Shown: positions 1 through 64,000 of the stretch, piece by piece
How positions within the stretch are numbered: position 1 is the first letter of the stretch
Layout of the letters: the number at the start of each line of letters is the position of its first letter
Assembly (NCBI RefSeq): GCF_014639315.1
Contig: NZ_BMFY01000010.1
Coordinates: 62,001-126,000, forward strand
Direction: 5' to 3'
Source of the DNA: Sediminivirga luteola
GTDB lineage: Bacteria > Actinomycetota > Actinomycetes > Actinomycetales > Brevibacteriaceae
DNA: 64,000 nucleotides
Translations under genes and position numbers: made by a program
The notes under the pieces: model-generated
What the model was told of the DNA's origin: nothing
What the model saw: only the letters and a program-made list of their open reading frames with translations
The model's database searches: none

Positions 1-1
1 C

Positions 2-553
2 GGCTTCGACGAGGGTTTCACGATGCCGCTGCGGGTGACCGCCTCCTCGTTCCCGGACGAGCTGAACGCCCCCCAGCTGGCGCAGAGCTCCATCGGGCAG
101 TACGAGGTGCGGGCCACCCCGATGCAGATGGCGATGGTCGCCGCAGGGATCGCCAACGACGGCGTCGTGATGCAGCCGAACCTGGTGTCCTCGGTGGTGG
201 ATTCGACGTCCTTGGACGTCATCAGCGATCCTTCGCCGCGGGAGATGTCCCGGGCCGTGAGCCCCGAGACCGCCCAGCAGCTGACCGAGATGATGACCAC
301 CGTGGTGGAGAGCGGCACCGGTACCGCCGCGCAGATCCCCGGGGTCGACGTGGCGGGCAAGACCGGATCGGCGCAGCACGCGCAGGGCGCGGCGCCGCAC
401 GCCTGGTTCACGGCGTTCGCACCCGCGGACGATCCGCAGATCGCGGTGGCCGTGGTGGTGGAGAGCGGCGGAGACGCCGGAAGTGAAGCCTCGGGAGGCC
501 GCGTGGCCGGCCCGATAGCGAAAGCGATGATCGAAGCGATGGTGAACTCATGA
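2..553 (+). CDS. pbpA: Penicillin-binding transpeptidase, C-terminal part
   Basis: The window opens inside this gene, so only about 183 C-terminal residues are visible. The KTGSA box (bases 359-373) is the third active-site motif of penicillin-binding transpeptidases; the SXXK and SXN motifs would lie off the left edge. The following HAWFTAFAP stretch is the usual strand after KTG. The stop overlaps the start of the next kinase gene by four bases (ATGA). The order transpeptidase, kinase, PASTA kinase is the conserved actinobacterial pbpA-pknA-pknB arrangement. The protein should cross-link peptidoglycan outside the membrane during growth or division. The symbol rests on family plus gene order. 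Confidence 0.9.
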   Translation, partial: GFDEGFTMPLRVTASSFPDELNAPQLAQSSIGQYEVRATPMQMAMVAAGIANDGVVMQPNLVSSVVDSTSLDVISDPSPREMSRAVSPETAQQLTEMMTTVVESGTGTAAQIPGVDVAGKTGSAQHAQGAAPHAWFTAFAPADDPQIAVAVVVESGGDAGSEASGGRVAGPIAKAMIEAMVNS

Positions 554-2160
554 GGCCGATGCCAGGGACACGACTCGGCAACCGCTACACGCTGACCGAG
601 CGCATCGCGATCGGCGGGATGGGCGAGGTCTGGAAGGGCAAGGACGACGTCCTGGGCCGTCCGGTGGCCGCGAAGATCCTGAAGGAGGAGTACCTGGGCG
701 AGCCCAGCTTCCTGGAGCGGTTCCGCGCGGAGGCGCGCACCATGGGCTCGGTGACGCATCCGGGCATCGCCAGCGTGTACGACTACGGCGAGGAGGACCA
801 GTCGCCGTACCTCGTGATGGAGTTCGTCCCGGGTGAGCCCCTCTCCGCGCTGATGGAGCGCGAGGGGACGCTGGGCGTGGACCGCACGCTCGACCTGATC
901 GCGCAGTGCTCCACGGCGCTCTACGCGGCCCACCAGGCCGGCGTCGTGCACCGCGACGTCAAGCCCGGCAACATCCTGGTCACGCCGGAGGGCGTCGCCA
1001 AGCTCACCGATTTCGGGATCGCGCGGATGGCCGACCAGGCTCCGCTGACCAAGACCGGCCAGGTCATGGGCACGGCGCAGTACCTGGCGCCGGAGCAGGC
1101 CACCGGCAAACCCTCCACGCCGGCGTCCGATATGTACGCCCTCGGCGTCATCGCCTACGAGGCGCTGGCCGGTTCGCGGCCGTTCCAGGGCGACTCCCAG
1201 ATCGCCATCGCGATGGCGCAGGTGAACGAGAAGCACCCGCCGCTGCCGGAAAGCGTGCCGGAGCCGGTGCGCCGGCTGGTGGACTGCCTGCTGCAGAAGC
1301 GCCCGGCCAGCCGGCCGGCCACGGCGAAGGCCCTCGCCGATGCCGCTGCCGCCTTGCGCCGCGGCGACACCGCCGCCGCCGAGACCGCCGTCCCGCAGAT
1401 GTCCCCCGGCTGGGAGGCCCGCGACGCCGTCACCCGCGCCTTCCGCGGCGATGAGGCGACCCAGGTGCAGCCGACGCAGGCCTACGCGGCCGGCGCCGCG
1501 ACCCAGCGGATGGGCACCAACACGCCCGCTTACGGAGTGCCGGCCACCGGCATGTACCAGGCCTCCGACATGTACGACGACCCGGACGGGGACCTGGCCG
1601 AGGAGGATGAGCAGAAGGGGCGCGGCGGGAAGATCGCCGCGATCGTCATCGCCGTGCTGCTGGTGCTGGGCCTGATCGGCACGCTGGTCTACTTCGCGTT
1701 CTTCGCCGGCGGCGACCCGGAGGAGGAGCCTACGGCTCCGGAGACGGTCGAGACGACGCCCGCCGAGGTCGAGATCGACCCGGACGACTACATCGGCCTG
1801 ACCGAGTCCTCCGCGACCAGCAGCCTGGAGAACCTGGGGCTCGTGGTCAACGTCGTCGAGGTCGAGGACGACGCCCGGGCCGGCCTCGTGACCGGGGTCC
1901 GCGCCGGCAACAACGGGTACGTCTTCCAGGAGGGCGACCAGATCACGATCGAGGTCTCCACGGGCCCGGCGCAGACGGAGGCACCCGAGCCGACCGAGGA
2001 GCCCACGCCGGAACCGACGACGCCCCCCACCACGCAGCCCACGACACCGCCCACCACGCAGCCCACGACGCCGTCGCCGGAGCCCACCACGGAGCCCGCG
2101 GGCGACAACGGGAACGATGACGACGCCGGCCTGGGCGGGGGCGAAGGAGAAGCACGCTGA
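550..2160 (+). CDS. pknA: Membrane Ser/Thr protein kinase with one PASTA domain (PknA position)
   Basis: An N-terminal Hanks-type kinase domain (about residues 13-270) shows the glycine loop IGGMGEV (21-27), the ATP-anchoring Lys42, catalytic HRDVKPGN (134-141), DFG (154-156) and GTAQYLAPE. A linker leads to one membrane helix (about 362-386). Outside the membrane lie a single PASTA-like repeat (about 412-477) and a Pro/Thr tail rich in TTPPTTQP. PknA orthologues usually lack PASTA repeats, so the extracellular part is unusual. The start overlaps the pbpA stop and the stop overlaps the pknB start by one base, so the three are translationally coupled. The kinase probably phosphorylates cell-wall and division proteins in response to wall fragments. 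Confidence 0.92.
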   Translation: MRPMPGTRLGNRYTLTERIAIGGMGEVWKGKDDVLGRPVAAKILKEEYLGEPSFLERFRAEARTMGSVTHPGIASVYDYGEEDQSPYLVMEFVPGEPLSALMEREGTLGVDRTLDLIAQCSTALYAAHQAGVVHRDVKPGNILVTPEGVAKLTDFGIARMADQAPLTKTGQVMGTAQYLAPEQATGKPSTPASDMYALGVIAYEALAGSRPFQGDSQIAIAMAQVNEKHPPLPESVPEPVRRLVDCLLQKRPASRPATAKALADAAAALRRGDTAAAETAVPQMSPGWEARDAVTRAFRGDEATQVQPTQAYAAGAATQRMGTNTPAYGVPATGMYQASDMYDDPDGDLAEEDEQKGRGGKIAAIVIAVLLVLGLIGTLVYFAFFAGGDPEEEPTAPETVETTPAEVEIDPDDYIGLTESSATSSLENLGLVVNVVEVEDDARAGLVTGVRAGNNGYVFQEGDQITIEVSTGPAQTEAPEPTEEPTPEPTTPPTTQPTTPPTTQPTTPSPEPTTEPAGDNGNDDDAGLGGGEGEAR

Positions 2161-4028
2161 TGGACGCAATCCGTACGCTCGCCGGGCGCTATGAGGTGCA
2201 CCGGCTTCTGGGCCGCGGCGGTATGGCCGAGGTCCACGAGGGGGTCGACACCAGGCTCGGCCGCCGGGTGGCGATCAAGCTGCTGCGCTCCGATCTGGCC
2301 CGCGACCCGTCGTTCCACGAGCGCCTGCGCCGTGAGGCACAGGCGGCGGCAAGCCTCAACCACCCCTCCGCCGTGGCGGTGTACGACTCCGGTGAGGAAC
2401 AGGTGTACGACTCCGGCGGTGCCGTGGTGCACGTGCCCTACATCGTCATGGAGTACGTCGAGGGCAAGACCCTGCGCGAGGTGCTGCAGGAGCACGGCCA
2501 CCTGACGGTGCAGGAATCGCTCGACGTGATCGCCGGCGTGCTCGCGCCGCTGCGGCACAGCCACGATCAAGGCATCGTCCACCGGGACATCAAGCCCGCC
2601 AACGTCATGCTCACCCCTGAGGGCGACGTGAAGGTGATGGACTTCGGGATCGCGCGGGCGATCGCCGACAACAGCAGCGTCACCCAGACCTCCGCCGTGG
2701 TGGGCACGGCCCAGTACCTCTCCCCCGAGCAGGCCCGCGGCGAGGTCGTCGACGCCCGCACCGACCTGTACTCCACCGCCTGCCTGCTGTACGAGCTGCT
2801 CACCGGGCGCCCGCCCTTCCTCGGGGATTCGCCCCTCGCGGTGGCGTACCAGCACGTCGGCGAGACGCCCGTGCCGCCGTCGGCGCACGTCCCGGATATC
2901 CCGGCGGCAGTGGACCGACTCGTGCTGCACGCGCTCGACAAGGACCGCGACCGCCGCTACCAGAACGCGCACACCTTCCGGGAAGACGCCCTGGCCGCCC
3001 GCGACGGCAGGCCGCTGAGCATCGACTCCCCCGACGACGACGCCACCCAGGCGATGACGCAGGCGACCCGGCTGGCTCCGGCCGCCATCGGCGCCCCCAC
3101 GCAGGCCATGGCCGCGGCGGAGCCCGGGACCGACACCGGCAATTTCGAGCAGGTGATGGGCCGTCCGCCGGAGGACGAGGAGGAGCTGGAGGAGAAGGAG
3201 AAGTCCCGCAAGGGATGGTGGATCTTCGGCACGATCCTGCTGCTGCTCGCGCTCGGCGCGCTGGGCTGGTTCGTCTACGAGCTCTCCCGGGAGCGTCCGC
3301 CGGAGCAGGTGGAGATTGTCGACCTGGAACGCCGCGATCCAGCCGATGCGCAGGCGTACCTGCAGGAACTCGGCTTGGAGGTCGCGCAGGACGAGGAGCC
3401 CAGCGACGAGATCGACGAGGGCCTGGTCACCCGCACCGATCCGGCCGCCGGCACGCTGGTGGACGTCGGGTCCACCGTGACCGTCTTCGTCTCCACCGGC
3501 CCCGATGTCATCGCAGTGCCTGACGTGTCCGGTGAGACGGAGTCCCGTGCCCGCCAGCTGCTGGAGCAGGCCGGACTGGAACCGGGCTCGAACATCGAGG
3601 AGAACTCCCCCGATGTGCGCGCCGGGGACGTGATCGAGACCAGACCGGAGGCCGATCGCGAGGTCCGCCGTGGCAGCACGGTCGACCTGGTGCTCTCCAC
3701 CGGCCGCGTCGAGGTTCCCGATGTGACCGGCGCCGCCAGCGCCGATGAGGCCTGCGGCATCCTGGAGGGCGACGACTACCAGCTCGGCTGCCGCACGGAA
3801 GACGTGGAGACGGACGAGCACGATCCGGGGACCGTGGTCTCGCAGAGCACCAGCGGCGGCGAGACCGTGGAGCAGGGCGCCACCATCACCCTGGAGATCG
3901 CCGTGGAGCCCCCGGAGCCGGAGCCGTCCCCGACGGAGGACAACGACAACGGGAACAACGGCGGCGGCGAGGGAGGCGGCAACCGCGGACCGCGCGACTG
4001 GGACGACATCTTCAACTGGGATCAGTAG
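2160..4028 (+). CDS. pknB: Membrane Ser/Thr protein kinase with three PASTA domains
   Basis: The kinase domain (about residues 11-275) carries the glycine loop GRGGMAEV, Lys40, HRDIKPAN (141-148), DFG (161-163) and GTAQYLSPE. After an acidic linker a single membrane helix (about 353-375) precedes three PASTA repeats (about 381-447, 448-515 and 516-584) and an Asn/Gly-rich tail. This is the PknB/PrkC/Stk1 architecture, in which PASTA repeats bind muropeptides or lipid II and control growth and division. Three repeats is slightly fewer than the four of Mycobacterium PknB. It is last in the pbpA-pknA-pknB string and is followed by a convergent gene after 67 bases. Confidence 0.95.
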   Translation: MDAIRTLAGRYEVHRLLGRGGMAEVHEGVDTRLGRRVAIKLLRSDLARDPSFHERLRREAQAAASLNHPSAVAVYDSGEEQVYDSGGAVVHVPYIVMEYVEGKTLREVLQEHGHLTVQESLDVIAGVLAPLRHSHDQGIVHRDIKPANVMLTPEGDVKVMDFGIARAIADNSSVTQTSAVVGTAQYLSPEQARGEVVDARTDLYSTACLLYELLTGRPPFLGDSPLAVAYQHVGETPVPPSAHVPDIPAAVDRLVLHALDKDRDRRYQNAHTFREDALAARDGRPLSIDSPDDDATQAMTQATRLAPAAIGAPTQAMAAAEPGTDTGNFEQVMGRPPEDEEELEEKEKSRKGWWIFGTILLLLALGALGWFVYELSRERPPEQVEIVDLERRDPADAQAYLQELGLEVAQDEEPSDEIDEGLVTRTDPAAGTLVDVGSTVTVFVSTGPDVIAVPDVSGETESRARQLLEQAGLEPGSNIEENSPDVRAGDVIETRPEADREVRRGSTVDLVLSTGRVEVPDVTGAASADEACGILEGDDYQLGCRTEDVETDEHDPGTVVSQSTSGGETVEQGATITLEIAVEPPEPEPSPTEDNDNGNNGGGEGGGNRGPRDWDDIFNWDQ

Positions 4029-4095
4029 CACCCGGCGATCTCAGCACCCGGTCAGTGACACGACCTGTCCGGCCCGCGCTCCCGGAAGTACGGGG

Positions 4096-4746
4096 TCAGC
4101 GGCTGAGGTCGGCGCGGGAGAGGGGGCTGCGGCCACGGGCGGCGTCCGCGGCCCCGCGCAGCCCGGCGATCTCCAGCCAGTTGCCCAGCATGAGGTAGCC
4201 GTCCTGGGTCATGACGGACTCGGGGTGGAACTGCACGCCGTGCAGGGGCGCCTGGCGGTGGTGCATCGCCATCACGATGCCGTCCTCCGTGCGCGCGGTC
4301 ACCTCGAAGACGGATTCGTCGACGGTGTCGTCCTCCACCGCGAGCGAGTGATAGCGGGTCGCGGTGAGCGGGTTCCGGCAGCCAGCGAAGATCCCGATGT
4401 CCCGATGCTCCACCAGGGAGGTCTTCCCGTGCATGAGCACGGGCGAATGGGAGACCGTCGCGCCGAAGACCTCACCCAGCGCCTGATGGCCCAGGCAGAC
4501 GCCCAGCAGCGGCAGGGACGCCTCGGCGGCGTAACGGATCACGTCCGGGCAGATACCGGCCTTCGCCGGGACTCCCGGCCCCGGTGAGAGCAGCACCCCG
4601 TCGTATCCGCTCAGTTCCTCGGGGATGCTTTCGGCGGGAATGTCGTCGTTGCGGATCACGTCCACGGCGGCGCCGAGTTCCCGCAGGTAACCGACCAGCG
4701 TATAGACGAAGCTGTCGTAGTTGTCGATGACCAGGATGCGGGTCAT
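4096..4746 (-). CDS. Glutamine amidotransferase of anthranilate or aminodeoxychorismate synthase
   Basis: A class I glutamine amidotransferase of 216 residues. The nucleophile is Cys84 in GVCLGHQ, and His174 and Glu176 in VQFHPES complete the triad. SPGPG near residue 54 is the oxyanion strand. It releases ammonia from glutamine for a chorismate-using partner that is not in this window. In actinobacteria this gene between sortase and pknB is usually annotated as component II of aminodeoxychorismate (folate) or anthranilate (tryptophan) synthase. Sequence alone does not separate the two, so no symbol is given. It starts one base from the upstream small membrane peptide gene and is probably in the same transcript as the sortase. 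Confidence 0.93.
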   Translation of the reverse strand: MTRILVIDNYDSFVYTLVGYLRELGAAVDVIRNDDIPAESIPEELSGYDGVLLSPGPGVPAKAGICPDVIRYAAEASLPLLGVCLGHQALGEVFGATVSHSPVLMHGKTSLVEHRDIGIFAGCRNPLTATRYHSLAVEDDTVDESVFEVTARTEDGIVMAMHHRQAPLHGVQFHPESVMTQDGYLMLGNWLEIAGLRGAADAARGRSPLSRADLSR

Positions 4747-4917
4747 TTAACCGGTGGGCTCCTCGTCCAGAGTGGCGTCGTTGAAAGGCATATAGGGCGC
4801 GATCTCCGGGAACACGTACTGCATGAGCGCGTATACCGCTGCGGCGATCAGGATCAGGCAGACCAGCAGCTTGAAGGTCCAGTGGCCGGGGATGGCACGC
4901 CAGATGAGTCCGTACAT
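4747..4917 (-). CDS. Small single-pass membrane peptide (56 aa)
   Basis: A 56-residue reading frame fills the space between the sortase and amidotransferase genes almost exactly: its ATG is one base after the sortase stop and its stop abuts the next ATG. It reads MYGLIWRAIPGHW, then a hydrophobic helix (about residues 16-36), a PEIAPYMPFND segment and an acidic tail. Short proteins of this layout sit at this place in many actinobacteria. No enzymatic motif is visible. The tight packing and the conserved place suggest a small accessory of the sortase or division cluster, but the function is unknown. Confidence 0.8.
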   Translation of the reverse strand: MYGLIWRAIPGHWTFKLLVCLILIAAAVYALMQYVFPEIAPYMPFNDATLDEEPTG

Positions 4918-4918
4918 C

Positions 4919-6097
4919 CTATCCCTCCCCGTGGTTCTGCGCGTAGGCGGCGCTGTCGGCGATGCTCTCCGGCGGCCCGTCCTCAGCCGGCCGCCAGTCC
5001 GTCAGCTCGGCATAGGCGATGTACCGCTCCCGCGCGGAGAACATCGGGTTGCAGGCGGTGAGCGTCATGATGCGGTCCTTGCCCTGGTAGTCGGGCATGC
5101 CCGGCACCGGCGCCAGGACCTCCACCTCGTCGGGCAGGACGATGTCGAAGTTGCGGAAGGTGTAGGTGTAGAAGCCGTCGGCGGTCTGCACCACGATCTC
5201 ATCGCCGGGCCGCAGCTCGGCGATGAGATTGAGCGGTTTGCCGTAGGTCACCCGGTGGCCGGCCACCGCGAAGTTCCCCACCTCTCCGGGCATCGCCGAG
5301 GTCGGGTACCGGCCCACGCCCATCCGGTTGAGCACGGGTTCCATCGAGACGCCCTCGGCGATGGTGCGGAAGTAGTCGTCTCCGAAGCGGGGCACGTACA
5401 TCAGCCCGAACGCGGAGTTCTCCGCCACCGGCTCGGCCACGAACGGGGTGTCCGGATCGGCCGGGGGACGGTCGGCGTCGCGGTCCCACTCCTGGGTCAG
5501 TTCCTGCGCCAGCTGCCGGTTGTCGCGGTTGGCGTCGATGTCGGTCCACCACAGCTGCCAGACCACGAAGAGGATCAGGATGAGGCCCGCGGTGATGCAC
5601 AGCTCGCCGAAGGTGCGCACCGTGGCACGCACCGGCCCCAGCGGTTGCCGCTGGGGTGCCGCGGCTCCCTTCTTCCCGCGGTTCTTCCCGCCGTTCCCGG
5701 TTCCCGAACCGGCGGCAGCTGCCGCGGGGGCGCTTTCACTCGTCCGGCGCACCGGCGCGGTGTCCGGGCCCGGCTCGGCGCTGAAGCGCATCGGCTCGGT
5801 GACCGGCCCGCTGGCGGCGTAGGAGCCGGCGGATCGGGATGCGGCACTGTGCTGGGCGGTCGATCCCTCGCGTGCCGCCGGTTTCACCAGGGGCCGGCGG
5901 GTGCCGTTCGCTCCCCCGTTCCCCGGGATCCCGGGCGCGGCGGCAGAACCGTACGCCGGGGCGGGACCGGCGGGACCATCCTGGGCACGACTCTGGCCCG
6001 GCCCTCCGGCCTGGCGCGCCGCAGCGGCCTGCTCGGCGGCGCGTTCCCGCTCACGGCGCTCGCGGCGCGTCAGCGGCTGATCCGAGGGGACGTTCAT
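4919..6097 (-). CDS. Class E sortase
   Basis: A 392-residue protein with a long, low-complexity, charged and Ala/Gly/Pro-rich cytoplasmic N-terminus (about 1-160), one membrane helix (about 166-184) and an external sortase domain. Catalytic residues are His281 in FAVAGHRVTYG, Cys349 in TLTACNP and an Arg at 356 or 358. Class E sortases are housekeeping transpeptidases of high-GC actinobacteria that anchor proteins to peptidoglycan and typically prefer LAXTG signals. The neighbouring amidotransferase, DUF881 and crgA genes are the standard class E sortase context. Three proteins in this window carry LPRTG rather than LAXTG (see findings). Start ATG has an AGAGG-like site upstream. Confidence 0.93.
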   Translation of the reverse strand: MNVPSDQPLTRRERRERERAAEQAAAARQAGGPGQSRAQDGPAGPAPAYGSAAAPGIPGNGGANGTRRPLVKPAAREGSTAQHSAASRSAGSYAASGPVTEPMRFSAEPGPDTAPVRRTSESAPAAAAAGSGTGNGGKNRGKKGAAAPQRQPLGPVRATVRTFGELCITAGLILILFVVWQLWWTDIDANRDNRQLAQELTQEWDRDADRPPADPDTPFVAEPVAENSAFGLMYVPRFGDDYFRTIAEGVSMEPVLNRMGVGRYPTSAMPGEVGNFAVAGHRVTYGKPLNLIAELRPGDEIVVQTADGFYTYTFRNFDIVLPDEVEVLAPVPGMPDYQGKDRIMTLTACNPMFSARERYIAYAELTDWRPAEDGPPESIADSAAYAQNHGEG

Positions 6098-6103
6098 GTG
6101 CCT

Positions 6104-6826
6104 CTAGCTGCCTACTTCTGCGTATCGGAAATCCAGGCTGCCGGTGTATGCGGGCAGCTCCAGGCTCTCGTGGTGCATGAGCTCCCAGCCCAGCCCGAGG
6201 CGGTCCACATACGCCATGTACGCGGCGATCTCAGGTGAGGCATCCAGCGCGTGCTGCAGTGCCTGCGGATCACCGACCGCACTAATGCTATACGGCGGCG
6301 AGTAGACACGGCTATTCACCCGCAGCGTATTGCCCACGCAACGAACCGCGGAGGTGCTCACCAAGCGCTGATCGTTGATGGCCACGGCTTCCGCGCCGCC
6401 GGCCCAGAGGGCGTTGATGACGCCCTGTACGTCCTGCTGGTGGACGATCAGATCGTCGGCGCTCACCCCGGAGGGACGGGACCCCTGGGAGAGCGCGTCG
6501 TCCAGCACGACCGTGACGCCGGTGCCTGCCACCGGGGTGAGCCCCGCGCCGGCCTCACGGTTCTGCGCCTGGGCGCGGGCGGCATCGGCGTCCTGGTCCC
6601 CGAGGGACAACCGCGCCGAGAGCACCTCGACATCGTCGCGCAGCCGCGCCACCTCGTCCTCGAGTTCCTCGCCTGTGGCGTTGTGCTCCCGGACGAGGTC
6701 GCTGAGCGACTGCGCCTCGCCGCGCAGCTGAGTGCCCTGAGCGGTCTGCGCCGAGGCGACCATGAGGACGCCGCACACCATGAGTACCAGGAACACCAGG
6801 GTGCGCGAGAGCGGTCGTGCGCGCAT
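6104..6826 (-). CDS. DUF881-family membrane-anchored protein
   Basis: About 240 residues: a short basic N-terminus, one membrane helix (LVFLVLMVCGVLMVASAQTAQ), a coiled-coil-like segment rich in Glu/Leu/Arg, and a globular external domain with GVTVVLDDAL, DLIVHQQDVQGVINALWAGGAEA and GNTLRVNSRVYSPPYSI-type motifs characteristic of DUF881. The ATG at 6826 is chosen because GGAAGGGGAG lies just upstream; an earlier ATG at 6895 would add 23 residues. Its stop is six bases before the sortase start, so it heads the minus-strand string DUF881, sortase, small peptide, amidotransferase. DUF881 proteins cluster with division genes near actinobacterial origins; the biochemical role is not established. 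Confidence 0.85.
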   Translation of the reverse strand: MRARPLSRTLVFLVLMVCGVLMVASAQTAQGTQLRGEAQSLSDLVREHNATGEELEDEVARLRDDVEVLSARLSLGDQDADAARAQAQNREAGAGLTPVAGTGVTVVLDDALSQGSRPSGVSADDLIVHQQDVQGVINALWAGGAEAVAINDQRLVSTSAVRCVGNTLRVNSRVYSPPYSISAVGDPQALQHALDASPEIAAYMAYVDRLGLGWELMHHESLELPAYTGSLDFRYAEVGS

Positions 6827-7011
6827 GCTCCCCTTCCCGGGCCGTGCAGCGGGTCCCTCATAGGCGGGTCTACGACGTACAATTGAGCCGACCATAGTCG
6901 ACTCCGCCACGTGCTGGGGCCGATACCAGAGTACCGCCGCGCGGTGCCTCACGGTCCATGACGGTCCTCAAGCCGTCGCCGGGGTGCAGCGCGTACGTCA
7001 AAGGAGCTTGT

Positions 7012-7989
7012 GTGGCCACCTCCCGGAATCCCCATGCGAAGGCGTCCGACGCCGCGGCGAAGAAGGCCGAGCCTGTCGCCGACGAGTCCGTCGAGGAGAC
7101 CGGGGCCGCCGCGTCCTCCGACGCTGTGAGCGCTGAGGAGACGGGTCCTGCGGACACAGCGGGCGAGGCTCCCGCGGACGAGGCCGTCGCGGATGCGGAA
7201 TCCGCTGCGGACGATGCCGCGGAGACTCCTGCCGAGACGATCGACGATGTGATCGCCGACGCCGCAGGCGAGGAGCACGCGGAGCAGGACGCTGATGCCT
7301 CCGCCGACGAGGCCTCCACCGACGAGGCCGGGGGAGCTGCGGCGGCCGCCACGGAACCGGCTGCCAAGACCGGGGCTCGGGGCTCCAAGAGCTCTGCTGC
7401 CACGGGCACTGATGCTGCCACGGGCTCCGCGGACGATGCGGGCGACGCCGACGCCGCAGAGCCTGCGGCCGCGGCGAAGCCGGGCGCCAAGGGCACCAAG
7501 GCCAAATCCCGCGCGGGCGCCACGAAGAAGACCGGCGACGAGGACGGCGCCGAGGATTCGGCTGCGAAGGCCGCCACGGCGGGTTCGAAGGCGGAGAAGG
7601 CCGGAGCGAAGAAACTGGCGGCGAAAGACGACAAGGACGAGAAGAGCGGTAAGGCGGCCGCGAAGAAGGCCACCGCCAAGGACGGTAAGGACGCCAAGGG
7701 CAAGGACGGTAAGGGCAAGAAGGGTGGCGCAACGCCGGCCCGCACCAAGCGCAACGCCGGCCGCAAGACCTCGGCCTACACCGGCAGCTCGACGCCTGCG
7801 GCGCCCAAGCCCAATGGGCGCTGGTTCCTGCCGACCATGCTCGGCCTGCTCCTCGTAGGCCTGATCTGGCTGATCGTGTTCTACATCTCCGAGGGCCGCT
7901 GGCCGGTCGAAGCCTGGGGCAACTGGAACATCCTCGCCGGTTTCGCCTTCCTGGTGGCCGGTCTGGGCCTGTCCACGCGCTGGCGATGA
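7012..7989 (+). CDS. crgA: CrgA-type cell-division protein with a very long charged N-terminus
   Basis: The last ~75 residues are a clear CrgA: NGRWFLPTMLGLLLVGLIWL, a second hydrophobic segment WNILAGFAFLVAGLGL and the end STRWR, giving two membrane helices. CrgA binds FtsZ and other divisome proteins and tunes septation in actinobacteria. Family members are usually about 80-110 residues. Here about 250 residues precede the conserved part, first Ala/Asp/Glu-rich, then Lys/Ala/Gly-rich. GTG at 7012 is preferred because AAAGGAG stands six bases upstream; an in-frame ATG at 6958 lacks a comparable site. It is divergent from the DUF881-sortase string, as in relatives. Confidence 0.88.
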   Translation: MATSRNPHAKASDAAAKKAEPVADESVEETGAAASSDAVSAEETGPADTAGEAPADEAVADAESAADDAAETPAETIDDVIADAAGEEHAEQDADASADEASTDEAGGAAAAATEPAAKTGARGSKSSAATGTDAATGSADDAGDADAAEPAAAAKPGAKGTKAKSRAGATKKTGDEDGAEDSAAKAATAGSKAEKAGAKKLAAKDDKDEKSGKAAAKKATAKDGKDAKGKDGKGKKGGATPARTKRNAGRKTSAYTGSSTPAAPKPNGRWFLPTMLGLLLVGLIWLIVFYISEGRWPVEAWGNWNILAGFAFLVAGLGLSTRWR

Positions 7990-8006
7990 CACGACGATGA
8001 CGCCGA

Positions 8007-8675
8007 ATGGCTGAGGTCGCTGACGACGCCGGCCGGGCCGCAGACTCCTCGCGCAACTTCCGTGCTCTCGCAGGGCACCCGCTCCCCCTGCGGCTGGGCG
8101 CACTCTACGGCGGGCTGCTGCTCTTCGGCTTCTCCGCCGGACTCATGCTCCGCGCCGACCTGGGTGCGATGCCCTGGGACGTGCTGCACCAGGGCATCGC
8201 GCTGCACATCCCGCTCAGCATCGGGGTGGTGGGCATCATGGTGTCGGTACTCGTGCTGCTGCTGTGGATCCCGTTGCGCGAACGTCCCGGCCTGGGGACG
8301 GTGAGCAACGCGATCCTGGTGGGGCTCGTGATCGATGCGACGCTCCTGATCCTGCCCGCGCACCCGCCACTCTTGCTGGCGTGCGTCTACATGATCGGCG
8401 GGATCGTGCTCAATGCCGCGGCGACGGTGCTGTACATCAGCGCGGACTTCGGCCCCGGTCCGCGCGACGGCCTGATGACGGGTCTCGTCCGGCGCACCGG
8501 CTTTCCCGTGTTCGCGGTCCGCACCACCATCGAGGTCGTGGTCGTGGTCAGCGGCGCTCTGCTTGGGGGGACGTTCTTCATCGGCACCGTCCTGTTCGCG
8601 CTGTCGATCGGGCCACTGGCGCAGTTCTTCCTGCGCCACTTCAACAGCCTCGTCGCGAACGGACAATGCCCCTGA
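8007..8675 (+). CDS. YczE/YitT-type multi-pass membrane protein
   Basis: A 222-residue integral membrane protein with about five to six hydrophobic helices. Signature stretches of the YczE/YyaS family are visible: GFSAGLMLRADLGAMPWDVLHQG in the first third and ISADFGPGPRDGLMTGL in the second half. The family is thought to be transport-related but has no proven substrate. It starts 17 bases after the crgA stop and could share its transcript. A weak point is the absence of a strong ribosome-binding site before the ATG. Confidence 0.8.
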   Translation: MAEVADDAGRAADSSRNFRALAGHPLPLRLGALYGGLLLFGFSAGLMLRADLGAMPWDVLHQGIALHIPLSIGVVGIMVSVLVLLLWIPLRERPGLGTVSNAILVGLVIDATLLILPAHPPLLLACVYMIGGIVLNAAATVLYISADFGPGPRDGLMTGLVRRTGFPVFAVRTTIEVVVVVSGALLGGTFFIGTVLFALSIGPLAQFFLRHFNSLVANGQCP

Positions 8676-9093
8676 CCTGTCGGTTTCCACCGTCCTGTGG
8701 ACAACGCTGGGGAAACCCGTCCTCCTCCGTCGCTCATGCTGTGAAAACGGCATCGAGGCGCCTCATTCCCAGTATTCACGCGGGCTCTCCGTCATACACA
8801 GCTGTGGAATTACATGTGTGTAACTCGTTCACATGTGGATGAGTGTTGTGGATAATGCCGGGGAACACGGCCGAGCCGGCCCGAGAATAGGGTGGCCACC
8901 CGGGCGGGCCGGACGCTTCGCTGGCGCGCACCGCGCGGTTGTGCGCGAGGTCGGCCACGCGGGGCGGGCCGGATGCAACGCGAGCGCACAGACAGGGGCG
9001 TCCGGGTGCGACGTCCAGGCCAGGCAGAGCGCCGGCCAAGACAGCCAGCGAGGGCGTCTGCCGAGACCTCCAGAGAGGACGCCGGTCAAGAGG
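8676..9093. other. Gene-free 418-base stretch with DnaA-box-like sites
   Basis: No convincing coding frame is visible. On the minus strand there are a perfect actinobacterial-type DnaA box TTGTCCACA (8696-8704) and a perfect E. coli-type box TTATCCACA (8847-8855). TCATCCACA (8834-8842) is a one-mismatch box. Between them is an inverted repeat ACATGTG (8812-8818) and CACATGT (8830-8836). The stretch is locally richer in A and T than its surroundings. It separates the plus-strand crgA/YczE pair from the minus-strand rhomboid/cyclophilin pair, whose 3' ends converge here. It may act as a DnaA-binding locus or simply as a terminator region. Confidence 0.5.
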
Positions 9094-9945
9094 TCAGAGC
9101 GCGAAGCTGAGGTACACGATGGCCAGCTGCACGAGGCCGAGCCCCGTGATGGCGCCGAACTGGAAGATGGACCGGTTCGCCGCAGGTGCCTTCACGAGCG
9201 CCAGACCGATGATCAGCCCGGTGATCAGGCCGCCCAGATGGGCCTGCCAGGAGACGTTCGGCAGCAGGAACCCCATCACGACGTTCAGGCCGATCAGCAC
9301 CAGCATCGGCGTCATGTTCTGCCGCGTCTTGACCAGGATGAACAGCGCGATGCCGAACAGCCCGAAGATCGCGCCCGAGGCACCGACCGTCCAGACCAGC
9401 CAGTCGTCCGTGAGCGAGGCTAAGGCGACGACGAAGGTGGAGGCGCCGAGGCCGCTGACGAGATAGGAGAGCAGGAACCTGGCACGACCGAGGACCGGCT
9501 CGAGGTACTGCCCGAAGATCCACAGACCCAGGAGGTTGAATCCGATGTGCATGGGGTTCTGGGTCGAGTGCACGAGCGCGGCACTCAGCAGCCGCCACGG
9601 CTGGACGAAGGTGTAGCCGGGAACCAGTGCCAGATACTCCGTCACCCGGAGCAGGGGAATGTACTGCAGGAGGAAGACGACGACCGTGATCGCCATGAGG
9701 GTGAAGGTCACGACGGGGCGCCCGCTGTTCAGCCGCGCGCCGACGACCGTCTTGGGTGCGGCGATGCGCGCCGCCGCCTGCCGCTGGCAATCGCGGCAGT
9801 GGACGCCGACGGCGGCCGGGACCTGGCACTCGGTGCAGACCGGCCGCTCGCAGCGCTGACAGCTCACATAGCTGATCCGGTCGGGATGCCGGGGGCAGAC
9901 GGGAGGTTCCGCCTGCCCCCCGGCACCCGGGGAGGACTGGGACAT
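9094..9945 (-). CDS. Rhomboid intramembrane serine protease with N-terminal zinc finger
   Basis: Residues 15-55 contain paired cysteines (PVCPRH, SCQRCERPVCTEC, CRDC) that look like a B-box-type zinc finger. The rest has about six membrane helices. The rhomboid catalytic serine is in GASGAIFG and the histidine in QAHLGGL. PMHIGFNLLGLW supplies the conserved HxxxN region. Rhomboids cleave transmembrane substrates within the bilayer; the substrate is unknown. Its start overlaps the stop of the cyclophilin gene by one base, so the two are translationally coupled, as in many actinobacteria near the origin. Confidence 0.93.
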   Translation of the reverse strand: MSQSSPGAGGQAEPPVCPRHPDRISYVSCQRCERPVCTECQVPAAVGVHCRDCQRQAAARIAAPKTVVGARLNSGRPVVTFTLMAITVVVFLLQYIPLLRVTEYLALVPGYTFVQPWRLLSAALVHSTQNPMHIGFNLLGLWIFGQYLEPVLGRARFLLSYLVSGLGASTFVVALASLTDDWLVWTVGASGAIFGLFGIALFILVKTRQNMTPMLVLIGLNVVMGFLLPNVSWQAHLGGLITGLIIGLALVKAPAANRSIFQFGAITGLGLVQLAIVYLSFAL

Positions 9946-10487
9946 CAGACCTCGGTGACGGTCACGCTCGTCAGCACGACGTTCTCCACCGGGCGGTCGT
10001 TCGCGCCGGTGGGCACGCTCGAGATCGCGTCCACCACGGCACGGGACTCGTCGTCCGCGACCTTGCCGAAGATGGTGTGCTTGCCCTGGAGCCAGGTGGT
10101 GGGCGCGGTGGTGACGAAGAACTGGGAGCCGTTGGTGCCGCGGCCGAACTGGATGCCGGCGTTCGCCATCGCCAGGACGTAGGGCTCGGTGAAGTCGAGA
10201 TCCGGATTGATCTCATCGTCGAACTGGTACCCGGGGCCGCCGGTGCCGGTGCCCAGCGGATCGCCACCCTGGATCATGAAGTTGGGGATGATGCGGTGGA
10301 AGATGATGTCCTGGTACAGCGGCCGGTTCGTCTTCTGCCCGCTGACCGGGTCGGTCCACTCGATCTCACCGGTGGACAGACCGACGAAGTTCTTCACGGT
10401 CTTGGGGGCGTGGTTGCCGTAGAGGTCCAGGGCGATATCGCCCTTGGAGGTGTGGAGGACTGCCTTGTGCGTGGGATATGCGGTCAT
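9945..10487 (-). CDS. Cyclophilin-type peptidyl-prolyl cis-trans isomerase
   Basis: A single-domain cytosolic cyclophilin of 180 residues. Diagnostic motifs are FHRIIPNFMIQGGDP, the FGRGTNGSQFFVTT strand and LQGKHTIFGKV. The usual catalytic Arg is in FHRII. It accelerates proline isomerisation during folding. No signal peptide is present. It is the first gene of the cyclophilin-rhomboid pair. This position, close to crgA and normally not far from the tRNA-Ile/Ala genes, is part of the conserved origin-region order in Micrococcales. Confidence 0.95.
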   Translation of the reverse strand: MTAYPTHKAVLHTSKGDIALDLYGNHAPKTVKNFVGLSTGEIEWTDPVSGQKTNRPLYQDIIFHRIIPNFMIQGGDPLGTGTGGPGYQFDDEINPDLDFTEPYVLAMANAGIQFGRGTNGSQFFVTTAPTTWLQGKHTIFGKVADDESRAVVDAISSVPTGANDRPVENVVLTSVTVTEV

Positions 10488-10686
10488 GGCGATATTCTCG
10501 CACGCGGGCCTGACAGCCAGCCGGTAGCGGCGCCCGGCGGTGGTCTGGAGCGTACTGGGGAGTCTCCTGTGCGCTGCCGGCGATGACGCCCCACCTGCCC
10601 GGATTGAGCGTACGAGGCTCTAGACTGGGGAGGGAGAACAAGCAAGCTCATCTTGTTCGCCGCCCTCAACCACGGAGGTTCAACCC

Positions 10687-11331
10687 ATGGCTAAGCGCAA
10701 GAAGACAGAGCCGATGACCCTGCTGCATTGCCTCGAGAACACCGGTGAGAGCCTCAAGGGCGCCGGAGCCCGGGCCGCGCAGGCCGCCGCCCCCACGGTG
10801 GAGAGCGGGCTGAAGCGCGTGGGCGACCTCGTCGACGCCGGCGTGAAGGTGGCTCAGGACACCGCCGACAAGGCCAGGCCACAGGTGGAGGGGGCCCGCA
10901 AGAAGCTGCAGGACGAGTACCTGCCCAAGTTCACCGAGCGGGCCGGCACCACCGCCGCTTCTGCCGGACTCGCCCTCGCCGCCGTCAACACCCCCGAGGG
11001 CCTGGAGAAGCTGGCCACCAAGCTGACCGGTGACAAGAAGGCCGTGAAGAAGGCGCAGAAGGCGCTGCTGAAGGCCAGCAAGGAACTCCAGAAGAGCACC
11101 AAGGCCAAGAAGAGCGGCAGCAAGGCCATCTGGATCGGCGCGATCGCCCTCGCCGGTGCCGCCGGCGCCGCGTACTACCTGTGGCAGAAGTCGCAGCCGG
11201 TGGAGGACCCGTGGTCCACGCCGCTGAGCAACCGCCCTGCTGATGCGCGCCCGGTGGGCTCGACCCCGGCCGCTCGCGCGGACAAGGATGACACCGAAGG
11301 CGGAGGCGACAGCGCTCAGGCCAAGGCCTGA
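10687..11331 (+). CDS. Membrane-anchored helical protein of unknown function
   Basis: The 214-residue product is mostly amphipathic helix rich in Ala, Lys and Glu, with heptad-like stretches such as VGDLVDAGVKVAQDTADKAR that resemble apolipoprotein or LEA-like helices. A Lys-rich linker leads to one membrane helix (AIWIGAIALAGAAGAAYYLW, about 145-165) followed by QPVEDPWSTPL and a disordered acidic tail. The EDPW segment after a single helix recurs in small actinobacterial membrane proteins. A good GGAGG site lies before the ATG. An inverted repeat AACAAG/CTTGTT lies in the leader. A strong terminator hairpin follows. Function unknown. Confidence 0.8.
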   Translation: MAKRKKTEPMTLLHCLENTGESLKGAGARAAQAAAPTVESGLKRVGDLVDAGVKVAQDTADKARPQVEGARKKLQDEYLPKFTERAGTTAASAGLALAAVNTPEGLEKLATKLTGDKKAVKKAQKALLKASKELQKSTKAKKSGSKAIWIGAIALAGAAGAAYYLWQKSQPVEDPWSTPLSNRPADARPVGSTPAARADKDDTEGGGDSAQAKA

Positions 11332-11354
11332 TAAAGGCTGACGCCACCGCCACT

Positions 11355-11410
11355 GCGGGGCCGGTCTGCCGGAGCTCCTTCCTCAAGGAGGTCCGGCAGG
11401 CCGGCCCCGC
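11355..11410 (+). terminator. Long GC-rich hairpin terminator
   Basis: The arms GCGGGGCCGG...CCGGCCCCGC and the inner segments CTGCCGGA/TCCGGCAG and CTCCTT/AAGGAG form an almost continuous stem of more than 20 base pairs around a tiny loop. It lies about 25 bases after the stop of the helical membrane protein gene. There is no clear U tract, as is usual for high-GC actinobacteria. Confidence 0.75.
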
Positions 11411-11550
11411 CGTTCGTTCCGGTTCCATTCCGGACCGGCCACCCCGCACCCGGCCGCCTTCTCCGTACCCCCTGGGGCGCGCGTAGCTCGTGCGGTGCCG
11501 ATCCGGGCACACGCGGCGGTTGGCGGTGAGGGGACCGGTACCTTGAGACC

Positions 11551-11982
11551 ATGATCTCCGCGCGTACACAGAGCCTCGTCACGGTCATCCTGACCCTGAT
11601 CTTCATCGCCTTCTACACGACGCTGTTCCTGGTGTGGACCGTCGGACGGCCTGGAAGCGACCCCGATGGCAGCCTGGACGCGATGCTCTTGACGCTCCGG
11701 ACCGGCATCGTCTTCGCCGCACTGGCCGCTCTCGGCGGTGTTCTCATCGTGCTACCGGTCCTGGCCGAGAGGATCTCACCGGCACTGTCTATCGCCTCGG
11801 CGGGAGCAGTGCTGGGCGCCGGGCTCGCCACCCTGGGCGTGATCATCCTGGCGACCGTTCCCCAGGCTCCCGTGCTCGGCTTCACGCCCGGCATCTCCGT
11901 GGTGGGCACCACGGCATTGCTGCTATGGGCCGCGCGCTCCACGGTGCGGGCGAAGGCACCTGCCGGAATCCCAGGCCGATGA
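11551..11982 (+). CDS. Small four-helix membrane protein, unknown function
   Basis: A 143-residue protein with four probable membrane helices (about 8-30, 48-72, 78-102 and 108-126) and a short basic C-terminus. No motif known to me is present. The ATG has no Shine-Dalgarno sequence. A TANNNT hexamer (TACCTT, 11539-11544) ends six bases before it, which fits a leaderless mRNA. It converges on the EntS-like exporter gene with almost no gap and is not obviously linked to it. It may simply be a lineage-specific membrane protein. Confidence 0.6.
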   Translation: MISARTQSLVTVILTLIFIAFYTTLFLVWTVGRPGSDPDGSLDAMLLTLRTGIVFAALAALGGVLIVLPVLAERISPALSIASAGAVLGAGLATLGVIILATVPQAPVLGFTPGISVVGTTALLLWAARSTVRAKAPAGIPGR

Positions 11983-11983
11983 C

Positions 11984-13315
11984 TCAGTCCGGGCCGCCGG
12001 ACTGGTGCCCCGAGGTCGGCTCGACGCCCGCCTGTGCCGTGGCCTGGGCGAACCGCTCGCGCGGACCGACCATCGCCAGATGGGGGCGGTGCCGCAGCGA
12101 ATAGCGCACCTCGACATCCCAGTGCCGCTTCACCCAGACCGCGGCCGCCACGGCGATCAGCACGGAGGCGACTCCTCCGGCTCCCACCGCCCAGCGCGGT
12201 CCGAGCCCCTCGGCGATGGCGCCGACGATGGGCGCGCCGATGGGCGTGGTGCCCATCACCACCATCATGTAGAGCGCCATCACCCTGCCGCGCATGGACG
12301 GCGCGGTCGCCAGCTGCACGGTGGTATTGGCGGCGGTGAGCATGGTGAGGGCGAAGAACCCCACCGGCATGCACAGCACGGCGTAGAGCCAGTAGGTCGG
12401 CATCACGGACTGCGCCAGCATGGCGATGCCGAACGCCAGCGCCGAGGCCACCACGATCCGCACCCGCGGCGTCCTCCGGCGGGCGGCCGCCAGGGCGCCG
12501 GTGAGCGAACCGACGGCCAGGATGGAACCGAGGATGCCGTACTCCGTGGCGCCCACCCCGAACGCCTCCCTGGCCATCACGGCGGAGGTCATCTGGAAGT
12601 TCAGGCCGAAGGCGCCGACGACGCCGACGACCACCAAGACCGTGACGATGTCGCTGCGCCGTCGCACATAGCGGATTCCCTCCCGCACCTGCCCCTTGCC
12701 GCGGGCGGTGTGCGGAAGCTCGTGCAGCTCGGCGACGCGCATCGCCAGCAGCGCCAGGATGGTCGCGGCGAAGGACGCCGCGTTGATGATGAACACCCAG
12801 CCGGTGCCGACGAGGGCGATCAGCAGGCCGGCGCTGCCGGGCCCGATGAGCCGCGCCGCGTTGAAGGAGGTCGAGTTCAGGCCGACGGCGTTGGGCAGGT
12901 CCTCCTGCGGGACCATCTCCGCGACGAAGGTCTGGCGCACCGGCGCGTCAAGCGCGGAGACGACCCCCAGCAGCAGCGCGAAGCCGTAGACCTGCCAGAG
13001 CACGGCGTGCCCGGAGAGGACCAGCAGGCCTAGTCCGAGCGCCAGCACGCCCATGGCCCCCTGGGTGAACATGAGCATGCCGCGACGGGGCAGCCGGTCG
13101 GCAAGCAGCCCCGCGTAGGGGCTCAGCAGCAGAATGGGCAGGAACTGCAGACCGGTCGTGACGCCGACCGCGAAGCCCGAGTTGTCGGTCAGGACGGTCA
13201 GGACGAGCCAGTCCTGCGCCACCCGCTGCATCCAGGTGCCGATGTTGGCCACCAGGGCGCCGGCGAACCAGAGCCGGTAGTTGAAATAGCGGAGGGAGTG
13301 GAACGTGCGTCTCAT
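11984..13315 (-). CDS. MFS exporter of the EntS type
   Basis: A 443-residue major facilitator protein with about twelve hydrophobic helices. It opens MRRTFHSLRYFNYRLWFAGA, the typical start of the EntS/MFS_3 group. It contains GRVMALYMMVVMGTTPIGA, the second-half loop motif of that group. Relatives export enterobactin or other small molecules and drugs. The gene overlaps the upstream MarR gene by four bases (ATGA), so regulator and pump are coupled and the pump is probably released from repression by its substrate. The promoter also contains a partial iron-box sequence, which would suit a siderophore exporter, but that is not proven. Confidence 0.85.
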   Translation of the reverse strand: MRRTFHSLRYFNYRLWFAGALVANIGTWMQRVAQDWLVLTVLTDNSGFAVGVTTGLQFLPILLLSPYAGLLADRLPRRGMLMFTQGAMGVLALGLGLLVLSGHAVLWQVYGFALLLGVVSALDAPVRQTFVAEMVPQEDLPNAVGLNSTSFNAARLIGPGSAGLLIALVGTGWVFIINAASFAATILALLAMRVAELHELPHTARGKGQVREGIRYVRRRSDIVTVLVVVGVVGAFGLNFQMTSAVMAREAFGVGATEYGILGSILAVGSLTGALAAARRRTPRVRIVVASALAFGIAMLAQSVMPTYWLYAVLCMPVGFFALTMLTAANTTVQLATAPSMRGRVMALYMMVVMGTTPIGAPIVGAIAEGLGPRWAVGAGGVASVLIAVAAAVWVKRHWDVEVRYSLRHRPHLAMVGPRERFAQATAQAGVEPTSGHQSGGPD

Positions 13316-13767
13316 TCCTCCACCATCCGGCGCAGGATCACGACGGCGTCGCTGAGCGTCTGCCGCTCGGCGGGCGTCAGGCGAGCCAGGCGCTTGTCCA
13401 GCCAGGCCGTGCGCCGTCGCTTGATCTCTTTGACCAGGGCGGCGCCGTCGCCGGTGACCTCGACGAGGACGCAGCGCCGGTCCTCTTCCGCCGGCCGACG
13501 CAGTACCAGTCCGCGGCCCTCCAGCGAGGCGACCGTGCGCGTCATCGACGGGCGGGTGACGTGATCGTACTCGGCCAGCCGGCCGGGTGTCATGGGGCCT
13601 AGGTGGAAGAGGGCGGAGAGCACCGAGTACTGCGCCTGCGAGACCTCCAGCGTGGACCCCTGCCGCAGCCGTCGTGAGAGCCGCAGCACCGCCTGCCGGA
13701 GGTTCGTCGCCAGGTCCAGGCGTGCTCTGGGCTTGACGGACGATGTGGTGACGGTCTGATCGCTCAT
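13312..13767 (-). CDS. MarR-family transcriptional regulator
   Basis: A 151-residue MarR protein. The winged helix-turn-helix covers about residues 45-110: TPGRLAEYDHVTRPSMTRTVASLEGRGLV, followed by the wing RRPAEEDRRCVLVEVT. MarR dimers usually repress their own operon and a transporter until a ligand binds. The following MFS exporter gene overlaps it by four bases. An inverted repeat sits directly over its probable -10. The start has no Shine-Dalgarno sequence. TAACCT ends seven bases before the ATG, suggesting leaderless translation. Confidence 0.9.
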   Translation of the reverse strand: MSDQTVTTSSVKPRARLDLATNLRQAVLRLSRRLRQGSTLEVSQAQYSVLSALFHLGPMTPGRLAEYDHVTRPSMTRTVASLEGRGLVLRRPAEEDRRCVLVEVTGDGAALVKEIKRRRTAWLDKRLARLTPAERQTLSDAVVILRRMVEE

Positions 13768-13774
13768 ACCGTAA

Positions 13775-13804
13775 AGGTTAGCCTACGTCATTAGCTTGGC
13801 TAAC
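13775..13804 (-). promoter_or_regulatory. Operator/promoter of the MarR-exporter operon
   Basis: A perfect seven-base inverted repeat, GTTAGCC (13777-13783) and GGCTAAC (13798-13804), has a centre-to-centre spacing of 21 bases, two helical turns, as expected for a MarR dimer pair. It overlaps the presumed -10 TAACCT (minus strand, 13775-13780). The left part AGGTTAGCCTA also matches half of the DtxR/IdeR iron box, so a second, iron-responsive input is possible. Confidence 0.6.
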
Positions 13805-14049
13805 GATGGGGTAGCCCTGGGGCCCGTTGTAGCTGGGGATCCTGGGGTGTGCCGCCGGCACCTCCGGCGCGCCGGGCACCCGGGCGCGCCAGGAAGAGCC
13901 GGTGTCCGACTCCCGACCGGAGGGTGGTCCTGCTGCGCCCGAGTTCCCGGCTCCCAGGGTGCTCGCGGTCTCGTGCCCCTCCGGGGGATTGTCAGGATGA
14001 GCGTCTCTCCGGTGACCGCGCCGATAGCCTCGCGCCCGGCCGGGGCGGA

Positions 14050-15147
14050 TCAGGAGGGGGTGGTGTCACGGCCAGCCGGGGGCGGGTCGCCCTCGTCGCC
14101 GGAGGCCGGGCCGTGGGGAGCGTCCCCGCCGCCGGGAGCAGCAGCCGTCCCGGTCTGCGGAGGCGGAGCGGGGGCGCCGGCGGGCGGCGATGCGGGCGCG
14201 GACTGCGTCGGGGATGGAGCCCCGGGGGGCACGGGTCCCGTCGCCGGGTACGCCGCGCCGCCCGGCACGGGACCTCCTGGAGCCGGCGCCATGCGGGGCG
14301 CATGGCCGGCGGGCACCGGCATCGGCGGCCTGCTGGCGGCGCGCCGGCGCGCACGCTTGCGCAGCAGCCGGTACAGCAAGAACCCGGGGAGTGCCAGGAC
14401 GATCAGCCAGGGCAGCAGCGCGCCGAGCGCCACGAACAGCACATTGACGAATCCCAGCAGCGCGTTCCAGCCGCTCTGCAACCCGCCCAGGAACCCGCCG
14501 GGCTCGACCGCGCGGTCTTCAGCCGCGATCAGTTCGACTTCGAGGGTGGACATCTCGACCTGCTCGCCCAGGGCGTTGCGTTCGGCGATGAGCGACTCCA
14601 GCTCGCCCTGCCGCTCGCTCAGCATCTCCTCGGCCTCGAGCAGCTCGGTGCTGTTCCCCGCCTCCGCCATGATGCCTTCCAGGCGGTCGATGGAGACCTC
14701 CAGCGCGCCGATCCGGGCATCCAGGTCCCGGACCGTGCCGGTAACGTCCTGGGCGCTCTGGCTGCGCTCGGTGACCTCGCCCAGCTCGTCCAGCTCGGCC
14801 AGGAACGCGTCGAGCGCCTCGGCCGGGACGCGGACGGTGAGCGAGGCACGCGTGGCACCGTCGTCACCGGCACGCTCCCGGCGCTGGTCGACGTGACCAC
14901 CGCGCTCCTGGGTGCGCGCGGCCAGATCCTCGGCGGACGCGCTTGGATCGTCCACGACGATAGTGGCACGCGCGGTGGTGATCACATGGCGGTTCGAGTC
15001 GATGGACTCCGCTGGCGCCCCGGCCTCCGCTTCATCGGCGGAGACCCCGGAGCCCGAACCCTCGCTGCGGTCGGGCATGGCGCCGCAGGCGGTCAGGGCG
15101 AAGGAAGTCGTCAGGGCGAAGGCGAGGATGGCCAGGAGACGTCTCAT
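14050..15147 (-). CDS. DUF4349 lipoprotein with coiled coil and membrane helix
   Basis: The 365-residue product begins with a lipoprotein signal peptide ending LTAC, with lipidated Cys21. The external domain (about 40-240) has NRHVITTARATIVVDDP, a VRVPAEALDAFLAEL segment and DVTGTVRDLDARIGALEVSIDRLEGIM, followed by a coiled coil with a LEAEEMLSERQGELESL repeat, all typical of DUF4349. One C-terminal membrane helix (about 262-285) precedes a basic KRARRR stop and a Pro/Ala/Gly-rich cytoplasmic tail. The lipid anchor plus C-terminal helix suggests an external sensor or envelope protein. Function is unknown. The ATG at 15147 fits the signal peptide; the frame remains open further upstream without a better start. 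Confidence 0.8.
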   Translation of the reverse strand: MRRLLAILAFALTTSFALTACGAMPDRSEGSGSGVSADEAEAGAPAESIDSNRHVITTARATIVVDDPSASAEDLAARTQERGGHVDQRRERAGDDGATRASLTVRVPAEALDAFLAELDELGEVTERSQSAQDVTGTVRDLDARIGALEVSIDRLEGIMAEAGNSTELLEAEEMLSERQGELESLIAERNALGEQVEMSTLEVELIAAEDRAVEPGGFLGGLQSGWNALLGFVNVLFVALGALLPWLIVLALPGFLLYRLLRKRARRRAASRPPMPVPAGHAPRMAPAPGGPVPGGAAYPATGPVPPGAPSPTQSAPASPPAGAPAPPPQTGTAAAPGGGDAPHGPASGDEGDPPPAGRDTTPS

Positions 15148-15245
15148 GACCGTCACGCTAACCCTGGTTTCCGGTTCGCCGGCGGGACGTTGCAGCTTGG
15201 GCACGTAGAGCGGCGGGCCCGGCGCGCCGTCTTCAGGGGGAAGCC

Positions 15246-16526
15246 TCAGGCGGAGGGGCCGGCCGCCTGGAAGTGGCCTCGCAGGGTGGAGGTCTCGTAC
15301 TCGTGCCGGTACAGGCCCCGCCGGCGGAGGATCGGCACCACCTCGTCGGCGATGACCTCCAGCCCTTCCAGCAGCACATCCGGCTGGAGATTCACGCCGT
15401 CCCAGGCGCCCAGCCGGTACCACTCCTCGATCCGGTCGGCCAGCTGCTCCGGCGTGCCGACGAACCCGCCGTGCCCGGACCCGCTGTACCTGGTCTCCCG
15501 CAGGTACTCCCGCACGGTGGGTCCGGTGGCGCGGATCTTCTGCAGGATGGATTCGCGGAAGCCGATGCTGCCGGTGAACGTCGCCGGGTCGAGCGGGGCG
15601 TCCAGCACCTCGGAGGGGAACTTCTCGTCCAGGTCCAGCGTGCTCACATCGAAGCCGATGGCCTGGGAGAGCCAACGGGCCGAGTACGCGGCCGGGCTCG
15701 CCTCGTGCAGCTCGTCGGAGCGGCGCCGGGCCTCCTCCTCGGTGCTGCCCAGGCTCAGCAGCAAGCCGGGAAGGATCTTCACCTCGTCCCGGGTCCGGCC
15801 GTACTGCTGGGCGGCGTCCTTGACCAGCTGGTAGTGCGGAACCGCCGTCTCCGTGGTCAGCTCGGCGGTGAACACGCCATCGGCCAGCCGGCCGGCGAGG
15901 GCCCGCCCCTGCGGCGATCCGCCGGCCTGGAAGAGCACCGGCCTGCCCTGCGGGGAGGCGGGTGCGCACAGCCGGCCCGAGACCCGCAGGTGCTCCCCGT
16001 CCAGGGACAACTCCTCGCCCGTCCGGGCCGAGTCCCACAGTCCCACGACAGCGTCGGCGAACTCGGCCCCGCGGGCATACCGCTCCTCACGGGTGGGAAC
16101 GCCGTCCAGGCCGAAATTGGCCGCAGCCTGCGGATCCCGGGAAGTGACGAGGTTCCAGCCTGCCCGGCCGCCGGAGACGACATCGAGCGTCAGGATCCGC
16201 TCGGCCAGCTCGAACGGGTCGTTGAACGTGGTGGACGCCGTGGCGATCAGCCCGATGTGCGAGGTGTGGCGGGCCACATGCGCCCAGGTCACCGTCGGGT
16301 CGAGCTTGGCCGGATTGGCGTCCTGGCCGGGATTGCCCAGCGAGGGCGAATCGGCCAGGAACAAAGCGTCGAGCGTGCCGCGTTCGGCAATCGCGCCGAT
16401 CTGGCGCCAGTAGTCCCCGCTGTGGAACGCATCGGCGGTCAGTCGCGGAGACTTCCAGGCGGCCGGGAGATAGCCCAGGATGAGCGCGTTGACGCCGAGC
16501 AGCACGTGACCGTTCCGTTCAGGCAT
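15246..16526 (-). CDS. LLM-class flavin-dependent monooxygenase (NtaA/DszA/SnaA type)
   Basis: A 426-residue bacterial-luciferase-fold oxidoreductase. Typical stretches are ALFLADSPS near residue 55, HTSHIGLIATASTTFNDPFELAERILTLD (FMN site), GGRAGWNLVTS, EERYARGAEF and VLFQAGGSPQGRALAGRLADGVFTA. Members use reduced FMN from a partner reductase to cleave C-N or C-S bonds in chelators, sulfones and related compounds. It is the last gene of a seven-gene operon and begins three bases after the preceding monooxygenase gene. No flavin reductase is encoded in the operon, so FMNH2 must come from elsewhere. The exact substrate cannot be read from sequence. Confidence 0.9.
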   Translation of the reverse strand: MPERNGHVLLGVNALILGYLPAAWKSPRLTADAFHSGDYWRQIGAIAERGTLDALFLADSPSLGNPGQDANPAKLDPTVTWAHVARHTSHIGLIATASTTFNDPFELAERILTLDVVSGGRAGWNLVTSRDPQAAANFGLDGVPTREERYARGAEFADAVVGLWDSARTGEELSLDGEHLRVSGRLCAPASPQGRPVLFQAGGSPQGRALAGRLADGVFTAELTTETAVPHYQLVKDAAQQYGRTRDEVKILPGLLLSLGSTEEEARRRSDELHEASPAAYSARWLSQAIGFDVSTLDLDEKFPSEVLDAPLDPATFTGSIGFRESILQKIRATGPTVREYLRETRYSGSGHGGFVGTPEQLADRIEEWYRLGAWDGVNLQPDVLLEGLEVIADEVVPILRRRGLYRHEYETSTLRGHFQAAGPSA

Positions 16527-16529
16527 CGC

Positions 16530-17819
16530 TCACACCCCCTGCCCGCCGCCGGAGAAGGGGTCCTCCCGCACCGAGGGGTCGGTGCCGTTGACGTACCAGT
16601 CACCCAGCACGCGCTCCTTGTAGATCCGGGGATTGTGCGAGGCGAGGGTCCTCGCATTGCGCCAGTGCCGGTCCAGCAGCACCGCCTCCGAGGTGCCGGA
16701 GGCGCCGAGCGCGTCAAACACCTCATTGGTGACCGCGAGCGCGGCGTCGATGATCACCAGCTGCGCCTCGGCGGTGCGCACCGTCGCGGTACGAAGCGCC
16801 TCGCCGCCCCTGACGTCGGCGCCGGCCCGGCGGGCCTCGGCCACCTCGTCCAGGGCGGCGGTCTGCGCCTGCAGCGCGGCGTCCGCCTGGAACACCTGCG
16901 CGCCGAGCCGGCCGATGACCTGCAGCAGCTGCGCGTCCCGCGCCGGGACCTCGTCCAGCCCGAGGGGGTAGTTGCGGCGGCGCTGCTTCAGCGCCTCGAT
17001 CGCCTCGCTCCACGCAGCCCTGGCGATGCCGGCCAGGATCGCCAGCAGGCTGGTCTGGTAGAACAACCCCTGATAGGGGAACCGCTCGGCGGCGGGGAAG
17101 AGCCCGAACCGGTCGACCTCAGCCTGATCGTAGCGGGCCGAGCCGCTGGCGGTGGTGCGCTGACCGAAGCCGGGCCAGTCGTCGATCAGCTCCACCCCGG
17201 GCTGGTCCCGGCGCACGAGCGCGGTCAGCGCCGTGCCCGACTCGTCCACGCCGATGACGTCCAGCCAGTCCGCGTACAGGCTGCCGGTGGCGTAGAACTT
17301 CGCGCCGGTGATGTACGTGGCGCCCGCACGCGTGCTCAGGCGGGTGCGCATATCGCTGAACTTGCCGCCGTTGGCCTCGGTCCAGCCGCCGCCGACGAAG
17401 TCCCCGGCGCGGAACCGTTCCAGCCAAACCTCACCGGCCTCATCCGGCGGGGAGTAGAGCCGGTCTTCGACGAAGGCCCAGTGGTTGCGGAAGACATGGG
17501 CGATATTGGCATCGGCGGCGCCCAGCTCGGCCAGCAGCCGGAAAGCCTGTTGCAGGGAGGCGCCGGAGCCGCCGTGCCGTTCGGGGATGCGCAGGCGGGA
17601 GAATCCGGCGTCGATCAGCCAGCGGACCTGCTCGTGGGCGAAGATCCGCTCGCGCTCCCGGTCGCGGTTGCCCTCCTTGATCTGCGCGAACAGGGGATGG
17701 AAGCGATCGCTCAGTTCCGCGTCGACGGCGGTGGGCGGGCTGAGCCACGAGACGGCGGTGCGGGCGTCCTGGGCTGCGGGCATGGTCACTCCTGTGGTTG
17801 CGGGCTCGTCGGGGCTCAT
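16530..17819 (-). CDS. Acyl-CoA-dehydrogenase-fold flavin monooxygenase (DszC/SfnC type)
   Basis: A 429-residue member of the acyl-CoA dehydrogenase superfamily. SRLRIPERHGGSGASLQQAFRLLAELGAADANIAHVFRNHW is the N-terminal helical domain. A WTEANGGKFSD strand and YITGAKFYATGSLYADWL mark the middle beta domain. The C-terminal helical bundle ends in YKERVLGDWYVNGTDP, typical of DszC/SfnC desulfurisation monooxygenases rather than true fatty-acid enzymes. It would use FMNH2 and oxygen on a sulfur- or nitrogen-containing compound delivered by the importer encoded upstream. It overlaps the preceding LLM-like gene by four bases. Confidence 0.88.
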   Translation of the reverse strand: MSPDEPATTGVTMPAAQDARTAVSWLSPPTAVDAELSDRFHPLFAQIKEGNRDRERERIFAHEQVRWLIDAGFSRLRIPERHGGSGASLQQAFRLLAELGAADANIAHVFRNHWAFVEDRLYSPPDEAGEVWLERFRAGDFVGGGWTEANGGKFSDMRTRLSTRAGATYITGAKFYATGSLYADWLDVIGVDESGTALTALVRRDQPGVELIDDWPGFGQRTTASGSARYDQAEVDRFGLFPAAERFPYQGLFYQTSLLAILAGIARAAWSEAIEALKQRRRNYPLGLDEVPARDAQLLQVIGRLGAQVFQADAALQAQTAALDEVAEARRAGADVRGGEALRTATVRTAEAQLVIIDAALAVTNEVFDALGASGTSEAVLLDRHWRNARTLASHNPRIYKERVLGDWYVNGTDPSVREDPFSGGGQGV

Positions 17820-18913
17820 CGGGAGGCGCCGAGCGGGGAGGCGAAGGCCGGCGCGGCATCGGAGAGCCGGTCCGGTGGCTGGGGCAGTCCGAGCCTCTCG
17901 CGCAAGCTGAGCGGAGCGGGCCGGCTGACTGCGGTAGGCGTGCCGGGCGCACCGGTGCTGCGAGCACGGTCAATGAGCCCGGCCAGTTCCGCCAGCAGAT
18001 CCTGCAATGGCGCTCCGGGCGCGGCGATGAGGATGCCGTCGGCGCCGGCATCGCGCAGCGCCGGGCCGCGGGACGCCTGGGCGGGATCGACCTGGACCAG
18101 CAGCCGCCGGGCCGGGCCGGTGCGAGCGGCGATCTGACCGACCCCGGCCTCCGTGGCGCCGGCGAGCACCACGACGTCCACGGCCTCCGGCGCCAGCAGC
18201 GCCTCCCCGGGCCCGGCGGCGTACCAGAAGAGCACAGGCGAGGTCTGCTCGCTGGTGGGTGCGCTCAGCGGGCCGGCGGAGTCGAAGACGCCGGTGTGGT
18301 CGACCCGCCGGATCCGGTCCGATTCGACGAAGACGTCCCGTGCGCGGTCGGCCACGACCGTGTCCGCCGGCCAGCTCTGGCCCAGCGCCGCCAGCAGGGT
18401 GGCGGCGTCCGCCGCGGCTTCGGCCTGGCTGGCAGTCGTTCCCCAGACCCGTCCTGCCGGGGCCGCCCGGTCTGCCGCGCCGATGAGCACGCCGGTGGTG
18501 CCGTGCGCGAGCAGATCGGCGGACTGCGCCCGGCGCGCCAGGTTATAGGGGTGGTCCCGCTGCGGGGCGTAGGGCAGTACCAGGGGGATGTCCGGCCCGC
18601 TGGCCGCCAGATAGGTGGCGGCGATGCTGGAGTCCAGGTGGAGGCCGGGCGCACGGGCAGGCGGCGTGGACGCGGACTCCGGGCCGGAGGAGTCGGCCTC
18701 CTCGGCGGCGCTGACCGGAACGAGGCGGTCGAGCCCGAGGACGGTGAACGTCAGCGGCAGCCCGGCCAGGGCCTGCAGCGCGGCCGTGGAGCGGAGCAGC
18801 TGCTGCACCTGGCTCCCGTCCAGGCCGAGGCCGGTGAAGGGGGCGGTTCCGGGATGCCGCGTGCTGCCCGTGGTGGTTCCGGTCGTGTTCCCTGTGGGGC
18901 CTTCAGTCGTCAT
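17816..18913 (-). CDS. Divergent LLM-like (luciferase-fold) protein
   Basis: The 365-residue product resembles LLM flavin monooxygenases only in patches. Examples are LLRSTAALQALAGLPLTFTVLGLDRLVPVS near the start, HLDSSIAATYLAAS, then NLARRAQSADLLAHGTTGVLIGA where active enzymes read NLAR...LSGGRAGWN, and a late glycine-rich GVGQIAARTG segment. Several usual FMN-contact regions are weak or missing and the protein is about 60 residues short. It may be an inactive partner, a substrate-handling subunit or a diverged enzyme. ATG 18913 has AGGAAGG upstream and overlaps the ABC ATPase stop by four bases. Operon position says it works with the transporter and the two other monooxygenases. Confidence 0.7.
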   Translation of the reverse strand: MTTEGPTGNTTGTTTGSTRHPGTAPFTGLGLDGSQVQQLLRSTAALQALAGLPLTFTVLGLDRLVPVSAAEEADSSGPESASTPPARAPGLHLDSSIAATYLAASGPDIPLVLPYAPQRDHPYNLARRAQSADLLAHGTTGVLIGAADRAAPAGRVWGTTASQAEAAADAATLLAALGQSWPADTVVADRARDVFVESDRIRRVDHTGVFDSAGPLSAPTSEQTSPVLFWYAAGPGEALLAPEAVDVVVLAGATEAGVGQIAARTGPARRLLVQVDPAQASRGPALRDAGADGILIAAPGAPLQDLLAELAGLIDRARSTGAPGTPTAVSRPAPLSLRERLGLPQPPDRLSDAAPAFASPLGASR

Positions 18914-20799
18914 GGGGTGCCTGCCTTCCTGGTGGAGAGGTTCGCCGCGAGCAGCGCCCGGGTCTCCTCGGCGCGGGTGTCGTCGTAGAGGTCGTCGGTG
19001 GCGAACTCGTCGACGAGCGCGCCCTGTTCCAGCACGCCGATCCGGTCGCAGATCCACTCCACGAGCGCGAGGTTGTGCCCGATGAACACGTAGGTCAGGC
19101 CGAGGCGGTGTTTGAGGTCCAGGAGAAGCTCGACCAGCGTGGCCTGTGTGGAGACATCCAGCGCCGAGGTGGGCTCGTCCAGGATCAGGAGCTCGGGTTC
19201 GAGCGCGAGGGCGCGGGCGATGCCGATCCGCTGCCGCTGCCCGCCGGAGAGGGCGTGCGGGTAGCGGCCGCCGAGTTCCGCGGGCAGCCCGACGAGGGCC
19301 AGCTTCTCCTCCAGCAGTTCCCGCCCGGCGGCACGGCCGCGCCCGGCGAGCCCGAAACGCCGCAGAGGACGCAGGATCTGCTCACCGACGGTCAGCCGTG
19401 GATTGAGCGAACTGGTGGCGTCCTGGAAGACGTACTGGAACCGGGGTCGCAGCCGCGTCAGTGCGGCGCCGCCGGACCCGGTGATCTGATGCCCGTCGAA
19501 GACGACGCTGCCGGAGGTGGCCGGGAGCAGGCCGCCGATCAGGCGGGCCACGGTCGATTTGCCCGAGCCCGAGCGCCCGATGAGCCCGTAGGCCTCTCCG
19601 GGGCGCACGGCGAAGGCCACGTCCTTCACGGCCGTGAACTCCCGGCGGGGCATCCCCGTGCCGAGGCCGCCCAGGGCGAAGGTCTTGGTCAGGTCCCGCA
19701 CAGTGAGCAGTTCACCGCGCTCGGAGTCAGCCGCCTCCGCCGGATCGTTCGGCTCCGTCAGATCGGCCGGATCGGCCGGACCGGCCAGGGGGGTCCTCGC
19801 ACCGGAAGTCACGCGGCCGGGCCGGCCCGCATCGGCGGATCCCGTCCCGCCGGGGTTCCCCTCCGATGCGGCGGCGCTGCCCGTACCGGGAGGAGGGCCC
19901 GCATCGGCGCCCGGCTGCGCGGCGCCCCGGCCGGCGCCGGCCGGTGCGGCGCCCAGGCGCGGGACGGAGGAGAGCAGCAGCTTCGTATAGGGGTGCCGGG
20001 GACGCTGGAGCACCTCGGAGCGCACGCCGGCCTCGACGACGCGGCCGTCCCGCAGCACGACCACGCGATCGGCCATGTGCTCCACCACGTCGAAATCGTG
20101 GGTGATGAGCAGAAGCGCCGCATCGCGGGTGGTGACCACCTCGTGCAGCAGGTCCAGCACCTGCCGCTGGACCACGGTGTCCAGCGCCGTGGTGGGCTCA
20201 TCGGCGATCAGCACGGCCGGCTCCGCCAGGCTGGCCAGGGCGATCATGACGCGCTGGCGCATGCCGCCGGAGAGTTCGTGCGGATACGCCCGCAGCACCC
20301 GGTCCGCGTCGCCGATGCCCACCCGCCGCAGCCATTCGGCCGCCAGCTCGTTCCGGGCGCCGGAGCCCAAGCCGGGGCGGTGATGGCGGATGATCTCGCC
20401 GAGCTGGTTGCGGACCGTGAAGGAGGGGTCGAGCGAGGCCAGGGGGTTCTGGAAGATGACGCCCAGCCGCCTGCCGCGGTAGGCGCTCAAACCGCGCTGG
20501 CTCAACCCGGTCAGCTCGTCACCGCCCAGCCGGATTGAGCCGGAGGTGATCTGCGCTGGACGGGGCAGGAGCCCCAGGATGGCGGAGGCAGTGACGCTCT
20601 TCCCGGAGCCGGACTCGCCCACCAGGGCGAGCACCTCGCCGGCGGACAGGGTGAAGCCGACGTCCCGGACCACCTCGCTGCCGGGGGATTTGGGCTCGAA
20701 GCTGACGGAGAGCCCGGCGACCTCCAGCACAGCGGCCGCGCCCGGGCGCCGGCCGGGCTGCGGGGCGACCGCCGCGGGCCGGGGAGCGGACGCGGTCAT
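18910..20799 (-). CDS. Fused double ABC ATPase of a peptide/nickel-type importer (DppDF-like)
   Basis: A 629-residue protein with two complete nucleotide-binding domains. The first has Walker A GESGSGKS (about 57-64), LSGGMRQRV and LIADEPTTALD. A Pro/Gly/Ala-rich linker of about 90 residues follows. The second has GRSGSGKS (about 412-419), LSGGQRQRIGIARAL and LILDEPTSALDV. Each is followed by the C-terminal extension seen in oligopeptide/dipeptide ATPases (HPYTKLLLSSVP in the first). The fusion replaces separate DppD and DppF subunits. It overlaps the permease gene by four bases and energises the importer made from the next three genes. Confidence 0.93.
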   Translation of the reverse strand: MTASAPRPAAVAPQPGRRPGAAAVLEVAGLSVSFEPKSPGSEVVRDVGFTLSAGEVLALVGESGSGKSVTASAILGLLPRPAQITSGSIRLGGDELTGLSQRGLSAYRGRRLGVIFQNPLASLDPSFTVRNQLGEIIRHHRPGLGSGARNELAAEWLRRVGIGDADRVLRAYPHELSGGMRQRVMIALASLAEPAVLIADEPTTALDTVVQRQVLDLLHEVVTTRDAALLLITHDFDVVEHMADRVVVLRDGRVVEAGVRSEVLQRPRHPYTKLLLSSVPRLGAAPAGAGRGAAQPGADAGPPPGTGSAAASEGNPGGTGSADAGRPGRVTSGARTPLAGPADPADLTEPNDPAEAADSERGELLTVRDLTKTFALGGLGTGMPRREFTAVKDVAFAVRPGEAYGLIGRSGSGKSTVARLIGGLLPATSGSVVFDGHQITGSGGAALTRLRPRFQYVFQDATSSLNPRLTVGEQILRPLRRFGLAGRGRAAGRELLEEKLALVGLPAELGGRYPHALSGGQRQRIGIARALALEPELLILDEPTSALDVSTQATLVELLLDLKHRLGLTYVFIGHNLALVEWICDRIGVLEQGALVDEFATDDLYDDTRAEETRALLAANLSTRKAGTP

Positions 20800-21809
20800 C
20801 GCGGGACCTCCTCGGCCGGACCGGAGGCATCGGCGTGACCGTCCGGACCGGCGGCGCCGACCGGGGTATCCCGGCCGTCCGCCCCGGCGTCTCCGGTCTT
20901 CCGGCGGGATGGTGCCCCGCTGCGCTGGCGCACGTCCAGAACGTCCCGCAGGCCGTCTCCGAGCCAGTTGAACGCGAGCGCGACGATCAGCACCATGAGC
21001 CCCGGGAACAGCGCCACGTAGAGGTTCCCGGAGATCACGACGCGAGCGCCGGTGGCGATCATCTGCCCCCAGTCGGCCGTCGGCGGCTGCACGCCGATGC
21101 CGACCGCGCTCAGGCTGGAGGCGAACACCACCATGCCGCCGACCAGGCTGGTGGCGTACACGATGATCTGCGTCGTGACATTGGGCAGGACCTCCCGGAA
21201 GAGGATCGAGGCGTGCCCCGCGCCCAGGGAGACCGCCGCCTCCACGTAGTCCTGTCCCTTCTGCTGTTTGACCTCGGCGAAGACCACCCGGGAGACGTAG
21301 GGGATGACGGCGAAGGCGATCGCCAGGATCACCACGGACGGCCCCGGCGCGAAGAGCGCCGCCAGGGCCACGGCCACGATGATCACCGGGAAGGCGAACA
21401 TCACGTCGACCGTGCGCATGATCAGCCCGGACAGCAAGGGCCCGGCGAAACCGGCGACGATGGCCAGGGCACTGCCGACCACCGTGGAGAACGCCACCGC
21501 GACGACGGCGATGAGCAGGGAGGTGCGACCGCCCCAGATGATCCTGCTGAGCAGATCGCGGCCCTGGTCGTCGGTTCCCAGCAGGTGCCCGGGCGACCCG
21601 GGCGGCAGGTATTTGCTGGCCGGATCGGAGAGCAGGGGGTCGTGCGGCGCGACGAGCGGGGCGAAGACGCTGGAGAGCACGACCACGGCGATGATGACCA
21701 GGGCGACGCCGACCTGCAGGTTCCGGCCGGTGACGGTGCGGGGCCGGCGGCCGGGCAGGGGGACCAGCCGGGAGGCGTTCTTCGGCGCGGTCGCGAGATC
21801 CGCCATCAT
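20796..21809 (-). CDS. ABC permease of the DppC type
   Basis: A 337-residue inner-membrane permease with about six helices. LLGTDDQGRDLLSRIIWGGRTSL is the DppC/OppC signature at the start of the permease domain. The EAA-type loop is EAAVSLGAGHASILFREVLPN. The C-terminal tail after GLRDVLD is long, charged and Gly/Ala-rich. It pairs with the DppB-type permease. Two adjacent in-frame ATGs exist: 21809 gives a four-base ATGA overlap with the upstream stop, whereas 21806 sits at a better distance from GAGGAGG. The open frame continues far upstream of both but is not coding there. Confidence 0.9.
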   Translation of the reverse strand: MMADLATAPKNASRLVPLPGRRPRTVTGRNLQVGVALVIIAVVVLSSVFAPLVAPHDPLLSDPASKYLPPGSPGHLLGTDDQGRDLLSRIIWGGRTSLLIAVVAVAFSTVVGSALAIVAGFAGPLLSGLIMRTVDVMFAFPVIIVAVALAALFAPGPSVVILAIAFAVIPYVSRVVFAEVKQQKGQDYVEAAVSLGAGHASILFREVLPNVTTQIIVYATSLVGGMVVFASSLSAVGIGVQPPTADWGQMIATGARVVISGNLYVALFPGLMVLIVALAFNWLGDGLRDVLDVRQRSGAPSRRKTGDAGADGRDTPVGAAGPDGHADASGPAEEVPR

Positions 21810-22759
21810 GCCCTCCTCAGACGGGGGTTGAGGCTGTCGACGGTGATGTCGGTCAGCAGGTTGACCACCAGGTAGCAGGCGGCGACCAGCAGGATGCCGC
21901 CCTGGATGACGGGGTAGTCCTTGCCGTTGACGGCGTTCAGCAGCTGGGTGCCGATGCCGGGCCAGTTGAAGACGCTCTCGACGAAGATGACGCCGGTGAT
22001 GAGCGTCCCGATCTCCAGGCCGGTGATATTGACGGCAGAGGGCAGGATATTGCGTCCCACGTGCTTGCCGTACAGCTTCCACCGGGGGATCCCCTGGGAA
22101 GCGAAGGTCTTGAAGTGCTCGGTGCCGACCTCGTGGATGATGCCGATCCGCACGAACCGCGCCAGCACCAGCATCGAGATGAGACCGGCGGCCAGGGAAG
22201 GCAGCACGAGGTGTGCCAGCAGGTCCGCGAAGCCCCCGCCGTTCCGGGACTGCATCCCGCCGACCGGGAGCCACTGCAGCTGCAGGGAGAACACGATGAT
22301 GAGCACCAGGCCGAACCAGTAGATGGACAGATTGCTGCCGATCTGCACGATCAGCATCACCGCCCGGTCGATCCAGGTGCGGTGGAAGATGCCCGCCGTC
22401 GCGCCGATCGCCATCCCGAACACCACGCAGGCGACGACGCCGCCGAGGGTGAGGATCAGCGTGTTGAGGAAGTTGGGGCCGAGGATGTCGAACACCGGGA
22501 CGCCCAGCACGATGGAGATGCCCCCGCCGTCGACGGCCACGTTCTTCAACCAGACGAAGTACTGCTGCCACAGCGGCAGGTCCAGTCCGTAGGTGGCGCG
22601 GATCTGGTCCAGCTGCTCGGCAGTGAACCGGTTGGCGTACTGCGCCTCGATGGGATCGCCCGGGGTGAGGACGCCGATCAGGAAGGCCAGCACGGAGACC
22701 AGCGCGAGGATCGGGAGCATCAGGAGCAGGCGCCATCCGATCCGCTTGACGGTGCCCAC
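21806..22759 (-). CDS. ABC permease of the DppB type
   Basis: A 317-residue permease with six probable helices. The N-terminal LLLMLPILALVSVLAFLIGVLTPGDP with a following YGLDLPLWQQYFVWL is characteristic of DppB/OppB. The EAA-type loop reads KTFASQGIPRWKLYGKHVGRNILP. It starts with GTG, three bases after the stop of the binding-protein gene, and forms the membrane channel with the DppC-type subunit. The family carries peptides, nickel chelates, glutathione, opines and other solutes. The monooxygenases in the operon suggest an unusual organosulfur or amine substrate rather than ordinary peptides. Confidence 0.92.
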   Translation of the reverse strand: MGTVKRIGWRLLLMLPILALVSVLAFLIGVLTPGDPIEAQYANRFTAEQLDQIRATYGLDLPLWQQYFVWLKNVAVDGGGISIVLGVPVFDILGPNFLNTLILTLGGVVACVVFGMAIGATAGIFHRTWIDRAVMLIVQIGSNLSIYWFGLVLIIVFSLQLQWLPVGGMQSRNGGGFADLLAHLVLPSLAAGLISMLVLARFVRIGIIHEVGTEHFKTFASQGIPRWKLYGKHVGRNILPSAVNITGLEIGTLITGVIFVESVFNWPGIGTQLLNAVNGKDYPVIQGGILLVAACYLVVNLLTDITVDSLNPRLRRA

Positions 22760-22762
22760 CCG

Positions 22763-24346
22763 CTACTCCGACAGCCAGACGGTGCTCAGGTCGTACCAGT
22801 TGGTCGAGGCGAAGGTGAACCCCTGCACGTTCGGTCCGGTGGCGTAGTAGCGGGTGAGGTTCACCGCCGGGATGACCAGGGCGTTCTCCCGCAGCAGCGC
22901 CTCGGCCTCCTGCCACTGCTGGATGCGGGCGTCCTCGTCGTCGGTGTACAGAGCCTCCTGGATGGCTTCGGTGACCTCCGGGTAGTCGTCCTGATCCAGG
23001 CCGCGGCCGGTGAGGCCGTTGTAGCCGTTGAACAGCCACTCGGCGTTCGTCTCGCCGAACTCGTCGAGGCTCAGTCCGTCGCCCTCCTCGGAGTTGTAGA
23101 CGCGGGCGCTGTAGCTGACCCGGTCGAGGGATACGATCTCGGTCTCCACGCCGATCTGCCCGTAGGCGTCCTGCAGCCACTGGGCGAGGTTCTCGTTGGC
23201 GACGTCGACGACGAGGTTGAAGTGGAGTTCGCCGGGCTCGTATCCGGCGTCGGCGAGCAGTTCGCGCGCGGCCTCCGGATCGTACTCGAAGTCCCGGACG
23301 GCCGGGTCGTAGGCCTCGTTGCCCGGCGGGAGGAAGGAGTACTGCGGCGAGGCGTAGCCGTTGAAGACCTGCTCGGCGAGAGCCTCGCGGTCCAGGCCGT
23401 GGATGAGCGCCTTGCGGACTCTCTCGTCCTGCAGCTGCGGGTTGTCGTAGTTGAAGGAGAGATAGATGAGCTGGGCGCCCGTTCCCTCGGGCACGTTGAA
23501 CCCGGCGTTCTCCAGGGTCTCCACGTCATCGGGCTGGACATAGCTGATGTGGTCGACCTCGTTGTTCAGCAGGGAGGCGACCCGTGTCTGGTTGTTCGGG
23601 ATGATCCGGAAGGTGAGCGTGTCCAGGTAGGGCCGGTCGCCGTAATAGTCCTCGTTGCGTTCCAGTTCGATCCGGTCGCCGATGGCGCGCGAGACGAACC
23701 GGTAGGGCCCGGTGCCTTCGGGCTGATCGGCGAAGGCGTCGTTGCCGTGCTCCTCCCAGACGGCCGGGTTGCCGATGGGCAGCGTGTACATCGACTGCGC
23801 CAGGATGCGGGGGAAGCCCAGGAAGGGCTCGCTGAAGGTGAACTCGTAGGTGAAGTCGTCCACGGGCTGCGCTTCGGACAGGTTGCCGAACCACACCTGG
23901 AGCCGGCCGGCTGCTTCCTCGTCGTAGAACTCGTAGTCCTCGTCCCAGACCCGCTGGACGTTCTGGTGCACCGCCTCGGCGTCGAACCGGGAACCGTCGT
24001 GGAAGGTGGCATCCTGGCGGAGGGTGAACGTCCAGGTGCGGCCGTCGTCGCTGCTCTCCCAGCTCTCCGCCAGGGCGGGCTGCAGATCCGGGACGCCTTC
24101 GGTCTGGGTGAGGTCCTCCTGGACCAGCGGCTCGAAGATGTGCCGGGAGACGCGGTAGGTCTCCCAGAACACCTGACGGTGCGGGTCCAGGCCGCGGGGC
24201 TCCAGGTAGAGCGCCGAGACGAAGTCACCGCCCTCGACCGGCTCTCCCGCGTCTCCGGTGGCCGCCGGGCCGCCGCCTGCGGCGCAGCCGTGCAGAAGGA
24301 CCGCACTAGCGGCGATGAGGGCGACTCCGGAGACGATGCGGCGCAC
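22763..24346 (-). CDS. ABC substrate-binding lipoprotein (family 5, peptide/nickel type)
   Basis: A 527-residue lipoprotein: signal peptide VRRIVSGVALIAASAVLLHGC with lipidated Cys21, then an SBP_bac_5 fold. Marker stretches are LQPALAESWESSDDGRTWTFTLRQDATFHDGS (about 88-118), FVSRAIGDRIELERNEDYYG and the C-terminal VIPAVNLTRYYATGPNVQGF. It captures the substrate outside the membrane for the DppB/DppC channel. GTG is the start, with AAAGG about 11 bases upstream. It is the first gene of the operon. The 370-base leader before it contains conspicuous stem-loops described separately. Confidence 0.92.
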   Translation of the reverse strand: MRRIVSGVALIAASAVLLHGCAAGGGPAATGDAGEPVEGGDFVSALYLEPRGLDPHRQVFWETYRVSRHIFEPLVQEDLTQTEGVPDLQPALAESWESSDDGRTWTFTLRQDATFHDGSRFDAEAVHQNVQRVWDEDYEFYDEEAAGRLQVWFGNLSEAQPVDDFTYEFTFSEPFLGFPRILAQSMYTLPIGNPAVWEEHGNDAFADQPEGTGPYRFVSRAIGDRIELERNEDYYGDRPYLDTLTFRIIPNNQTRVASLLNNEVDHISYVQPDDVETLENAGFNVPEGTGAQLIYLSFNYDNPQLQDERVRKALIHGLDREALAEQVFNGYASPQYSFLPPGNEAYDPAVRDFEYDPEAARELLADAGYEPGELHFNLVVDVANENLAQWLQDAYGQIGVETEIVSLDRVSYSARVYNSEEGDGLSLDEFGETNAEWLFNGYNGLTGRGLDQDDYPEVTEAIQEALYTDDEDARIQQWQEAEALLRENALVIPAVNLTRYYATGPNVQGFTFASTNWYDLSTVWLSE

Positions 24347-24722
24347 GGCGGGCCTGCCTTTCGTAGACGGGGCGGCTCTCGGCGAGAGCCTTCCGGGGGC
24401 GCGGCAGGAGAGCGATGGGCTCTACGCCGCGTGAACTGTCTACGAGAGTGACCGGCGGCGGGCACCAGCGGCAATACCGGCCGACACGGCGCGGCACATG
24501 CCTTCACGGGCCGTCATACACAGTCATGGGACGACGCGCGGGCGCCGCGTCATAGTGCCCGCGGCGCATCGGCGACCTTTGACGGGCACCGCCAGTCCCC
24601 GCGCCTCACGGCTTCCGCCGGATGGCCGCGAGGCTGCTGGTTGCCGGCGACCGTTCGCGGACTGCTGCCGAGACGCAGCCGCTTTTCGCTGTGGCCCGAG
24701 GCTGGGTGCGAGGGCAACGACG
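24347..24722 (-). promoter_or_regulatory. Structured leader region of the ABC-monooxygenase operon
   Basis: This gene-free stretch precedes the binding-protein gene. On the minus strand a short hairpin GCGA-ACGG-TCGC is followed at once by CGGCAACC (around 24637-24645). Next comes a nine-base-pair stem GCCTCGCGG/CCGTGAGGC enclosing 14 bases, then GGTGCCCG (around 24583-24590), which can pair with CGGGCAC about 20 bases on. CGGCAACC, a P3-like stem and GGTGCC in this order resemble the core of SAM-I/SAM-IV riboswitches. I cannot confirm the full fold, and GC-rich DNA forms stems easily. Closer to the gene, GGCTCTCGCCGAGAGCC is a further small hairpin. Confidence 0.3.
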
Positions 24723-24755
24723 GCACGGCCGCGGCAGCATCCGCCGCGGCCGTGC
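24723..24755 (-). terminator. Perfect 13-bp hairpin terminator
   Basis: GCACGGCCGCGGC (24723-24735) and GCCGCGGCCGTGC (24743-24755) form a perfect 13-base-pair stem with a seven-base loop. It lies 21 bases beyond the stop of the minus-strand surface-protein gene. There is no U tract. It separates that gene from the leader of the ABC-monooxygenase operon, which is transcribed in the same direction. Confidence 0.75.
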
Positions 24756-24776
24756 TGTTCAACGTCCCTTGAACGC

Positions 24777-27700
24777 CTACCGGCGCCGGCGAGCGAGGTA
24801 CAAGGTCCCGCCGCCGAAGGCCAGCAGGATCAGGCCGAGGGCCAATGCCGCCAGCTCGCCACCGGTCCGCGGCAGCGGCCCGGCTGGTCCGCCGGCACCG
24901 CCGGCACCGCCAGCTCCGGAACTGCCGGCCGAGCCGGAGCCGCCGGGCGCACCCGGAGCGGGCTCGCTGGTCTCGGCCTCGTCAGGTCCCGGCCCGCCGG
25001 GCGCGGGCTCCCCGGGTGTCGGTTCGGCGGGGGCGGGCTCCGTTGGAGCTGGCGCACCGGTTTCAGCGAGCACCTCGAAGCGTCCCTCGTAGAGCACCTC
25101 ACCGGTGGCGCTGTACACAAACAGCGTGTGATTGCCGGGGGCGATGTCCTCCGGGACGGCGAAGACGGCGGTGCCGTCCTGCACGATCGCGGTTCCCAGG
25201 TCGACCGGATCCGAGTGCAGCTCAGCCGAAACCGTCTGCCCCTCGTACTCCGCCAGTCCGGTGACCACGATCGGATCCCCGGGCCTGCCGGACTCCACCT
25301 CGACGCTCACGCCACCACCGGGCTGCGTCGGCTCAGGCTCAGTGGGCTCGGGCTCCGTCGGCTCGGGCTGCGTGGGCTCAGGCTCAGTGGGGGCCGGAGT
25401 CGTGGGCTCGGGCTCGGTCGGGACGGTCGTCGGCCCAGGTTCGGTCGGCCCGGTCGGTCCCGGCTCTGTCGGAGCAGTCGTCGGTGCCGGAGTGGTCGGA
25501 GTCGGCGTGGTCGGAGTCGGCGTGGTTGGCCCCGGCTCCGTCGGAGCAGTGGTCGGCCCGGGTTCGGTCGGCGTCGTCGGCCCGGTCGGTTCCGGTTCGG
25601 TCGGCTCAGTCGTCGGTCCGGTCGGCGCAGGTTCCGTCGGCGCCGGCGTGGTCGGCACTGGCTCGGTCGGCGCCGGAGTCGTGGGCTCGGGTACCGGCTC
25701 AGTCGTGGGTTCCGGCGTCGGCTCACCGCCGCCATCCCCTTCCTCCGGGCGGGTGAAGGTCCACTCGGCGGCGGCGTCCTCGGCCAGCGCGTAACCGGGC
25801 AGGGCAACCGCCGAGACCGTCACGGATTTCCCGTGCTCGACGATCACGGTCCCGGTCACGACGTCCTCACCGATCCGGTATTCCACCCCCTCAACCTCAG
25901 GGATGTCCAGCACGCCCGTCTCCTCGTCAAAACCGGGCTCGACGGGGGTGGCCTCGGTGAGCGTCACCGTCACGGTCACCGTCTGGGACTGGGCCTGCGT
26001 GAAATAGCTGGTGCCGGAATAGACCACGACGAAGCGGTTCTCACCGGCGGATAGCCGGTCAGCCGGTACCGTGAGCTCCGCCGTCAGAGAATCTGTCTCC
26101 GCCAGGTCCACGACGGCGATCGGGTTGTTCCACCCCGCATCGGAAGCCTCGTGCAGATTCAGCTGCCCGCCCGGGAAGTCCGGATTCACGTCAAAGAACT
26201 CGGCCATCTCGTTCAGCAGCTCACGGAGGGTGCCCTCCTCGGGCCATTCCTCGGGAAGGAGCACCTCCGCCGTCAACTCGACGTCCTGGCCCCAGTCCGC
26301 GGCCGACGGGCCATCCAGCGTGAGGCCCGGCTCGGCGGGCCCAGGACGCACTTCCAGCACATTCGAACGCGACGCAGCCACCCCGTGCGCCGCCGAGGCC
26401 GGGATCCTGGCGGTCAGCGGCCAGACGTCCCCGCCGGACGCCATGATCAAGGCCGCCGCGAGCTCCGCAGGGGGCGGGCCGTCGCCGACCTGATTGGACA
26501 ACACGAATGTGGCGGTGCCGTCGGCGTTCAGCTCGGCGGTGACCGGTGTCCCGTCGATCAGCTCCAGCCGCCGCTCATCGTTCTCGTACCCGCTGAGATC
26601 GGTGTGGGCTTCTTCCCACAGCTCCACGACGACGCCCTCCAGGCCGAGACCCTCAGGAGCCGTCACGGTCACCGGCACCTCCAGCTCGTCGAAGGGGTAC
26701 CAGCTCAACGTCTCCGGGATCGCCACAGACACGTCGACCAGGTCGAACGCCGCCTGATGGCCGGCGGAGACCGCCTCGGTGAAGTACCGCGTACCGGAGA
26801 ACACCGCCACGAACTCGTACTCGGTGCTGTCGGCCAACGACGCCGCCGGGATGACCAGCTCCGTGCTGAGGGCATCCGCCTCCGCCAGATCCACCGAGGC
26901 GAAAGGTCGCTCGAAGCCGGTGTCGTCCGCGGCGTACAGCGTGATCTCACCCGCCGGGAAGTCCGGCACCGGGAAGCCGCCTCCCCTCATGAAGTCCAGG
27001 ATCTCGCGCAGATCGTCCGCGCTGAACCAGCCTTCCGGCAGTCCCAGCTCCGCGGTCAGGGTCAGGTCCTCGCCCCAGATGAGCACCTCGGGTCCGTCGA
27101 GTGTGAGAGCGGGCTCGGCCGGCGCCACCGTCAGAGCGGTGACGTTCGAGGCAGCGTCGGCCAGCCCCCTGTGCCCCTGGTCGATCACGCGCACGGCAAG
27201 ATCGGTGGCGATGTCCCCGCCATCGGGCGCTCCGGCGAAGAGCATGGTGAGGAGGGGGTACGCCTCCGGGTCCAGGCCGAAAGCAGCCTCAAGCACTCCG
27301 GCGGGCAGCAGAAGCGTCGCTTTGCCGTCGCCGTTCAGCACCGCCGTGACGGGATCCCCCGCCGGCAGCGGATAGCCGTCGACGAAGACCGGCGCTCCGT
27401 CTTCTGGATAGCTGATGGTCCACGCCTCCCAGAGCTCCACCACGACGCCCCCGAGGTCCACGCCCTCCGGCGCAGTGGCGGTCACGGGAATCTCGATGTC
27501 CTCGCCGACCAGCCATTCGGTCACGCCGGGAATCGTCAGCTCCAGCTCCGCGGCGTCCGCCTCAGGCTCCGAGGTGACCTCCAGCCCCCTGGGCTGTGCA
27601 GCGGGCTGACGCGCAGTGAAGCTGGGCAAGATCAGCTCAGGGGCCATCGCCTCATCGGGCCCCGGGGACCCTGAACTGGCCGGGGACCCTGAACGGGGCT

Positions 27701-27842
27701 GTGCAGCAGGTTCCGCTGAGGGAGCGCCGCCTTGCCCGGCCTCGACATCGTCCCAGCTGACGGCGGCGGCCGGACCGGTCAGGACCAGCACTATCGCCAC
27801 AACGGCGGCAAGCAGGCGGCGGAAGGTCACGATCTTCTTCAC
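24777..27842 (-). CDS. Large LPRTG-anchored surface protein with repeats
   Basis: A 1021-residue secreted protein: signal peptide (LAAVVAIVLVLTGPAAAVSW), then two related beta-rich units, each with EIPVTATAPEGVDL- or VTVTAPEGLGL-like segments and a LTLDGPEVLIWG- or LTLDGPSAADWG-like segment. A region around VDIPEVEGVEYRIGEDVVTGT follows, then about 135 residues of Pro/Thr/Glu repeats (near 706-843), a module beginning PGDPIVVTGL and a second disordered stretch. The cell-wall signal is LPRTG (990-994), a hydrophobic helix and RRRR. GTG 27842 follows GGGGAC and gives a normal signal peptide. It is probably an adhesin or stalk protein linked to peptidoglycan by a sortase. Confidence 0.85.
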   Translation of the reverse strand: MKKIVTFRRLLAAVVAIVLVLTGPAAAVSWDDVEAGQGGAPSAEPAAQPRSGSPASSGSPGPDEAMAPELILPSFTARQPAAQPRGLEVTSEPEADAAELELTIPGVTEWLVGEDIEIPVTATAPEGVDLGGVVVELWEAWTISYPEDGAPVFVDGYPLPAGDPVTAVLNGDGKATLLLPAGVLEAAFGLDPEAYPLLTMLFAGAPDGGDIATDLAVRVIDQGHRGLADAASNVTALTVAPAEPALTLDGPEVLIWGEDLTLTAELGLPEGWFSADDLREILDFMRGGGFPVPDFPAGEITLYAADDTGFERPFASVDLAEADALSTELVIPAASLADSTEYEFVAVFSGTRYFTEAVSAGHQAAFDLVDVSVAIPETLSWYPFDELEVPVTVTAPEGLGLEGVVVELWEEAHTDLSGYENDERRLELIDGTPVTAELNADGTATFVLSNQVGDGPPPAELAAALIMASGGDVWPLTARIPASAAHGVAASRSNVLEVRPGPAEPGLTLDGPSAADWGQDVELTAEVLLPEEWPEEGTLRELLNEMAEFFDVNPDFPGGQLNLHEASDAGWNNPIAVVDLAETDSLTAELTVPADRLSAGENRFVVVYSGTSYFTQAQSQTVTVTVTLTEATPVEPGFDEETGVLDIPEVEGVEYRIGEDVVTGTVIVEHGKSVTVSAVALPGYALAEDAAAEWTFTRPEEGDGGGEPTPEPTTEPVPEPTTPAPTEPVPTTPAPTEPAPTGPTTEPTEPEPTGPTTPTEPGPTTAPTEPGPTTPTPTTPTPTTPAPTTAPTEPGPTGPTEPGPTTVPTEPEPTTPAPTEPEPTQPEPTEPEPTEPEPTQPGGGVSVEVESGRPGDPIVVTGLAEYEGQTVSAELHSDPVDLGTAIVQDGTAVFAVPEDIAPGNHTLFVYSATGEVLYEGRFEVLAETGAPAPTEPAPAEPTPGEPAPGGPGPDEAETSEPAPGAPGGSGSAGSSGAGGAGGAGGPAGPLPRTGGELAALALGLILLAFGGGTLYLARRRR
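25314..25725 (-). repeat. Pro/Thr/Glu-coding degenerate tandem repeats
   Basis: A run of degenerate 9-30-base units coding for variations of EPTTPAPTEP and TPTTPTP. On the plus strand it reads as recurring GGCTCGGTCGG and GTCGGCGTGGTCGG words. It forms the extended, probably glycosylated stalk of the surface protein. Such tracts change length by slippage or recombination. Confidence 0.8.
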
Positions 27843-27974
27843 AGTGGCGTCCCCGAAAGTGGTGCGAGCTGAATGAGTGTGGCGGGCACACGACGTACGA
27901 GGTCCTGGCCAGCCTTTACTCACCTCATCACGAGGTTTCGTTCAGGAACAGGGTGGTAGATACTCAAAAACGGT

Positions 27975-28934
27975 TCAGTTCTCGCCGCGGTACTGGACCG
28001 TGCCGGGCAGGTCGCGGGCGCGCAGCAGCGTGAAGATCCATCCGGCGCCGGTGCCGGGCCGATGGCGCATCGCCGCCCGGACCATCCCCTGGTCCAGGAT
28101 CTCCGTGTCCGGCGGCGCGACGCGACGCGAGTACGGCGTGCCGGGCTCGATCACCCGGCTCGTTCCCTCGACGGCGGACGGGAGCGAGGCGGCGAGCTCA
28201 TCCGGGTCCGGACTCGACGTGCACATCAGCGTGACCGGCACGCCGGCATTATCCGGCCGCACGCCCACCGCCACATCGCCGGCGATGACGGCGGCGGCGA
28301 CCTCGCCCAGGCAGGCGGCGTAGGCGCGGATCTCGGGGTCCTCCGCAGCGAGATCCTCCACCGAGTCCCAGGAAGGTTCCACTCCGGCCGCGGTGTAGAT
28401 CACATCGTCCTGCAGGGCGATGAGATGCCCCAGGGCGGTGGTCATCGGCTCAGCGGGATCCTCGTCCCGGCTCAGCGCCGTCTCGCCCTCCCAGCCCTGG
28501 GCGCGGGCCGCGGCATAGACGGCATCGGCGTCCTGGCCGCCGAGCAGCGCACCGGCACGTTCGGATCCGCCACCGGAGGCGATGGCCAGCTCGGCAGCCC
28601 GGACGTCCAGCCCGAGCCCGGCTGTCAGATGTGCCCGCGGCGCGAGCGCGCCGAGGCCCAGGTGGCGGACGTCGTCGTCCCAGGCGCCGCCGGGGTCGCT
28701 GTCCGCGAGTTCGCCGAGCCGCTGGACGTCGCCGAACTCGATCCAGAGATCCCCGCGTGGCGCGGGAACCCGGCGCAGCGCGAGCATGAACCGCGATTCC
28801 GGTGCCTCGCTCTCCGCCGTTCCGGGCGCCTGACCCGCCGGCTCGTCGCCGGCCTCTTCTGATCGGACGCAACCGCCAAGCAGGACGGCCACGGCGATGA
28901 GCGCCACGACCGTCCTGCTGACCTGGGCGAACAC
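27975..28934 (-). CDS. Lipoprotein of unknown function
   Basis: A 319-residue lipoprotein: VVALIAVAVLLGGC with lipidated Cys22, a disordered acidic linker, then a folded domain containing FMLALRRVPAPRGDLWIEFGDVQRLGEL, HLTAGLGLDVRAAELAIASGGG and GMVRAAMRHRPGTGAGWIFTLLRARDLP. I do not recognise the domain. GTG directly abuts the stop of the upstream LPRTG gene (no intergenic base) and lacks a strong ribosome-binding site, so it is probably translated by coupling. It stands between two LPRTG genes on the same strand, suggesting a cell-surface role connected with them. Confidence 0.7.
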   Translation of the reverse strand: MFAQVSRTVVALIAVAVLLGGCVRSEEAGDEPAGQAPGTAESEAPESRFMLALRRVPAPRGDLWIEFGDVQRLGELADSDPGGAWDDDVRHLGLGALAPRAHLTAGLGLDVRAAELAIASGGGSERAGALLGGQDADAVYAAARAQGWEGETALSRDEDPAEPMTTALGHLIALQDDVIYTAAGVEPSWDSVEDLAAEDPEIRAYAACLGEVAAAVIAGDVAVGVRPDNAGVPVTLMCTSSPDPDELAASLPSAVEGTSRVIEPGTPYSRRVAPPDTEILDQGMVRAAMRHRPGTGAGWIFTLLRARDLPGTVQYRGEN

Positions 28935-31034
28935 CTAGCGGCGCCGCCGGGAAAGGTGCAGCGCGCTGCCGCCTAGGGCGATCAGGGCCAGGCCTGCCCC
29001 CAAGGCGGCGAACTCGCCACCGGTCCGCGGGAGTGAACCGCCGGACCCGCCACCGGACCCGTCGTCACCCGAACCACCGGGCCCGGGCGGGCTCGTGTCG
29101 TCCGCGACCTCGAAGGAGGCGCTCAGGTCCGTCCCGTCCACCGTGACGGTGTAGCTCCCGATGTAGATGCTCGGATCCGAGGGGCTGTCGCCGTAGATGA
29201 CGAACGCGGCCGTGCCGTCCTCGTCCACCGGTACCGTCTGCGAAAGACCACGTACGGCCTCCCCGTCCGGAGCGATCGTGAACGTCACGGTCTCACCGGC
29301 GGTGAACCCGGTCGCAGTCGCCGTCACGCCTCGGTCCGGGTCGACGAACGCCTCCGGGGTGATCCGTTCCGGATCCACGCTCAGCTGCTGCTCGACCTGG
29401 GCGGCCAGCACCTCGAAAGGCCCTTCGTAGAGGACGTCGCCGGCGGCGTCGTACACGAACAGGGTGTGGTTACCCGGAGCGACCTCCGGGACGGTGAATC
29501 CGGCCGTGCCGTCCTGGACCAGGGCGGTCCCCAGGTCGACCGGATCCGAGTGCAGTTCGGCCGAAACCGTCTGCCCCTCGTATTCCTGCAGACCGGTGAC
29601 CACGATCGGATCACCGGGCTTCCCGGACACCTGCTCGACACTCACCTCATCGCCGGGCTGGGTGGGTTCCGGCTCGGTCGGGCCGGGAGTCGTCGGCTCA
29701 GGCTCAGTGGGCTCCGGGCTCGTCGGCTCCGGCTCGGTCGGGGCCGGAGTCGTCGGTTCTGGCTCCGTGGGTCCTGGAGTCGTGGGCTCCGGTTCCGTCG
29801 GCTCCGGGGTCGTCGGCTCCGGCTCGGTCGGCGTGCTCGTCGGTTCTGGCTCCGTCGGTTCCGGCTCAGTGGGCGCCGGGGTCGTGGGCTCCGGTTCCGT
29901 CGGCTCGGTCGTCGGCTCCGGGGTGGGTTCCGTGGTCGGCGGAGTCGTCGGTTCGGTGGTCGGCGGGGTGGTCGGCTCGGTCGTGGGTTCCGGCGTCGGC
30001 TCCGGATCCGGGTCCGGGTCCGGCAGCACCGTCAGCGTCGCCGAGTCCTGCTCGCCGGCGTCCGAGCGCATCTGGAGCTCGTACGTCCCCGGCGCCAGAG
30101 GGCCGCGGTACTCGTGCGAGAACCCGCCCGGGACGGACCCGCCATCGGCATCGCCAGTGGAGTACTGGCCCTGTTCCTGGCCGTCGATGAGCAGCGTCAC
30201 GGTGCTGCCAGGCGTGAAGCATTCGCCCAGCAGCGCCACGCCGTCCTCACGCAGCTCAGACGCGGTCAGTTCCGCCGGAAGGAGCCAGAAGCTCGGCGGC
30301 TGGCAGATCGGCTCCGGAGTGGGCTCAGTCGTCGGCTCAGGCGTCGTCGGCTCCGGGGTGGGCTCAGTCGTCGGTTCAGTGGTCGGCTCCGGCGTCGTCG
30401 GCTCAGTCGTCGGCTCCGGCGTCGTGGGCTCAGTCGTCGGCTCCGGAGTGGTGGGTTCCGGGGTCGTCGGCTCAGGCGTCGTGGGCTCGGTGGTCGGCTC
30501 CGGAGTGGTGGGTTCCGGGGTCGTCGGCTCAGGCGTCGTGGGCTCGGGCTCCGTCGGCTCCGGCTGCACCTCGGTCTGCGCCGTAAAGGTAAACCGGTAA
30601 CCCTGGCAGGAAAGCTCAGGCATGGAAGCGTACCCCTCGCCCGAGGCGGTGCCATCGGCGTTCACCACGACGCCCTCGAGCACGTACCGGACGGTCGATC
30701 CGCCCTCGCCGAAGTCCCAACTCAGATCGAACGGCTCCCCGGCGGTCACCTGCGTAGCGGGCATGCCAGCCCACTGCATGGGGGTCGGGAAGAGCCCGCA
30801 CTGGACATAGCTCTCGGTCTCGAACCCGGACATCACGCCGGCCTCGACCTGGAAACTCACCGTGGCGCCCGTATACGCCGTGCTCGTACCGGTATAGGTT
30901 CCCGAAGGCGGCGCTGCTTGCGCCGCGCTGGCGGGAAGACCGGCGGAGAACAGACTCAGCAGCAGCGCCAGCAGAGCGCCGATGATTCCTGCCGGCAGAA
31001 GTGCACGGCTCCGGGTGGCGGGGTCGTCGGGCAT
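28935..31034 (-). CDS. LPRTG-anchored surface protein with Pro/Thr/Glu repeats
   Basis: A 699-residue secreted protein. Signal peptide (IIGALLALLLSLFSAGLPASAAQA); a 75-residue N-terminal domain (SGTYTGTSTAYTGATVSFQV, FPTPMQWAG); Pro/Thr/Glu repeats; a domain QPPSFWLLPAELTASEL with GSTVTLLIDGQEQG; a second repeat tract; then a PGDPIVVTGL module nearly identical to that of the neighbouring surface protein, and a VDPERITPEAFVDPDRGVTATA module related to the third surface protein in this window. The end is LPRTG (668-672), a membrane helix and RRRR. ATG 31034 follows GAGAGGAA. It heads a minus-strand set with the lipoprotein and the larger surface protein. Confidence 0.87.
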   Translation of the reverse strand: MPDDPATRSRALLPAGIIGALLALLLSLFSAGLPASAAQAAPPSGTYTGTSTAYTGATVSFQVEAGVMSGFETESYVQCGLFPTPMQWAGMPATQVTAGEPFDLSWDFGEGGSTVRYVLEGVVVNADGTASGEGYASMPELSCQGYRFTFTAQTEVQPEPTEPEPTTPEPTTPEPTTPEPTTEPTTPEPTTPEPTTPEPTTEPTTPEPTTEPTTPEPTTEPTTEPTPEPTTPEPTTEPTPEPICQPPSFWLLPAELTASELREDGVALLGECFTPGSTVTLLIDGQEQGQYSTGDADGGSVPGGFSHEYRGPLAPGTYELQMRSDAGEQDSATLTVLPDPDPDPEPTPEPTTEPTTPPTTEPTTPPTTEPTPEPTTEPTEPEPTTPAPTEPEPTEPEPTSTPTEPEPTTPEPTEPEPTTPGPTEPEPTTPAPTEPEPTSPEPTEPEPTTPGPTEPEPTQPGDEVSVEQVSGKPGDPIVVTGLQEYEGQTVSAELHSDPVDLGTALVQDGTAGFTVPEVAPGNHTLFVYDAAGDVLYEGPFEVLAAQVEQQLSVDPERITPEAFVDPDRGVTATATGFTAGETVTFTIAPDGEAVRGLSQTVPVDEDGTAAFVIYGDSPSDPSIYIGSYTVTVDGTDLSASFEVADDTSPPGPGGSGDDGSGGGSGGSLPRTGGEFAALGAGLALIALGGSALHLSRRRR
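29650..30005 (-). repeat. Pro/Thr/Glu-coding tandem repeats, first tract
   Basis: Degenerate units coding TEPEPTTP and TTPPTTEP. On the plus strand GTCGTCGGCTCCGG-like words recur. It forms the outer of two stalk segments of the surface protein. Confidence 0.8.
30301..30570 (-). repeat. Pro/Thr/Glu-coding tandem repeats, second tract
   Basis: Very regular units coding EPTTPEPT and EPTTEPTT, with DNA repeats such as GGCTCAGTCGTCGGCTCCGG; nearly identical blocks recur around 30430 and 30490. It forms the inner stalk segment of the surface protein, with high potential for length variation. Confidence 0.8.
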
Positions 31035-31151
31035 ATGAGTTCCTCTCGGGGATGCGCCTGTCTTACGCGCTGTCAGGGAGCACTCGCGCGCCTCCCCGGC
31101 GGGAAGACGCGCCACATTCCACATCCTCCGCCTCGGAGCCCTGGGAGGGAT

Positions 31152-31183
31152 ACCCGTATTCCTACGGGTTTCATCACGAAACC
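31152..31183. promoter_or_regulatory. Two overlapping inverted repeats between divergent genes
   Basis: ACCCGTA-TTCC-TACGGGT (31152-31169) and GGTTTC-ATCAC-GAAACC (31167-31183) are perfect inverted repeats sharing the bases GGT, so the two stems exclude one another. They lie between the LPRTG surface-protein gene (minus) and the LuxR-type regulator gene (plus), about 140 bases from each. They may be operator sites of the regulator or alternative structures in a leader. Confidence 0.45.
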
Positions 31184-31320
31184 GACGGTGGCCGGTGTTT
31201 GGGACAGAAAGCTGATATACCGTAATCATCCTGTTCACAGCCGGATATATCGGCGCACGAATGCCGCCTCCCGAGCCGGGCGGCGCTGAGGTGAACTCGA
31301 ACCGGGAAAGGGACCGCATT

Positions 31321-33825
31321 GTGCTGATCGGACGTGACGAGGACGTCTCCCGGCTTCAGGCGGCCATCACCGGGGGCCGGCTGGCGCCGGGGGCCCTGCG
31401 GCTCGTCCGCCTCGAAGGGCCGATCGGTGCGGGGAAGACGGCGCTGCTCTCCCGCGTCCTGGCCGAGGCGCCGGGCCGCGTCCTGGCCACGCGCGCGGAC
31501 CGGATGTTCTCCTCCGGACCGCTTGCCGCCGCCCGCGTCCTGCTGGAGTCCCTGCTGCACGAGTCCCTTGCCCGCCTGGTCGAGGGGGCCGGGCCGGCCC
31601 AGCTCGCCCGCGCCTGCATTCAGGCGCTCGGCGAGGAACCCGTGACCATAGCCGTCGATGATGCGCAGTGGCTGGACCCCTCCTCAGAGGAGTTCTTCGC
31701 GGCCTTCCTCACCGCGCCGGCGCGAGCACCCCGCGTCCTCGTCCTGGCGCACCGTCCGCACCAGGAGCCCGCCGCGGTGCTCAGAGCGGCACGCCGTGCC
31801 GGCGCCAGCGATGAGCACCTGGTCGTGGGCGCGCTGCCGGAGACCGCCATCCGGACCCTGGCAGAGGGCCTGCCACCGCACCAAGCGCGGGCCGTGGCGG
31901 CCTCGGCGGACGGCAATCCCCTGTTCGCGCACGTCCTCATCTCGGCCTTTCAACGGCACCCCGAGGCGCGGGACGTCAGCGACGTCCTGGACCTGGCCCG
32001 GCTTGGACCCGGCGCCGGGCTGGCCGCCGCGGTCGCCGACGACATCCGTTCCCTGCCGGACTCCGCGCGCACCGTGCTGCGCGGCATCGCCGTCCTGGGC
32101 CGCCTCGATCTGCCCGGGCTGCGCGCCGTGACCGGACTGGATCCCGATCCGGTACGCGCGGCGCTGGAGGTGCTGCAACGGCACGGACTCCTGGCCGTGA
32201 CCAGCACCGAGGCCCTCCATCCGGTGATCCGGGCCGGCGTCTACCAGGACATCCCGCGGGACTGGGCGGTGCAGGCGCACCGCATCGCCGCGGCGCAGCC
32301 CGGCCTCGACCCGCTCGAACGCGCCGAGCACCTCGCGTTCCTCCGCGAACACGCCAGCGATGACGAGGTGGGCGAACTGGTGACGGCAGCCCGGCAGGCG
32401 CTCGGCGCGGCACCGGCCACAGCGCGCCGCTGGCTTGAGCCCGCATCGGCGCACCGGCGGTGCCCGGCCCTGGAGCTGGTCCTGGCACGAGCCGAGATGA
32501 TGTGCGGGGACACCGCGCGTGCGATCGAACGGCTACGTTCCCTGGCCACACGTTCGGAGCACGCCGGCGAAGCGCGCGTGCTGCTGGCCCACGGGCTGCG
32601 GATGAGCGGCAAGCCGGACGAGGCGAGTGCGCTGCTGCACGATCCCGGCGACGAGAACGTCGACCCGGCGCTGCTGATGGAACGGGTCGCCCTGGCCTCG
32701 CTGGTGGAAGAGCCCGTGCCGGAGGATCTGCTGGTGCGCCTGGCGGCGGAGGGCCGCCGGTACACCCTCGCGGCGGCGGCCTTCCGGACCATCTCGCTGC
32801 TGGTGTCCGGCCGGGTGCCGCTGGCCAGGGAGGCCTTCACCGGCGTGCTCGAGGGGCTGCACGAGCTGCCGCCGGAGGAACTGCGCGATGTCCTGGACGC
32901 GGCGGCGGCCGCGGTGTGGTCCGGGTACATCCTGGATCACACGCCGGCGGCGATCCGGCTCGGCACCCGGGCCCTGCGCACCGCCCGCCACTTCGGCCGC
33001 ACCACGCTGCTGGCGAATCTGGGCGCGGCCCTGGCCTTCGCGCTCATCCCGGCCGGCCGGCTGGAGGACGCCGATGCCGCCGCGGAGCAGGCGGTCGAGG
33101 ACGCCGGGCGGGCCGGCACGGCCGATCTGATCGGGATGGCACGCACCGCGCAGGCGCTCTCGGCGCTGTGGCGGCGCGACGAGTCCCTCATGCGGCTGCG
33201 CCTGGAGCAGCTGCGCGAGGCGCCGCTGCCGTCCGTGCTGTGGTGGCGGCGCACCGTGCTGTCCTCGCGTGCCCGCACGGCCGCCCTCGTGGGGGAGGCC
33301 GAACCCTATGCGTTCACGCCCGGGCCGGCCGATGGCACGGCGCCGCTGCGCTACGCGGATGCCGCGACGATCTCCTTCCTGGCCGGAGATCCGGCCACCG
33401 GCGTCCGGCTGGCACAGGAGGGCCTGGCCCTGGCGGATGCCGGCGGCCTGGAGAGCCAGGGCGCTCTGCTGCGCACCACGCTGGGAGAGGCGCTGCTGCG
33501 CGGCGGGCAGGATCCGGCCACCGCCCGGTCGCTGCTGGCGCAGGCCAGAGAGAGCTACGAGCAGCTCGCGATGCCCTACCCGGCCAGGCGTGCCGCCGCG
33601 GGCCAGGAGGAGGCCGAACGCCTGGTGCGGGACTCCGCGGCCGGCAGGCTGACGCCGAGGGAGCTCGAGGTCGCCCGGCTCGTCGCCGAGGGATTGAGCA
33701 ATCAGGACATCGCTGAACGTCTGGTGATCAGCCGGCGCACCGCCGAAGAGCACGTCTCGAAGGTGCTGCGCAAGCTCGGTGCCAGCTCACGCGTGGCCGT
33801 GGCCAGGATGCTGCCGCAGCCCTGA
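31321..33825 (+). CDS. Large ATP-binding LuxR-family regulator (LAL type)
   Basis: An 834-residue regulator of the LAL/MalT-like STAND class. Residues 3-12 read IGRDEDVSRL. The Walker A is GPIGAGKT (33-40) and the Walker B area is TIAVDDAQWLD (about 109-119). A middle helical region with TPR-like repeats senses the signal. The C-terminal LuxR helix-turn-helix (about 776-830) reads LTPRELEVARLVAEGLSNQDIAERLVIS. GTG 31321 is chosen since GGGAAAGGGA lies seven bases upstream and the family usually starts just before GRD; earlier in-frame starts at 31261 and 31291 are weaker. It is divergent from the surface-protein genes and could regulate them or itself. Confidence 0.9.
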   Translation: MLIGRDEDVSRLQAAITGGRLAPGALRLVRLEGPIGAGKTALLSRVLAEAPGRVLATRADRMFSSGPLAAARVLLESLLHESLARLVEGAGPAQLARACIQALGEEPVTIAVDDAQWLDPSSEEFFAAFLTAPARAPRVLVLAHRPHQEPAAVLRAARRAGASDEHLVVGALPETAIRTLAEGLPPHQARAVAASADGNPLFAHVLISAFQRHPEARDVSDVLDLARLGPGAGLAAAVADDIRSLPDSARTVLRGIAVLGRLDLPGLRAVTGLDPDPVRAALEVLQRHGLLAVTSTEALHPVIRAGVYQDIPRDWAVQAHRIAAAQPGLDPLERAEHLAFLREHASDDEVGELVTAARQALGAAPATARRWLEPASAHRRCPALELVLARAEMMCGDTARAIERLRSLATRSEHAGEARVLLAHGLRMSGKPDEASALLHDPGDENVDPALLMERVALASLVEEPVPEDLLVRLAAEGRRYTLAAAAFRTISLLVSGRVPLAREAFTGVLEGLHELPPEELRDVLDAAAAAVWSGYILDHTPAAIRLGTRALRTARHFGRTTLLANLGAALAFALIPAGRLEDADAAAEQAVEDAGRAGTADLIGMARTAQALSALWRRDESLMRLRLEQLREAPLPSVLWWRRTVLSSRARTAALVGEAEPYAFTPGPADGTAPLRYADAATISFLAGDPATGVRLAQEGLALADAGGLESQGALLRTTLGEALLRGGQDPATARSLLAQARESYEQLAMPYPARRAAAGQEEAERLVRDSAAGRLTPRELEVARLVAEGLSNQDIAERLVISRRTAEEHVSKVLRKLGASSRVAVARMLPQP

Positions 33826-33846
33826 ACCCCGGCTCGTACCGGAAGC

Positions 33847-34578
33847 TCAGCCGGACTGCTCGCCCAGGAAACCCCGCAACAGGCTCTCGGTGCCCGCGGC
33901 GTGCTCGGCGGCGACCGCCTCGGCGGTGGCCGCATCGCCGGCGATGACGGCCTCGACCAACTGCCGGTGCTGCTCCTGACTGTGCTCCAGGTTGACCTGC
34001 AGGAGCGGGATCATGTCGAGCAGATGGTTGATCCGGGTGCGGACATCGGCGACGGCCCGCAGCAGGCTCGGTATACCGGCGCACTCGGCCACCAGCAGAT
34101 GCAGGCGGGAATCAAGCCGGCGGTAGGAGTGCTCATCGGCGCCGGCGGAGTCCGCGAGCGCCGACCGCAGCGCCTCGACCTGGGCCGGGCTCAGCGCGGC
34201 CGCGGCCGCGCGCCCTGCCGCGGCGGTGTCCACGATCATGCGGAACTGGAGGGCGTCGTCGAGTTCCCCGGGATCGGGCTTCTCCACCCGGACGGCGATG
34301 CCCTCAGGTTCCTCCTGCGGCTCGCAGACGAAAGCGCCCCCGTACCTGCCCCGGCGAACCTCCAGGTAACCGGCGCGCTGAAGCTCGGCGATCACCTCGC
34401 GGAGGGTGCTCCGGGAGACGCCCAGCTGCTCGGCGAGTTCCCGCTCGCTGGGCAGCCGCTCGCCAACCGGTACCGAGCCGAGCCGGATGAGCTGGAGCAT
34501 CCGCGCCATCGTCTCCTCGAAGGCGTTGCCGGACCGCACCGGCCCCAGCAGCGGGCCGACGCCGGGTACCTCGCTCAT
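33847..34578 (-). CDS. GntR-family regulator, FadR subfamily (FCD domain)
   Basis: A 243-residue regulator. The N-terminal winged helix reads LPSERELAEQLGVSRSTLREVIAELQRAGYLEVRRGRYGGAFV (about 43-85). The C-terminal all-helical FCD domain has LQFRMIVDTAAAGRAA, a metal-site-like D...H pattern in RRLDSRLHLLVAEC, and SQEQHRQLVEAVIAGD with the late conserved His. ATG 34578 follows GGGAGG at six bases. It is divergent from the amine permease gene and probably represses the gamma-glutamylation genes until a catabolic intermediate binds. The repeated operator block at two promoters is its likely target. Confidence 0.9.
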   Translation of the reverse strand: MSEVPGVGPLLGPVRSGNAFEETMARMLQLIRLGSVPVGERLPSERELAEQLGVSRSTLREVIAELQRAGYLEVRRGRYGGAFVCEPQEEPEGIAVRVEKPDPGELDDALQFRMIVDTAAAGRAAAAALSPAQVEALRSALADSAGADEHSYRRLDSRLHLLVAECAGIPSLLRAVADVRTRINHLLDMIPLLQVNLEHSQEQHRQLVEAVIAGDAATAEAVAAEHAAGTESLLRGFLGEQSG

Positions 34579-34822
34579 GACGGGCCTCCCGGCGGGATCG
34601 GTCCGGCGGCCGCCGGGCACGGGTGCGGGTTCATCTTCACAACATAGCGTGAGGCGCGCGGTGTATCATCCCCTGCCTCCGATGCGGTCACCGGCGCATG
34701 CACGCGCACCCGCCACCGGGCGGCGGGGCATACCGCGCCCGCACGACCACCGTTCCGGCACCTGCCGGAACGCGGCGCGAGCCTCATGCTGGCTCCACCC
34801 CGGCCGGCCCTCATCTGGTTCC

Positions 34823-34886
34823 TTGACCACCGATGAGACGTGGATTACATTAAAGCCAGCCTTTGGCCCGGAAACAGACCTTTGGC
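34823..34886 (+). promoter_or_regulatory. Promoter and operator of the amine permease gene
   Basis: A near-consensus promoter: -35 TTGACC (34823-34828), 17-base spacer, -10 TACATT (34846-34851). The spacer contains TGAGACGTGGAT. Ten bases after the -10 lies TTTGGCCCGGAAACAGACC (34862-34880), followed directly by another TTTGGC (34881-34886). The same arrangement, 15 of 19 bases identical in the last element, precedes the glutamine-synthetase-like gene. The element sits around the transcription start, a good place for a repressor such as the divergent GntR protein. Confidence 0.75.
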
Positions 34887-34986
34887 TCCCGAATATGCCC
34901 ACGGACGATGCCGGCACACCGGTGCGGGCACGGCATGCGCCGCCCGCACCGACCGCACGGGATCTCCCATACCAACGGCGGTATCC

Positions 34987-36435
34987 ATGGCATTCAAGAA
35001 AGCCCTCAGCAAGAACGTCGACTACACCGACGTCGACTCCAGCTACCTGGCGAACCGGCAGCTCAAGAAGGGTGCGGCCGGGTGGGTCCTGCTCGCCGGC
35101 CTCGGCGTCGCCTACGTCATCTCCGGTGATTTCTCCGGCTGGAACCTGGGCCTGGCCGAAGGCGGCTGGGGCGGCCTGCTGATCGCCTTCCTGCTCATGG
35201 GCCTGATGTACACCTGCATGGTGTTCGGCCTGGCGGAGCTCTCCTCCACGCTGCCGACCGCCGGCGCCGGATACGGCTTCGCCCGGCGGGCACTGGGCCC
35301 GCTGGGCGGATTCGCCACCGGCATGGCGATCCTGATCGAGTACGCCGTGGCACCGGCGGCCATCGCCACCTTCATCGGCGGTTACGTGCGGGCCCTCGGC
35401 CTGCCGGAGTCCGTGCCGATCTGGGTCGTCTACCTGCTGTGCTACGCGCTCTTCGTGGGCATCCATCTGTGGGGCGTCGGCGAGGCGCTCAAGGTCATGT
35501 TCGTCATCACAGCGGTCGCGGTCGTCGCGCTGCTCGCCTTCGTGATCGGCACCGTGCCTCATTTCGATGCCGCCAATCTGTTCAACATCGAGCCGACCCA
35601 GGCCGCCGGCGCCTCGGAGTTCCTGCCGTTCGGCTTCTCCGGGGCGGTGGCCGCGCTGGTCTTCGGCATCTGGTTCTTCCTCGCCGTCGAGGGCGTGCCG
35701 CTGGCCGCGGAGGAGTCCGCCAACCCCAAGCGGGACATGCCCCGGGGCATCATCACCGCCATGCTGATCCTGCTGTTCTTCGGCGCCAGCGTCCTGCTCC
35801 TGGTGCCCGGCACGGCCGGCGCCGATGCGATGGGTGTCTCGGACAATCCGCTGCCGGAGGCGTTGCGGCACATCTACGGCGCCGACTCCGCACTGGCGAC
35901 CTTCGTGAACTGGGCGGGCCTGTTCGGGCTGGTCGCGAGCTTCTTCTCGATCGTCTTCGCCTACTCCCGGCAGTTGTTCGCGCTCTCCCGGGCCGGGTAC
36001 CTGCCGACGGTGCTCTCCCTGACGAGCAAGCGGAAGACGCCGTACCTGGCGCTCATCGTGCCGGGCACCATCGGCTTCGCCCTGGCGGCGTGGCTGCAGG
36101 ACGGCGGCCTGCTGATCAACATCGCGGTCTTCGGGGCCACCGTCTCCTATGTGCTGCTGAACCTCTCGCACATCATGCTGCGCCTGCGCGAGCCGGACCT
36201 GCCCCGCGGCTACCGTACGCCGGGCGGCATCGTGACCACCTCCATCGCGCTGGTCCTGGCCGCCGTGGCGGTGGTGGCGACGTTCTTCGTGGATGTCCTG
36301 GCTGCGGGCATCACCGCGATCATCTTCCTGCTGGCCATCGCGTACTTCTGGTTCCACTCTCGGCACCGGCTCATCGCCCGGGCGCCGGAGGAGGAGTTCG
36401 CCGCGCTGGCGAAGGCAGAGTCCGAACTCCAGTAG
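34987..36435 (+). CDS. APC-superfamily amino-acid/amine permease (ethanolamine-permease type)
   Basis: A 482-residue permease with about twelve helices. VDSSYLANRQLKKGAAGWVLLAGLGVAYVISGDFSGWN near the start is the pattern of ethanolamine permeases (EAT family). AEESANPKRDMPRGI in the middle is the conserved APC cytoplasmic loop. The likely substrate is a small amine (ethanolamine, a polyamine or similar), because the next genes encode gamma-glutamylation enzymes. ATG 34987 gives a typical family N-terminus; the ribosome-binding site is weak. An earlier in-frame ATG would overlap the promoter -10 and operator and is rejected. Confidence 0.88.
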   Translation: MAFKKALSKNVDYTDVDSSYLANRQLKKGAAGWVLLAGLGVAYVISGDFSGWNLGLAEGGWGGLLIAFLLMGLMYTCMVFGLAELSSTLPTAGAGYGFARRALGPLGGFATGMAILIEYAVAPAAIATFIGGYVRALGLPESVPIWVVYLLCYALFVGIHLWGVGEALKVMFVITAVAVVALLAFVIGTVPHFDAANLFNIEPTQAAGASEFLPFGFSGAVAALVFGIWFFLAVEGVPLAAEESANPKRDMPRGIITAMLILLFFGASVLLLVPGTAGADAMGVSDNPLPEALRHIYGADSALATFVNWAGLFGLVASFFSIVFAYSRQLFALSRAGYLPTVLSLTSKRKTPYLALIVPGTIGFALAAWLQDGGLLINIAVFGATVSYVLLNLSHIMLRLREPDLPRGYRTPGGIVTTSIALVLAAVAVVATFFVDVLAAGITAIIFLLAIAYFWFHSRHRLIARAPEEEFAALAKAESELQ

Positions 36436-36509
36436 CGCCGGCGTGCACGGCGCAGCACGAGGCGCAGCCAGCCGCCCGCCGGCCCTCACGGGGTCGGCGG
36501 GCGGTCGCC

Positions 36510-36569
36510 TTGACGGAAAAATGAGACCTGAATTACATTGGACATCAGTATTTGGCGTGAAATCAGACC
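36510..36569 (+). promoter_or_regulatory. Promoter and operator of the glutamine-synthetase-like gene
   Basis: -35 TTGACG (36510-36515), 18-base spacer, -10 TACATT (36534-36539), then TTTGGCGTGAAATCAGACC (36551-36569). The spacer contains ATGAGACCTGAAT, almost the same as the spacer of the permease promoter. The match extends over about 50 bases in two otherwise unrelated intergenic regions 1.7 kb apart, so it is under selection or recently copied. It is the likely binding site of the cluster's GntR regulator. Confidence 0.75.
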
Positions 36570-36690
36570 ATTAAACGTTGTCCTGGAGCGGCCCTCTCGC
36601 GGGCACGCAGTGCTCCGCCCATAGCCCAACGCCACCAGCGGCGTCACCGACAGCTCCATCGACAGTCCATCGACAAGGAAGCGAATCGCC

Positions 36691-38070
36691 ATGACCACTG
36701 CGTCCGATCCGAGCACCCGCGGCATGCTGACCCTGGAGGATCTGCACGCTCTGGCGGCCAGCGGCGAGATCGACACCGTCATCGTCGCGATCACCGATGT
36801 CCAGGGCAGACTGCAGGGCAAGCTCCTGGGTGTCGACTTCTTCCTCAACGAGGTCGCATCGCACGGCGCGGAGGGTTGCAACTACCTGCTCGCGGTCGAC
36901 GTGGAGATGAACACCGTCGACGGCTATGCCATGTCCTCCTGGGAGAGCGGCTATGGCGATATGGTCTTCCAGCCGGACATGGCCACCCTGCGCCGCATCC
37001 CGTGGCTGGAGGGCACCGCGCTGGTGGTGTGCGACGTCCTCTGGCTCGACGGCACCCCGGTCGTCCAGTCCCCGCGCCAGATCCTCAAGCGCCAGCAGGA
37101 CCGGCTGGCCGCGCGGGAACTCGAGGCGTTCTCCGGGACGGAGCTGGAGTTCATCGCCTTCGACACCAGCTATGAGGATGCCCAGGACAGCGGATACCGC
37201 GAACTGGTGCCGGCCAACCGCTACAACGTCGACTACTCGCTGCTCGGCTCCACCCGGGTCGAGCCCCTCATGCGCCGGATCCGCAACGCCATGTCCGGGT
37301 CGGGCTTCTACGTCGAGGGCACCAAGGGAGAGTGCAACTTCGGCCAGCACGAACTCACCTTCCGGTTCAGGGACGCCCTGGGCACCTGCGACAACCACGC
37401 CATCTACAAATACGGCGCCAAGGCCATCGCCGCGCAGGAGGGCAAGGCCATCACGTTCATGGCCAAGTACGACGAGCGCGAGGGCAACTCCTGCCACATC
37501 CACTTGAGCCTGCGCGGCACCGACGGCAGCACGGTCATGGCGGGCGAGCGCGACCACGGCTTCTCCGAGCTCATGGAGCAGTTCATCGCCGGCGTCCTGG
37601 CGGCACTGCCCGAACTGACCTACTTCTTCGCCCCGAACATCAACTCCTACAAGCGTTTCGCCAAGGGCAGCTTCGCCCCGACGGCGATCGCCTGGGGCTT
37701 CGACAACCGCACCTGCGCCGTCCGCGTCGTGGGTCACGGGCCCAGCCTGCGTGCGGAGATCCGCGTCGGCGGCGCGGACCTCAACCCCTACCTGGCGACC
37801 GCCGCCATCATCGCCGGCGGCCTGCACGGCATCGAGAACGCGCTGGAGTGCCCGCCCCTGGTGGCCGGCAACGCCTACGAGGCGGCGGCGGACCAGCTGC
37901 CGACCACCCTGGCCGAAGCCGCCGCGCGGCTGGATCGCTCCGAGCTGGCTCGCGCGGCCTTCGGCGACGATGTGGTGGACCACTATGTCAACGCCGCCCG
38001 CGTGGAGCTGGAGGCGTTCGAGAAGACCGTCACGGACTGGGAGCGCGTGCGTGGCTTCGAACGTCTCTGA
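36691..38070 (+). CDS. Glutamine-synthetase-like gamma-glutamyl-amine ligase
   Basis: A 459-residue type I glutamine-synthetase fold. GTELEFIAFDTSYEDAQ is the beta-Grasp/catalytic junction. The metal and ATP sites are seen in GECNFGQHELTFRF, NSCHIHLSL and NRTCAVRVVG. FAPNINSYKRFAKGSFAPTAIAWG is the family's glutamate/ATP loop. Regulatory adenylylation features of housekeeping GlnA are absent. Together with the permease, hydrolase and aldehyde dehydrogenase, it is probably a PuuA- or GlnA3/GlnA4-like enzyme that attaches glutamate to an amine as the first catabolic step. The amine (polyamine or ethanolamine) is not fixed by sequence. AAGGAAG precedes the start. Confidence 0.9.
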   Translation: MTTASDPSTRGMLTLEDLHALAASGEIDTVIVAITDVQGRLQGKLLGVDFFLNEVASHGAEGCNYLLAVDVEMNTVDGYAMSSWESGYGDMVFQPDMATLRRIPWLEGTALVVCDVLWLDGTPVVQSPRQILKRQQDRLAARELEAFSGTELEFIAFDTSYEDAQDSGYRELVPANRYNVDYSLLGSTRVEPLMRRIRNAMSGSGFYVEGTKGECNFGQHELTFRFRDALGTCDNHAIYKYGAKAIAAQEGKAITFMAKYDEREGNSCHIHLSLRGTDGSTVMAGERDHGFSELMEQFIAGVLAALPELTYFFAPNINSYKRFAKGSFAPTAIAWGFDNRTCAVRVVGHGPSLRAEIRVGGADLNPYLATAAIIAGGLHGIENALECPPLVAGNAYEAAADQLPTTLAEAAARLDRSELARAAFGDDVVDHYVNAARVELEAFEKTVTDWERVRGFERL

Positions 38071-39109
38071 ACCGGACACGCCCGGTGCCACGGTGAGGCG
38101 GCCGCGGATCGGCATCACGACCTATCAGCAGCCGGCACGCTGGGGCGTCTGGGATGAGGAGGCCGCGCTGCTGTCCTCGACCTACCTGGACTGCGTCGTC
38201 GCCGCCGGAGGCACCCCGCTCCTGCTACCGCCGACCGGGAGCGATCCGACCCTCGTGGAGGACCTGGACGGCCTGGTCATCGCCGGCGGCTCCGATGTGG
38301 GGGCGGAGCGCTACGGCGCCGAGCCGCATCCGCTCACCCAGCCGCAGTCCCACCGCGACGATCACGATCTCGCCCTGGCCGGCGCCGCGCTGAAGGCCGG
38401 TCTGCCGCTGTTCGCGATCTGCCGCGGCCTGCAGGTGGTCAACACGCTCCTCGGCGGCACCCTGATCCAGCATCTGCCCGATGTCCTGGACACCACCGCG
38501 TACCAGCCGGCGCCGGGGGTGTTCGGCCGCATGCGCGTGCAGACCGAGCCCGGCAGCATGGCGGCGGCGCTGCTGGGCGCCGAGGCCGAGGTGTCGGTCT
38601 ACCACCACCAGGCGGTCGACCGCGTCGGCCGCGGCCTGCGGGTGACGGCGCGCACCGCCGACGGCGTCATCCAGGCCCTGGAACTGGACCCGGACCAGGA
38701 CGACGTCGCGGCCATACCGGATGCCGGGGGACCTGCGACGGACGCGAGGCACGCCTCCGGCGGGCACGCCTCGACCGGCCCCGCGGCCACCGCCGCCGGG
38801 CACCCGGCCCCCGGGCACGCCTCCACCGCCGCCGGGCCGGAAAAGCCCGGCTGGATGCTGGCCGTGCAGTGGCATCCGGAGCGGACCGTCCAGGACCTGC
38901 GCCTCTTCGCCGCATTCGTCGCCGCGGCGCAGGCGCACCGGGACCGTCGCCATGCGGGCACGCCGGACCCATCGAACTCAGCCGGCTCAGCGGCCACGCC
39001 CCCGGCTCCAGCGGACACGATCAGCACCTCAGCACCGCCGGATGCCGGCGGGCAGGAACGTCCCCGCCGCGACACGATGCGGCGGCACCAGGCGCACGAA
39101 AGGAGCTAA
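38051..39109 (+). CDS. Class I amidotransferase-type gamma-glutamyl hydrolase (PuuD-like)
   Basis: A 352-residue protein of the peptidase C26 family. RIGITTYQQPARWGVW opens the domain, GLVIAGGSDVGAERYG is typical of PuuD, the nucleophile is Cys in FAICRGLQVVN, and the His/Glu pair is in AVQWHPE. It should release glutamate from a gamma-glutamyl intermediate made by the ligase. Oddly, about 40 residues of Ala/Gly/His-rich sequence (PATDARHASGGHAST and on) are inserted just before the WHPE strand, and the C-terminus has a further disordered tail. GTG 38051, inside the end of the ligase gene (20-base overlap), is chosen because GGGAG precedes it. Confidence 0.87.
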   Translation: MASNVSEPDTPGATVRRPRIGITTYQQPARWGVWDEEAALLSSTYLDCVVAAGGTPLLLPPTGSDPTLVEDLDGLVIAGGSDVGAERYGAEPHPLTQPQSHRDDHDLALAGAALKAGLPLFAICRGLQVVNTLLGGTLIQHLPDVLDTTAYQPAPGVFGRMRVQTEPGSMAAALLGAEAEVSVYHHQAVDRVGRGLRVTARTADGVIQALELDPDQDDVAAIPDAGGPATDARHASGGHASTGPAATAAGHPAPGHASTAAGPEKPGWMLAVQWHPERTVQDLRLFAAFVAAAQAHRDRRHAGTPDPSNSAGSAATPPAPADTISTSAPPDAGGQERPRRDTMRRHQAHERS

Positions 39110-39115
39110 GGCACC

Positions 39116-40480
39116 ATGAGCACTGTGTACGAGGTCGTCAATCCGGCCACCGAGGAGATCGTGCGCCAGGTGGAACTGGCCGATGAAGCCGCCACCAATG
39201 CGGCCATCGAGCGCGCCCACCGCGCCTATGAGTCATGGCGGGACGTCGCACCGGCGGACCGGGCGCGGCTGCTGCGCCGCTTCGCCGATGCGGTGGACGC
39301 GGACGTGGAGAACCTGGCGCAGCTGGAGGTCGCCAACGCCGGGCACACCATCGGCAACGCCCGCTGGGAGGCCGGTAACGTCCGCGACGTGCTGGAGTAC
39401 TACGCGGCGGTGCCCGAGCGGCTCTTCGGCCGGCAGATCCCGGTCGATGGCGGTGTCACCGTCACGTACCAGGAACCGCTGGGCGTGGTCGGGGTGATCG
39501 TGCCGTGGAACTTCCCGATGCCGATCGCCGGCTGGGGCTTCGCACCGGCGCTGGCGGCCGGCAACACGGTCGTGCTCAAGCCCGCCGAGGTCACGCCGCT
39601 GACGGCGATGCGCCTGGGCGAGCTTGCGCTGGAGGCGGGCCTTCCGGAGGGTGTGCTGACCATCCTGCCCGGCAAGGGCTCGGTGGTGGGCAGCCGGTTC
39701 GTGACGCATCCGCTGGTACGGAAGGTGGTCTTCACCGGCTCGACCGAGGTGGGCAAGCGGATCATGGCCGGCTGCGCCGATCAGGTCAAACAGGTGACGC
39801 TGGAACTCGGCGGGAAGAACTCGAACATCGTCTTCGCCGATGCCGACCTCGCCGAGGCCGCCGCCAACGCTCCCGGCGGCGTGTTCGACAACTCGGGACA
39901 GGACTGCTGCTCCCGCTCCCGTCTCCTGGTGCAGGCCAGCGTGTACGAGGAGTTCATGGCCGAGTTCGAGAAGGCCGTCACGGCGTTCCGCGTGGCCGAT
40001 CCGGCCGATGAGTCGGCGCAGATGGGTCCCCTGATCACCGCGGCGCACCGCGAATCGGTGGCCCGCTACGTCGACGCCGGCGAGGTCGCCTTCCGCGGCC
40101 GGGCTCCGGAAGGACCGGGCTTCTGGTTCCCGCCGACGGTGCTCACCCCCGGTTCGACCTCCACGCCCGATTTCACCGAGGAGATCTTCGGCCCCGTCGT
40201 CTCCGCGGTGCCCTTCGAGACGGAGGAGGACGCGATCCGGATCGCCAATGACACCGAGTACGGCCTCTCCGGTTCCATCTGGACCAACGACCTGGACCGG
40301 GCGCTACGGGTCTCCCGCGCGGTGCAGGCCGGCAACCTCTCGGTGAACTCGCATTCCTCGGTGCGCTACAGCACGCCGTTCGGCGGATTCAAGCAGTCCG
40401 GCCTCGGCCGGGAGCTCGGGCCCGACGCCGTGGAGGCCTTCACCGAGACCAAGACGGTGTTCTACGCCACCAGGCGCTGA
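39116..40480 (+). CDS. NAD(P)-dependent aldehyde dehydrogenase
   Basis: A 454-residue aldehyde dehydrogenase. The Rossmann part has VIVPWNFPMPIAGWGFAPALAAGN and FTGSTEVGKRI. The general base Glu is in LELGGKNSN (near residue 229) and the catalytic Cys in NSGQDCCSRSRL (near 263). EEIFGPVVSAVPF is the usual later motif. In this cluster it would oxidise a gamma-glutamylamino aldehyde or other aminoaldehyde, as PuuC does. AAAGGAG stands just before the ATG, six bases after the preceding stop, so it is co-transcribed with the hydrolase and ligase genes. Confidence 0.93.
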   Translation: MSTVYEVVNPATEEIVRQVELADEAATNAAIERAHRAYESWRDVAPADRARLLRRFADAVDADVENLAQLEVANAGHTIGNARWEAGNVRDVLEYYAAVPERLFGRQIPVDGGVTVTYQEPLGVVGVIVPWNFPMPIAGWGFAPALAAGNTVVLKPAEVTPLTAMRLGELALEAGLPEGVLTILPGKGSVVGSRFVTHPLVRKVVFTGSTEVGKRIMAGCADQVKQVTLELGGKNSNIVFADADLAEAAANAPGGVFDNSGQDCCSRSRLLVQASVYEEFMAEFEKAVTAFRVADPADESAQMGPLITAAHRESVARYVDAGEVAFRGRAPEGPGFWFPPTVLTPGSTSTPDFTEEIFGPVVSAVPFETEEDAIRIANDTEYGLSGSIWTNDLDRALRVSRAVQAGNLSVNSHSSVRYSTPFGGFKQSGLGRELGPDAVEAFTETKTVFYATRR

Positions 40481-40599
40481 TCGCCCGGACGCTGCGGCTG
40501 CCCGTGGGCGGTCGTGGCCGTCCGCTTCGTCCCTGATCTGCTCTTTTCACCGGTTCTCCCACTCGATACGGCGCGACGCCGAAGGAAAGGTACTCCACC

Positions 40600-41382
40600 A
40601 TGGCAAAGGAAATCGTCTCCAACCGGCTGGCCGGGAAGGTCGCCGTCATCACCGGCGGCGGTTCGGGCATCGGCAAGGCCAGCGCGCAGCGGATGGCCGC
40701 CGAGGGCGCCCGGATCGTCATCGGCGATCTGGACCCGGCAGCGGGCCAGGCCGTCGCCGCCGAGCTCGACGGCACCTTCGTCGAGGTCAACGTCGCCGAT
40801 GAGGAGCAGGTGAAGAACCTCTTCTCCACCGCCGCGGAGGTGTACGGGCAGGTGGACATCGCCTTCAACAACGCGGGCATCTCTCCCGCCGACGACGCCT
40901 CCATCACCGAGACCGGCCTGGATGCCTGGCGCCGGGTGCAGGAGGTCAATCTGACTTCGGTGTACCTGTGCTCCAAGTACGCCCTGGAGCACATGCGTCC
41001 GCGGAAGTCCGGTTCCATCATCAACACGGCGTCGTTCGTGGCGCTCATGGGCGCGGCGACCTCGCAGATCTCGTACTCCGCCTCGAAGGGCGGGGTGCTG
41101 GCGATGTCGCGGGAGCTCGGCGTGGAGTTCGCCAAGGAGGGCATCCGCGTGAACGCGCTGTGCCCGGGGCCGGTGAACACGCCGCTGCTGCAGGAGCTCT
41201 TCGCCAAGAACCCGGAAGAGGCGCAGCGTCGTCTGGTGCATGTGCCGATGGGCCGGTTCGCCGAGGCGGAGGAGCTGGCGGCGGCAGTGGCGTTCCTGGC
41301 CAGCGACGATGCCTCCTTCATCACCGCCAGCACGTTCCTCGTCGACGGCGGCATCACCTCGGCCTATGTGACGCCGCTCTGA
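40600..41382 (+). CDS. Short-chain dehydrogenase/reductase
   Basis: A 260-residue classical SDR. Cofactor motif TGGGSGIG (18-25); NNAG near 90; catalytic Ser145 (NTASF), Tyr159 and Lys163 in YSASKGG; CPGPVNTP follows. Asp43 after the second strand (IGDLD) favours NAD. A good GGAAAGG site precedes the ATG. A 119-base gap separates it from the aldehyde dehydrogenase gene, but it is on the same strand and ends at the cluster's terminator, so it may oxidise an alcohol intermediate of the same pathway. The substrate is unknown. Confidence 0.9.
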   Translation: MAKEIVSNRLAGKVAVITGGGSGIGKASAQRMAAEGARIVIGDLDPAAGQAVAAELDGTFVEVNVADEEQVKNLFSTAAEVYGQVDIAFNNAGISPADDASITETGLDAWRRVQEVNLTSVYLCSKYALEHMRPRKSGSIINTASFVALMGAATSQISYSASKGGVLAMSRELGVEFAKEGIRVNALCPGPVNTPLLQELFAKNPEEAQRRLVHVPMGRFAEAEELAAAVAFLASDDASFITASTFLVDGGITSAYVTPL

Positions 41383-41425
41383 TCCGCTGATCATCGGCTG
41401 CGCGGCTCTGCCGCGAACGGCAAAG

Positions 41426-41482
41426 ACCCACGGCTGTGTCCCACCGCAGATCCCCGGTGGATGTCTTCGAACAGTCGTGGGT
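41426..41482 (+). terminator. Cruciform-like terminator after the SDR gene
   Basis: ACCCACGGCTGT (41426-41437) pairs over 12 bases (one G-U) with ACAGTCGTGGGT (41471-41482). Inside, CCACCG (41441-41446) pairs with CGGTGG (41455-41460). TTTCTGCTC follows on the plus strand. It lies 44 bases after the SDR stop and is the probable end of the gamma-glutamylation transcript. Confidence 0.65.
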
Positions 41483-41566
41483 TTCTGCTCGCTGTCCCAC
41501 CGGCATGACGGCCCGGTGTCTGTGACGGCCCGGTGCCTGGCCGGCATGACGTTTGAGGGGGCATGA

Positions 41567-41602
41567 CGAAGGGGACCTGCGAATCCTCGCAGGTCCCCTT
41601 CG
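41567..41602. terminator. Perfect 16-bp hairpin between converging genes
   Basis: CGAAGGGGACCTGCGA (41567-41582) and TCGCAGGTCCCCTTCG (41587-41602) are perfectly complementary with a four-base loop. It stands 72 bases beyond the stop of the minus-strand surface-protein gene and downstream of the plus-strand SDR gene, so it may end transcription from both sides. A smaller hairpin, ATCTAGCCTCAGAGCTAGAT, lies between it and the surface-protein gene. Confidence 0.75.
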
Positions 41603-41674
41603 CTGTAGCCTCTTCTACTCGGATCTAGCCTCAGAGCTAGATTCCCTCATAGAACGCTTAAGCGACGTGAGACG

Positions 41675-42952
41675 TCAGAGCGCGGCCGGATCGGCGCTGA
41701 CCTTGCTGCGGCGCATGGTCAGCAGCACGGTGGCGGTACCGCCGAGCAGCAGCGCCAGGCCGGCGCCCAGGCCGGCGAGCTCGGCACCGGTGCGCGGCAG
41801 GCTGCTGCCACCGCCGGAGCCGTTCTCCTCCTCGCCCGAGCCGGGCTGACCCGGGTCGCTCGTGGCGGAAGCGACCGTGAAGGAGCCGGTCAGCGGCTCG
41901 GCGCCGTTGGCCTCGTCCTCGGCGCCGGTGACCTCGACGTCGTACTGGCCGATGTAGACCTCGGGCTGGGCGGCGTTGGCGCCGTAGACGCGGTAGACGA
42001 CCGTGCCGGTCTCATCGGCGACCTCGGTCAACTCGATGCCGGTGACGTTCTCCGGGCCCGCGACGACCTCGAGCGTGACGACCTCGCCCTCGGCGAAGCC
42101 TGTCGCGGTGATGGTGACGCCCTTCTCCTGGTCGACGAAGTCGGCGATGGAGACGGTCTCGGGATCGATCGCCAGGGCGCGCTCGGCCGGGGCCTCGCTC
42201 GGCTGGGTCGGCTCGGTGACCTCGTCGACGACCTCGAAGGTGGTCGAGACCGTGTCGATGACCTCGCCGTTGGCGAGGACGTCGAGGGAGGCGGTGATGG
42301 TCCCGGTCCACCCCTCGGGCAGTTCCGCGATGAAGAGGGTGGTGGCGCCGGTCTCATCCCCGCTGCCGCCGACCCCTTGGAACAGCTCGGTCAGATCCTC
42401 GTCCCCGGAGGTGAAGGAGACAGCGTCTACGGACTGACCCGGCTGCACACCGGAGTAGGTGAGCGCCACGCCGTCCTCGGCGAGGTCCTCGACGGTGTAC
42501 TGCGCCCGGTCCACCGAGAGCTCGACCTCGGAGACATCCGAGGCCTCTTCGGGCTGCACGGTGACGAAGGTGCCGACGCTGTGCTCGCGGCCCTCGGGGG
42601 TGAGGAACACGGCGGTCACGTTCAGGTTGCCGGTGTAGCCCTCGGACAGCTGACCCGTGTAGGTGCGCACATCGCCGTCGCCGGATTCCGTCAGCTCGAC
42701 GGCGGTGCCGTCCTCGGTGCTGAACTCAGTGCGCTCGAACGAGTAGCCTTCGGGGATGGTGAGCGTCAGCGTCAGGCCCTCGGTGGCCAGCGCCTCTGCC
42801 GTGATCTCCAGGGTGCTCAGCGAGACGTCCGGCCTCTGCTCCGTGGTCTCACTGGGAGAGGGCTCGGGGGCGGCGATCGCGGGGACTGCGACGGCTCCGG
42901 CGAAACCCGCGACGGCGATGGCGACGCCGGCGGGGAGAAGCGTTCTCTTCAT
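41675..42952 (-). CDS. LPRTG-anchored surface protein (425 aa)
   Basis: Signal peptide (LLPAGVAIAVAGFAGAVAVPAIAA), then at least three beta-rich repeats of about 90 residues. LSTLEITAEALATEGLTLTL and LSVDRAQYTVEDLAEDGVALTY are two starts of the same repeat, and LAIDPETVSIADFVDQEKGVTI starts a third type shared with another surface protein in this window. The end carries LPRTG (385-389), a hydrophobic helix and a basic MRRSK tail. AGGAAA lies upstream of the ATG. Unlike the other two it has no long Pro/Thr repeat. It is monocistronic, with a terminator hairpin behind it. Likely a wall-anchored structural or adhesive protein. Confidence 0.85.
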   Translation of the reverse strand: MKRTLLPAGVAIAVAGFAGAVAVPAIAAPEPSPSETTEQRPDVSLSTLEITAEALATEGLTLTLTIPEGYSFERTEFSTEDGTAVELTESGDGDVRTYTGQLSEGYTGNLNVTAVFLTPEGREHSVGTFVTVQPEEASDVSEVELSVDRAQYTVEDLAEDGVALTYSGVQPGQSVDAVSFTSGDEDLTELFQGVGGSGDETGATTLFIAELPEGWTGTITASLDVLANGEVIDTVSTTFEVVDEVTEPTQPSEAPAERALAIDPETVSIADFVDQEKGVTITATGFAEGEVVTLEVVAGPENVTGIELTEVADETGTVVYRVYGANAAQPEVYIGQYDVEVTGAEDEANGAEPLTGSFTVASATSDPGQPGSGEEENGSGGGSSLPRTGAELAGLGAGLALLLGGTATVLLTMRRSKVSADPAAL

Positions 42953-43228
42953 TCTTCTGTTTTCCTGTCTTCCGGCAGTGAGGCGCCGGACGCTGAAACA
43001 ACGGGAGCCTCAGGGGAGAGGCTTTCTCAGCCTACGCCTGAAATGAGCTCCCTGATATTTATGGTCATTTTGTTCAGGTGGCTTGTCACATCGAGGTTTT
43101 CACCGGGAAGGGCTGTTTCGGAGATTCCCGCTGCCGCGCCGGCCGCCCCCGTCACGCTACGCCCGCCGCACCAGGCCACGCGCGCGCCACCGCCACGCCA
43201 CGCTCACCGGCCGCGTCAGCCCCCTGGC

Positions 43229-43999
43229 TCACCCGGTCAGAAGGGCCAGGCGCAGGACTCCCGCCGCGGCGATCGCCAGTGCCCAGCTGACGAAGCTGCC
43301 GACCAGGAAGTACTCGGCTTTGTTGCCGTCCTCTTTGTCCGCCTGGATCTCCGGGAACCGGACGATGCCCTTGGCTGCGATGAGACCCGCCGCAACCGGA
43401 TAGGCGCCGGCCAAAAGGAGCGCCGCCAGCGTGAGGCGCTCCAGCGGGCCGATCCACCTGCCGCCCTTCAGCTGCGGGGCACGCAGGACATGGCCCCCGT
43501 CCAGCTGCCGGGATCCGCGGTTGCGATCCAGGGCGGCCCTGACCAGCGCGTTCGAACTCATGGTCAGGAAGACCGCCGCGCCTGCCGTCAGCAGCCAGAA
43601 CGCGGGCGAGTAGGCCGCAGGGGAGGGAACCTCACCGGATGTCGCTGCCCCAGAGGCTTCGCCCAGCGCGAGGGCCGCGATCGCGATGAGCCCCGCGGCG
43701 GCAGCGGCGAGCACGAGATATCCGGGGGAGGGACCACGGCCGCCGTTCCCGCGTGCCGGTGATGCCGGAACGAGTGCTTCACGCGGCATGCCCGCGATCC
43801 ACAGGGCACCGGGCAGAACCGCGCTGAGCGCAGACCACCACGGCAGGCCGCCCAGCATCTGCTCCGGCAGCGCGACCGCAGCCGTCAGCACTGCAGCCCA
43901 GAGCACGCCGGCCCCGAGGAGCCCCCCGCGCGGGGGCAGCAGCACCCGCAGGACGTCGCCGCCGCCGATGCCCAGCAGCACCAGGGCCAGGATCTCCAT
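43229..43999 (-). CDS. Multi-pass membrane protein paired with SatD-family gene
   Basis: A 256-residue membrane protein with about seven hydrophobic helices. The last third is distinctive: LKGGRWIGPLERLTLAALLLAG, then AAGLIAAKGIVRFPEIQ, a short charged loop and KAEYFLVGSFVSWALAIA. A similar GRxIGxLER ... AKxxxRF ... AEYxLVGxxxS pattern occurs at the end of DUF3307 membrane proteins, which also often neighbour satD genes. GGAGGGAG precedes the ATG, and the SatD gene ends 39 bases upstream on the same strand, so the two form an operon. The function is unknown; it may be the effector or transporter of the pair. Confidence 0.75.
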   Translation of the reverse strand: MEILALVLLGIGGGDVLRVLLPPRGGLLGAGVLWAAVLTAAVALPEQMLGGLPWWSALSAVLPGALWIAGMPREALVPASPARGNGGRGPSPGYLVLAAAAAGLIAIAALALGEASGAATSGEVPSPAAYSPAFWLLTAGAAVFLTMSSNALVRAALDRNRGSRQLDGGHVLRAPQLKGGRWIGPLERLTLAALLLAGAYPVAAGLIAAKGIVRFPEIQADKEDGNKAEYFLVGSFVSWALAIAAAGVLRLALLTG

Positions 44000-44038
44000 C
44001 GCTCGCTCCCTCCACCACGTCGGCTGGCACGGACGGGT

Positions 44039-44665
44039 TCACGCTTCCGTGAAGAGCGCGGCCCCTTCCAGCAGTGCCCTCGTCGCCGGGCGCCGCAGCG
44101 CCTGTGAGACCGCAGGCTGGGTCACGCCGAGCTCAGCGGCGATATCCGCCTGAGACCGTCCTTCCAGCGCATGGCGAGCATATCGGCGGGCACGGACATT
44201 GAGGCCGGCCAGCAGCTGATCGCGCGCCAGGAGATACGCGTTCACCAGGGCATTCTCTTCCGCATCCGGGCCCGCGAATCTGGAATGCGCAGACGGCAGC
44301 GATGCCTCCTGCGCTTCGAGCGCCTCGATGGCCTCGCGGGCCCGCCACCAGCCGGGACCGTCCTGGACTCTGCCGGTTCGGCTTGCCACGGGCCGGACCT
44401 CACCGCGCCCCAGTCCGAATCGCAGCGCGGCACCTTCGGGAAGCCCGAGCTGGATGTGCAGGGTACCGGCCAGAGCACGGGGAAGCGTGTCGTACACGGC
44501 CTGAAATTCGTCGCCGACGGTAGCGGCGAAGGCTTCGCGCGTAGGCACCGCGACCGCGCCTTCCGCGAGCGCCCGCTCGATCTGCCGCTGGAGTGCGTCC
44601 CGGTCCTCGTAGGAGCGCGAGCGCACCACATCGGCGATCACGGCAATCGGACGAGATGAAGCCAT
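44039..44665 (-). CDS. SatD-family protein with C-terminal helix-turn-helix
   Basis: A 208-residue SatD-family protein. Family motifs are IAVIADVVRSR at the start (Asp12), TVGDEFQAVY (Gly51-Phe54) and LRFGLGRGEV (81-90). The C-terminal part (about 160-200) is a helix-turn-helix: RSQADIAAELGVTQPAVSQALRR. The DVV, GDEF and RxGLGxGEV pattern resembles, in order and spacing, the metal- and nucleotide-binding elements of class III nucleotidyl cyclases, which is my inference. TATGCT ends six bases before the ATG and no Shine-Dalgarno is present, so the mRNA is probably leaderless. Paired inverted repeats at the promoter suggest autoregulation. SatD was named in streptococcal secretion and acid tolerance; its activity is unknown. 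Confidence 0.85.
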   Translation of the reverse strand: MASSRPIAVIADVVRSRSYEDRDALQRQIERALAEGAVAVPTREAFAATVGDEFQAVYDTLPRALAGTLHIQLGLPEGAALRFGLGRGEVRPVASRTGRVQDGPGWWRAREAIEALEAQEASLPSAHSRFAGPDAEENALVNAYLLARDQLLAGLNVRARRYARHALEGRSQADIAAELGVTQPAVSQALRRPATRALLEGAALFTEA

Positions 44666-44668
44666 GCC

Positions 44669-44714
44669 ATAAGCATAACGCTTATATTGAGCAGTTTATA
44701 AGGATTTAGCTTAT
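44669..44714 (-). promoter_or_regulatory. Paired inverted repeats at the SatD promoter
   Basis: ATAAGC-ATAAC-GCTTAT (44669-44685) and ATAAG-N7-CTTAT (44698-44714) are two related inverted repeats with centres about 29 bases apart. The first covers the presumed -10 TATGCT (minus strand, 44672-44677) right at the start codon. The stretch is strikingly AT-rich. The HTH domain of the SatD-family protein is the obvious candidate binder. Confidence 0.65.
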
Positions 44715-44742
44715 GCGGGGTACGCGGCACCCGGCTCAGTCC

Positions 44743-44796
44743 GGCGCGCCTCGCATCTGGGCGCGCCTCGCATCTGAACGACCGGTACGACCGGTA
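44743..44796. repeat. Short tandem duplications upstream of the flavin oxidoreductase gene
   Basis: GGCGCGCCTCGCATCTG occurs twice in perfect tandem (44743-44759 and 44760-44776). It is followed at once by CGACCGGTA twice (44779-44787 and 44788-44796) and a partial third copy. No protein is encoded here. These look like slippage duplications or an operator array for the next gene. Confidence 0.7.
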
Positions 44797-44946
44797 CGAC
44801 CGTGCCGCCTCACCGAAGCACAGCCGGCACCGGACCCTCCCGGGCCGGGCAGCCGGGTCGCGAGCGCAGGGGGCGGCACACGAGGGACGGGACCGGACTT
44901 CCTATTCTGGTAGTCAGGTTCCGCGCGCGTCGAGGAGTTGAGTCGG

Positions 44947-45912
44947 ATGCCCCTCATCGGGTTCCACGCATCGCACGAGCAGATCGCCCCCTCCCGCCTT
45001 CTGGGCGACGTGATCCATGCCGAACAGGCGGGATTCGACGCCGCGATGAGTTCCGACCACTTCATGCCCTGGTCCACCCGGCAGGGCCATTCGGGATTCA
45101 CGCTCTCCTGGCTCGGCGCGGCACTGGCCTCCACCCGGTTCCCCATCGGCTCGGTCATCGCACCCGGCCAGCGGTATCACCCAGCCATCGTGGCGCAGGC
45201 CACGGCCACGCTCGGCGAGATGTTCCCCGGCCGCTACTGGGCCGCCCTCGGAGCCGGTCAGGCGATGAACGAGCACGTCACGGGAGACCCCTGGCCGGAC
45301 CAGCAGACCCGCCGGCAGCGACTCGTCGAATGCGCGGAGGTCATCCGCCGGCTGCACCGCGGCGAGCGGGTGAACCATTCGGGGCTGGTCCGGGTTCACG
45401 AGGCACAGCTGTACGACCTGCCCGAGACCCCGGTGCCGCTGTACGCGGCGTGCATCACCCCTGAATCCGCCACCCTCGCGGCCGGCTGGGCGGAGGGGAT
45501 GGTGACGCTCAACCAGCCCGGCGGCGCGGAGCGGGATGTGCTCGCCGCGTACCGCGACGCCGGCGGCACCGGGCCGGCGATGCTGCAGATCCATCTCTCC
45601 TGGGCACCCACCGCCCGGCAGGCCGAGGAGATCGCCCATCACCAGTGGCGCGCGAACGTCTTCGGTCCCCCCGCGGACCAGGATCTTCCCACGCCCGAGC
45701 ACTTCGACGCCGTCTCCGGGGACGTCCGCCTGGAAACCGTGCGTGAGGCGGTATGGACCTCCTGTGAACCGGACCGGCTCGCCGAGTGGATCGCTCGGGG
45801 CGCGCACGGCTTCGACCGGGTCTTCCTGCATCACGTGGGGCAGGACCAGGGGCCGTGGATCGACATCGCTGGGGACCGGATCCTGCCGCTACTGAGGAAG
45901 GAGCTGTCCTGA
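44947..45912 (+). CDS. LLM-class flavin oxidoreductase (TIGR03885-like)
   Basis: A 321-residue luciferase-fold protein. IGFHASHEQIAPSRLLGDVIHAEQAGFDAAMSSDHFMPWSTRQGHSGF at the start is characteristic of the group named non-F420 flavinoid oxidoreductase. ATATLGEMFPGRYWAALGAGQAMNEH follows, and GFDRVFLHHVGQDQ is near the end. The substrate is unknown. ATG 44947 is chosen because GAGGAG lies nine bases upstream; a TTG directly after that site is rejected. The stop overlaps the start of the GH13 gene by one base, so the two are translationally coupled. Confidence 0.88.
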   Translation: MPLIGFHASHEQIAPSRLLGDVIHAEQAGFDAAMSSDHFMPWSTRQGHSGFTLSWLGAALASTRFPIGSVIAPGQRYHPAIVAQATATLGEMFPGRYWAALGAGQAMNEHVTGDPWPDQQTRRQRLVECAEVIRRLHRGERVNHSGLVRVHEAQLYDLPETPVPLYAACITPESATLAAGWAEGMVTLNQPGGAERDVLAAYRDAGGTGPAMLQIHLSWAPTARQAEEIAHHQWRANVFGPPADQDLPTPEHFDAVSGDVRLETVREAVWTSCEPDRLAEWIARGAHGFDRVFLHHVGQDQGPWIDIAGDRILPLLRKELS

Positions 45913-47603
45913 TGCGCGTCGCCGACACCGCAGACCTCTGGTACAAGAACGCGGTCGTGTACTGCCTGGACGTGGGCACCTATCTGGATTCCGATGGCGA
46001 CGGAACGGGCGACTTCCACGGTCTGTGCCAGCGGATCGACTATCTGGCCGAGATCGGGGTGACCTGCATCTGGCTGATGCCGTTCTATCCCTCGCCGAAC
46101 CGCGACAACGGCTACGACGTCAAGGACCACTACGGCGTCGGCGAGCCCTACGGCGACCACGGCGATGTCGTCGAGCTCATCCGCCTCGCCCACGACCGCG
46201 GCATCCGGGTGATCGTGGACCTGATCATCAACCACACGAGCGATCAGCACCCCTGGTTCCGCAAGGCGCGCGCCTCCACGGACAACCCCTACCGGGACTA
46301 CTACGTGTGGCGTTCGGATCCGCCGCCGGACACCTCGGATCAGACGATGTTCCCGGATGCGGAAGACGGCATCTGGTACTACGACGAGAAGACCGGCGAG
46401 TACTACCTGCATCACTTCTTCCATCACCAGCCGGATCTCAACACCGCGAATCCGCAGGTGCGCGACGAGATCGCCAAGGTGATGGGGTTCTGGCTGCAGC
46501 TCGGCGTCGACGGGTTCCGGGTGGACGCGGTGCCGTTCGCCATCAATCAGGCGACCCTGACCGGCAAGGACGCCCACGCCTTCGAGGAGCCGCACGACTA
46601 TCTCCGTTCGCTGCGGGCGTTCCTCCAGCGCCGTTCCTCCACCAGCCGTTCGGCGATCATGCTCGGCGAGGTCAATCTGCCGCATGAGGAGCAGGCCACG
46701 TTCTTCGGCGGGCGCGAGGGCGATCAGCTGACCATGCAGTTCGACTTCTATACAAATCAGAAGCTGTTCCTGGCGCTGGCGCGGCAGGAGGCGGCACCGC
46801 TGGCCGAGGCGCTGCGTTCCCGTCCGGAGGAGCTGTCTCCGGATGTGCAGTACGCCAATTTCCTGCGCAACCACGATGAGCTGACCCTGGATCTGCTACC
46901 GGAGGAGGAACGGCGGGAGGTGTTCGACGCCTTCGGTCCCGAGGAAGGGATGCGGCTGTACGGCCGGGGATTGCGCCGCCGGCTACCGCCCATGCTCGAC
47001 GGCGACCCGCGCCGTATCGCGATGGCCTACTCGCTGCTGTTCTCGCTGCCCGGCACGCCGGTCCTGCTCTACGGCGAAGAACTCGGGATGGGGGAGAACC
47101 TGGACGTGGAAGGGCGCGGCGCGGTCCGCACGCCGATGCAGTGGTCGCGGGACAAGAACGGCGGCTTCTCCACAGCCAGGCCCTCGCGCTTGCCCCGGCC
47201 GATGGTGGAGGGGCCGTACGGGCCCGAGCACGTCAACGCCGCCGCGGCCCGGCGGGACGAGGAATCCCTGCTGAATCACATCACCCGGCTGGCCAAGCGT
47301 TACCGGGAGTCACCGGAGATCGGCTGGGGCGCCACCACGATCATCGACGTCCCCGAACCCTCCGTCCTGGCGCACGCGGTGACCTGGGAGATCCGCTCCC
47401 TGGTGCTGCTGCACAACCTGGCGCCCGAGCCGGTGGTGGTGCCGGTGGAGCTGCCGGACGAGGCCGAGGGCACGGTCCTCGTCGATCTGCTCCGCGAGGG
47501 CAGTCTCCGGCTCGATGCCTCCCGGCGGGTCCAGGTCGAGCTGGACGGGTACGGCTACCGCTGGCTGCGGGTCAAGCGCGAGAACGACCACCGGCTGGTG
47601 TGA
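45912..47603 (+). CDS. GH13 alpha-amylase-family enzyme, trehalose-synthase-like
   Basis: A 563-residue GH13 protein. WYKNAVVYCLDVGTYLDSDGDGTGDFHGL and IWLMPFYPSPNRDNGYDV match trehalose synthase/alpha-glucosyltransferase N-termini. The catalytic residues are visible: nucleophile Asp in DGFRVDAV (near 204), acid/base Glu in MLGEVNLP, and Asp in FLRNHDELTLD. A C-terminal beta domain starts around 490. It could interconvert maltose and trehalose or act on another alpha-glucoside. The coupled flavin oxidoreductase upstream is unusual for a sugar enzyme and suggests an additional redox step. The 3' end overlaps a minus-strand gene by about 30 bases. Confidence 0.87.
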   Translation: MRVADTADLWYKNAVVYCLDVGTYLDSDGDGTGDFHGLCQRIDYLAEIGVTCIWLMPFYPSPNRDNGYDVKDHYGVGEPYGDHGDVVELIRLAHDRGIRVIVDLIINHTSDQHPWFRKARASTDNPYRDYYVWRSDPPPDTSDQTMFPDAEDGIWYYDEKTGEYYLHHFFHHQPDLNTANPQVRDEIAKVMGFWLQLGVDGFRVDAVPFAINQATLTGKDAHAFEEPHDYLRSLRAFLQRRSSTSRSAIMLGEVNLPHEEQATFFGGREGDQLTMQFDFYTNQKLFLALARQEAAPLAEALRSRPEELSPDVQYANFLRNHDELTLDLLPEEERREVFDAFGPEEGMRLYGRGLRRRLPPMLDGDPRRIAMAYSLLFSLPGTPVLLYGEELGMGENLDVEGRGAVRTPMQWSRDKNGGFSTARPSRLPRPMVEGPYGPEHVNAAAARRDEESLLNHITRLAKRYRESPEIGWGATTIIDVPEPSVLAHAVTWEIRSLVLLHNLAPEPVVVPVELPDEAEGTVLVDLLREGSLRLDASRRVQVELDGYGYRWLRVKRENDHRLV

Positions 47604-47841
47604 CCCTGCGATAGGCGAGCCAGCCGCCGATGCCCGGCACCAGGCTGAGCACCCAGATGCGGTGGCGCCCGGCAGCGGCCAGCACGCCGGCGATGACGGT
47701 GCCGGTGTAGGCGAGACCGTGTACAGGGCCCAGCACCGAGCTGATGGCCGGTTCGTGCACGGTGACGATGTTCAGCAGCATGAGCGCCAGGGTGGCCATC
47801 TCGGCCACGCCCAGCCATTTCAGTACGACGACCGGGTTCAC
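47572..47841 (-). CDS. DUF3817-family small membrane protein
   Basis: An 89-residue membrane protein starting with GTG. VVVLKWLGVAEMATLALMLLNIVTVHEP, then VLGPVHGLAYTGTVIAG and LSLVPGIGGWLAYRRV follow the DUF3817 layout of three helices with the conserved GPxHG. Its GTGA start overlaps the stop of the preceding membrane protein gene by four bases. Its 3' end runs into the 3' end of the convergent GH13 gene. The function of DUF3817 is not established. Confidence 0.8.
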   Translation of the reverse strand: MNPVVVLKWLGVAEMATLALMLLNIVTVHEPAISSVLGPVHGLAYTGTVIAGVLAAAGRHRIWVLSLVPGIGGWLAYRRVTPAGGRSRA

Positions 47842-48368
47842 ACGTAGCCGTCCTGCCCCGGCCGGTAGATCATCATCACGACCACCACGGCCCAGAGGAG
47901 GTTGAAGATTCCGGCGGTCATGGCCAATCGCCGAGTGTCCGGTCCCGCCACGCCGGCGGCGGGCGCGCTGTCCCGTTCCGCGATGCCGTCTTCGTCCGCC
48001 GGTGTGCGGTCCTGTTCCGGGACGCGGTCCTCCAGCGCCTGGAGCACGCGCCTCTGGCCGGGGAGCACCATGCCGATCAGCACCACCGCCGCCACCGCGG
48101 TCAGTGCCATGGCCACCAGCAGCCACGCCTGGGTGAGGATGCCCATCGACAGTGCCGTGGCGACGCCGAAGACCGGCACCACGACTCCGATGACGGCGTA
48201 GACGCGAGTGATGCGATGCAGGATCCGCGCCCCGGCGAGGGCGCGGGAATCGGAGGGATCGGCGGCGGCACGCCGTGCTGCCGCCGGGAACATGCTCGCC
48301 GTCACGGCCACCGGCCCGATGGCGAGAATCGCGCCCAGCACGTGGACGGAGAGGAGGAAATCGCTCAT
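47838..48368 (-). CDS. DUF2269-like membrane protein
   Basis: A 176-residue protein with about four helices. The opening SDFLLSVHVLGAILAIGPVAV has the histidine-in-helix pattern of DUF2269-type membrane proteins, and HRITRVYAVIGVVVPVFGVATAL and LAMTAGIFNLLWAVVVVMMIY are later helices. A disordered acidic loop (EQDRTPADEDG) separates the last two helices. ATG 48368 is preceded by GAGG nine bases upstream; an ATG three codons earlier has no site. It is coupled to the DUF3817 gene and divergent from the GlxA-type regulator gene, which may control it. Confidence 0.7.
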   Translation of the reverse strand: MSDFLLSVHVLGAILAIGPVAVTASMFPAAARRAAADPSDSRALAGARILHRITRVYAVIGVVVPVFGVATALSMGILTQAWLLVAMALTAVAAVVLIGMVLPGQRRVLQALEDRVPEQDRTPADEDGIAERDSAPAAGVAGPDTRRLAMTAGIFNLLWAVVVVMMIYRPGQDGYV

Positions 48369-48490
48369 GCACCCCATCCTCGACGCCGTGTAGAAAAGAC
48401 GCCAGTGGCCTGAGTGCCACGTATCGCCTGAATATGGCCATCCGCCCCGAAACCCTCGATGTGCCCGGCCACCTGCGTAGAGTAGCGACC

Positions 48491-49444
48491 ATGCACACCA
48501 TCGCAGTGCTGGCCCAGCAGGACACCATCGCCTTCGATCTGGCCACGGCGGTCGAGACCTTCAGGCACGCGCGACTGCCCGATGGCCGGCCCGCCTACCG
48601 CATCCTCGTCTGCGGCGAGGCCCCGGAGGTCGGCGCAGGCGCCTTCGCCCTGCGGCTGGAACACGGACTGGAGGCGCTGGAACAGGCCGATACCGTCATC
48701 GTGCCGGGCCGGAACGATCCCCGGCCGCCGGCGGGTGAGGCCGTACTGGACGCGCTGCGGAACGCGGCCGCGGAGGGAACCCGCATCGCGTCCATCTGCG
48801 TCGGCGCCTTCACTCTCGCGCAGGCCGGACTGCTGAACGGCCTGCGCGCCACGACGCACTGGGCCGCGGCGGAGACGCTGGCCCGCATGCACCCCCAGGT
48901 CGAGGTGGACGCGGATGTGCTCTATGTGGACTCAGGGCAGATCCTCACCTCCGCCGGGGCCGCGGCCGGCCTCGACCTCTGCCTCCATATGATCCGCAAA
49001 GACCACGGCACCGCCGTGGCCGCCGATGCGTCCCGGCTCGCAGTGGCGCCGCTGCACCGCAGCGGCGGGCAGGCCCAGTTCATCCTGCGGAACCGCCCGA
49101 CCCTGCAGACGGCGAGCCTGGAGCCCGTCCTGCTGTGGATCGAGGAGAACGCGCATCACCGGCTGACGCTGGAAGACCTGGCGCAGGCCGCGCACATGAG
49201 CGTGCGCACGCTCAACCGCCGGTTCCACGTCGAAACCGGCCAGTCGCCCATGGTGTGGTTGAACGGCGTGCGGATCCGCCACGCCCAGGAGTATCTGGAG
49301 ACCACGCAGCACGGCATCGAGCGGATCGCTCGGCAGACCGGTTTTCCCAGTCCCAGCACTTTCCGCGCGGCGTTCCACAAAGCGGTCGGCGTGGCCCCGA
49401 GCGAGTACCGGCGCACGTTCCGCGGCGCCGCGGCAGCGGGCTAG
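48491..49444 (+). CDS. GlxA-family regulator (DJ-1/PfpI domain plus AraC HTH)
   Basis: A 317-residue regulator. Residues 1-165 form a DJ-1/PfpI-like domain: IAVLAQQDTIAFDLATAVETF, VIVPGRND and IASICVGAFTLAQAGLL with the conserved Cys, then HWAAAETLA. The C-terminal AraC/XylS domain (about 215-310) reads LTLEDLAQAAHMSVRTLNRRFHVETGQSPMVWLNGVR. GlxA-type regulators respond to small metabolites through the amidase-like domain. ATG 48491 has no Shine-Dalgarno but TAGAGT ends seven bases upstream, so leaderless translation is likely; an ATG at 48434 is an alternative. It diverges from the two membrane-protein genes. Confidence 0.9.
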   Translation: MHTIAVLAQQDTIAFDLATAVETFRHARLPDGRPAYRILVCGEAPEVGAGAFALRLEHGLEALEQADTVIVPGRNDPRPPAGEAVLDALRNAAAEGTRIASICVGAFTLAQAGLLNGLRATTHWAAAETLARMHPQVEVDADVLYVDSGQILTSAGAAAGLDLCLHMIRKDHGTAVAADASRLAVAPLHRSGGQAQFILRNRPTLQTASLEPVLLWIEENAHHRLTLEDLAQAAHMSVRTLNRRFHVETGQSPMVWLNGVRIRHAQEYLETTQHGIERIARQTGFPSPSTFRAAFHKAVGVAPSEYRRTFRGAAAAG

Positions 49445-49451
49445 CGCGGGT

Positions 49452-50144
49452 TCACATCTCCAGGGTGGTGACGTCGGCGGCGCCCCGCCCGCGGATCATC
49501 TTGGCCTTCATCGCGGTCAGCACCGGGCGGGGCGCACGGGCGATGTCCGCGGCCAGTTCGATTGCCCGTGCGGTGGCGCCGGTGTCCACCACCTCGGTCA
49601 GCAGGCCCAGGCGCAGGGCCTCATCGGCGTCCACCTGCCGCCCGGTCAAGGCCAGTTCCGCCGCGCGAGCCGGTCCGGCGACTGCCGCCAGCGGGGCGAA
49701 CACCACCGGATAGCGGAGGCGCTCGGGGTGCGCGAACAGCGTGCGCGGCGTTCCGATGCGCAGATCCGCCATCACCGCGAGGTCCGCCGAGCCCGCGTAG
49801 GCGGGGCCTTCGAGTGCCGCGATCACGGGAACCGGATGGTGCAGGAGGGCCTGGTGGAGCGCATCGGCGGAGGACCAGATGGTGCGCTCGTCCAGCACGC
49901 CGAACTCGTGCAGATCGAATCCGGCGCCAAAGAGGTCACCGGCGGCGGTCAGGACCGTGACCCGGCAGCGCTCGTCGGCGGCACGTTCCGCGAGCGCAGC
50001 CGCCAGCCGGGTGCGCAGCTGAGCCGAGAGCGCGTTCTTCTTCGCGGTGCGATCGATCGTCAGGACGGCCACGCCGTCGCCGATGCGGGACAGATCCACC
50101 CGCACCGTGCCGTCGCCGTTCTCGTTGCCGCCGTCATCGCCCAT
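49452..50144 (-). CDS. Enoyl-CoA hydratase/isomerase-family protein
   Basis: A 230-residue crotonase-fold protein. VAVLTIDRTAKKNALSAQLRTRL is the N-terminal strand-helix. The two oxyanion-hole regions are TAAGDLFGAGFDLHEF and ALEGPAYAGSADLAVMADLRIG. The usual catalytic Glu after the second glycine run is Asp/Ala-rich here (GSADLAV), so the activity may differ from a standard hydratase. VAGPARAAELALTGRQVDADEALRLGLLTEVV is conserved. It stands alone on the minus strand, between the GlxA regulator and the kyn operon, and converges with the former. Pathway unknown. Confidence 0.85.
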   Translation of the reverse strand: MGDDGGNENGDGTVRVDLSRIGDGVAVLTIDRTAKKNALSAQLRTRLAAALAERAADERCRVTVLTAAGDLFGAGFDLHEFGVLDERTIWSSADALHQALLHHPVPVIAALEGPAYAGSADLAVMADLRIGTPRTLFAHPERLRYPVVFAPLAAVAGPARAAELALTGRQVDADEALRLGLLTEVVDTGATARAIELAADIARAPRPVLTAMKAKMIRGRGAADVTTLEM

Positions 50145-50300
50145 GGCCGTCCCCCTCGCCTCGCACCGGCACCTTCGCCGGACGTGCTCTCACTGTAAAC
50201 GGCGACGGGGAGCGAACCGGCACGCGGCGATGCCCAGTCCGCAGAGGCAGCATATTGCGGAACCCTTCCGTCCGCGCCAAAAGCGCAATAGGCTGCAGCC

Positions 50301-51182
50301 ATGGACGCACAACCTCGTGAGGACAGCGCCACTGCACGCAATGAGCGCGAGATCGAGCAGGGGATCCAGCGCGATTTCCGGGACCGGATGTCCTACGGCT
50401 CCTATCTCGATCTTCAGCGGCTCCTCACCGCGCAGCACCCGGTGAGCCGCCCGGAGCATCACGACGAGCTGCTGTTCATCATCCAGCACCAGACCACCGA
50501 ACTCTGGTTCAAGCTCGTCATCCACGAGCTCGAATCCGCATGCCGCCTCATCCGCGAGGATTCCCTGCAACCGGCGCTCAAATCCATCGCCCGGGTCAAG
50601 CACATCCAGCGGACCCTCACCGAGCAGTGGTCAGTGCTGGCGACGCTGACGCCGTCCGAATACGTCGAGTTCCGGGACTTCCTCGGCAACGCCTCTGGCT
50701 TCCAGTCATGGCAGTACCGCGCGGTGGAGTTCGTGCTGGGGAACAAGAACCGCGGCATGCTCGACGTCTTCGACGCGGACCCCCAGGCTCGCGCCGTCCT
50801 GGCGGACAAGCTCGCCGCACCGAGCCTCTATGACGAGTTCCTGCGTCTGCTCGCCCGCCGCGGCTACCCGGTGCCACCGCGTCTTCTTGACCGGGACGTC
50901 ACCGTCTCCCATACCTTCGACGACGACCTGGTGGCCGTCTTCGCCGGAATCTACGAGGATCCGCACGCCGACTGGACGGTCTACGAGACATGCGAGGAAC
51001 TGGTCGATCTGGAGGAGAACTTTCAGATCTGGCGGTTCCGCCATCTGCGGACGGTCCAGCGCATCATCGGCTGGAAACGCGGCACCGGCGGCTCCAGCGG
51101 CGTCGGCTTCCTGCAGAAGGCACTTGAGCTCACGTTCTTCCCCGAGCTGTTCTCCGTCCGGACGGAGATCGGAGCACGCTGA
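50301..51182 (+). CDS. kynA: Tryptophan 2,3-dioxygenase
   Basis: A 293-residue haem enzyme that opens the indole ring of tryptophan to N-formylkynurenine. Signature segments are MSYGSYLDLQRLLTAQHP, HHDELLFIIQHQTTELWFKL, NASGFQSWQYRAVEF and FQIWRFRHLRTVQRIIGWKRGTGGSSGVGFL. The haem-ligating His is in VSHTFDDDL (near residue 204). TAGGCT ends six bases before the ATG and no ribosome-binding site is visible, so the operon may start as a leaderless message. It is the first of four genes for conversion of tryptophan to anthranilate. Confidence 0.96.
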   Translation: MDAQPREDSATARNEREIEQGIQRDFRDRMSYGSYLDLQRLLTAQHPVSRPEHHDELLFIIQHQTTELWFKLVIHELESACRLIREDSLQPALKSIARVKHIQRTLTEQWSVLATLTPSEYVEFRDFLGNASGFQSWQYRAVEFVLGNKNRGMLDVFDADPQARAVLADKLAAPSLYDEFLRLLARRGYPVPPRLLDRDVTVSHTFDDDLVAVFAGIYEDPHADWTVYETCEELVDLEENFQIWRFRHLRTVQRIIGWKRGTGGSSGVGFLQKALELTFFPELFSVRTEIGAR

Positions 51183-51238
51183 AGGCGGCCTCCCCGTCCC
51201 GCGACCCCGCCGTGATACGACCGAAGGAGCTTGAGGTT

Positions 51239-52501
51239 ATGACCGCCGTTCCCTCCGCCGACGACTCACCCGGTTCCGACGCCGCATACGCCGATCGCGC
51301 CCGCGCGCTCGACGAGGCAGACCCGCTGGGGCGCTTCCGCGACGCTTTCGAGCCCTCGCCGGGGCTGGTGTCGTACCTCGACGGGAACTCGCTGGGCAGA
51401 CCCACCCGGGCCGCGGTCGATGCCTTGCGGTCCTTCGCGGCAGACCAGTGGGCGGGCCGGCTCATCCGCGGCTGGGACGAGGGCTGGTTCGAGAAGCCTC
51501 TCACCCTGGGCGACCGGCTCGGCGCCGTCACCCTCGGCGCGGCACCGGGGCAGACGTTCATCGGCGAGTCGACTACCGTGGTGCTCTACAAGCTGATCCA
51601 CGCCGCGCTCGGCGCGCGGCCGGACCGCCGGGTGATCGTCGCCGACACCCACAATTTCCCCACCGATCGGTACCTCGTCGACGGCATCGCCCGGGCCACG
51701 GGCCGCGAGGTCAGATGGATCGTCCCCGAGCAGGAGGCCGGGGTGACTCCCGCGCAGGTGGCCGAGGCGGCAGGCGAGGACACCGCGCTCGTCTTGCTCA
51801 GTCACATCGACTACCGGACCGGACGCATCGCCGATGCCGGGGCGATCACCGGGATCGCGCACCGGGCCGGCGCTCTCGTCCTCTGGGACCTCTGCCATTC
51901 CGTGGGCGCCGTGCCGGTCGAGCTCGACGAGTGGGGCGTCGATTTCGCGGCCGGCTGCACCTACAAGTATCTCAACGGCGGGCCCGGATCTCCCGCCTTC
52001 GGCTATGTCGCCGCCCGCCACATCGCGGCGGTGACGCAACCCATCCAGGGGTGGATGGGCGTCGCGGACGCCTTCGAGATGGGGCCGGCGTACCGCCCGC
52101 ACGCGGGCATCCGCCGGTTCGTCAGCGGGACCCCCTCCGTCCTGGCGATGGTGCCGCTGGAAGCGATGCTCTGCCTCATCGAGGAAGCGGGCCTGGCTGC
52201 CGTGCGGGCCAAGTCGGTCGCCCTGACCAGCTTCGCCCTCGAGCTCTACGACGCCTGGCTCGCTCCGCTCGGGGTCCGCCTGGGCTCCCCGCGCGAGGCC
52301 GCGGTCCGCGGCGGGCATCTGACCGTTCACCACGAGCTCTGCCGGCAGGTGCTCCCGGTCCTATGGGAACAGGGCATCATCCCGGACTTCCGCACGCCGG
52401 ACGGGCTGCGGCTGGGCCCGTCGCCGCTATCAAGCAGTTACGACGAGGTCCGCGCCGGCGTCCAGGGCATCCGCAATGCCCTGGTGGCGGCCGGTGCCTG
52501 A
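51239..52501 (+). CDS. kynU: Kynureninase
   Basis: A 420-residue PLP enzyme splitting kynurenine to anthranilate and alanine. VSYLDGNSLGRPT near the start, GEVxWIVPEQEAG-like REVRWIVPEQEAG, LWDLCHSVGAVPVEL and AAGCTYKYLNGGPGSPAF are conserved. Lys243 in the last motif binds PLP. ATG 51239 follows AAGGAG at nine bases; a GTG 27 bases earlier is rejected. It lies 56 bases after kynA. Anthranilate degradation genes are not in the window, so the product may be recycled, excreted or used elsewhere. Confidence 0.96.
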   Translation: MTAVPSADDSPGSDAAYADRARALDEADPLGRFRDAFEPSPGLVSYLDGNSLGRPTRAAVDALRSFAADQWAGRLIRGWDEGWFEKPLTLGDRLGAVTLGAAPGQTFIGESTTVVLYKLIHAALGARPDRRVIVADTHNFPTDRYLVDGIARATGREVRWIVPEQEAGVTPAQVAEAAGEDTALVLLSHIDYRTGRIADAGAITGIAHRAGALVLWDLCHSVGAVPVELDEWGVDFAAGCTYKYLNGGPGSPAFGYVAARHIAAVTQPIQGWMGVADAFEMGPAYRPHAGIRRFVSGTPSVLAMVPLEAMLCLIEEAGLAAVRAKSVALTSFALELYDAWLAPLGVRLGSPREAAVRGGHLTVHHELCRQVLPVLWEQGIIPDFRTPDGLRLGPSPLSSSYDEVRAGVQGIRNALVAAGA

Positions 52502-53411
52502 GGCCACCGGCCGGGCCCCTCAGCCGGCGGTTCCCGGCCTCGATGACTTCGATGCGCGTCCCGGCAGCATCATGTCGCTGCTGCGGACCTTCGTCGGCCT
52601 GCACATGCGCGACCTCGGTGGCTGGATCGCCGTGGCTCACCTGGTCGCCCTCCTTGAGCAGACCGGCGCACCGGCGACCACCGTGCGCTCGGCGGTCTCC
52701 CGGGCGAAAGCGAAGGGCCTCCTCCGCCCGCAACGACGCGAAGACGTTGCGGGTTACGCGCTGTCACCAGGCGTCGTGGCGATGCTCGAGCGGGGCGACG
52801 CGACGATCTACTCCTACCGCCGGCACCCCGTATCCGACGGGTGGTGCCTCATCTCGTTCTCGGTGCCGGAGGACCGGCGGGCCGAGCGGTACCGGCTGCG
52901 CCGCCTTCTGGCGCAGCTCGGATGCGGCACCGTCGCCGACGGCCTGGCCGTCGCACCGCAGCCTCTGGCGGGCGGACTGCAGACGCATCTGCGCGAGGCG
53001 GGGCTGGGCGAGTGGGTCACCGTCTTCGAGCAGGCGGCGCTCCGGCCCGATGGGAGTCTCGCCGCAGCATGTGCGCGCTGGTGGGATCTGGACATGACCG
53101 CGGGCCTCCACCGTGCCTTCATCGCCCGCCATCGCGGGCTCGCCGAGCGATTGGCGAGCGGGGGGCGCTCCGTGACCGGCTCACCGGTCATCAGTCCCCA
53201 GGAGGCCTTCGCCGCCCATCTGCGGATCGTCGACGACTGGCGTCCCATTCCCTACCGGGATCCCGGACTGTCCCGGGAGGCCCTCCCGGCGGACTGGCCG
53301 GGAGACGAATCCGCCGCGCTGTTCCGTGAACTCCACGAGCGCCTCGGACCGCCTGCAGCCCAGCACGTCGTCCACACCACGCGATCTCAGATCGGGAGGG
53401 CACGCCCATGA
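52476..53411 (+). CDS. PaaX-family transcriptional regulator
   Basis: A 311-residue regulator of the PaaX type. The N-terminal winged helix reads IAVAHLVALLEQTGAPATTVRSAVSRAKAKGLL (about 50-82). The middle domain has WCLISFSVPEDRRAERYRLRRLLAQLGCGTVADGLAVAP, the PaaX central signature. The C-terminal domain contains WDLDMTAGLHRAFI and DWRPIPYRDPGLSREALPADWPG. PaaX proteins classically repress phenylacetate genes with phenylacetyl-CoA as effector. Here it lies inside a kyn operon, overlapping kynU (26 bases) and the following hydrolase (4 bases), so a kynurenine-pathway ligand is likely. GTG 52494 is an alternative start. Confidence 0.88.
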   Translation: MPWWRPVPEATGRAPQPAVPGLDDFDARPGSIMSLLRTFVGLHMRDLGGWIAVAHLVALLEQTGAPATTVRSAVSRAKAKGLLRPQRREDVAGYALSPGVVAMLERGDATIYSYRRHPVSDGWCLISFSVPEDRRAERYRLRRLLAQLGCGTVADGLAVAPQPLAGGLQTHLREAGLGEWVTVFEQAALRPDGSLAAACARWWDLDMTAGLHRAFIARHRGLAERLASGGRSVTGSPVISPQEAFAAHLRIVDDWRPIPYRDPGLSREALPADWPGDESAALFRELHERLGPPAAQHVVHTTRSQIGRARP

Positions 53412-54385
53412 CCACCGATGACACTCCGGCGGCCGCAGAGGACGCCCGCTTTGCCGCCCTCCTCGCCTCCGCGGGAGAGCCGGGGCATCGCGTCGCCTAT
53501 GGTGACCGGCCGGACCAGCATGTCGAGTGGTTCGGGGAACCGGCGACCGCCGGCACGGTGATCGCCTTCATCCATGGCGGGTATTTCCGGCAGCAGACGA
53601 CGCTGGCACATGCGCGGCCCCTGGCTCGCGCTCTCGTGGCCCGCGGCAGCGTCCCGGAACGTGTCGATCCTTCGTCTTCCTCGACCGCCGGGCCGGAGGG
53701 GGATCGGGCTACGGGTGCTGCCGGAGTGGCCGTGGCATTGATCGAGTACCGGCGAGCCGGGGGTGAAGGCGGCCACCCGCGTACCCTTGCGGACATCGAG
53801 GCGGCCATCGCGACGATCACCGGTGAGTCAGGTGGGCCCAGCGGGTTCGGTGAGTCGAGCGGGTTCGGTGAGTCGAGTGAGTCTGGTCAGTCCGGTGAGT
53901 CGGGCGGAAGCGACCTGCCCGGTGGGCTCGGCGGGTCCGGTGAGGAGACGTCAACGCCCGGGAGCGCGGTCCGGTTCGTCGTCGCCGGTCATTCCGCCGG
54001 GGGCAGCCTCGCCCTGTCATGGGCGAGCCGGCAACCGGCAGCGGGGCCGGAGATCCGCGTGCGGCCGCTGGCGCCCGTCACCGATCTCGTCGCGGAGGTG
54101 CGGGACGGGCTCGGTGACGGCGCCGTCCTGGAGTACATGGGCGCGCACCCGGAGGAGGATCGCGAGCGATACCTGTCCGAGGATCCGCGTTCGCGAGCGG
54201 CGCTCATCCCGGAACGGTGTGATGTGAGGATCCTTCACGGCACCGCGGACCAGACGGTCGACATCGCGTTCTCCCGCGGGTTTCCCGCGCCGCGTCAGGA
54301 ACTCATCGGCGCCGATCACTTCGACGTGATCGACCCGCGTTCCCCGCACTTCGGCACCGTGGCCGGGGCGCTCCTCGGCCCGTGA
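53408..54385 (+). CDS. Alpha/beta hydrolase, probable kynurenine formamidase
   Basis: A 325-residue alpha/beta hydrolase. The oxyanion motif is FIHGGYFRQ (near 55-60), the nucleophile is Ser in VVAGHSAGGSLAL (near 196), and the acid and base are in RILHGTADQTVD and GADHFDVIDP. This is the arylformamidase arrangement (HGGYW type), and the position after kynA and kynU fits hydrolysis of N-formylkynurenine. Between the second strand and the nucleophile about 40 residues are Gly/Ser/Glu repeats (SGFGESSGFGESS), encoded by 18-base tandem copies, forming an unusual flexible insertion. The start overlaps the PaaX stop by four bases. Confidence 0.82.
   Translation: MTTDDTPAAAEDARFAALLASAGEPGHRVAYGDRPDQHVEWFGEPATAGTVIAFIHGGYFRQQTTLAHARPLARALVARGSVPERVDPSSSSTAGPEGDRATGAAGVAVALIEYRRAGGEGGHPRTLADIEAAIATITGESGGPSGFGESSGFGESSESGQSGESGGSDLPGGLGGSGEETSTPGSAVRFVVAGHSAGGSLALSWASRQPAAGPEIRVRPLAPVTDLVAEVRDGLGDGAVLEYMGAHPEEDRERYLSEDPRSRAALIPERCDVRILHGTADQTVDIAFSRGFPAPRQELIGADHFDVIDPRSPHFGTVAGALLGP
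53840..53875 (+). repeat. 18-bp tandem repeat inside the hydrolase gene
   Basis: AGCGGGTTCGGTGAGTCG occurs twice in perfect tandem (53840-53857, 53858-53875), flanked by degenerate GGTGAGTC copies from about 53822 to 53912. The period keeps the reading frame. It encodes a Gly/Ser/Glu loop and can change length without frameshift. Confidence 0.85.
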
Positions 54386-54449
54386 GACGGAGAACCGGCG
54401 GCAGGGCGTAAGACGCATCACATCTCGGTGAGCAGCCGCCCGAAGCATC

Positions 54450-54468
54450 TTAGGTAAGTCTAAGCTTC
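54450..54468 (+). promoter_or_regulatory. DtxR/IdeR-type iron box over the promoter
   Basis: TTAGGTAAGTCTAAGCTTC agrees with the consensus TTAGGTTAGSCTAACCTAA at 14 to 15 of 19 positions. It contains the likely -10 TAAGCT (54461-54466), which ends six bases before the ATG at 54473. Binding of an iron-loaded repressor here would block transcription of the siderophore-binding protein gene. Confidence 0.75.
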
Positions 54469-54472
54469 ATGT

Positions 54473-55519
54473 ATGACCATTCTTCTTCCCGCGTCTCACC
54501 GCACCATGTCCCACGGCATCGCTGCTGTGATCACCTCCACATTGATCCTGGCCGGTTGCACCGCCGAGAGCACCACCGAGAACGTCTCCTCTGCTCCGGA
54601 TCCGGTGGAGAGCACCGAGTACACGACCCCGCGCACGATGCCCGAGGGCAAGGGCAGCGGAGAGCGCGACGGCGTGTTCCCCCGCACCGTCACCCACTTC
54701 GCGGGGGAGACCACCCTTGAGGACGAACCCGAACGCGTGGTGGTGATCTCCACCGGTCAGGCCGACGCCATGCTCTCGCTCGGCATCGTGCCCGTCGGCT
54801 CGACGGCCGGTGACGGGGCCGAGATGATCCCGCAGTATCTCTATGAGACCTATCCCCAGCTGAAGGACGAACTGGACTCCGTCACGCATGTCGGGAGCAG
54901 GGTCGAGCCTGAACTGGAGTCGATAGCGAACCTGGACCCTGACCTGATCGTGCTGAACCTCGCCGGCAAGGACGATGCGGACGTCTTCTACGCCGATGCG
55001 AGCGAGATCGCGCCGACGGTGGCCACGCAGGGCACCGGGCTGTACTGGAAACAGGATTTCCTGCTGCTCGCGGACGCGGTGGGCAAGACCGAGCAGGCAC
55101 AGGGCTGGCTCGATGACTACCACGCCGACGCGGCCGCCTTCGGTGCGCGGGTGGAGGGCGCCCCCACGGTGTCCTTCCTGCGCAAGAACGGGGATCGCAC
55201 CCGCGTGTTCGGGATCGCGTCCTTCAGCGGCTCCGTCGCCGAGGATGCCGGCCTGTCGCGTCCCGAGGCCCAGTCGTTCACGGACGAGACCTCCGTCGAC
55301 ATCAGCGCCGAACTCCTGGGCCAGGCCGATGGCGACTGGATCTTCTACGGCGTCCAGGGCGGCGACGACACCGAACTGACCTCGCTGGGCTTGTGGCCCT
55401 CGCTCGGCGCGGTGGAGAAGGGCCAGGCGGTGTCCGTCGACGACGATGTGTTCTACCTCAACGTCGGCCCGACCGCGGCCCGGGGCGTCCTATCGGTGCT
55501 GCAGGAAGAACTCGCCTGA
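54473..55519 (+). CDS. Iron-siderophore ABC-type substrate-binding lipoprotein
   Basis: A 348-residue lipoprotein: ITSTLILAGC with lipidated Cys29, a disordered linker, then a class III periplasmic-binding fold. PERVVVISTGQADAMLSLGIVPVGST, SIANLDPDLIVLNLAGKDDADVF, FLLLADAVGKTEQAQGWLDDY and VDDDVFYLNVGPTAARGVLSVL are standard for FepB/FhuD/CeuE-like proteins. The ATG lies 6 bases after the -10 TAAGCT, suggesting a leaderless mRNA; a later Met12 is possible. The iron box at the promoter supports iron repression. No permease or ATPase gene is adjacent, so its transporter must be encoded elsewhere. Confidence 0.9.
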   Translation: MTILLPASHRTMSHGIAAVITSTLILAGCTAESTTENVSSAPDPVESTEYTTPRTMPEGKGSGERDGVFPRTVTHFAGETTLEDEPERVVVISTGQADAMLSLGIVPVGSTAGDGAEMIPQYLYETYPQLKDELDSVTHVGSRVEPELESIANLDPDLIVLNLAGKDDADVFYADASEIAPTVATQGTGLYWKQDFLLLADAVGKTEQAQGWLDDYHADAAAFGARVEGAPTVSFLRKNGDRTRVFGIASFSGSVAEDAGLSRPEAQSFTDETSVDISAELLGQADGDWIFYGVQGGDDTELTSLGLWPSLGAVEKGQAVSVDDDVFYLNVGPTAARGVLSVLQEELA

Positions 55520-55520
55520 T

Positions 55521-55539
55521 CCCGGTCCGGCCGACCGGG
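55521..55539 (+). terminator. Short hairpin after the siderophore-binding gene
   Basis: CCCGGTC (55521-55527) and GACCGGG (55533-55539) form a seven-base-pair stem with a five-base loop, one base after the stop codon. There is no U tract. A weak terminator candidate. Confidence 0.5.
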
Positions 55540-55562
55540 AGCTCACTGAGTTCGGCGAGCAT

Positions 55563-55796
55563 GTGCACGGCTGGCGTATAGTGCTGGAGCTGACCGCACA
55601 GCAAGTGGCTGAACGAACCGGCATCACGCGCGACACCCTGCGCCGGATCGAGAAGGGAGACCGCAGCGTCGGGTTCGGCAACGTCGCGCAAGTGCTCCGC
55701 GCCCCCGGCGTCCTGGAAGGGGAGATCGCGATGATGGCCGAGCCGATCGAACCCAGGCTGGAATCCCTTCGGGCGGCGGCCCGAACAAGGAAGTAA
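55563..55796 (+). CDS. Small XRE-type HTH protein, probably 5'-truncated
   Basis: A 77-residue frame from GTG: VHGWRIVLELTAQQVAERTGITRDTLRRIEKGDRSVGFGNVAQVLRA is an XRE helix-turn-helix, of the type often paired with HipA-like toxins. Family members usually have about 15 more residues (an ELGRRLxxWR-like helix) before this point; here the frame upstream reads TEFGEHVHGW without a usable start and soon runs into the end of the siderophore-binding gene. No ribosome-binding site is visible. It may be a functional short regulator starting at GTG or a remnant left by rearrangement. No toxin gene follows; the next gene is the convergent Fic gene. Confidence 0.5.
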   Translation: MHGWRIVLELTAQQVAERTGITRDTLRRIEKGDRSVGFGNVAQVLRAPGVLEGEIAMMAEPIEPRLESLRAAARTRK

Positions 55797-55888
55797 AAGA
55801 TCGCGCGCTGGCTGGAAAACGCTCAGACACACACATGCCCCGCACGCGAGCGCGGGTGCCGCTTCGCCATCACCGGCCCCTCAGTCCC

Positions 55889-57088
55889 TCACGACTGAGA
55901 ACGCCTGCCAGCACGCGCGGCGAAGGCATCGATCGCCGCCAGAATCTCATCGCTGCGCCAGAACGGCCCAAGCCCATGTTCTCCCTTGGACTTGAGAATC
56001 CCTGCGTTCACCAGAGCATTCAACGGCGGGTAGACGTTGGGCTGTTTGACCCCGAGTTCTTCAGCCGCTGCCGCGCTGTTAAGCACCGGCCGTCGTGTCA
56101 GGATGTCCAGAAGCCTCCACGCGTTAGAGCTCCTGCGCACGGTCAGCCGCTGTTCCCAGGCGACCCGGATCTCCTCGATCTCCCGCGCCAGCTGCCGGGC
56201 ATTGCTGACCGCCCGCAATGAAGCGTCGGCGAATGCACTGACGATCGGATCTATCTCGCCTGCACGGTATGCGGTCAGCGCAGCGTGGTACCCCTCCACA
56301 TCTGCAAGGAGACCGGCAGAGACCGGCACCGCCACGTTCCTCGTCACTCCCCTGTGACGCAACATAGATTGCGCCAAGGCCCTCCCTGTCCTCCCGTTCC
56401 CGTCAGTGAAGGGATGAATGGTCTCGAACTGTGCATGGGCGACGGCGACGGCGATCAGCGCCGGAATGTCCTCGCGTCGGACGAAAGTGGCCAGATCGTC
56501 CACCAATCCTGGGACATCCGCCTCGTCCGGGCCGACGAACTGCGCACCCACGGGCGAATCCGAACGGGTCCCGATCCATACCGGCTCCTTCCGCCACTGC
56601 CCCGGGGTATGACGCGGCTGCTTCTCCATCAGCACGGTATGCATCTGTCGGATGGACTCCGACGAAGGATCACTCGCCAAGTCAAGAGCAGCCCTCATGG
56701 CGGCGGCGTTCGCCGCCACATCTCCGGCATTACGGCTGCTCTTCGCCCCAAGCTCTGCGCTGAAGATCGCGCGGGCCGATGCCGTGAGGTTCTCGATCTG
56801 CGAGGATGAGACGGCCTCTGACCGCAGCAGCACCGGAGCGAATCCCGAGACGCGAGCACCCAGCTCAGCGTCGAAACGAGTCAGCTCCCGCTCTGCCTCC
56901 TCCGCCTTTGCCACCACATCCGGGCTCGGGGAAGGAGTCAGCTCCGCGATGTGTGGGACGATCGCCCAGCGGTAGGGCACACCGTAGGCAGTCTCTTCGG
57001 CCCGCACGCCCCACTGTGCGGAGGCAGTGGGAACCCATCGCCGCTCCGCAAAGCCGACCCGGGGCCACGGGTTGCCACGCATCATCAC
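55889..57088 (-). CDS. Fic-family protein (class II, with C-terminal winged helix)
   Basis: A 399-residue Fic protein. The active loop HPFTDGNGRTGR (225-236) is intact. The autoinhibitory motif SSQIEN (95-100, S-x3-E-N) lies in the N-terminal Fic_N region, which defines class II. The C-terminus (about 320-385) is a winged helix with RRPVLNSAAAAEELGVKQPNVYPPLNALVNAGIL. Fic enzymes transfer AMP or a related group to protein hydroxyls; the inhibitory Glu normally keeps them silent. The winged helix probably binds the palindrome in front of the gene. GC content looks lower than in neighbours and the promoter is AT-rich, so acquisition by transfer is plausible. Confidence 0.92.
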   Translation of the reverse strand: MMMRGNPWPRVGFAERRWVPTASAQWGVRAEETAYGVPYRWAIVPHIAELTPSPSPDVVAKAEEAERELTRFDAELGARVSGFAPVLLRSEAVSSSQIENLTASARAIFSAELGAKSSRNAGDVAANAAAMRAALDLASDPSSESIRQMHTVLMEKQPRHTPGQWRKEPVWIGTRSDSPVGAQFVGPDEADVPGLVDDLATFVRREDIPALIAVAVAHAQFETIHPFTDGNGRTGRALAQSMLRHRGVTRNVAVPVSAGLLADVEGYHAALTAYRAGEIDPIVSAFADASLRAVSNARQLAREIEEIRVAWEQRLTVRRSSNAWRLLDILTRRPVLNSAAAAEELGVKQPNVYPPLNALVNAGILKSKGEHGLGPFWRSDEILAAIDAFAARAGRRSQS

Positions 57089-57096
57089 TCCTCAGA

Positions 57097-57130
57097 AATA
57101 TTATGAGATAGGCACTTATCTCATAATATT
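57097..57130 (-). promoter_or_regulatory. Perfect 14-bp AT-rich palindrome before the Fic gene
   Basis: AATATTATGAGATA (57097-57110) and TATCTCATAATATT (57117-57130) are exact complements separated by six bases. It begins nine bases upstream of the Fic start codon. It is unusually AT-rich for this genome and is the probable autoregulatory operator of the Fic protein's winged helix. It lies outside the terminator that ends the gyrase-tRNA transcript. Confidence 0.7.
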
Positions 57131-57152
57131 GAGAGTCTTCCTTATGGGAAAG

Positions 57153-57182
57153 AAAAGGGGACCTGCTCGAGAGCAGATCCCT
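57153..57182 (-). terminator. Rho-independent terminator after tRNA-Ala
   Basis: On the minus strand GGGATCTGCTC and GAGCAGGTCCC form an 11-base stem (one A-C mismatch) with a tiny loop, followed by CTTTTCTTT. It lies about 22 bases beyond the 3' end of tRNA-Ala and is the clearest U-tract terminator in the window, ending the transcript that includes the tRNAs. Confidence 0.8.
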
Positions 57183-57203
57183 CATCTCTGACGACTTTCT
57201 ACG

Positions 57204-57276
57204 TGGAGGTAACGGGACTCGAACCCGTAACCCCCTGCTTGCAAAGCAGGTGCGCTACCAATTGCGCCATACCCCC
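57204..57276 (-). tRNA. tRNA-Ala (TGC)
   Basis: 73 bases. Acceptor stem GGGGGTA pairs with TACCTCC (one G-U), discriminator A. The anticodon loop CTTTGCAAG has anticodon TGC. The T arm has GGGTTCGAGTCCC. The 3' CCA is not encoded. Confidence 0.97.
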
Positions 57277-57298
57277 GTGGGTCCCGCCGGACAGCGGA

Positions 57299-57418
57299 TC
57301 AGATCTGATCCGTGGCTTGCGCCCAGCGCTCCTGGACCGCCTTCGTGTCGCGGCGGGCCTTGAGGAACACGGCCACTCCGATTCCCGTCAGCGTGACAGC
57401 TGCCAGCCATCGTTTCAT
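57299..57418 (-). CDS. DLW-39-family small peptide (39 aa)
   Basis: A 39-residue single-helix peptide: MKRWLAAVTLTGIGVAVFL as the membrane segment, then KARRDTKAVQERWAQATDQI. It matches the DLW-39 family of actinobacteria, tiny proteins encoded next to the tRNA-Ile/Ala genes and ending in a DLWAEATD-like motif. Here ERWAQATD replaces the name-giving DLW. GGAAGGGAG precedes the ATG. It lies between tRNA-Ile and tRNA-Ala on the same strand. No function is known for the family. Confidence 0.8.
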   Translation of the reverse strand: MKRWLAAVTLTGIGVAVFLKARRDTKAVQERWAQATDQI

Positions 57419-57447
57419 GGAAGCTCCCTTCCGACGATGGTCCCGCG

Positions 57448-57521
57448 TGGGCGTACCAGGACTTGAACCTGGGACCTTCACATTATCAGTGTGACGCTCT
57501 AACCGCCTGAGCTATACGCCC
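57448..57521 (-). tRNA. tRNA-Ile (GAT)
   Basis: 74 bases. Acceptor stem GGGCGTA pairs with TACGCCC, discriminator A. The anticodon stem-loop CACACTGATAATGTG has anticodon GAT. D and T arms are normal. CCA is not encoded. It follows the DUF3566 gene as in other actinobacterial origin regions. Confidence 0.97.
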
Positions 57522-57595
57522 GTGTTCCGGGGCTGACCCGAGGAACCAATATACCCAAGGTCCTGCAGGAACGCCAACCCGGGACAAGGCCGCCG

Positions 57596-58243
57596 TTACT
57601 CGTCCTTCAGCGTGAGGCTGAAGCCGTTCACCATCGACGATCCGATATTGTAGAGGATGGACAGCAGCGTGGACAGGGCGGTCATCAGGATGACGTTCAC
57701 CACCGCCAGGATCACCCCGACCGACAGCACCCGGCCGAGGCTGAACAAGCCGATGACCCGCTCGGCGGACTCGGTTCCGGCGAGTTCCCGCAGGGTGGCT
57801 TCCATGGAGTCCATCACGCCGGTCATCTGCAGCACGAGCCACAGCACGAAGAACGCCACCACCGTGGCGATGCCGAGCGCCACGGACATCAGGAACGACA
57901 TCTTCATGACCGACCAGGAGTCGATCTTGGCCACCGTGAGGCGCACCGTCCTGGGGCCCTTGCGTTTGGCCGAGCCGGACATCTTCACGCCCGCCGAGCT
58001 GGTCTTGACCTGGCTGGCCTCAGCCCGGTCGAACGCATCGGTCATCTGGGCGGAGCCGCTGGCCGGCGCCGGGGGCTGGCTCGGCGGCCGTGCCGGGGTC
58101 TCCGGAGCACCCGCATAATCGCTCGGGTTCTCCTCGGTTGCCGGAGCACTCCCGCCTGCCGTCAGGCGGGTGGAGCCACTGGACGCACGGAGCGTCTTGG
58201 TCGGCTTGGGAAGATCGGTGCTCGGCTCAGAGTGTGAACTCAC
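57596..58243 (-). CDS. DUF3566 transmembrane protein
   Basis: A 215-residue protein: a disordered Pro/Ala/Ser-rich first half, [38 protein letters not shown] as the first helix region, a middle loop and a second helix [36 protein letters not shown]. This is the DUF3566 family always found next to gyrA in actinobacteria. Its GTGA start overlaps the gyrA stop by four bases, so it is translated by coupling. The role is unknown; a membrane link of gyrase or division is speculation. Confidence 0.92.
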
Positions 58244-60957
58244 TGTTCTCCTTCGTCCGCATCCGCCTCAGGAACGTCGGAATTGTCCATGGCGGCCGGT
58301 GACGACGATTCTACAACTTCGTCGACGCTAGCACCCGGACCGTCGGCGTGCGTAGCCTCCCCCTGCTCGCCGGTCAGCTCACCGCCCACCGGATCGCCCG
58401 TCGCACCGCCCTCCGCGGCGTCCTCTTCGGCCTCGATCTGGTCCTCGACCGCTGCCGGGCCGCGGGTGACCTCGATGATGCGGTCCTTCTTGCCGGGCTT
58501 GGCGAAGACCACTCCCATCGTGTTGCGGCCCTTGGCCGGCACCTCACTGGCCCGTGAGCGCACCACCATGCCGGACTCCATCACCACGAGCACCTCTTCG
58601 TCCTCCGTGACGATGAGCCCGCCGGCCAGATCGCCGCGCTCCTCGGTCACCTTGGCGACCTTGATGCCCAGGCCTCCGCGGCCCTGCACCCGGTACTCCT
58701 CGACGGGCGTGCGCTTGGCGTAGCCACCCGCGGTGACGACGAACACGTAGCTGTCCGGCCGCACCACGTCCATGGCCAGCAGGGTGTCGTCCTCACGGAA
58801 CTTCATGCCGGTGACGCCGGACGTGGCTCGGCCCATCGGGCGAAGCGCCTCGTCGCTGGCGGTGAACCGCACGGACTGACCGTGACGGGAGATCAGCAGC
58901 AGGTCGTCCTCGCCGGAGACCAGCCGCGCAGACACCAGCTCATCCGGAGTGCCCTCCGCCGTCTCTCGCAGGTTGATCGCGATGACGCCGCCGGTGCGGT
59001 TGGAGTCGTACTCAGCCAGGCGGGTCTTCTTCACCAGACCGGCCTTCGTGGCCAGCACCAGGAACGGCTGCTCCTCGTAATCGGAGATGGACAGTACCTG
59101 CGCGATGGTCTCGCCCGGCTGGAACGCCAGCAGGTTCGCCACGTGCTGGCCCTTCGAGTCGCGGCCTCCCTCGGGCAGATCGTAGGCCTTGGTGCGGTAG
59201 ACCCGGCCCATATTGGTGAAGAACAGCAGCCAGTTGTGGGTGGAGGTGACGAAGAAGTGGTCCACGACGTCGTCGCCCCGCAGAGTCGCCCCGCGCACGC
59301 CCTTGCCGCCGCGATGCTGCGCGCGGTACGCATCGGTGCGGGTCCGCTTGGCGTAACCGCCGCGCGTGATCGTGATGACGACCTCTTCCTCTGGGATGAG
59401 GTCCTCCATCGACACGTCCCCGTCGAAACCGGCCAGGATCCTGGTGCGGCGCTCGTCCCCGTACCGCGTGACGACCTCGTCCAGTTCCTCCGAGACGATC
59501 TCCCGCTGCCGTGCGGGCGTCTCGAGGATATGGTGGTACTCCTTGATCATCTCCTCGATCCGGTTGGCCTCTTCCTGGATCTTCAACCGCTCCAGGGCCG
59601 CCAGGCGGCGCAGCTGCAGATCGAGGATCGCGTTGGCCTGGACCTCGTCGACGTCCAGCAGCTCCATCAGGCCCGAGCGGGCTTCCTCGGAGCTCGGGGA
59701 ACGGCGGATCAGCGCGATGACCTCGTCCAGGGCGTCCAGGGCACGCAGGTAACCGCGCAGGATGTGGGCGCGTTCCTCCGCCTTGCGCAGCCGGAAACGG
59801 GTCCGGCGGATGATGACGTCGATCTGGTGCTGCACCCACAGCCGCAGGAAGGCGTCGATGCTGAGCGTGCGCGGGACGTTGTCCACCAGCGCGAGCATGT
59901 TCGCGGAGAAGTTCTCCTGCAGCTGGGTGTGTTTGTACAGGTTGTTCAGCACGACCTTGGGCACGGCGTCGCGCTTGAGCACGATCACCAGGCGCTGGCC
60001 GGTACGGCCGGAGGATTCGTCGCGCAGATCCGCGATGCCCGCGACTTTGCCGTCCTTCGTGTACGAGGCGATCTTGGCGGCCAGGGCATCGGGGTTGACC
60101 TGGTAGGGCAGCTCGGTGACGACCAGGCAGGTGCGGCCCTGGATCTCCTCGACCTCCACCACGGCACGCTGGGTGATGGAGCCGCGGCCGGTGCGGTACG
60201 CCTCCTCGATGCCCTTGCGGCCGAGCACGGTGGCGCCGTTGGGGAAGTCGGGGCCCTTGATGATGCCCAGCAGCGCCTCCAGCGCCTCTTCCTTGGACGC
60301 TTCCGGATGCTGCAGCAGCCACTGGGCGCCGGCGGCGACCTCGCGCAGATTGTGCGGCGGGATGTTGGTGGCCATGCCGACGGCGATGCCCGCCGAACCG
60401 TTCACCAGCAGGTTGGGGAACCGGCTGGGAAGGTAGACCGGCTCCTTGCTCTTGCCGTCGTAGTTGTCCTGGAAGTCGACGGTGTCCTCTTCGATGTCCC
60501 GGACCATCTCCATGGACAGCGGCGCCATCCGGCACTCGGTGTACCGGGGCGCTGCGGCGCCGTCGTTGCCGGCCGAGCCGAAGTTGCCCTGACCCTGGAT
60601 GAGCGGGTAGCGCATCGCCCAGGGCTGGACCAGGCGGACCAGGGCGTCGTAGATGGCGGAGTCACCGTGCGGGTGGTACTGGCCCATCACATCGCCGACG
60701 ACGCGGGAGCACTTGTTGAAGGAGCGGTCCGGCCGGTACCCGCCGTCGTACATGGCGTAGAGCACGCGCCGGTGGACCGGCTTGAGACCGTCCCTCACGT
60801 CCGGCAGCGCACGGCCGACGATGACGCTCATCGCGTAATCCAGGTACGACCGCTGCATCTCCAGCTTCAGGTCGACCTGCTCCACGCGGCCGGCCACCAC
60901 CGGGGCGCTGTTCTCGGCGGCGTCATCGGACGCGGGGGTGTTGTTCTCCTCGGCCAC
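58240..60957 (-). CDS. gyrA: DNA gyrase subunit A
   Basis: A 905-residue GyrA. The winged-helix core has [26 protein letters not shown]. The quinolone-determining region is [19 protein letters not shown] with the susceptible-type Ser and Asp. The catalytic Tyr is in APRYTECR. The C-terminal beta-pinwheel includes the GyrA box near [10 protein letters not shown] (residue ~550). The last ~70 residues are an acidic, disordered tail. With GyrB it introduces negative supercoils. It starts 106 bases after the gyrB stop and is coupled to the DUF3566 gene. Confidence 0.98.
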
Positions 60958-61063
60958 TCTCTACTCCAGTCGTCATATGCGAGTCAGTTCGGATGCGGCG
61001 CCGGTGCGGGCGCTGCGCGGGCGATAGACCGCCGCAGAGCGGCGAACGGGTGCCCGTGAGAGG

Positions 61064-63229
<2,166 letters not shown>

Positions 63230-63248
63230 TCAGCGCCGTCTGGACGAT

Positions 63249-63791
63249 TCACCCATAGGTGTCCCGGGGGCCTCGCATCCCCGGTGCGCGCAGCCGGCCC
63301 TTCCGCCAGCTCCGCTGATGCGGTCCCAGCACCCGGATGTGGTCCACCACACCGGGACCCAGTTCCTCGGCCAGCCGCTGCTTGATCTGAGGCACGAACG
63401 TCTCGAGCTCCTTGGCCCAGGCGGTGGAGGAGGCACGCAGCACGAGCGTCGGGCGGTCGAACGTCTCCGGTGTGCAGTGATCGGCAATCTGCGGCCCGAC
63501 GATCTCACCCCACCGTCCCATCAGCGCACCCACCGTCAGGGAGGTCTTCCACCCGGATCTGCGCACGATGCCGTTCAGCACACCGCCCAGCAGCGCCGGG
63601 TCCCGGCTGTGCGCGCCGGCGGAGGAGTGCACCGCGACCGGCGGCTTGCGGGTGGTTCGCCGGTAACTGCGGGTGTCGGGCTCCCCGAACTGCGCCGCCA
63701 TCCGTCGGGCGCGCTCGAGCGCCAGCGCCGGAAGCACCGAGTCCTCCGGTGACCAGGATCTTTCCGTCCCTTCCATGGCGTCCTCAGGCAT
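63249..63791 (-). CDS. DciA-like replication protein (DUF721)
   Basis: A 180-residue protein with a disordered N-terminal half and a DUF721 domain (about 80-160): [49 protein letters not shown], followed by [12 protein letters not shown]721/DciA proteins act at loading or operating the replicative helicase DnaB in bacteria without DnaC. The start at 63791 overlaps the recF stop by eight bases; an ATG at 63776 is an alternative with GAGGA upstream. Its position between recF and gyrB is the standard actinobacterial place. Confidence 0.92.
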
Positions 63792-64000
63792 CGGCGACCC
63801 CGCCGGGAATCACCTGCACCCGCCGGCCGCCCAGTTCCTCCGGCAGATCCTCCTCCACGGCCGCGGTGATCAGGAGCTGCTCGGCATCGGCGACCAGGGC
63901 CGCCAAGCGGGCGCGCCGATGCCGGTCCAGCTCGGCGAAGACGTCGTCGAGGATCAGCACCGGCCAGTCATGCGGGTCGGGCGAGTCGGCCTTGTGCAGT
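63784..64000 (-). CDS. recF: DNA repair and replication protein RecF, C-terminal end
   Basis: Only the last 72 residues are in the window; the gene continues off the right edge. [23 protein letters not shown] is the Walker B and D-loop part of the RecF ABC-type ATPase, followed by [13 protein letters not shown]. RecF helps load RecA at gaps. The stop overlaps dciA by eight bases. Gene order predicts dnaN and dnaA to the right. Confidence 0.93.

Follow-up and report, generated by a model that had tools for sequence, protein, structure and literature searches.

The window, by which we mean the whole 64,000-nucleotide stretch of Sediminivirga luteola DNA that was analysed, carries a gene cluster containing all five gene types expected for a gamma-glutamyl ethanolamine pathway (permease, synthetase, two dehydrogenases, hydrolase), with a regulator gene at its edge (Table 1). 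The regulator protein matches PF00392 at 61.6 bits and PF07729 at 58.2 bits, both above cut-off, which places it in the FadR subfamily. No NCBIfam model was matched at cut-off by the GlnA4-like ligase or, among the matches listed, by the aldehyde dehydrogenase. The substrate of the cluster is most likely ethanolamine, judged from the permease, which exceeds the TIGR00908 cut-off, and from operator-like sites that precede eutB outside such clusters in other genomes (see below). The preliminary description of this DNA had proposed an operator for a regulator of amine catabolism; both the operator and the amine setting find support, and the same two observations point to ethanolamine as the amine. 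Membrane lipids yield ethanolamine when they are degraded, and it serves widely as a source of carbon and nitrogen. Elsewhere in the window, a gene for a large LuxR-type ATPase regulator (31261-33825; PF13191, PF00196) adjoins the GntR gene, and three long proteins (24777-27923, 28935-31319, and 41675-42952, all on the minus strand) have LPRTG near the C-terminus, like sortase-anchored surface proteins, the first two also with TEP/TPEP-type repeats. Genes for tRNA-Ile and tRNA-Ala lie close by each other at 57203-57521 on the minus strand, probably in an rRNA spacer.

Table 1. Genes and predicted regulatory features of the probable ethanolamine cluster in the window.
Feature	Position	Strand	Basis
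FadR-type GntR regulator (GntR winged helix-turn-helix and FCD domain), taken as EpuRI ortholog	33847..34578	-	PF00392, PF07729; orthologs in class
-35 TTGACC, permease promoter (predicted)	34823..34828	+	TTGAC kept in relatives
TGAGA-N6-TTACA, possible CRP/GlxR-like box in spacer, overlaps -10	34834..34849	+	sequence, matrix
-10 TACATT, permease promoter (predicted)	34846..34851	+	sequence; kept in relatives
Operator 1 (predicted), imperfect dyad CTTTGGCCCGGAAACAGACCTTTG	34861..34884	+	matrix rank, co-occurrence in relatives
Ethanolamine permease (APC family)	34987..36435	+	TIGR00908 522 bits, cut-off 382
-35 TTGACG, ligase promoter (predicted)	36510..36515	+	sequence
TGAGA-N6-TTACA, second possible CRP/GlxR-like box	36522..36537	+	sequence, matrix
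-10 TACATT, ligase promoter (predicted)	36534..36539	+	sequence; kept in relatives
Operator 2 (predicted), imperfect dyad ATTTGGCGTGAAATCAGACCATTA	36550..36573	+	second best matrix place in window
GlnA4-like gamma-glutamyl ligase (glutamine synthetase family)	36691..38070	+	PF00120; gene order as Streptomyces glnA4
PuuD-like gamma-glutamyl hydrolase (peptidase C26)	38090..39109	+	PF07722
Aldehyde dehydrogenase	39116..40480	+	PF00171
Short-chain dehydrogenase (PRK06057)	40600..41382	+	NF004713 480 bits, cut-off 404

The predicted promoters of the permease and ligase genes resemble each other, with -35 to -10 spacers of 17 nt (permease, 34823-34851) and 18 nt (ligase, 36510-36539). The upstream pattern ATGAGACNTGNATTACATT is the same in both at 17 of 19 positions and the downstream pattern TTTGGCNNGNAANCAGACC at 15 of 19. 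With up to three mismatches, the two promoters are the sole places of ATGAGACNTGNATTACATT in the 64-kb window, where shuffles led us to expect 0.02; TTTGGCNNGNAANCAGACC on its own is weak, with 2 places in the window against 0.93 expected. Across the 3.86-Mb genome, each pattern has exactly two exact matches, which are the two promoters of the window, and when mismatches were allowed there were three further places for TTTGGCNNGNAANCAGACC (reversed control, 2) and one for ATGAGACNTGNATTACATT (reversed control, 1). Since both patterns were derived from the two window copies, these searches are circular, and matrices built from relatives only are the better test. A 21-nt matrix made from the promoter blocks of 16 relatives ranked the window promoters first and second in the window (scores 15.1 and 14.2). 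A 24-nt matrix for the downstream part, built from 17 sites of other Brevibacteriaceae with the window excluded, likewise placed the two window sites first and second (14.0 and 11.7), the next best place in the 64 kb scoring 3.2.

Several claims of the preliminary description can be judged at this point. Its two promoters with TTGACC or TTGACG, a spacer of 17-18 bases and TACATT are found at the coordinates in Table 1, as is the agreement of 15 of 19 positions in the downstream element, and the GntR/FadR gene is indeed divergent from the first promoter, its ATG lying 283 nt from the first dyad. The genome-wide search agrees with it as well: the element is not scattered, and exact matches in its own genome fall only at the two cluster promoters. 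The ~50-base block that the promoters were said to share is real as a likeness and not as a single unit, being made up of a core promoter, whose spacer perhaps holds a CRP/GlxR-like box, and a separate dyad downstream. Similarly, the 19-base element exists; its extent was misjudged, and the 19 bases are part of an imperfect 24-nt dyad.

Comparing relatives brought out the common form of this dyad, CAAWGG-N12-CCWTTG (24 nt), examples being CAATGGTCTGAATGTGATCCATTG in Brevibacterium sp. CCUG 69071 (L031) and CAATGGTTCTCCGCAATACCTTATG, which lies between regulator and ligase in a Streptomyces-like genome (L184). The window dyads have a well-kept right arm and a poorly kept left arm (TTTGGC), and window site 1 scores 11 of 14 positions against the consensus, below our threshold of 12. 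In Brevibacteriaceae promoters, the dyad starts 9 or 10 nt past the -10 hexamer; in other clades it lies upstream of a start codon, often no more than 150 nt away. It stays with the ethanolamine genes irrespective of the regulator gene's place (divergent, downstream, or more distant). A second kind of ligase cluster was observed in the same family (group 2, L144-L152), with ligases 56-58% identical, its own FadR gene downstream, and variant dyads, for example AAATGGTTCGGTGGCATACCTTAA; these clusters are perhaps a paralogous system for another amine.

The spacer of the upstream block may hold a site of its own. The genome encodes two CRP-family proteins, one of them close to the GlxR chains 4byy and 4cyd of the PDB. 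When 16 distinct promoters from relatives are compared, conservation is seen in the columns of ATGTGNNNNNNNATTACATT (T in 16, G in 14, T in 15, and G in 12 of 16), while complete motifs are fewer than the columns suggest: TGTG in 10, TGTGA in 7, and TTACA in 13. Seven of the 16 have TGTGA-N6-TTACA in the spacer, one base off the GlxR consensus TGTGA-N6-TCACA given for Corynebacterium glutamicum (PMC7999487). Seven perfect GlxR boxes were found in the genome and none of the reversed pattern; six of the seven are intergenic, with genes called by third-position GC. The spacer box is not kept in Arthrobacter-like loci. Because TTACATT doubles as the -10, binding of a protein at that place would be more likely to impede transcription than to promote it. 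That the promoter spacer holds a degenerate GlxR/CRP box is a tentative reading of the upstream block, plausible and somewhat short of probable.

Regarding the regulator, the preliminary description did not recognise it as described, a point that has to be withdrawn: on the evidence of gene order and of published primers, used in place of the full sco1614 sequence, we take it to be orthologous to EpuRI (SCO1614), whose role as a repressor was published in 2019. In all ten f26/g39 loci, which appear to be Streptomyces (as f11/g24 appear to be mycobacteria-like), the regulator gene is divergent from the ligase gene, with the aldehyde and short-chain dehydrogenase genes next and the hydrolase gene on the other side; four of the ten also have the permease. 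This order matches the one published for Streptomyces, where the regulator and glnA4 genes diverge and genes for an aldehyde dehydrogenase and a short-chain dehydrogenase are also present. Of the published sco1614 primers, the two internal ones fit the regulator gene in each of these ten loci, with 0-3 mismatches; the fit of the two end primers is poorer, with 2-5 mismatches and in some cases a place outside the regulator gene. The regulator orthologs of the Streptomyces-like loci are 51-54% identical to the window protein. In Streptomyces coelicolor, glnA4 is reported to be repressed by EpuRI (deletion, RT-PCR), which also shifted the promoters of glnA4 and of epuRI itself (PMC6529630, PMC8998196), and PMC8998196 lists eight shifted promoters in all, several outside the ethanolamine genes. 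Among 86 aligned rows (the window protein twice, duplicates included), none departs from R46, R56, T58, and R60 in the winged helix, and Asp156, His160, His204, and His226 are present in 85. Such residues of FCD domains hold a metal.

The relation between dyad and regulator was evaluated at 130 loci: 80 found by the ligase in named genomes, 30 by the ligase in the window's family (including the window cluster), and 20 drawn from 99 genomes with the regulator. Removal of three duplicates (L126, L129, L141) left 127; five loci with an upstream region that is short or truncated at the edge of a contig (L025, L045, L051, L069, L197) were kept and counted as scored, and two from genomes with only 40%-identical relatives of the regulator (L068, L074) were counted as lacking it. 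The regulator search in some large genomes scored no more than 69 of the first-look candidates, and tight gene masks were used in the counts so that sites near start codons (for example L012 and L028) were visible. The regulator lay in the locus in 87 cases, elsewhere in the genome in 25, and was not found in 15. Counted at a minimum of 12 matching positions out of 14, the dyad was present at the cluster in 106/112 loci with the regulator and 1/15 without, compared to 8/112 and 2/15 for the reversed pattern. At 13 or more positions, these counts were 92/112 and 1/15, with 0/127 for the reversed control. The Fisher p of 3.6e-13 for this co-occurrence is uncorrected for kinship, and it is optimistic because the regulator-free loci form a small, related set (five Rubrobacter-type, five Pseudonocardia), with eight of the 15 coming from metagenome-assembled genomes, where absence is less sure. 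The regulator-bearing loci below threshold are L025, L065, L069, L147, L197, and the window (site 1, 11 positions); L087, the sole dyad-bearing locus without the regulator, is from a metagenome-assembled genome.

As the dyad pattern was written after some of the loci had been inspected, the test was repeated with a matrix from Brevibacteriaceae only, a locus being counted when at most one of 40 single-base shuffles reached its score. Leaving out 19 loci of the training clade, among them L135 (neither regulator nor dyad), the dyad was found in 91/94 loci with the regulator (window included) and 1/14 without. The training sites had been chosen with the same consensus, so a slight circularity remains in these figures. 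In both counts (106/112 and 91/94), then, the element is present upstream in relatives that share the cluster and the regulator.

Exact dyads were also counted across whole genomes. They occur in 27 of the 39 regulator-bearing genomes, leaving 12 that have none, and in 0 of 19 that lack the regulator, a set with a smaller mean genome size in which the whole cluster may be missing. Of 29 exact places, 26 are at the cluster, counting the G034 contig with regulator and permease, and the reversed pattern has four places across the 58 genomes. Among 394 genomes of the class, the exact dyad was observed in 45/99 with the regulator (reversed control, 13/99) and 38/295 without (reversed control, 37/295), i.e., at chance level where the regulator is missing. 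Eight off-cluster places, among the matches listed, were inspected. In G441 (L218), G356 (L223), and G411 (L224), the off-cluster dyad is followed by a second permease gene and then eutB, and in G395 (L225) it lies directly upstream of eutB; all four genomes carry the regulator. The eutB gene was identified by Pfam in G441 and in the other three by tblastn to the G441 gene (77, 80, and 83%). No ethanolamine link was seen at the off-cluster dyads of G340, G387, and G398, of the eight inspected, G387 being a genome without the regulator at E 1e-45. That a motif taken from gamma-glutamylation clusters retrieved genes of the other ethanolamine pathway is, in our view, the most persuasive result, and it suggests that one repressor may control both pathways, eutB and gamma-glutamylation. 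In a Streptomyces-like genome (G232, L220, position 2018), a phospholipase-C-type reading frame (PF04185, PF05506) has an exact dyad 22 nt ahead of it; this single case could link lipid breakdown and ethanolamine use.

Taken together, co-occurrence and genome specificity give strong computational support to the operator candidate that the preliminary description assigned to the neighbouring regulator, and we consider it highly likely that the dyad is the predicted operator of this EpuRI-type GntR/FadR repressor. Speaking against it are the 10-nt GT-AC distance, the weak left arms of the window dyads, the regulator-bearing genomes that have no exact dyad, and the shifted S. coelicolor promoters outside the ethanolamine genes. 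Three other explanations deserve weighing. Another protein, such as a global nitrogen regulator, could bind the dyad, leaving the GntR gene a bystander in the same clusters. The GT-AC distance of the dyad is unlike that of published FadR-subfamily sites, and growth of Mycobacterium smegmatis on ethanolamine is reported as GlnR-dependent in PMC4222082, both of which would fit. However, a global regulator should have many sites, whereas the exact dyads of the 39 genomes are nearly confined to the cluster, and it is this confinement that speaks against a global regulator, GlnR, AmtR, and other sigma factors having been considered. Moreover, 14 of the 15 loci without a GntR ortholog also lack the dyad, group-2 and Streptomyces-like clusters keep it despite other gene orders, and GlnR is reported not to bind the promoters of Streptomyces glnA-like genes. 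We therefore rate this explanation as improbable.

Even less probable, in our assessment, are two readings of the promoter pair itself. If both blocks formed one composite promoter for an unusual sigma factor, with no repressor site, the joint conservation of TTGAC, spacer, and TACATT with the dyad that is seen in Brevibacteriaceae would be expected; yet Kribbella, Streptomyces-like, and Pseudonocardiaceae loci, inspected by eye, have the dyad without the TACATT block, and the dyad is symmetric, as expected of a dimer site, so that we give this reading very little credence. The ligase promoter might also be a recent copy of the permease promoter, their likeness reflecting shared descent only. 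In its favour, TGAGA and TTTGGC occur in both window copies and are absent from the other listed Brevibacteriaceae permease promoters, and among 23 rows of Brevibacteriaceae ligase upstream regions (duplicates and cut contigs included), such a promoter is found in the window only. Against it, the copies are 68% identical to one another, and the closest promoters of relatives come nearer to them (71 and 73%), which does not indicate a recent duplication, and the motifs are kept where the filler is not; a recent copy is thus hardly to be expected.

Starting from the computed promoter anatomy, dyad, conservation, co-occurrence, and genome specificity, we infer a mechanism for the EpuRI-type repressor, in which binding, blocking, the ligand, the action of GlxR, and the start sites are predictions. 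The repressor would bind both downstream dyads and so control ethanolamine uptake and gamma-glutamylation. Given that the dyad starts 9-10 nt past the -10, it would extend from about +4 to about +27, so that a dimer bound to it is expected to occlude the start site and to block RNA polymerase there; the position of the dyad upstream of start codons in other clades also fits repression. When ethanolamine enters, a compound of the pathway, perhaps an acid held by the FCD-domain metal (Asp156, His160, His204, His226), may release the repressor, allowing transcription of the permease gene and of the ligase, hydrolase, and dehydrogenase genes. Ethanolamine would then be converted to gamma-glutamylethanolamide, to gamma-glutamylglycine, and finally to glycine and glutamate. 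The -35/-10 block, maybe with its degraded GlxR (cAMP-CRP type) box, could add carbon-source control.

The freely accessible article texts that were searched yielded no published EpuRI operator sequence, so that the EpuRI regulon has not been readable from genomes. For 106 of the clusters studied, the dyad supplies a site that can be tested; it also indicates eutB genes as further targets and suggests a DNA-binding geometry of FadR-type proteins beyond the usual spacing. Very probably, on these sequence comparisons, the dyad is a conserved operator through which a known repressor acts; its spacing is unusual, and the ethanolamine regulon that it suggests is wider than in the literature covered. 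We are inclined, with more reserve, to a broader proposal: that a FadR-type repressor whose dyad is wide (GG-N12-CC, GT-N10-AC) and does not follow the spacing usual among surveyed FadR sites would be the common ethanolamine regulator of Actinomycetes, governing the gamma-glutamylation cluster and, in some mycobacteria-like genomes, unlinked ethanolamine ammonia-lyase genes.

Among known systems, FadR-subfamily operators are described in PMC4494728 as palindromes of the form TKGT/ACMA, with GT and AC 2-3 nt apart in most of the groups surveyed there. The dyad resembles them in its TGG/CCA-type arms and in its FCD-domain regulator, and it differs in being GT-N10-AC, with 10 nt in place of 2-3 nt. 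The binding geometry would accordingly have to differ from the FadR norm, perhaps with helices in different grooves or with two dimers. Compared with the C. glutamicum GlxR box (PMC7999487), the window boxes agree at 8 of 10 positions, deviate at two, and overlap the -10. The Puu pathway of Escherichia coli, as covered in PMC9397018, shares amine gamma-glutamylation under repressor control and has a different regulator, PuuR; the window cluster also has a short-chain dehydrogenase, which would fit oxidation of the ethanolamine alcohol group. Common to the window and the EpuRI system itself is a repressor linked to a glnA4-type ligase and to the same pathway genes (PMC6529630, PMC8998196); the window differs in having one predicted site each at the permease and ligase promoters and perhaps a GlxR-like box.
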